This document shows positions 1-18,658 of a stretch of 18,658 nucleotides of DNA, piece by piece (position 1 is the stretch's first letter; the number at the start of each line of letters is the position of its first letter). The notes below the pieces were generated by a model. It was not told the origin of the DNA. It saw only the letters and a program-made list of their open reading frames with translations, and did not search any database. The position numbers and the translations under genes were made by a program. The stretch is from Aquamicrobium sp. (GTDB taxonomy: Bacteria > Pseudomonadota > Alphaproteobacteria > Rhizobiales > Rhizobiaceae). The stretch is from positions 1 to 18,658 of the forward strand of contig JACZJD010000167.1 of NCBI GenBank assembly GCA_014860725.1, written 5' to 3'.

Positions 1-372
1 GCCGACCCGCCTTTCGATGCACAGCGACATCCCCCGGTCGAGCGTCATCAGAAGCCCGATGTCGCCGGTCAGCTCGACGATCTCCTCGATGACGGGCCTG
101 GCGCGCAGGAGCAGCGGGGTCTGCCGCAACGTCTTCTGCGCCAGCGTGATGAAGCTCGCCCCCAGCCGGTAGCGCCCCGAGCCGGCGTCGCGCTCGACGA
201 ACCGCTCGGCGCTCAGCGTCGCCAGGATGCGCAGCACCACCGTCTTGCCGAGGCCGGTCCCGGCGACGATCTCCGTGACCGACAGCGGCGCGTCGGCAGC
301 GCCGATCAGGTTCAGGACCGCAATCGCCTTCTGCACGGAAAGGCTTTGTTCGGATGGCTTTGGTGGCTTCAT
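1..372 (-). CDS. IclR-family transcriptional regulator, N-terminal part (cut by window edge)
   Basis: The first 124 codons are visible and the gene continues beyond base 1. It starts at an ATG (372-370) and has the typical IclR layout: a short tail, then a winged HTH at about residues 10-70 with the stretches VTEIVAGTGLGKTVVLRIL and ERDAGSGRYRLG. The start of the effector domain linker follows (LITLA-like, then RPVIEEIVELTGDIGLLM). IclR proteins are about 250 aa homodimers that repress or activate catabolic operons, often their own. Two 15-bp palindromes lie directly upstream (378-412), which fits autoregulation. It is transcribed in the same direction as mocA/xdhC but is separated from them by a 276-nt gap, so it probably has its own promoter. 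Effector unknown. Family assignment is confident; the link to the pathway is only positional. Confidence 0.88.
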   Translation of the reverse strand, partial: MKPPKPSEQSLSVQKAIAVLNLIGAADAPLSVTEIVAGTGLGKTVVLRILATLSAERFVERDAGSGRYRLGASFITLAQKTLRQTPLLLRARPVIEEIVELTGDIGLLMTLDRGMSLCIERRVG

Positions 373-377
373 GTAAG

Positions 378-392
378 GTCCGATTATCGGAC
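378..392. promoter_or_regulatory. Palindromic operator candidate 1 upstream of iclR-type gene
   Basis: GTCCGATTATCGGAC is a perfect 7+7 bp dyad around a single central base, beginning 6 nt before the ATG of the IclR-type gene. The 15-bp size is typical of IclR-family operators (family knowledge). Its position, overlapping the expected ribosome-binding or transcription start region, suggests autorepression (inference). Confidence 0.55.
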
Positions 393-397
393 TTAAT

Positions 398-412
398 GTC
401 CTTTATTTGGAC
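398..412. promoter_or_regulatory. Palindromic operator candidate 2 upstream of iclR-type gene
   Basis: GTCCTTTATTTGGAC shares the GTCC-N7-GGAC frame with the site at 378-392. Its centre is exactly 20 bp away, about two helical turns, so two dimers would bind on the same face. It has only 4-bp perfect arms, so it is the weaker half-site pair. The AT-rich interior lies where a -10 box for the leftward gene would be expected. Confidence 0.45.
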
Positions 413-648
413 TTTATTGCGAACCCTCTCCTGCTGTCAATAACGTTGCCCCGAGGGAATGCCGGCATGCCCGGCATGAACGGCGCAAACTGTCGGCATG
501 GGGTTGGTTGCGGGACGTCGGCAAAGTGGCGTGACCGCCGGCACCGGCGGGAAGATCAGCCGGCGTCGTGAGGCCGGCTGCACGAATGACCAGTGTCTCA
601 GGCAATCCTCGAGCCCTCCCCGAGAACCGAACTCCGCAAGCCTCGAAG
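413..648. other. Intergenic region with three GC-rich hairpins
   Basis: No convincing gene here. Short ORFs on both strands lack homology-like features and ribosome-binding sites. Three inverted repeats are visible: 459-477 (ATGCCGG, loop CATGC, CCGGCAT), 535-550 (CCGCCG, loop GCAC, CGGCGG) and 558-579 (AGCCGGC, 8-nt loop, GCCGGCT). The last lies about 70 nt past the mocA-like stop and could be a terminator or 3' stabiliser for that leftward operon, but no T tract follows. A direct repeat TCGAAGCT occurs at 643-650 and 653-660, spanning the mocA stop codon. Confidence 0.4.
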
Positions 649-1290
649 CTAGTCGAAGCTGCCTCCGGCTGCGGCCAGCGCCTCCATCGTATCGACGTCG
701 ATATCCGCGGCGGGGCCGAGTTCGACCTCGTGGACCGGAAGTCCCGAGGTCTCGAGCAGATGACGCGCGCCGGCGTCGCCTTCGAGCGTGAGGGCCGCGG
801 CGAACAGGCTGCGCGGAAGGATGACCGGATTCCGGCGCCGTCCCTGCGCGGTGGCCCGCACGATGCCCTCCCCGCCGGTGGCGAGGAAGCTGTCGATCAT
901 GGCGGCGAGATGCGCGGTGGTAATGCGGGGCATGTCGGCGAGATGGACGAGCAGGCCGATGCTGCCGTCCGGCACGGCCCGCACCGCAGCCTTGATGGAC
1001 GACGACAGGCCGGTGCCGAACGCCGGGTTATGGATCGTCTCCACATCCAGACCGGCGACGGCCGCCTCGATCGCCTCCGCCATGTGGCCTGTCACCAGGA
1101 AGACCGGCCTCCGGCCGGTGGCGAGCGCGCGCTCCGCCGCCAGGCGTACGAGGGGCTTTCCTTCGAAACGGGCCAGGAGCTTGTTGCGCTCCCCCATCCG
1201 GCTCGACCGGCCCGCCGCCAGGACGGCAATCGCTATCGCAGGATTCCCGGTTGCGGCTGGGCGGCGTGCGGGCGGTTTCGAGGCCTTCAT
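649..1290 (-). CDS. mocA: MocA-type molybdenum cofactor cytidylyltransferase
   Basis: This 213-aa protein has the MobA/MocA nucleotidyltransferase fold. The N-terminal nucleotide-binding signature is LAAGRSSRMG (24-33), followed by the conserved Lys in NKLL (37). HNPAFGTGLSSSIKAAV (87-103) matches the family's substrate loop, and LADMP (118-121) carries the Mg-binding Asp119. MocA proteins transfer CMP to molybdopterin to give the MCD cofactor used by xanthine dehydrogenase and CoxL-type enzymes. It starts 37 nt downstream of the xdhC-like gene in the same direction, so the two probably share a transcript. The obvious client is the CoxMSL-type hydroxylase at 14084-18545, about 12 kb away. A MobA-like guanylyltransferase is less likely because of the partner gene. 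Confidence 0.82.
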   Translation of the reverse strand: MKASKPPARRPAATGNPAIAIAVLAAGRSSRMGERNKLLARFEGKPLVRLAAERALATGRRPVFLVTGHMAEAIEAAVAGLDVETIHNPAFGTGLSSSIKAAVRAVPDGSIGLLVHLADMPRITTAHLAAMIDSFLATGGEGIVRATAQGRRRNPVILPRSLFAAALTLEGDAGARHLLETSGLPVHEVELGPAADIDVDTMEALAAAGGSFD

Positions 1291-1327
1291 GATGGCGGTC
1301 TTCCCGGGCAGCGTCTGCGAACGGGCC

Positions 1328-2272
1328 TTACGTATCGCCGGCTTCGATCAGCGGAGCGCCGCGCGCGTGCTCGACCTGGACGATCTCGGCCAAGATGGAG
1401 ATGGCGACGTCGGAGGCGGATTTGACGCCCGCATAGACGCCGGCCGGCCCCCTTATCCGGGCGCGGGCCGCCTCGTCCATTCCCTGCGCCTCGAGCATTT
1501 CGAGCCGTTGCCGATGCGTGCGCCGGCTTCCCATCGCGCCGATATAGAAGGCGTCCGTCCGCAGGGCGGCCGGGATGAGCTCCTTTTCCCATTCGTGATC
1601 GTGGAACATGAAGACGATGGCGGTCCAGGCATCCGCCGCGAAGCCGGGAAAGCTTGTCCCCGGTTCGATCGCCACCGTTTCGATCCCGTAGCCGCTCGCC
1701 GCTGCGCGCGTGGACCCGTCCGGGGACTGGAGCACGGTCGCGAATCCCGAGCAGTGCGCCAGCTTCGCGAGCTGCACGGCGCCGGGCCCGATGCCGGCCA
1801 CGATCAATCGGCGGCGGGGCCGGTAGCGCCGGACGGCCGGCCCGTCGGACGAGGCGGAGGCGCCGCCTATGCGCATCGACGCCGGCTGGCGGCTGGCGAG
1901 CCGGGAATCGACTGCGGCCAGCGTGCGCTCGGACAGGTCGACGTCGAAGAACAGCTCTATCGCGCTGCCGCACGGAAGCTGGATGTCCAGATATTTCGAT
2001 CCGCGGCCGTAGCGAACGCGGCGGGGCCTGCCTTCGTCCAGGGCGGCCAGCGCCTCGGCGACCACCGCGCGCTCGATGCAGCCGCCGGAAAGGTAGCCGA
2101 CCCACTCGCCCGATTGCGAGACCGCCATCTGGGCCCCGAGCGGCCGCGGCGAGGAACCCTCGATGGTAGTCAGCGTCACCAGCGCAACCTTGTGATCGGC
2201 GCGTATCCGGTCGAGCGCGAAGTCGAGGACGTAGTCATCGAACTTCTCCCAGCTTCCATCCGGATTCCTCAT
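1328..2272 (-). CDS. xdhC: XdhC/CoxI-family molybdenum hydroxylase maturation factor
   Basis: A 314-aa protein with the two expected XdhC parts. The N-terminal XdhC/CoxI domain (about 15-115) has TTIEGSSPRPLGAQM (35-49), the cysteine motif LSGGC (61-65) and a second conserved PCGS (C101). A Rossmann-like C-terminal domain follows, starting RRLIVAGIGPGAVQLAK (154-170), with YIGAMGSRRTHRQR at 243-256. XdhC proteins bind sulfurated molybdenum cofactor and insert it into apo-hydroxylases (family knowledge). The ATG at 2272 is preceded by a GAGGA at suitable spacing. It sits upstream of the mocA-like gene and shares its 185-nt leader with the divergent double-HxlR gene, so the two promoters are probably co-regulated. 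A conserved C-terminal patch near residue 285 reads YAGVKSASDVAISILAEI, slightly divergent from the usual IGA-containing version. Confidence 0.85.
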   Translation of the reverse strand: MRNPDGSWEKFDDYVLDFALDRIRADHKVALVTLTTIEGSSPRPLGAQMAVSQSGEWVGYLSGGCIERAVVAEALAALDEGRPRRVRYGRGSKYLDIQLPCGSAIELFFDVDLSERTLAAVDSRLASRQPASMRIGGASASSDGPAVRRYRPRRRLIVAGIGPGAVQLAKLAHCSGFATVLQSPDGSTRAAASGYGIETVAIEPGTSFPGFAADAWTAIVFMFHDHEWEKELIPAALRTDAFYIGAMGSRRTHRQRLEMLEAQGMDEAARARIRGPAGVYAGVKSASDVAISILAEIVQVEHARGAPLIEAGDT

Positions 2273-2448
2273 GCCAAGATCCTCGTCCGGCAGCTCCCGC
2301 TTCCCGCGCTGCGACGTGCTTCGGCGCCGACCGATGCCGCGGCAAACCCGCGGGCGGTCGCGCGTTTCGCCGACGCAGGCCCTCGTGAGCGACGCTCGTT
2401 CGCCCTACCCCTGCGGCATGCTGACAACCGGACCAGTGTCGTGTATTA
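2273..2448. promoter_or_regulatory. Divergent promoter region xdhC / hxlR-1
   Basis: This region separates the leftward xdhC-mocA pair from the rightward double-HxlR gene. Most of it (2273-2430) is GC-rich and without clear structure. The AT-rich end next to hxlR-1 carries the 17-bp element at 2449-2465. On the minus strand, TTGACT (2468-2463) is followed 14 nt later by TAATAC. This is a short-spaced, weak promoter for xdhC, consistent with a need for an activator. Confidence 0.45.
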
Positions 2449-2465
2449 AGTCTTATAATGCAAGT
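2449..2465 (+). promoter_or_regulatory. 17-bp conserved element, copy 1 (hxlR-1 promoter/operator)
   Basis: AGTCTTATAATGCAAGT contains a perfect TATAAT (2454-2459) and two AAGTC-type boxes 14 bp apart (2448-2452 and 2462-2466). Copies with 15/17 and 14/17 identity lie on the minus strand at 9486-9502 and 9399-9415. Its overlap with a -10 box at the very start of the regulator gene suggests a binding site used for autoregulation. No good -35 box is present at 16-18 bp upstream. Confidence 0.6.
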
Positions 2466-3585
2466 CAATATGACGACGTTATGCGACCGGCAAGGCAGCG
2501 CGACGTCCGATCATCTCATGCAACGCGTGGAGCAGGTTTTCGTGGATCGCATCAGATCGCTGCAATGGAAGCCCAAGGGACAGGCGTCGCGGGAGGGCCG
2601 GGAAGAAGGGCCGGAAGAACCGGTTCTCGACCTTGCCGTCGCCCGGGCCGCTTCGGGCCGTTCCGTGCGATACGACCGCAACTGCTCCATCCGCCGGACG
2701 GTCGAGATCGTCCTCGACCGCTGGACGTTCCTGATCATTCGCGAGGCCTTCTTCGGCATCCGCGAGTTCGAGCGCTTTCAGGAAAGGCTGGGCGTTCCCC
2801 GCCAGACCCTGTCGGCGCGGCTGAAGCGTCTCGTGGACAACGAGATCTTCCGCACCGTCGCCAAGCCCGGCAGCCGCGGCCACCACTACCGTTTCACCGA
2901 GCGCGGCAAGGATCTCTTCCCGGTGATGCTGTCGATGATCGAATTCGGCGACAAGTGGCTGACGGGCGGAGCGCCGCCGCCGATGCTGCTCTACCATCGC
3001 AACTGCAGCCATCAGTGCCACCCGACGACCGTGTGCAGCGTGTGCCGGGAGCCGATCGACGCGCGCGACGTCTCGCAGCGCGAGGGGCCGGGCGCGGGAT
3101 TTTCCCTGCAGGAAAACCGCCCGACGAACCGCCGCTCCCCCGATGCGCTCCTCGAGCAGGTCCGCCCGTCGTCGGTCGGCCGGACGCTCGAGATCATCGG
3201 TGACCGATGGAGCTTTCTCGTCATCCGCGAGGGCTTCCTCGGGGTCAGGCGCTTCGACGAGTTGATCGAGAGGCTGGGGATTTCGAGCAACATCCTCGCC
3301 GATCGCCTTTCGCGCCTCGTCGAGACCGGCGTCCTGCGCAAGGAAAGGACCGACGGCGGCTTCAGCGAGTACCGCTTCACCGAGATGGGCCGCGATCTGT
3401 TCCGGCCGATGCTCGCCATGATGCGGTGGGGGGACACGTGGCTTTCCGGCGGAAAGGTGCCGCAGCGCGTGCGGCACCGCTCGTGCGACTGCGATTTTCA
3501 CGCCCTCGTCGTCTGCGATCATTGCGGCGAGCCGATCGCGTCGAACGAAACCCGCTACGAGCTGCGCTACGAGCTGAAGACCTGA
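2458..3585 (+). CDS. Tandem double-HxlR winged-helix regulator with two Cys clusters (hxlR-1)
   Basis: The 375-aa reading frame contains two complete HxlR-type winged helices. Repeat 1 (about 76-168) opens with CSIRRTVEIVLDRWTFLII, and repeat 2 (about 238-329) with VGRTLEIIGDRWSFLVI. Each ends in a FTERG/FTEMG wing and an EFGDKWL/RWGDTWL helix. Each repeat is followed by a cysteine cluster: C183, C187, C193, C196 (VCSVC) and C343, C345, C353, C356 (VCDHC), resembling a zinc-ribbon knuckle. Ordinary HxlR proteins are 110-150 aa homodimers, so this chain looks like a fused dimer. A paralogue lies at 13023-13991. The ATG at 2458 overlaps a TATAAT box, so translation may start later (ATG 2470, ATG 2518, or a GTG within codon 70 near the conserved domain). 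The first about 70 residues are not conserved in the paralogue. Likely the local regulator; effector unknown. Confidence 0.85.
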   Translation: MQVNMTTLCDRQGSATSDHLMQRVEQVFVDRIRSLQWKPKGQASREGREEGPEEPVLDLAVARAASGRSVRYDRNCSIRRTVEIVLDRWTFLIIREAFFGIREFERFQERLGVPRQTLSARLKRLVDNEIFRTVAKPGSRGHHYRFTERGKDLFPVMLSMIEFGDKWLTGGAPPPMLLYHRNCSHQCHPTTVCSVCREPIDARDVSQREGPGAGFSLQENRPTNRRSPDALLEQVRPSSVGRTLEIIGDRWSFLVIREGFLGVRRFDELIERLGISSNILADRLSRLVETGVLRKERTDGGFSEYRFTEMGRDLFRPMLAMMRWGDTWLSGGKVPQRVRHRSCDCDFHALVVCDHCGEPIASNETRYELRYELKT

Positions 3586-3586
3586 A

Positions 3587-3604
3587 GGCGGCGCCACCGC
3601 CGCC
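3587..3604. terminator. Candidate bidirectional stem-loop between convergent genes
   Basis: GGCGGCG, loop CCAC, CGCCGCC forms a 7-bp GC-only stem starting 2 nt after the hxlR-1 stop. It lies between convergent genes (the alcohol dehydrogenase ends at 3636). No T tract follows on either strand, so intrinsic termination is plausible but unproven. Confidence 0.4.
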
Positions 3605-3635
3605 GTCATTCCCGCGCGTCCGGAGGGGCGGGCGC

Positions 3636-4796
3636 TCACCACGCCGCGCGGTAGATCGCCAGCGCGTCGGCCTCGCCGACCGGGCGCGGGTTGTTGACCA
3701 GCAGCCGCTGCTGCTTCATCGCGTCGGCCGCCATCTTGGGCAGCGCCGCCTCGGGAATGCCGACGTCGCGCAGCCGCGGCTGGAGCCCGACGCGGACCGA
3801 AAGCGCGGCCAGCGCCTCGATGAAGGCGGCGCAGCGGCCCTGCACGCTTTCCTCGGCCGCAAGCCGCGGGAAGGCGTCGGCGGCGATCGCGGCATAGAGA
3901 TGCGCCGCGTCCGGCGCGTTGAAGCGCAGCACATGCGGCAGCACCAGCGCGTTCGACAGCCCGTGCGGAATGTGGAAGGTGCCGCCGACCGGATAGGCGA
4001 GCGCATGAACGGCCGCGACCGGCGAGTTGGCGAAGGCCTGCCCCGCCAGCATCGAGCCGAGCAGCATGGCCGAGCGGGCCGCAAGGTTCCGCCCCTCCGT
4101 CACCGCCGTCTCGATGTTGGCGCCGAGAAGCTGCAGCGCCTGCCTTGCCAGCATCCGCGACAGCGGGTTGTTGTTGGCGTTCTTCGAGGCATAGGCCTCG
4201 ATGGCGTGGACCATGGCGTCGATGCCGGTGGCGGCGGTGATCGCCGGCGGCAGGCCGAGCGTCAGCTCCGCATCGAGCACGGCGATGTCGGGCAGGATGA
4301 TCGGCGAGGAGACGCCGCGCTTTTCTTCCTCGCCGACGGTGATGATGGAGACCGGCGTCACCTCCGAGCCGGTGCCGGCGGTGGTCGGCACCAGCGCCAG
4401 CGGCAGGCGCGGCCCCTTGGCCTGGCCCACGCCCCAGGCCCCGTCGATGTCCTCGCCCGAGCCGATCAGCAAGGCTGCGAGCTTGGCGACGTCGAGCGAG
4501 GAGCCGCCGCCGAAGCCGACGACGCCGGTGGCCGTCGCGGCCTTTCCGGCCTCGACCGCCTGCATCAGCGTCGCCAGCGACGGGTCGGCCTCGACCGCGT
4601 CGAACACCGTCACGGCGATGCCCGCAGCTTCCAGCGAGGCGATGGCCGGGTCGCACAGGCCGAGCCCGCGCAGGCCCGGATCGGTGACGAACAGCACCGA
4701 GCGGCCGAGCCGCGGGCCGGCTATGGCACCGAAGCGCCGCGCCGCGCCGGGCTCGAACACCACCGAAGGCGTCGTGTTGAAGACGAATGGCGTCAT
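3636..4796 (-). CDS. Iron-containing alcohol dehydrogenase (group III)
   Basis: The 386-aa length is usual for the Fe-ADH/maleylacetate reductase superfamily. NAD(P)-binding motifs are GFGGGSSLDVAK (94-105) and PTTAGTGSEVTP (137-148). The metal ligands are all present: D193 and H197 in GIDAMVHAIEAY, H264 in AAVHALAYPVGG, and H278 in HIPHG. It should therefore be an active metal-dependent alcohol/aldehyde (or hydroxy-acid) oxidoreductase in the cytosol. It is the last gene of the leftward SBP-crotonase-SDR-ligase operon, 21 nt after the ligase stop. Position suggests it acts on an alcohol or semialdehyde precursor or product of the imported acid. Maleylacetate reductase is possible from the family, but nothing nearby makes maleylacetate. 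Confidence 0.88.
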   Translation of the reverse strand: MTPFVFNTTPSVVFEPGAARRFGAIAGPRLGRSVLFVTDPGLRGLGLCDPAIASLEAAGIAVTVFDAVEADPSLATLMQAVEAGKAATATGVVGFGGGSSLDVAKLAALLIGSGEDIDGAWGVGQAKGPRLPLALVPTTAGTGSEVTPVSIITVGEEEKRGVSSPIILPDIAVLDAELTLGLPPAITAATGIDAMVHAIEAYASKNANNNPLSRMLARQALQLLGANIETAVTEGRNLAARSAMLLGSMLAGQAFANSPVAAVHALAYPVGGTFHIPHGLSNALVLPHVLRFNAPDAAHLYAAIAADAFPRLAAEESVQGRCAAFIEALAALSVRVGLQPRLRDVGIPEAALPKMAADAMKQQRLLVNNPRPVGEADALAIYRAAW

Positions 4797-4817
4797 CTCA
4801 TCCTCCTCGCCGCTGCC

Positions 4818-6362
4818 TCAGGCACGAGCCGGCTTGTCCACCAGCTCGCGCAGCTTGAAGCGCATGATCTTGCCCGAGCCGGTGCGCGGGATTTCGGCGA
4901 CGACATGGATGGCGGCCGGCACCTTGTAGCCGGAGAGCGTCGTGCGGCAATGCGCGACGATGGCCTCGCCGTCGATGACGGCGCCCTCCCTCGCCACGAC
5001 GAAGGCGACGGGCACCTCGCCGAGCGTCGCGTGCGACACGCCGACGACGGCGGCGTCGCGCACGCCTTCGAGCGGCAGGATCGCCTCCTCCACCTCGGCC
5101 GGCGCGATGTTCTGGCCGCCGCGGATGATGATCTCCTTCAGCCGCCCGGTGATGGTCAGGAAGCCGCTCTTGTCGCTGCGGGCGAGATCGCCCGTATGAT
5201 ACCAGCCGTTGCGCAGCGCCGCGGCCGTCTCCTGCGGCTTGTCGTGGTAACCCAGCATCAGGTTCGGCCCGCGGCAGATCAGCTCCCCTTCCCGGCCGGG
5301 CTCGACGTCGAGGCCCGTCGCCGGGTCGACCAGCCGCACGGCAAGCCCGGGAACGGGCAGGCCGCAGGACCCCGGCACGCGGTTCCTGCCCGGCCAGTTC
5401 ATCGTCACCATGGTCGAGGTCTCGGTGATGCCGTAGCCGTCGAGCAGCTCGACGCCGAAATAGTCCTCGAACTCCTGGTTGAGGCTGGCCGGCATGATGG
5501 CGCCGGCCGACACGCAGCGCTTCACCCCGGCAAACGGCCTGCTGCCCGCGGCCTGCGCCGCCTGCAGCAGATAGTGGAACATGGTCGGCACGCCGGGCAT
5601 GACGGTGAAGCCGCCCCCGTCGAGGAGATCGATCGCGCCCTGGGTGGAGAACTTCTCCATGATGTATTCGCTCGCCCCGGTGGCGAGGATGCCGAGCACG
5701 GCGATGTTGAGCGCATAGGAGTGGAAGAGCGGCAGCGGCGACAGCACCGTGTCGCTCTCGTCGAGGCCGAGGATCGGCGCCCAGCATGCCGCCGTCACCC
5801 ACAGCATGCCGCGCGTCGTCAAAAGCACGCCCTTGGCGCGGCCGGTGGTGCCGGAGGTGTAGACGATGTAGGAGGCGCGGTCGATATCGTCGGGTTCGAG
5901 CGTCACGCCGTCGGCCGGGGCGGCGCAGAGCTGCCGGAAGGAAAGCGTGCCTTTACTGCCGTCGGCGTCGGTCAGGATCACGGTCTCCGGCACGGCCGCC
6001 TTCCCGAGCGCGGCCAGCCTGGCGCCGGTGGTGACGAGCGCGCGGGCGTTCGAATCCTCCAGCCGATAGATCGCTTCCGGCAGGGTCGCGTCATAGCTGA
6101 TCGGCACCGCCATGCCGCCCGCCCGTACGATGGCGAGGCAGGCGACGACCCAGTCGACCGAATTCGGCAGCCAGAGCGCGACGCTCGTCCCCGGCACCGT
6201 CCCCCTCGCCCTCAAGTGGGTGGCGAGCTTCGTCACCGCGCTTTCCAGCTCGCCATAGGTGATGGCGCGGCCGGCGTCGGCATAGGCCGTCTTGTGCGGA
6301 AAGCGCGTCGCCTGCCGCTTCAGCAGCTCCGCCACCGGCGCAATAAGATCGGTCCTGATCAT
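4818..6362 (-). CDS. AMP-forming acyl-CoA synthetase (ligase)
   Basis: A 514-aa member of the ANL superfamily with every core motif in place: P-loop YTSGTTGRAKG (168-178), YGITE (310-314), GWYHTGD (386-392), GRLKEIIIRGGQNI (406-419) and the C-terminal catalytic lysine K498 in RTGSGKIMR. It should activate a carboxylic acid through an acyl-adenylate to its CoA thioester. There is no signal peptide or membrane segment, so it is cytosolic. The ATG at 6362 has a strong GGAGGAAAG Shine-Dalgarno sequence. It follows the SDR gene by 38 nt. Substrate class (aromatic, furan, alicyclic or fatty acid) cannot be set from these motifs. The association with a Liv-type importer and a molybdenum hydroxylase favours a ring acid over a long-chain fatty acid. 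Confidence 0.9.
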   Translation of the reverse strand: MIRTDLIAPVAELLKRQATRFPHKTAYADAGRAITYGELESAVTKLATHLRARGTVPGTSVALWLPNSVDWVVACLAIVRAGGMAVPISYDATLPEAIYRLEDSNARALVTTGARLAALGKAAVPETVILTDADGSKGTLSFRQLCAAPADGVTLEPDDIDRASYIVYTSGTTGRAKGVLLTTRGMLWVTAACWAPILGLDESDTVLSPLPLFHSYALNIAVLGILATGASEYIMEKFSTQGAIDLLDGGGFTVMPGVPTMFHYLLQAAQAAGSRPFAGVKRCVSAGAIMPASLNQEFEDYFGVELLDGYGITETSTMVTMNWPGRNRVPGSCGLPVPGLAVRLVDPATGLDVEPGREGELICRGPNLMLGYHDKPQETAAALRNGWYHTGDLARSDKSGFLTITGRLKEIIIRGGQNIAPAEVEEAILPLEGVRDAAVVGVSHATLGEVPVAFVVAREGAVIDGEAIVAHCRTTLSGYKVPAAIHVVAEIPRTGSGKIMRFKLRELVDKPARA

Positions 6363-6400
6363 CTTTCCTCCCACGCAGCACGTGTTGCGGCGAAATCCGC

Positions 6401-7156
6401 TCACACCATGCAGAAGCCGCCGTTGACGCTGAGGACCTGGCCGGTGATCCAGCCCGCCCCCTCCGACGACAGGAACGCCACCGCCGGCGCGACGTCCTCG
6501 GGCTTCCCGATGCGGCGCAACGGATAGGCCTTGACGATCTTCTCCCTGTTCCTGGCGAGAAAATCGGCGTCGGAATGCGCCGTTTCCACCAGGCCGAGCG
6601 AAACGGTGTTGACGGTGATGTTGTCGCGTCCGAGCTCCTTGGCAAGCGACTTGCCGAGGGCGATCGTGCCGGCGCGCGCGGCCGCGACGATCGACAGGTT
6701 CGCCTCGCCGATGCGCGAGCTGTCGCCGACGATGCTGACGATGCGGCCGCCTTTCTGCGCGATCATGTGCGGGGCGACCGCATGGCAGCAGTTGAGCACG
6801 CCGTAGAGGCAGACGTCGATCTGCGCCTTCCAGTCCTCCTGCGTGCTTTCGACGAACTTGCCGTATTTCACGTAGCCGGCATTGTTGACCAGCACGTCCA
6901 CCCGGCCCCATTCGGCGACGATGGCGTCGACCATGGCCTTGACCTCGCCGTGGTCGCCGACGTCGCCCTTCCATGCCCTCGCCTCCCCGCCCGCGGCGCG
7001 GATGGCCTCGACCACGGCGGTCGCCTCGGCTTCGGAACGCCGGTAGTTGACCGCGACCTTCGCGCCTTCGGCGGCCAGCGTCCTCGCGATGTCTCCGCCG
7101 ACGTCGCGGCCGCCGCCGGTCACCAGCGCGACTTTCCCTTCAAGGCCAAGCTTCAT
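6401..7156 (-). CDS. SDR-fold protein with degenerate catalytic tetrad
   Basis: A 251-aa classical-size short-chain dehydrogenase/reductase fold. The dinucleotide loop TGGGRDVGG (13-21), D65 in the GDV motif and NNAG (91-94) are intact, as is the C-terminal ITGQVLSVNGG (237-247). The active site is not. Aligning around LSIVAAARAG (154-163) puts V157 where the catalytic Tyr should be and R161 at the Lys. The Ser position is G144 and the structural Asn is C116. The codons (GTC, CGC, GGC, TGC) are clear in the nucleotide sequence and the frame is otherwise undamaged, so this is not a frameshift. The protein probably binds NAD(P)H but cannot use standard SDR chemistry. It could be a binding or structural partner, or use a different mechanism. 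It lies between the crotonase-like and ligase genes of the operon. Confidence 0.82.
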   Translation of the reverse strand: MKLGLEGKVALVTGGGRDVGGDIARTLAAEGAKVAVNYRRSEAEATAVVEAIRAAGGEARAWKGDVGDHGEVKAMVDAIVAEWGRVDVLVNNAGYVKYGKFVESTQEDWKAQIDVCLYGVLNCCHAVAPHMIAQKGGRIVSIVGDSSRIGEANLSIVAAARAGTIALGKSLAKELGRDNITVNTVSLGLVETAHSDADFLARNREKIVKAYPLRRIGKPEDVAPAVAFLSSEGAGWITGQVLSVNGGFCMV

Positions 7157-7215
7157 TTCCAATCTCCGTGTCGTCGTTCGTCGGTGGCCGTCGCCGGCCG
7201 AAGGGCATGCGATCC

Positions 7216-7983
7216 TTACGCGCCCGTAAAGGCGGGCGGGCGCTTTTCGGCGAAGGCCGCGCGGCCTTCGCGATAATCGTGGCTGTCGCTGGCGAGGTCG
7301 ATCAGGCGCGCGGCCTCGTCCGCATCGAAGGTGCCGAGCGCGACGCCGTTGAGGATGTATTTCGCGCCGGCGATGGTCAGCGGCGCGCCGGCCGCGAGCG
7401 AGCGGGCATAGGTTCTCGCGGCCTCCAGCGGATCGTCTTCCACGCGGTCGACGAAGCCGGTCGACAGCGCCTTGCGGGCGTCGAAGCGTTCGGCCGAATA
7501 GAGAATGCGCTTCGCCTCGGTCAGGCCGACGAGCGCCGCGAGCTTGCGCGTCGCCTGCACGCCGTAGACGATGGACAGCCGCGCGGCCGGAATGCCGAAC
7601 ACCGCCTTCGGATGGGCGAAACGGAAGTCGCAGGACATGGCGAGATGCGCGCCGCCGCCGAGGCAATAGCCCTTCACCGCCGCGATGACCGGCTTGCCGA
7701 TATGGGCAATCTGCGCGCAGCCGTAATCGACCGCCACCTCATAGGCGGCGCTCTGGGCCTTGTCGTCCCGCGTGGAGCCGAACTCGGCGATGTCCGCGCC
7801 CGCGGAAAAATCGTCGCCGGCGCCGGTCAGGATCACGGCGCGGACCGCGCGGTCCTCGTTCAGCCGCGCGAAGACGTCGCCCGCCTCGCGCCACATCGCA
7901 TAGGTGACGGAGTTGCGCAGCGTCGGCCGGTTGAGCGTGACGGTGGCGACGCCGTCCTCGAGCTCGCAGAGAATGTCGGCCAT
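7216..7983 (-). CDS. Crotonase-superfamily protein (enoyl-CoA hydratase/isomerase-like), non-canonical active site
   Basis: A 255-aa crotonase fold. The oxyanion-hole regions are recognisable: SAGADIAEF (60-68) and GYCLGGGAHLAMSCDFRFA (105-123). The two glutamates that activate water in true enoyl-CoA hydratases are missing: H113 stands at the first (GGGAHL instead of GGGxEL) and A133 at the second (FGIPAARL instead of FGxPE). The residue after the GxxG loop is also unusual (VYGVQATRKL). It should bind a CoA thioester but may catalyse another reaction of the superfamily such as isomerisation, thioester hydrolysis or C-C cleavage. The start ATG at 7983 has GGAG 10 nt upstream. It is the first enzyme gene after the solute-binding protein, separated by a 137-nt gap with a strong stem-loop. 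Confidence 0.85.
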   Translation of the reverse strand: MADILCELEDGVATVTLNRPTLRNSVTYAMWREAGDVFARLNEDRAVRAVILTGAGDDFSAGADIAEFGSTRDDKAQSAAYEVAVDYGCAQIAHIGKPVIAAVKGYCLGGGAHLAMSCDFRFAHPKAVFGIPAARLSIVYGVQATRKLAALVGLTEAKRILYSAERFDARKALSTGFVDRVEDDPLEAARTYARSLAAGAPLTIAGAKYILNGVALGTFDADEAARLIDLASDSHDYREGRAAFAEKRPPAFTGA

Positions 7984-8072
7984 GGATTCCAGCTCCTGAT
8001 ATGCTCGCTGCGGCGGCGCGCCGGGGATCGGTTTCGGCGCCGGCTCGCCCGGTCGGCGACCGGCATCGGAAC

Positions 8073-8100
8073 GCGGCGGCCGCACCGTGACGGCCGCCGC
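8073..8100. terminator. Strong stem-loop between SBP gene and crotonase-like gene
   Basis: GCGGCGGCCG and CGGCCGCCGC pair perfectly (10 bp) around an 8-nt loop, about 20 nt after the stop of the solute-binding protein gene. No T tract follows in the leftward transcript. Structures like this after binding-protein genes often protect the 3' end of the SBP message or partly terminate, giving more SBP than downstream enzyme (known for mal/liv-type operons; inferred here). The rest of the 7984-8120 gap is GC-rich with no gene. Confidence 0.5.
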
Positions 8101-8120
8101 CGGGCGTCGGGAGGACGCGT

Positions 8121-9344
8121 CTACTTCTTCACCAGCGGGCACTGGCTTTCGGAAAGCGGGCGGTACGCCTCCTCGCCGGGGATGACCGAGACGAGCTTGT
8201 AGACGTCCCACTCGCCGGTCGACTCCTCGGGCGTCTTGACCTGATAGACGTACATGTCGTGCACCATGCGGCCGTCCTCGCGGATCACGCCGTTGGTCGC
8301 GAAGAAGTCGTTGACCGGCATCTCGCGCATCTTCGCCATCACGGCCTGCGCCTCCGTGGTGCCGGCCGCCTCGACGGCCTTGAGGTAGTGCATCGTCGAC
8401 GAGTAGTCGCCGGCGTCGCCCATGTGCGGCTTGCGGCCCATCCGCTCCTCGAACTTGGCGGCGAAGGCGCGCGTGCCCTCGTCGCGGTCCCAGTAGAAGG
8501 CGTTGGTGAGGATCATGCCCTGGGCGATGTCGAGACCGAGCGCATGGGTGTCGGTGAGCCAGACGAGCAGGCCGGCGACGGTCTTGCCGGACTGCGTGAG
8601 GCCGAACTCGCGCGACGAGCGGACCGCGTTGATGAAGGTCGTGCCCGAGCCCGCGATGGCCACCACCTCGGCGGGGGAAGCCTGCGCCTGCAGCATGAAG
8701 GCGCTGTGGTCGGAGGTCTCGATCGGGTAGCGGATCGCGCCGACCACCTCGCCGCCGCCCGCCTGGACGATCGCCGAGGCGTCGCCTTCGAGCGCGTGGC
8801 CGAACGCGTAGTCGGCGGTGAGGAAGAACCAGCTGTCGAGACCCTGGCGCATCAGCTCCTTGGCGGTGCCGTTGGCGAGGGCATAGGTGTCGTAGGCATA
8901 GTGGATCGAGTTGGGCGTGCAGCCGTCGTTGGTGAGCCGCGAGGAGCCCGAGCCGTTGACGATGGCGATGCCGTTCTCCTCCTTCGCGACCTGCGCCACG
9001 GCGAGCGCGATGCCGGAATTGATCAGGTTGGCGATCAGGGTCACGCCTTCGTTCTCGTACCAGCCGCGCGCGGTCGCGACCGCGACCTCCGTGCGGTTCT
9101 GGTGGTCGGCGGAAATGACCTCGACCGGCTTGCCCAGCACCTGACCGCCGAAATCCTCGACCGCCATCCTCACCGCGGTGATCGAACCTTCGCCGGACTC
9201 GTGCGAGAACTGGCCGGAGATGTCGGTGAGCACGCCGATCTTGACCGGACCGTCCTGCGCCAGCACCGCCGACGCCGCCAGAACGGTGCTGGCGGCCAGC
9301 GCGCCGGCCAGGAGGCCGCGCCGCGATCTCATTGAATTTTCCAT
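8121..9344 (-). CDS. ABC transporter periplasmic substrate-binding protein, LivJ/type I (Peripla_BP_6)
   Basis: A 407-aa protein with an export signal: MENSMRSRRGLLAGALA, a hydrophobic stretch to residue 29, and predicted cleavage after AVLA before QDG. The SRRGLL sequence resembles a twin-arginine motif, so Tat export is possible. The mature start VKIGVLTDISGQFS is typical of Leu/Ile/Val- and aromatic-acid-binding proteins. Later HYAYDTYALANG and GDYSSTMHYLKAVEAAG belong to the same fold. The ATG at 9344 is chosen because GGAGGAGAAAC precedes it and the signal peptide starts there; upstream in-frame ATGs would add 54 unlike residues. It is the first gene of the leftward operon and diverges from livGFHM, which encode its membrane partners. 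The family binds branched-chain amino acids, aromatic acids, amides or urea; ligand unknown here. Confidence 0.9.
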   Translation of the reverse strand: MENSMRSRRGLLAGALAASTVLAASAVLAQDGPVKIGVLTDISGQFSHESGEGSITAVRMAVEDFGGQVLGKPVEVISADHQNRTEVAVATARGWYENEGVTLIANLINSGIALAVAQVAKEENGIAIVNGSGSSRLTNDGCTPNSIHYAYDTYALANGTAKELMRQGLDSWFFLTADYAFGHALEGDASAIVQAGGGEVVGAIRYPIETSDHSAFMLQAQASPAEVVAIAGSGTTFINAVRSSREFGLTQSGKTVAGLLVWLTDTHALGLDIAQGMILTNAFYWDRDEGTRAFAAKFEERMGRKPHMGDAGDYSSTMHYLKAVEAAGTTEAQAVMAKMREMPVNDFFATNGVIREDGRMVHDMYVYQVKTPEESTGEWDVYKLVSVIPGEEAYRPLSESQCPLVKK

Positions 9345-9398
9345 CAGTTTCTCCTCCACCGGTTCGAGCCGGGCACAATGCCTTCGGCTCGCATTGCA

Positions 9399-9415
9399 AC
9401 TGGCGTTATAGGACT
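9399..9415 (-). promoter_or_regulatory. 17-bp conserved element, copy 2 (SBP operon promoter)
   Basis: On the minus strand this reads AGTCCTATAACGCCAGT, 14/17 identical to the element at 2449-2465. It keeps the AGTC-TATAA-GC-AGT framework. It lies 55 nt upstream of the SBP start codon in the sense direction. Flanking TTGCAA hexamers make a larger dyad (9393-9421). Confidence 0.55.
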
Positions 9416-9485
9416 TGCAATCGGCAAAAACTCCAGAAACATCGAAATTTTTTGACGATAGCCCGTTCCAGCCGTCATCTTTATA

Positions 9486-9502
9486 ACTTGCATTATTAGA
9501 CG
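9486..9502 (-). promoter_or_regulatory. 17-bp conserved element, copy 3 (between SBP and livG)
   Basis: On the minus strand this reads CGTCTAATAATGCAAGT, 15/17 identical to the element at 2449-2465. The similarity continues past the core: both are followed within about 10 nt by ATGACG. It lies 108 nt upstream of the preferred livG start (GTG 9610) and only 3 nt upstream of the first in-frame ATG (9505), another reason not to start translation there. Confidence 0.6.
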
Positions 9503-9609
9503 TCATGTGGTTTGGTCATGTCAAGCGGCCGCACAAAAAAATGCGCGCCGGGGAGACGTCGCCGCAGCCGGCGACAACGCCCGAGCAGGAGAAGCCGACG
9601 GGAGGAGCC

Positions 9610-10374
9610 GTGTCGGAAGAACAGCCAATCATCGAGGCGCGCGGCCTGACGCGCTCCTTTCACGGGTTCGTCGCGGTCAACAATGTGGACCTGCGCGTGC
9701 GCAGGGGCACGATCCACGCTCTCATCGGCCCGAACGGCGCCGGCAAGAGCACCCTGTTCAATCTGATCACCAAGTTCCTCACCCCGAGCCGCGGCCAGAT
9801 CCTCTACAAGGGCGAGGACGTCACGATGCTCCGGTCCGACGAGATCTCGCGCAAGGGAATGGTGCGGTCGTTCCAGATCTCCTCGGTGTTCCCGCATCTG
9901 AGCGCGCACGAGAACGTGCGCGTCGCGCTGCAGGCGCGTCGCGGCGGCACCTACTGCTTCTGGCTGTCCGACCGCCAGCTCGACGCGCTGAACGACCGCG
10001 TCGCCGAGCTGCTGGAGGCCGTCGGACTCGCCGCCTTCGCGCATGTCGCGGCGGTGGAGCTGCCCTACGGCCGCAAGCGCGCGCTGGAGCTGGCGACCAC
10101 GCTGGCGCTCGATCCGGAAGTGCTGCTTCTCGACGAGCCCATGGCCGGCATGGGGCGCGAGGACATCGCCCGCACCGCCGACCTGATCCGCAAGGTCGCG
10201 CAGTCGCGCACGGTGCTGATGGTCGAGCACAATCTCGGCGTCGTCTCCGACCTGTCGGACACCATCACCGTGCTTCGCCGCGGCGAGGTTCTGGCGGAAG
10301 GCAGCTATGCCGAGGTCGCGGCCGACCAGGAGGTCCAGAAGGCCTATATGGGAGGCGGCCATCATGCCCACTGA
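9610..10374 (+). CDS. livG: ABC transporter ATPase, LivG type
   Basis: A 254-aa ATPase from the chosen GTG start. Motifs are Walker A GPNGAGKST (40-48), the LivG-type variant signature LPYGRKRALE (151-160), Walker B VLLLDEP (171-177) and the switch histidine H207 in MVEHN. The GTG at 9610 is preferred because GGGAGGAG precedes it by 2-4 nt and the length then matches the family. In-frame ATGs at 9505 and 9541 lack ribosome-binding sites and would add a 22-35 residue polar tail. LivG pairs with LivF as the nucleotide-binding heterodimer energising uptake. The livF start overlaps the end of this gene by 11 nt. The symbol is by family; transported substrate not known. Confidence 0.9.
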   Translation: MSEEQPIIEARGLTRSFHGFVAVNNVDLRVRRGTIHALIGPNGAGKSTLFNLITKFLTPSRGQILYKGEDVTMLRSDEISRKGMVRSFQISSVFPHLSAHENVRVALQARRGGTYCFWLSDRQLDALNDRVAELLEAVGLAAFAHVAAVELPYGRKRALELATTLALDPEVLLLDEPMAGMGREDIARTADLIRKVAQSRTVLMVEHNLGVVSDLSDTITVLRRGEVLAEGSYAEVAADQEVQKAYMGGGHHAH

Positions 10375-11104
10375 TCGCCCCATTGATCGGTCCGCTGCCG
10401 CGCGCGAGAGGTGGCTGGATGTCGCCGGCCTCCAGGCCTGGTACGGCGAAAGCCACGTGCTGCACGGCATGACCCTCCATGTCGGCGCCGGCGAGATCGT
10501 CACCCTCGTCGGCCGCAACGGCGCGGGAAAGACCACGACCATGCGCGCCATCATGGGCATCCTGCGCAAGCGCGAGGGGACGATCCGCTACGGCGAGGTC
10601 GACATCGTCTCGCTCGCCCCGCACAAGGTGCCGCGCCTCGGCATCGGCTACGTGCCCGAGGAGCGCGGCATCTTCGCCTCGCTCAGCGTTCTGGAGAACC
10701 TGATGCTGCCGCCGGTCACGCAGCCGGACGGCATGTCGCTCAAGGAAATCTACGAATTGTTCCCCAACCTGCGCGGCCGCGACCGCACGGTCGGCACGCG
10801 GCTTTCCGGCGGCGAGCAGCAGATGCTGGCGATCGCGCGCATCCTGCGCTCCGGCGCCGACTTCATCCTGCTCGACGAGCCCACGGAGGGCCTGGCACCC
10901 GTCATCGTCGACCAGATCGCCGCCTCGCTCAGGGTCCTCAAGGAGCGCGGGCTGACGATCCTGCTTGTCGAGCAGAACCTCCAGTTCGCCTCCGCCATCG
11001 CCGATCGCCACTACGTGGTCGAGCAGGGGCAGGTGGTCGACGAGGTCCCCAACGAGGCGCTCGCCGCCAATATGGGCAGGCTCAACGCCTATCTCGGCGT
11101 GTGA
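10364..11104 (+). CDS. livF: ABC transporter ATPase, LivF type
   Basis: A 246-aa ATPase with Walker A GRNGAGKTT (50-58), LivF-type GYVPEERGIFASLSV (95-109), a canonical signature LSGGEQQ (147-153), Walker B FILLDEP (167-173) and the H-loop position occupied by Gln in LLVEQN (200-205), as is usual for LivF. The ATG at 10364 has GGGAGGCGG upstream and lies inside the last codons of livG (11-nt overlap), so the two are translationally coupled. An earlier in-frame ATG at 10307 would add 19 basic residues and lacks a site. It forms the second half of the ATPase pair on the cytosolic face of the importer. Confidence 0.92.
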   Translation: MPTDRPIDRSAAARERWLDVAGLQAWYGESHVLHGMTLHVGAGEIVTLVGRNGAGKTTTMRAIMGILRKREGTIRYGEVDIVSLAPHKVPRLGIGYVPEERGIFASLSVLENLMLPPVTQPDGMSLKEIYELFPNLRGRDRTVGTRLSGGEQQMLAIARILRSGADFILLDEPTEGLAPVIVDQIAASLRVLKERGLTILLVEQNLQFASAIADRHYVVEQGQVVDEVPNEALAANMGRLNAYLGV

Positions 11105-11131
11105 GCGCAATGAAACGGATGGAAGACCGCC

Positions 11132-12019
11132 ATGATTGACGTATTCGGCGTTCCGCTCGCCGTCCTCGCCGGCCAGGTGCTGCTCGGCCTCATCAACGGC
11201 TCGTTCTACGCTCTGCTGAGCCTCGGCCTCGCGATCATCTTCGGCATGCTCAACGTCATCAACTTCTCGCACGGCGCCTTCTACATGCTCGGCGGTTTCG
11301 TGACGTGGATGGTGTTCTACTACATGGGCATCGGCTACTGGCCGGGGCTCCTGCTCGCGCCGCTGGTCGTGGGCCTGATCGGGGCGGTGAGCGAGCGGCT
11401 GCTCCTGCGCCACCTCTACCGGGTCGATCATCTCTACAGCCTGCTGTTCACCTTCGGCGCGGCGCTGATGCTCGAGGGCCTGTTCCGCTACATCTACGGC
11501 TCGGCCGGCAAGCCCTATCCGCTGCCGGCGGAACTGTCCGGCGGCTACAATCTCGGCTTCATGTTCCTGCCGGCCTACCGCATCTGGGTCATCGTCATCG
11601 CGCTGGTGGTGTGCTTCGGCACCTGGTTCGCGATCGAGCGCACGAGGCTCGGCGCCTATCTGCGCGCGGCGACGGAGAATCCGAGCCTCGTGCAGGCCTT
11701 CGGCATCAACGTGCCGGTGCTGCTGACGCTCACCTACGCCTTCTGCGTCGGGCTGGCGGGCTTCGCCGGCGCGCTGGCGGCGCCGATCTATCAGGTCAGC
11801 CCCGGCATGGGCGCCAACTTCATCATCATCGTCTTCGCGGTCGTGGTCATCGGCGGCATGGGCTCGATCGTCGGCACCATCGTCACCGGCCTCACGCTCG
11901 GCGTGATCGAGGGGCTGACCAAGGTCTTCTTCCCCACCGCCTCTGCCATCACCGTCTTCATCATCATGATCCTTGTCCTGATGGTCCGGCCGACCGGCCT
12001 GTTCGGGCGCGAGAGGTAG
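11132..12019 (+). CDS. livH: Branched-chain amino acid-type ABC permease, LivH
   Basis: A 295-aa, strongly hydrophobic protein with about eight membrane segments. It starts with the characteristic LLGLINGSFYALLSLGLAII and continues with GMLNVINFSHGAFYMLGGF. The cytoplasmic coupling region ERTRLGAYLRAATENPSLVQAFGIN (about 170-195) is typical of LivH, and the C-terminal end MVRPTGLFGRER is the family's usual signature. A GGAAG motif lies 5-9 nt before the ATG, 27 nt after livF. With LivM it makes the transmembrane channel that receives substrate from the binding protein encoded at 8121-9344. Confidence 0.93.
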   Translation: MIDVFGVPLAVLAGQVLLGLINGSFYALLSLGLAIIFGMLNVINFSHGAFYMLGGFVTWMVFYYMGIGYWPGLLLAPLVVGLIGAVSERLLLRHLYRVDHLYSLLFTFGAALMLEGLFRYIYGSAGKPYPLPAELSGGYNLGFMFLPAYRIWVIVIALVVCFGTWFAIERTRLGAYLRAATENPSLVQAFGINVPVLLTLTYAFCVGLAGFAGALAAPIYQVSPGMGANFIIIVFAVVVIGGMGSIVGTIVTGLTLGVIEGLTKVFFPTASAITVFIIMILVLMVRPTGLFGRER

Positions 12020-12026
12020 GAACCGT

Positions 12027-12998
12027 ATGTCACTCCAGTCGACCGGCATCGTCTCATCGCAGCAGGGCGTCTCGATGCGCGCCGCCCTCCTCGTCGCCCT
12101 CGCCGCCGCGGCGCTCGCGGCGCCGTTCTTCGTCTACCCCCTCTTCCTGATGAAGATCCTGTGCTTCGTCCTCTTCGCCTCGGCCGTGAACCTCGTCCTC
12201 GGCTTCGCCGGACTGCTGTCGCTCGGCCATGCCGCATTCTTCGGCGGCGCGGCCTATGTCGCCGCCCACTCGGCCAAGGTGTGGGGCTTTCCCTTCGAGC
12301 TCGCGATCCTGTCGGCCGTCGCCTTCTCGACCGCCCTCGGCTTCGTGTTCGGCTTTCTGGCGATCCGCCGCCAGGGCATCTATTTCGCCATGGTCACGCT
12401 GGCGCTGGCGCAGATGATCTACTTCCTCGCCATCCAGATGCCCTTCACCGGCGGCGAGGACGGCATCACCGCCGTGCCGCGCGGCATGCTCTTCGGCGTC
12501 CTCGACCTGCGCAACTCGGTGACGATGTACTACGTGGTGCTGGCGCTGACGGCATTGGGCCTGCTGGTGATCTGGCGCGCCGTCCATTCGCCTTTCGGCC
12601 ACGTGCTCGCCGCGATCAGGGAGAACGAGGCGCGGGCGATCTCGCTCGGCCTCCAGCCCAACCGCTACAAGCTCATCGCCTTCACGCTCTCGGCCGGCCT
12701 CTCCGGGCTCGCTGGCGCGCTCAAGGCGATCTCCTTCCAGGTCGCGTCGCTGATCGACGTCACCTGGCACATGTCGGGCGAGGTGGTGCTGATGACGCTG
12801 CTCGGCGGCATGGGCACGCTGGTCGGCCCCGGCATCGGCGCTGCCTTCGTCGTGTCGCTGGAGCACTATCTCGCCACCAGCGGCCTGCCGATCACCTTCA
12901 TGATCGGCCTGATCTTCATGGTGTGCGTGATGCTGTTCCGGAAAGGCATCTACGGCGAGCTGCGCGAGTGGTACAGGCGCCGCAGCAACCGCGCCTGA
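12027..12998 (+). CDS. livM: Branched-chain amino acid-type ABC permease, LivM
   Basis: A 323-aa polytopic membrane protein. FASAVNLVLGFAGLLSLGHAAFFGGAAY (about 48-75) and the coupling helix GHVLAAIRENEARAISLGLQPNRYK (about 190-215) are LivM hallmarks, as is GGMGTLVGPGIGAAFV near the C-terminus. AGGAA precedes the ATG, 7 nt after the livH stop, so it is the last gene of the livGFHM operon. Its end faces the convergent hxlR-2 gene only 24 nt away. No periplasmic binding-protein gene lies downstream; the divergent one upstream serves this transporter (inference). Confidence 0.93.
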   Translation: MSLQSTGIVSSQQGVSMRAALLVALAAAALAAPFFVYPLFLMKILCFVLFASAVNLVLGFAGLLSLGHAAFFGGAAYVAAHSAKVWGFPFELAILSAVAFSTALGFVFGFLAIRRQGIYFAMVTLALAQMIYFLAIQMPFTGGEDGITAVPRGMLFGVLDLRNSVTMYYVVLALTALGLLVIWRAVHSPFGHVLAAIRENEARAISLGLQPNRYKLIAFTLSAGLSGLAGALKAISFQVASLIDVTWHMSGEVVLMTLLGGMGTLVGPGIGAAFVVSLEHYLATSGLPITFMIGLIFMVCVMLFRKGIYGELREWYRRRSNRA

Positions 12999-13016
12999 TG
13001 CCGCGGCGAGGCGCGG
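12989..13016. terminator. Candidate bidirectional terminator between livM and hxlR-2
   Basis: CCGCGCCT (12989-12996) and AGGCGCGG (13009-13016) form an 8-bp stem around a 12-nt spacer. The left arm includes the first base of the livM stop codon. It separates two convergent genes. No T tract, so confidence is limited. Confidence 0.4.
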
Positions 13017-13022
13017 GACCGT

Positions 13023-13991
13023 CTACTCGTCCAGCTCGTAGTTGAGCGTGTAGTCGGTCTCGTTGGCGACGATGGGCTCCTTGCAGTGGCTGCACACCAC
13101 CAGCGGCTCGAAGTCGGAGTTGCAGAGCCGGTGGCGCAGCCTCAGCGGCGGCTTGCCGTCGGAGAGCCAGCGGTCGCCCCAGCGCATCATCACGATCATC
13201 GGCCGGTAGAGGTCGTGCCCCATTTCGGTGAAGCGGTACTCGAAGCGGTCCCCGCCCTTGCGATACGGCTCCTTGCGGAACACGCCGGTCTCGACCAGGC
13301 GCGCGAGCCGGTCGGACAGGATGTTGGTGGCGATGCCCAGCTTCTCGATCATCTCGTCGAAGCGGCGCACGCCGAACCATGCCTCGCGCAGGATGAGGAA
13401 GCTCCAGCGGTCGCCGATGATCTGCAGCGTGCGCGCCACCGAGCACGGCCGCACCCGCTCGAGCAGGGCCGGATCGGAGCTGCGGCGGCTCTTGAGCCTG
13501 ATCTCGTAGGGCGAATAGCCCGCCCCCGGCCCGTCGCGGAAGGCGACGTCGCGCGCATTGACCGGCTCCAGGCATTCCGAGCAGACCGTGACCGGGTGGC
13601 ACTCGTGCCCGCAGCGCGTGTGGATGAGCCGCAGGGGCGGCGGCTCGCCCCTCGTCAGCCACTTGTCGCCGAACTCCATCAGCGACAGCATCGTCGCGAA
13701 CAGATCCTTGCCGCGCTCGGTGAAGAAATAGCCCTGCCCGCGCTCGCCCTTCTCGCGGCCCTGGACGAGGATGCCGTTGTCGACGAGCGCGGCGAGGCGG
13801 GTCGACAGCGTCTGCCGCGGGATGCCGAGCCGGCGCTGGAACTTGTCGAAGCTGTGGACGCCGAAGAAAGCCTCGCGGATGATGAGGAAGGTCCAGCTGT
13901 CGAGCACGATCTCGACGGTCTTGCGGACGGAGCAGTGCCGTTCCGCCCTCGCCTGGCCTATCGAAGTGTTGCGCGTGTCCATCGGAAGCAT
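13023..13991 (-). CDS. Tandem double-HxlR winged-helix regulator with Cys clusters (hxlR-2)
   Basis: A 322-aa paralogue of the regulator at 2458-3585. HxlR repeat 1 (about 20-112) begins CSVRKTVEIVLDSWTFLII; repeat 2 (about 183-275) begins SVARTLQIIGDRWSFLI. Between and after them sit Cys clusters C127, C131, C137, C140 (VCSEC) and C290, C300, C303 (VCSHC). The second cluster has lost one cysteine relative to the paralogue. The chain lacks the paralogue's 70-residue N-terminal extension. ATGs at 13991 and 13982 are both possible; neither has a strong ribosome-binding site. The frame stays open far upstream inside the large subunit gene, but that part is antiframe. It follows coxL by 92 nt and may be cotranscribed with the hydroxylase operon. 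Probably senses a pathway metabolite (inference). Confidence 0.88.
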   Translation of the reverse strand: MLPMDTRNTSIGQARAERHCSVRKTVEIVLDSWTFLIIREAFFGVHSFDKFQRRLGIPRQTLSTRLAALVDNGILVQGREKGERGQGYFFTERGKDLFATMLSLMEFGDKWLTRGEPPPLRLIHTRCGHECHPVTVCSECLEPVNARDVAFRDGPGAGYSPYEIRLKSRRSSDPALLERVRPCSVARTLQIIGDRWSFLILREAWFGVRRFDEMIEKLGIATNILSDRLARLVETGVFRKEPYRKGGDRFEYRFTEMGHDLYRPMIVMMRWGDRWLSDGKPPLRLRHRLCNSDFEPLVVCSHCKEPIVANETDYTLNYELDE

Positions 13992-14083
13992 TCTTGCACC
14001 ATCCGCGGCGTTCGGAAAAGCCGGTGCGACCGGCCGTACACTCCCGCCAGTGAAGGCCAAGCCGGTCCGATTTCGATGTCGCG

Positions 14084-16480
14084 TCACCCCTGGGAGGAGG
14101 GTGCGTCGGCCCCCGGCCGGTCCCGCAGCAGCCGGAAGATGCGCTCCGGCGTCACGGGCAGCGTGTCCACGCAGACGCCGAGAGGCGCCAGAGCGTCGGC
14201 CACGGCGTTCGCGACCGCGGCGGGCGCGCCGATCGTGCCGCCCTCGCCCATGCCGCGGAAGCCGCCGACATTGTTCGGCAGGTCCGCCTCGATGTGGACG
14301 ATGCCGATGTCGGGAACGTTGGTGGCGACCGGCACGAGATAGTCCGCGAGGCTTGCCGTCACCGCCTGGCCCTGGTCGTCGTGCACGATCTCCTCGAGGA
14401 GGGCCGCGCCGATGCCCTGCGCCACCGCGCCGTGGATCTGGCCGTCCACGATCATCGGATTGATGATCTTGCCGCAGTCCTCGGCGACCACGTAGCGGAG
14501 GATACGGACGCCGTAGGTGTCCCGGTCCACCTCGACCATCGCGAGGTGGGTCGAGGAGCATGCGGTGCCGAGATAGGGATCGTAGGTCTCGGACGCGACG
14601 AGGTCCTCGCGCCGCTCCAGCGGGATGCGCCCCATCTGCCTGTAGACCGCCGTCGCCACCTCCTTCAGCGTCATGGTCAGGTTGGAGTTGCGGCTGGAGA
14701 CGACGCCCTCGTGCATGTCGAGGTCGGCGACGTCCTGCTCCATCAGATAGGCGGCGGCGCGCAGGACCTTGGCCTTCACCGCCCTTGCCGCGAGGGTGGC
14801 CGCCCCGCCCGCCAGCACGGCCGAACGGCTGGCATAGGTGCCGGTCGACGTCGGAACGAGCGCGCTGTCGCCGTGCTGGACCTGGATGTCCTCGAGCCTG
14901 CAGCCCATCTCGTCGGCGATCACCTGGGCAAGCGTCGTCTCCAGCCCCTGCCCGTGCGAGGAGATGCCGAAGGCCGCCGTGACCGAGCCGGTCGAATCGA
15001 TCTCGATCCTCGAGGTTTCCATGCCGGTGTTGATCGGCATGCCGGGCGCGACGGAGATGCGCGAGCCGATGCCCGTCAGTTCGGCATAGCTCGCCAGCCC
15101 TATCCCCACCCAGCGGCCGGCAGCGCGCGCGGCCTCCCGCTCCCTGACCAGAGCGGGATAGTCGGCATGGTCGCAGGCGCCCCTGAGGCATTCCTGGAAC
15201 GCGGACTTGTCCCAGATGATGCCGGAGGCGGTGCGGTAGGGGAACTCGTCGTCCCCGACCAGATTGCGGCGGCGGAACTCGACCGGGTCCATGCCGAGCT
15301 TGCGCGCGGCCATCTCCACCAGGCGCTCCATGGCGAAGGTGGAGGACGGCCGGCCCACCCCGCGATAGGGCCCGGTCGGCGGCTTCGGCGTCAGAACCCC
15401 TCTGACGCGGCCGCGATAGTGCTCCATCCTGTACGGCCCGGGCAGGAAGCTCACCACCTGCACGGGTTCGAGCGCCGCCGTCCACGGATAGATCGAATAG
15501 GCGCCGACATCGCCGATGACGTCAGCGCGAAGGCCGAGCATCGTCCCGTCGCTGTCGACGGCGAGCTCGGCCTCGATCAGTTCGTCGAAGGCCTGACTGG
15601 TGGCCGAAAGGTCCTCCAGCCGGTCGCTGACATATTTGACCGGCCGCCCCAGCTTGCGCGCCAGCACGCAGACCAGCATCTCCTCGCAATAGAGCGAGCC
15701 TTTCGCCCCGAAGCTGCCGCCGACATCCGGCGCGACGACCCGCAACCGCGTCCCCGGCAGATCGAGGCAGTCGGACAGCACGTCGCGGACGATGCCGGGG
15801 CTGCCCGACGAGGTGTGGAGCGTCAGCGATTGCCTGCGCGCATCCCATTCCGCGAGATAGGACCGGGTCTCCATCGCGACGGCGGTCTTGCGCGTCATGC
15901 GGAAGCGCCCCTTGACGGTGACCGGGGCGGTGGCGATCACGCCGTCGACGTCGCCGCGCTTGAATTCCCGCCTGATGATGACGTTCGTCCCAGCCTCCTC
16001 GTGGAGAAGCGGGGCGTCGTCCCCGACCGCATCGACCTGACGGAGCGCGAACGGCAGCGGCTCGTATGCGATCGAGACATGCTCCAGCGCGTCCTCGGCG
16101 GCGTAGCGGCTTTCGGCCACCACCGCGACGACCGGCTCGCCGACATAGCGCACCTTTCCCCGCGCCAGCGGCCAGATCGGCGTGGCGTAGTATCCCTGCA
16201 TTCGCGAGGTCGCGATGGCCGGGTTGACCTCCCCTTCGAGGTCCGCCGCCTCGTAGATCGCCATCACGCCCGGCACCGACAGGGCGTCGCCGACGTCGAT
16301 GCCGGCGATGCGGGCATGCGGCTGGTCCGACCGACGCAGGGCCACGTGGAGCGTCCCCGGCGGGTTCATGTCGTCGACGTAGCGCCCCACGCCGGCAAGA
16401 AGGCGCGGGTCCTCCGTTCGCTTGATGCGCTTGCCGACGAGCTTCGGGCGGAGCTCGACCGAGAAATCGACGCGGTTCAT
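14084..16480 (-). CDS. Xanthine dehydrogenase/CoxL-family molybdopterin-binding large subunit
   Basis: A 798-aa catalytic subunit of a three-part molybdenum hydroxylase. The N-terminal aldehyde oxidase a/b hammerhead part has VGKRIKRTEDPRLLAGVGRYVDD (15-37) and VRYVGEPVVAVVAE (110-123). Molybdopterin-binding loops include VGGSFGAKG (253-261). The active-site loop is PYRGVGR (371-377), the form II type, not the AYxCSFR of true CO dehydrogenase. GMGEGGTIGAP near the end holds the base Glu (about E746). It should hydroxylate a carbon next to a heteroatom or carbonyl with water as oxygen source. The ATG overlaps the stop of the MBL gene (ATGA), so the two are coupled. Substrate unknown; a heteroaromatic or furan acid/CoA ester fits the neighbours. 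Confidence 0.9.
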   Translation of the reverse strand: MNRVDFSVELRPKLVGKRIKRTEDPRLLAGVGRYVDDMNPPGTLHVALRRSDQPHARIAGIDVGDALSVPGVMAIYEAADLEGEVNPAIATSRMQGYYATPIWPLARGKVRYVGEPVVAVVAESRYAAEDALEHVSIAYEPLPFALRQVDAVGDDAPLLHEEAGTNVIIRREFKRGDVDGVIATAPVTVKGRFRMTRKTAVAMETRSYLAEWDARRQSLTLHTSSGSPGIVRDVLSDCLDLPGTRLRVVAPDVGGSFGAKGSLYCEEMLVCVLARKLGRPVKYVSDRLEDLSATSQAFDELIEAELAVDSDGTMLGLRADVIGDVGAYSIYPWTAALEPVQVVSFLPGPYRMEHYRGRVRGVLTPKPPTGPYRGVGRPSSTFAMERLVEMAARKLGMDPVEFRRRNLVGDDEFPYRTASGIIWDKSAFQECLRGACDHADYPALVREREAARAAGRWVGIGLASYAELTGIGSRISVAPGMPINTGMETSRIEIDSTGSVTAAFGISSHGQGLETTLAQVIADEMGCRLEDIQVQHGDSALVPTSTGTYASRSAVLAGGAATLAARAVKAKVLRAAAYLMEQDVADLDMHEGVVSSRNSNLTMTLKEVATAVYRQMGRIPLERREDLVASETYDPYLGTACSSTHLAMVEVDRDTYGVRILRYVVAEDCGKIINPMIVDGQIHGAVAQGIGAALLEEIVHDDQGQAVTASLADYLVPVATNVPDIGIVHIEADLPNNVGGFRGMGEGGTIGAPAAVANAVADALAPLGVCVDTLPVTPERIFRLLRDRPGADAPSSQG

Positions 16481-17234
16481 TCGTAGAACCCGGCACCCTT
16501 GCGCAGGCGCTGCCACTGCTCGTCGTCATGGGCGGAGACGACGGTTTCGCCCCGGTCGCGGAAGCGCCTGAGCTGCGCAAGGGCGGCGGCGGCCAGGTCC
16601 ATGTCCCATGTGTTCTTCGGCGGCATACCCTCGTCGATGTTCGCCTGCAGCGGGGCGGCGTCGGAGGCGAGGACGAACGTCCCGTCGCGGTCGAGGCCGA
16701 CCCTTGCCACCGTCAGCCCGGGCGTGTGGCCCGGCATCGGCACGAGCACGATCCTGCCGTCGCCGAAGAGGTCGTGCTCGCCGTCGAAGGTCCGGAAGCC
16801 CTGCGGCTGGTCCCATTCGCGCGGGAAATAGCCCTGCTGCTCCGCGCCCTCGGCCCGCGCCGCCGCGACCTCGGCCGCGTGGCAGAAGATCGTCGCGCGG
16901 CGAAAGTGCTCGTTGCAGCCGCAATGGTCGGGATGAAGATGCGAGCATATGACGACGTCGATGTCGTCGGGCGACAGGCCGAGCTTGCCGAGCTCGCCGA
17001 CGACGGTCTGGTCGGGGGTGAAGATCGGCGTCATGACCCTCGCAAGGCCGCCCCAGCGCCCTTCCGGATCGACGGCGGCCTGCGGGCTGCACCCGCTGTC
17101 GAAGAGGACGTTCCCCTGCGCATGCCGGATCAGCGAGGCATGGACGGGCAGTTCGATCGTCTCGTCGCGGGCAGCGCCGGGCACGTAGATCGACCGCCGC
17201 ATGCGCAGGCGTCCGCCCGCAAGGAAATGCATCT

Positions 17235-17238
<4 letters not shown>
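16477..17238 (-). CDS. MBL-fold metallo-hydrolase, N-acyl-homoserine-lactonase-like
   Basis: A 253-aa metallo-beta-lactamase-fold hydrolase. Metal ligands are visible: HLHPDH (H100, H102, D104, H105), H171 in MPGHTPG, D193 in ASD and H237 in SAHD. LIRHAQGNVLFDSGCSP (36-52) and the SHLHPDHCG loop resemble the lactonase branch (AiiA/AttM-like) rather than beta-lactamases or glyoxalase II. There is no signal peptide, so it is cytosolic. It is embedded between the 2Fe-2S and molybdopterin subunit genes, overlapping both by 4 nt (ATGA on each side), which makes it an integral operon member. Likely role: hydrolysing a lactone, lactam or ester generated by the hydroxylase (inference). Quorum quenching is an alternative but less suggested by context. 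Confidence 0.87.
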
Positions 17239-17713
<475 letters not shown>

Positions 17714-17714
<1 letters not shown>

Positions 17715-18545
17715 CACGCATGCCCTTTCGCGGCCGAGGCCCTGCGCCACGCCTCGCCCAGCGCCCGCCGCGCGAGCGCAGCCGAAAGATGCCGCCGGTA
17801 GTCCGCCGAGGCGTGAAGATCGGTATTCGGCTCCAGCGTATCGGCGAGCAGCTCGGCCACTTCGTCCAGGAGGCGCGGCGTGACTTCCCTGCCTTCGACC
17901 AGGGCTTCGACCGCGGCCAGCCGCAGCGGCGTCTCGCCGACGCCCATCATGCCGAAACGCACCCCGGCGGCGACCCCGTCATGCCGGCGCATCGTCGTCG
18001 CCACGCAGGCGAGCGCGAAGTCGCCATGCCGTCTCGCGAATTCCTCGAAGGCCCAGCCGGTGTCCGGCGCGAGTGCGTCGATGGCGATCGACGTCACGAG
18101 CTCGTCCGGCTCCAGCGCATTGACGAGCGAGCCGACGAAGAAATCCGCCGCCGGGATGGTGCGGCTTCCACGCACGGAAACCGCCTCGATCTCGCCGTTC
18201 AGCAGCAGCGTCATCAGCGGCATTTCGGCGGCCGGGTCGGCGTGGCACACGCTGCCGCAGAACGTTCCCCTGTTGCGCACCGTCAGATGCGCGACATGGC
18301 GCATGGCCTCGTGGACGACCGGGGCCTTCTCCCGGACGAGCGAGTCGGTCGCGGTCATGCGATGGCGGACCGTCGCGCCGAGGCGCAGCCTGTCCTCCTC
18401 CAGCCGGATCGCCGCCAGCCCGGGGATGTCGTTGATGTCGATGAGGACCGCGGGCTTCACCAAACGGAAGTTGATCATGGGCATCAGGCTCTGACCGCCC
18501 GCGACGATCTTGCCGTCGCCGCCGGCGGCTGCCAGCGCCTCCGCC
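17714..18545 (-). CDS. CoxM-type FAD-binding middle subunit, 5' end disrupted
   Basis: This is the FAD subunit of the molybdenum hydroxylase. FAD-binding motifs are AGGQSLMPMIN at the N-terminal side and TVRNRGTFCGSVCHADPAAEMP further in, followed by the CO_deh_flav_C-like region with FARRHGDFALACVA. The first ATG in frame is at 18484 (256 aa), which would start inside the FAD-binding motif, so it is not the natural start. Codons matching the family continue upstream to 18545 (AEALAAAGG and so on). There the sequence folds back on itself and the minus-strand frame hits TAG at 18556-18554. The missing N-terminus, PFDYLRARSVAEA, is found on the plus strand at 18546-18658. The natural protein is probably about 290-300 aa. 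The stop overlaps the CoxS start. Confidence 0.85.
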
Positions 18546-18658
18546 CCTTTCGACTATCTGCGCGCGCGCTCGGTCGCGGAAGCGGCGGAGGCGCTGGCAG
18601 CCGCCGGCGGCGACGGCAAGATCGTCGCGGGCGGTCAGAGCCTGATGCCCATGATCAA
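18471..18658. repeat. 75-bp perfect inverted repeat with 38-nt spacer at window end
   Basis: Bases 18471-18545 and 18584-18658 are exact reverse complements (75 bp each), separated by 18546-18583. The right arm runs to the last base of the window, so the repeat may be longer. Both arms encode the same coxM codons in opposite directions, and the spacer occurs once. This is the form expected of a fold-back (inverted) chimera or assembly error. Confidence 0.9.
18546..18658 (+). pseudogene. N-terminal coxM fragment in inverted orientation
   Basis: Read on the plus strand from 18546, the 37 codons give PFDYLRARSVAEAAEALAAA, then GGDGKIVAGGQSLMPMI. This is the standard beginning of a CoxM-type FAD subunit and runs off the window. 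It overlaps in content with the minus-strand coxM gene, which lacks exactly the first 13 or so of these residues. Best read as the real 5' end of that gene displaced to the other strand by the fold-back, not as a second gene copy. Confidence 0.7.

Follow-up and report, generated by a model that had tools for sequence, protein, structure and literature searches.

The question raised by this locus

Genes for uptake, CoA activation and oxidation lie beside two genes for proteins with paired HxlR domains in an 18,658-nucleotide stretch of DNA from Aquamicrobium sp. (contig JACZJD010000167.1; this whole stretch is called the window). A 17-bp element recurs three times in two divergent spacers of the cluster. 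Is it the operator of a double HxlR protein, and does it tie the operons into one circuit? On comparative grounds, we consider it very likely that a double HxlR protein uses the element as its operator, and we hold with good confidence the full explanation in which this regulator would control the whole catabolic cluster. A two-domain, one-chain regulator on an asymmetric site is a test case for fused dimers and operator symmetry, and a recognition code for fused HxlR regulators would make the regulon readable from the genome. The element would also make one switchable unit of a so far uncharacterised molybdenum-hydroxylase pathway, found in rhizobia and their relatives and often plasmid-borne, so that the substrate of the pathway could be searched for with a reporter.

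Three sites at the promoters of the cluster

The three sites have the coordinates, strands and identities (15/17 and 14/17 to the first site) given in the original prediction, and its two AAGT boxes are indeed 14 bp apart, start to start (Table 1). A search allowing up to 3 mismatches returned these sites and nothing else in the window, against a mean of 0.00 in 200 dinucleotide shuffles, which confirms that the three sites are exact and not due to chance. A weight matrix whose training sites included these three scored them at 33.3, 30.8 and 21.0, and the next best window position at -1.1.

Table 1. Coordinates of the sites and genes in the window
Feature	Position	Strand	Basis or context
Operator site 1, AGTCTTATAATGCAAGT	2449..2465	+	xdhC/hxlR-1 divergent spacer
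Operator site 2 (SBP distal site), CGTCTAATAATGCAAGT	9486..9502	-	overlaps -10 of SBP promoter
TTGACA, predicted -35 of SBP promoter	9519..9524	-	sequence
Operator site 3 (SBP proximal site), AGTCCTATAACGCCAGT	9399..9415	-	presumed 5' leader
xdhC, mocA, molybdenum-cofactor maturation, divergent from hxlR-1	649..2272	-	NCBIfam XdhC/MocA matches below cut-off
hxlR-1, double HxlR protein, a paralogue of this lineage	2518..3585	+	Pfam PF01638, two stretches
Iron-containing alcohol dehydrogenase (FeADH)	3636..4796	-	PF00465/PF25137
AMP-binding acyl-CoA ligase	4818..6362	-	PF00501
Short-chain dehydrogenase (SDR)	6401..7156	-	PF13561
Enoyl-CoA hydratase family (ECH)	7216..7983	-	PF00378
SBP, periplasmic substrate-binding protein	8121..9344	-	PF13458; start inferred (GGAGGAG before ATG 9344)
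livGFHM transporter genes, divergent from SBP	9611..12998	+	LivG PF00005; livG start inferred
hxlR-2, double HxlR protein	13023..13982	-	Pfam PF01638, two stretches
coxL, MBL-fold lactonase-like gene, coxS, coxM	14084..18484	-	upstream of hxlR-2, same direction

Site 1 contains TATAAT (2454-2459) and has no good -35 box at normal spacing; the site recurs at the corresponding place in a related genome (G252). The hxlR-1 reading frame can be opened at ATG 2458, inside the site. Because the closest database protein to HxlR-1 (P0001) begins at codon 2518, site 1 probably precedes the gene. Within site 2, TCTAAT (9500-9495) lies 18 bp from the TTGACA box on the same strand and makes a good -10. Site 3 lies 87 bp from site 2 and precedes the likely SBP start codon by 55 bp. 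It has no -35 box, and 15/18 columns of its footprint alignment are invariant in three relatives. It appears to be an accessory operator, in phase with site 2.

SBP is the first gene of an operon SBP-ECH-SDR-AMP-FeADH. The genes livF, livH, livM, coxS and coxM were assigned from their reading frames and matches to annotated relatives, the family scan of the transporter covering LivG alone. As to the pathway substrate, quinoline 2-oxidoreductase is the solved structure nearest to CoxL in sequence, and when ten proteins were compared with NCBIfam, no listed model reached its cut-off (for three proteins, among the best 25 matches). The contig end is folded back, and the coxM promoter region lies outside the window; judging from relatives, a further element would be expected some 200-280 bp upstream of coxM.

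The element is conserved at expected transcription starts of related loci

Relatives carry the element, AAGTCTAATAATGCAAGT, at places where transcription would be expected to begin. Across 34 related loci, many of them close relatives so that the counts are not independent, a site was present at 52/53 divergent, 4/359 tandem and 7/42 convergent junctions (neighbouring matched genes only, gaps ≤1,500 bp). Homologous loci from several bacterial groups thus keep the element along with the genes. Of 22 plasmid records, 12 were retrieved, and the 34-locus set was drawn up without Rhizobium acidisoli (L035, with a broken cluster and a split regulator), G835, L023 and L002-L006. All 96 sites lay outside matched genes, including 27/27 in the held-out part, and each of the 21 LivG/SBP spacers carried at least one.

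For training, 66 hits at recurring places were picked by hand, leaving aside hits with 3-4 mismatches elsewhere, such as that at 6856 inside the SDR gene. On held-out loci the matrix gave 27 hits above 14 in 444,689 bases, whereas 60 column-permuted matrices gave a mean of 0.57 (largest 4) and the reversed matrix none. A site was found in 15/16 held-out clusters. We conclude that the set of sites fits one operator type, placed at transcription starts and outside operon interiors.

Some loci depart from this pattern. Sites occur at 7/9 coxG/livM convergent junctions, where no promoter explains them. The 4,288-base contig of G835 has no site above 8, and G175 has a weak variant only (9.2). At the distant double HxlR loci L002-L006 (36-44% identity), no site exceeded 12.2; this value belongs to a possible diverged site in L006, some 75 bp ahead of the HxlR match.

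The element co-occurs with double HxlR genes

Genome searches were carried out in two families, scoring the best few candidates per genome, so some carriers were perhaps missed. In the G001 family, in which a carrier is a genome with a double HxlR gene at E ≤ 1e-80, matches with up to 2 mismatches occurred in 7/8 carriers and 19/386 others (Fisher p 1.8e-8), and with up to 1 mismatch in 5/8 and 1/386; the reversed control pattern matched 0/8 carriers and 55/386 others. With up to 3 mismatches, all 15 hits in 7 of the 8 carrier genomes were at the cluster, while the backward pattern gave 11 hits in the 8. In the G742 family, whose search pattern was derived from the carriers' own clusters, perfect matches were present in 11/12 carriers and 0/88 others, those with up to 1 mismatch in 11/12 and 3/88, and the reversed control in 4/12 and 12/88. 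Every carrier hit there (21/21, from 11 of the 12 carriers) was at the cluster. The element was absent from all 27 loci of distant SBP homologues that have no double HxlR regulator.

Since 15/15 hits in carrier genomes of relatives fall at the cluster, the element is not common at unrelated promoters genome-wide. Neither of the two refuting conditions named with the original prediction, loss of the element from homologous loci and its spread to unrelated promoters, was thus borne out in relatives. The predicted control by a double HxlR protein gains support from this co-occurrence in two families.

Which of the two double HxlR proteins probably reads the element

HxlR-1 and HxlR-2 each match PF01638 in two stretches above the Pfam cut-off (E 1.5e-32 and 1.2e-33). 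An HxlR-2-type gene is present in 33/34 clusters and HxlR-1 in 3/34, its relatives in G252 and G001 being 80-88% identical. HxlR-1 as the sole regulator was rejected on these counts. From these comparisons HxlR-2 is most likely the general regulator, cognate to the element, and HxlR-1, an extra paralogue with its own operator, probably reads this site too. A site lies within 400 bp upstream of 19/35 HxlR-2-type genes and is missing for 16/35, among them the hxlR-2 of the window; hxlR-1 has a site upstream in the window and in G252. Where hxlR-2 follows coxL (window, G252 and G001), its control may run through the coxM operon.

Residues P55, R56, T58 and L59 together with N220, R225 and L226 are invariant in 57 aligned proteins. 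Read against the helix-turn-helix, they would belong to the recognition helices of both domains. The AlphaFold2 model of HxlR-2 (pLDDT 85.4, pTM 0.84) places both domains in tandem, an arrangement compatible with a single-chain pseudo-dimer.

Architecture of the probable operator and rival explanations

The element overlaps the -10 box, while the -35 box shifts by 4-5 bp between promoters: a TTGACA-like box stands at offset -17 in 16/18 coxM sites and at -21/-22 in 9/18 distal SBP sites. Because the distance to the -35 varies, the element points to an operator laid over the -10 box and not just a promoter, which refines the earlier reading of the site as a promoter plus binding site. A direct repeat at lag 14 was matched by 1% of 400 column permutations, which agrees with the direct-repeat reading first proposed for the site. 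No inverted symmetry was detected, 93.5% of 400 column permutations being as good, so that a palindromic operator found no support. For a homodimer of the HxlR/DUF24 family a dyad-symmetric operator is expected; the lack of dyad symmetry bears on the binding mode and not on the family of the protein.

Could the element be a mere sigma-70-type -10 box (TATAAT/TAATAAT) of strong promoters, with no dedicated regulator? TATAAT does occur in site 1, and a -35-like box of at least 5/6 lies upstream in 17/18 coxM and 10/18 distal SBP sites. Yet that box stands at varying distances from the same element, none of 15 proximal SBP sites has a -35 of 5/6, and all 13 listed hxlR-2 sites are oriented away from that gene. 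The blocks AGTCT and GCAAGT, outside the -10, are conserved too, and the element is rare in regulator-less genomes, though these must have many promoters. Given the shifting -35, the sites in 5' leaders and the rarity without the regulator, we rejected this highly improbable explanation. It is also very unlikely that the element serves a different regulator whose gene lies elsewhere in these genomes, with the double HxlR genes as passengers of the cluster. Regulator and cluster are nearly always together, so co-occurrence cannot fully tell an HxlR operator from that of another protein, and in G374 the sites persist at a cluster beside which only an HxlR gene fragment is left. However, G374 has an intact double HxlR gene on another contig (no site above 8.1 in 20 kb), and in nine plasmid loci a double HxlR gene is the sole annotated regulator gene between the cluster ends, as far as the incomplete PLSDB gene tables go. 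The site also precedes hxlR-1 and the 19/35 HxlR-2-type genes, and it is rare in relatives that lack a double HxlR gene (19/386 and 3/88).

For a double HxlR operator, the position of the sites suggests that action at the cluster is rather likely to be mainly repression. An operator over the -10 box or downstream of the promoter is typical of repression. Here the sites lie over the -10, with a second site downstream of the promoter, and the near-consensus -35 and -10 of coxM should need no help. Activation from a site at or next to the -10, as by Bacillus subtilis HxlR at hxlAB, thus appears unlikely, although that protein is described as a formaldehyde-responsive positive regulator (PMC7835342, PMC9069715), site 1 has no good -35, and the SBP spacers of 17-18 bp are not short.

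Paired sites at the SBP promoter

In most loci the SBP promoter carries two sites, with spacings of 87-119 bp that differ by helical turns (87-89, 97-100, 108-109 and 119 bp). Phasing peaks at a period of 10.4-10.7 bp (p about 5e-5 relative to uniform spacing; 7 lineages, as grouped by the author), and at 10.5 bp the resultant length is 0.96 (p 4.5e-5, same comparison). Three loci (G173, G742 and G1211) have one SBP site instead of two. Pairs in other phases lie 22-23 bp apart between SBP and hxlR in Bradyrhizobium elkanii and the G742 family, and 106 bp apart upstream of ECH in G592.

Paired operators of the lac/gal type are helically phased, likewise with two operators per promoter and centre distances that differ by whole helical turns. 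Looping in our case is suggested by spacing, a pattern that does not in itself show a loop, and we give about even chances that the phased pair serves looping or cooperation.

Proposed mechanism

One polypeptide with two non-identical HxlR domains would sit as a single-chain pseudo-dimer on an asymmetric site with a defined orientation. By covering the -10 box, it would keep RNA polymerase away. The two phased operators at SBP, separated by 8.3-11.3 turns of the helix, would be bridged or filled cooperatively. The regulon would comprise uptake by SBP-LivGFHM, CoA activation, a CoxMSL-type molybdenum hydroxylase with its maturation, and further oxidation; the protein would also act directly on its own gene in roughly half of the loci. 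Release might come from a pathway metabolite, perhaps a CoA thioester made by the AMP-binding ligase. More tentatively, a natural single-chain HxlR pseudo-dimer of two diverged domains might read an asymmetric 14-bp direct repeat, with two complexes bridging the phased SBP operators, and the fusion may have replaced the palindrome rule of the HxlR family.

Relation to known regulators

SarS of Staphylococcus aureus, of the SarA/MarR family, has two winged-helix domains in tandem in a single chain. It shares this architecture with the HxlR model, to which it was a Foldseek match (PDB 1P4X, E 0.02), although the structural match is weak (TM 0.21 and 0.26, rmsd 17 Å). B. subtilis HxlR (PDB 7BZG, with DNA) is a single-domain protein and binds DNA as a dimer (PMC7835342), whereas the present proteins join two different domains in one chain and the element lacks symmetry. 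The same source describes an engineered sensor, HxlR-cpYFP-HxlR, in which two HxlR subunits in one chain still respond (PMC7835342); that fusion is man-made, with identical subunits around a fluorescent protein, whereas ours is natural and its halves have diverged. A model for the possible inducer comes from CouR, a MarR-family winged-helix repressor of a CoA-dependent acid catabolic cluster that is released by p-coumaroyl-CoA (PMC4737184), although CouR itself is a homodimer of another family.

Fold and sequence searches of solved structures returned single HxlR and MarR chains, with no natural double HxlR among the matches listed, and a literature search, in part among the best matches only, found no double HxlR protein or such an operator described. 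A protein search gave 706 relatives of similar length (E ≤ 1e-3), for part of which the two domains were checked. A scan of viral contigs returned one hit, at 32%.

The element and its cluster

The entire window is a single catabolic cluster, and the original prediction had placed three 17-bp sites in it. All three are present exactly as claimed; a pattern scan found no fourth place within 3 mismatches anywhere in the window, and 200 dinucleotide shuffles of the window gave a mean of 0.00 matches. In an alignment of three close relatives, 17/18 and 15/18 columns were invariant at sites 2 and 3, against 141/321 overall.

Arrangement and coordinates of the features discussed (L numbers denote loci compared)
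Feature	Position	Strand	Sequence or arrangement
Site 1	2449-2465	+	AGTCTTATAATGCAAGT
Site 2 (distal SBP)	9486-9502	-	CGTCTAATAATGCAAGT
Site 3 (proximal SBP)	9399-9415	-	AGTCCTATAACGCCAGT
Predicted SBP promoter	9524-9519; 9500-9495	-	TTGACA; TCTAAT
xdhC-mocA		-	divergent from hxlR-1 (+)
SBP-ECH-SDR-AMP ligase-FeADH		-	operon, divergent from livGFHM (+)
coxM-coxS-lactonase-coxL-hxlR-2		-	consecutive, one direction
livM/coxG convergent 3' ends	L029:12515, L032:15132, L033:11772, L036:12030, L037:14477, L038:15210, L078:2634; also L075:11843		AGTCTTCTTATGCAAGT and variants
82-nt inverted repeat	18471-18552; 18577-18658		98% complementary, extreme window end

A domain search identified two HxlR domains in each of HxlR-1 and HxlR-2. 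At E <= 1e-3 the protein search returned 706 relatives close to them in length; among the best 120 listed, the closest loci are those of G001 (L001/L020, a contig of a Hyphomicrobiales MAG) and of genome G252. Related clusters occur on plasmids of Rhizobium, Sinorhizobium, Agrobacterium, Aminobacter and Bradyrhizobium (12/22 records from one plasmid search were taken into the comparison). The pathway genes of the window (8121-18484) encode a CoA ligase, CoxMSL hydroxylase, lactonase-like MBL protein, hydratase, short-chain dehydrogenase (SDR) and iron-containing alcohol dehydrogenase (FeADH), to which relatives add a thioesterase and a succinate-semialdehyde dehydrogenase. The pathway looks degradative, leading towards succinate from an acid that is cyclic or hydroxylated.

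The inverted repeat at the window end contains the N-terminal coding part of coxM, reappearing in reverse. It looks like a fold-back assembly artefact, so the true coxM promoter is absent from the window. Separately, an R. acidisoli plasmid (L035) carries a decaying cluster, with partial coxM and coxL and a regulator annotated as two overlapping pieces.

Conservation in relatives

Conservation of the element was tested in loci and genomes of relatives. A weight matrix was trained on 66 sites hand-picked at recurring places (consensus AAGTCTAATAATGCAAGT), leaving out stray matches with 3-4 mismatches such as that at 6856 inside the SDR gene. On held-out loci (444,689 bases) it gave 27 matches above 14, whereas 60 column-permuted matrices averaged 0.57 (largest 4) and the reversed matrix gave 0. 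Sites overlapped matched genes in 0/96 cases across 34 loci, where the matched genes cover 52.5% of the DNA, and all 27 held-out sites fell outside matched genes. Homologous loci keep the element: sites occurred at 52/53 divergent junctions between neighbouring matched genes, against 4/359 tandem and 7/42 convergent ones, and 15/16 held-out clusters had a site above 14, although many loci are close relatives and these counts are not independent. The exception, G175 (L027), had no match of up to 4 mismatches and only a weak variant (score 9.2).

The scanned loci usually had a further copy in the coxG/coxM spacer where these genes diverge. Another precedes hxlR-2 in 13 loci, and hxlR-1 has one ahead of it in the window and in G252. 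Gene order is very different in the G742 family, yet sites precede whichever operon starts there (coxM, ECH, TE, FeADH or SBP).

The SBP/livG spacer usually contains the element twice (18/21 spacers; the G187 pair includes one site scoring 11.0), with single sites in G173, G742 and G1211. Pair distances were 87-89, 97-100, 108-109 and 119 bp, and phase coherence, scanned over periods of 8-14 bp, was maximal at 10.4-10.7 bp, with a resultant of 0.96 for seven lineages grouped by the analyst (p 4.5e-5 against uniform spacing). Out-of-phase pairs were found at other promoters, in SBP/hxlR spacers (22-23 bp; G742 family and B. elkanii) and in G592 (106 bp). The phased pairs are suggestive of looping or cooperative filling, short of proof.

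Operator or promoter

Could the element simply be a promoter? A TTGACA-like box begins 17 bp before its first A at 16/18 coxM sites, placing AATAAT inside the element 16 bp from the box. At 9/18 distal SBP sites the box begins 21-22 bp before that A, and TCTAAT lies at 17-18 bp. Since the element's letters stay constant while the promoter register shifts, the constraint comes from something other than polymerase. Proximal SBP sites, located in the presumed leader, had a -35 box of 5/6 in 0/15 cases, and each of the 13 hxlR-2 sites listed is oriented away from its gene. Of 400 column permutations, 1% attained the direct-repeat symmetry at a 14-bp lag; for inverted symmetry the figure was 93.5%, no better than chance.

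Promoters fail to account for the operator-like sites above 14 at 7/9 livM/coxG convergent junctions. A terminator-like hairpin follows immediately in several loci. In G252, which retains no more than a livM-like fragment, the site lies just downstream of coxG. Such a site, at ~940 bp from the coxM operator, may have an auxiliary operator role.

Association with the double-HxlR gene

In the G001 family, 8/394 genomes carried a double-HxlR gene at E <= 1e-80; the search scored the best few candidates per genome, and carriers may be missed. The element occurred with up to 2 mismatches in 7/8 carriers and 19/386 others (Fisher p 1.8e-8), and with up to 1 mismatch in 5/8 and 1/386; the control pattern, read backwards, gave 0/8 and 55/386 in the same search (counted from its table). 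Rather than being common at unrelated promoters, all 15 matches of up to 3 mismatches in the eight carriers lay at the cluster (none in G175). The backwards pattern gave 11 matches in these carriers, so at this threshold match location is informative and match number is not.

In the G742 family (12/100 carriers), a pattern derived from the carriers' own clusters occurred without mismatch in 11/12 carriers and 0/88 others (3/88 with up to 1 mismatch); its reversed control gave 4/12 and 12/88. The gene is rare elsewhere (4/397 order-sample and 2/385 class-sample genomes, G001 in both counts). It was present on 19/19 plasmid records with an SBP of at least 69% identity, and 27 loci of distant SBP homologues (49-60% identity), with no double-HxlR gene found in the source, had no site above 7.2.

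The original observation and its main interpretation, an element-defined regulon under predicted double-HxlR control, both stand. HxlR-2-type genes occur in 33/34 clusters (L076 holds a fragment) and HxlR-1 in 3/34; across 57 aligned members, HxlR-1 as well as HxlR-2 types, certain residues in the HTH of each domain do not vary. A site lies within 400 bp upstream of 19/35 HxlR-2-type genes, hxlR-2 of the window not among them, and direct self-control is predicted in part of the loci only. What is new is that a set of fused HxlR regulators has a recognisable, predicted operator code. As a putative dedicated catabolic regulon, the system is a variant of a familiar kind with ordinary overall logic; its unusual parts are the regulator architecture and the asymmetric site.

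Further sites and observations

Operator-like sites also lie beyond the core cluster at L038:1892 (26.8) and L029:25865 (20.0). The former, which has an alcohol/aldehyde dehydrogenase pair ~200 bp downstream of it, may mark a further regulon member. A weak site in Eilatimonas milleporae (L006:9947; 12.2) may be this operator in a diverged form. A distant double-HxlR match follows it by ~75 bp, on a contig that also holds relatives of FeADH, thioesterase and dehydrogenase.

In genome G374, the cluster on contig C50 has two SBP operators, and the only HxlR match next to it is a gene fragment (L076:13231-13377). An intact double-HxlR gene is present on contig C4, so this may be a natural example of regulation in trans. 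HxlR-1 and HxlR-2 both have conserved cysteines after each HxlR domain; those of HxlR-2 (C124, C134, C137 and C287, C297, C300), invariant in 57 sequences, suggest that the protein has two small regions of a zinc-ribbon-like or redox-sensitive kind.
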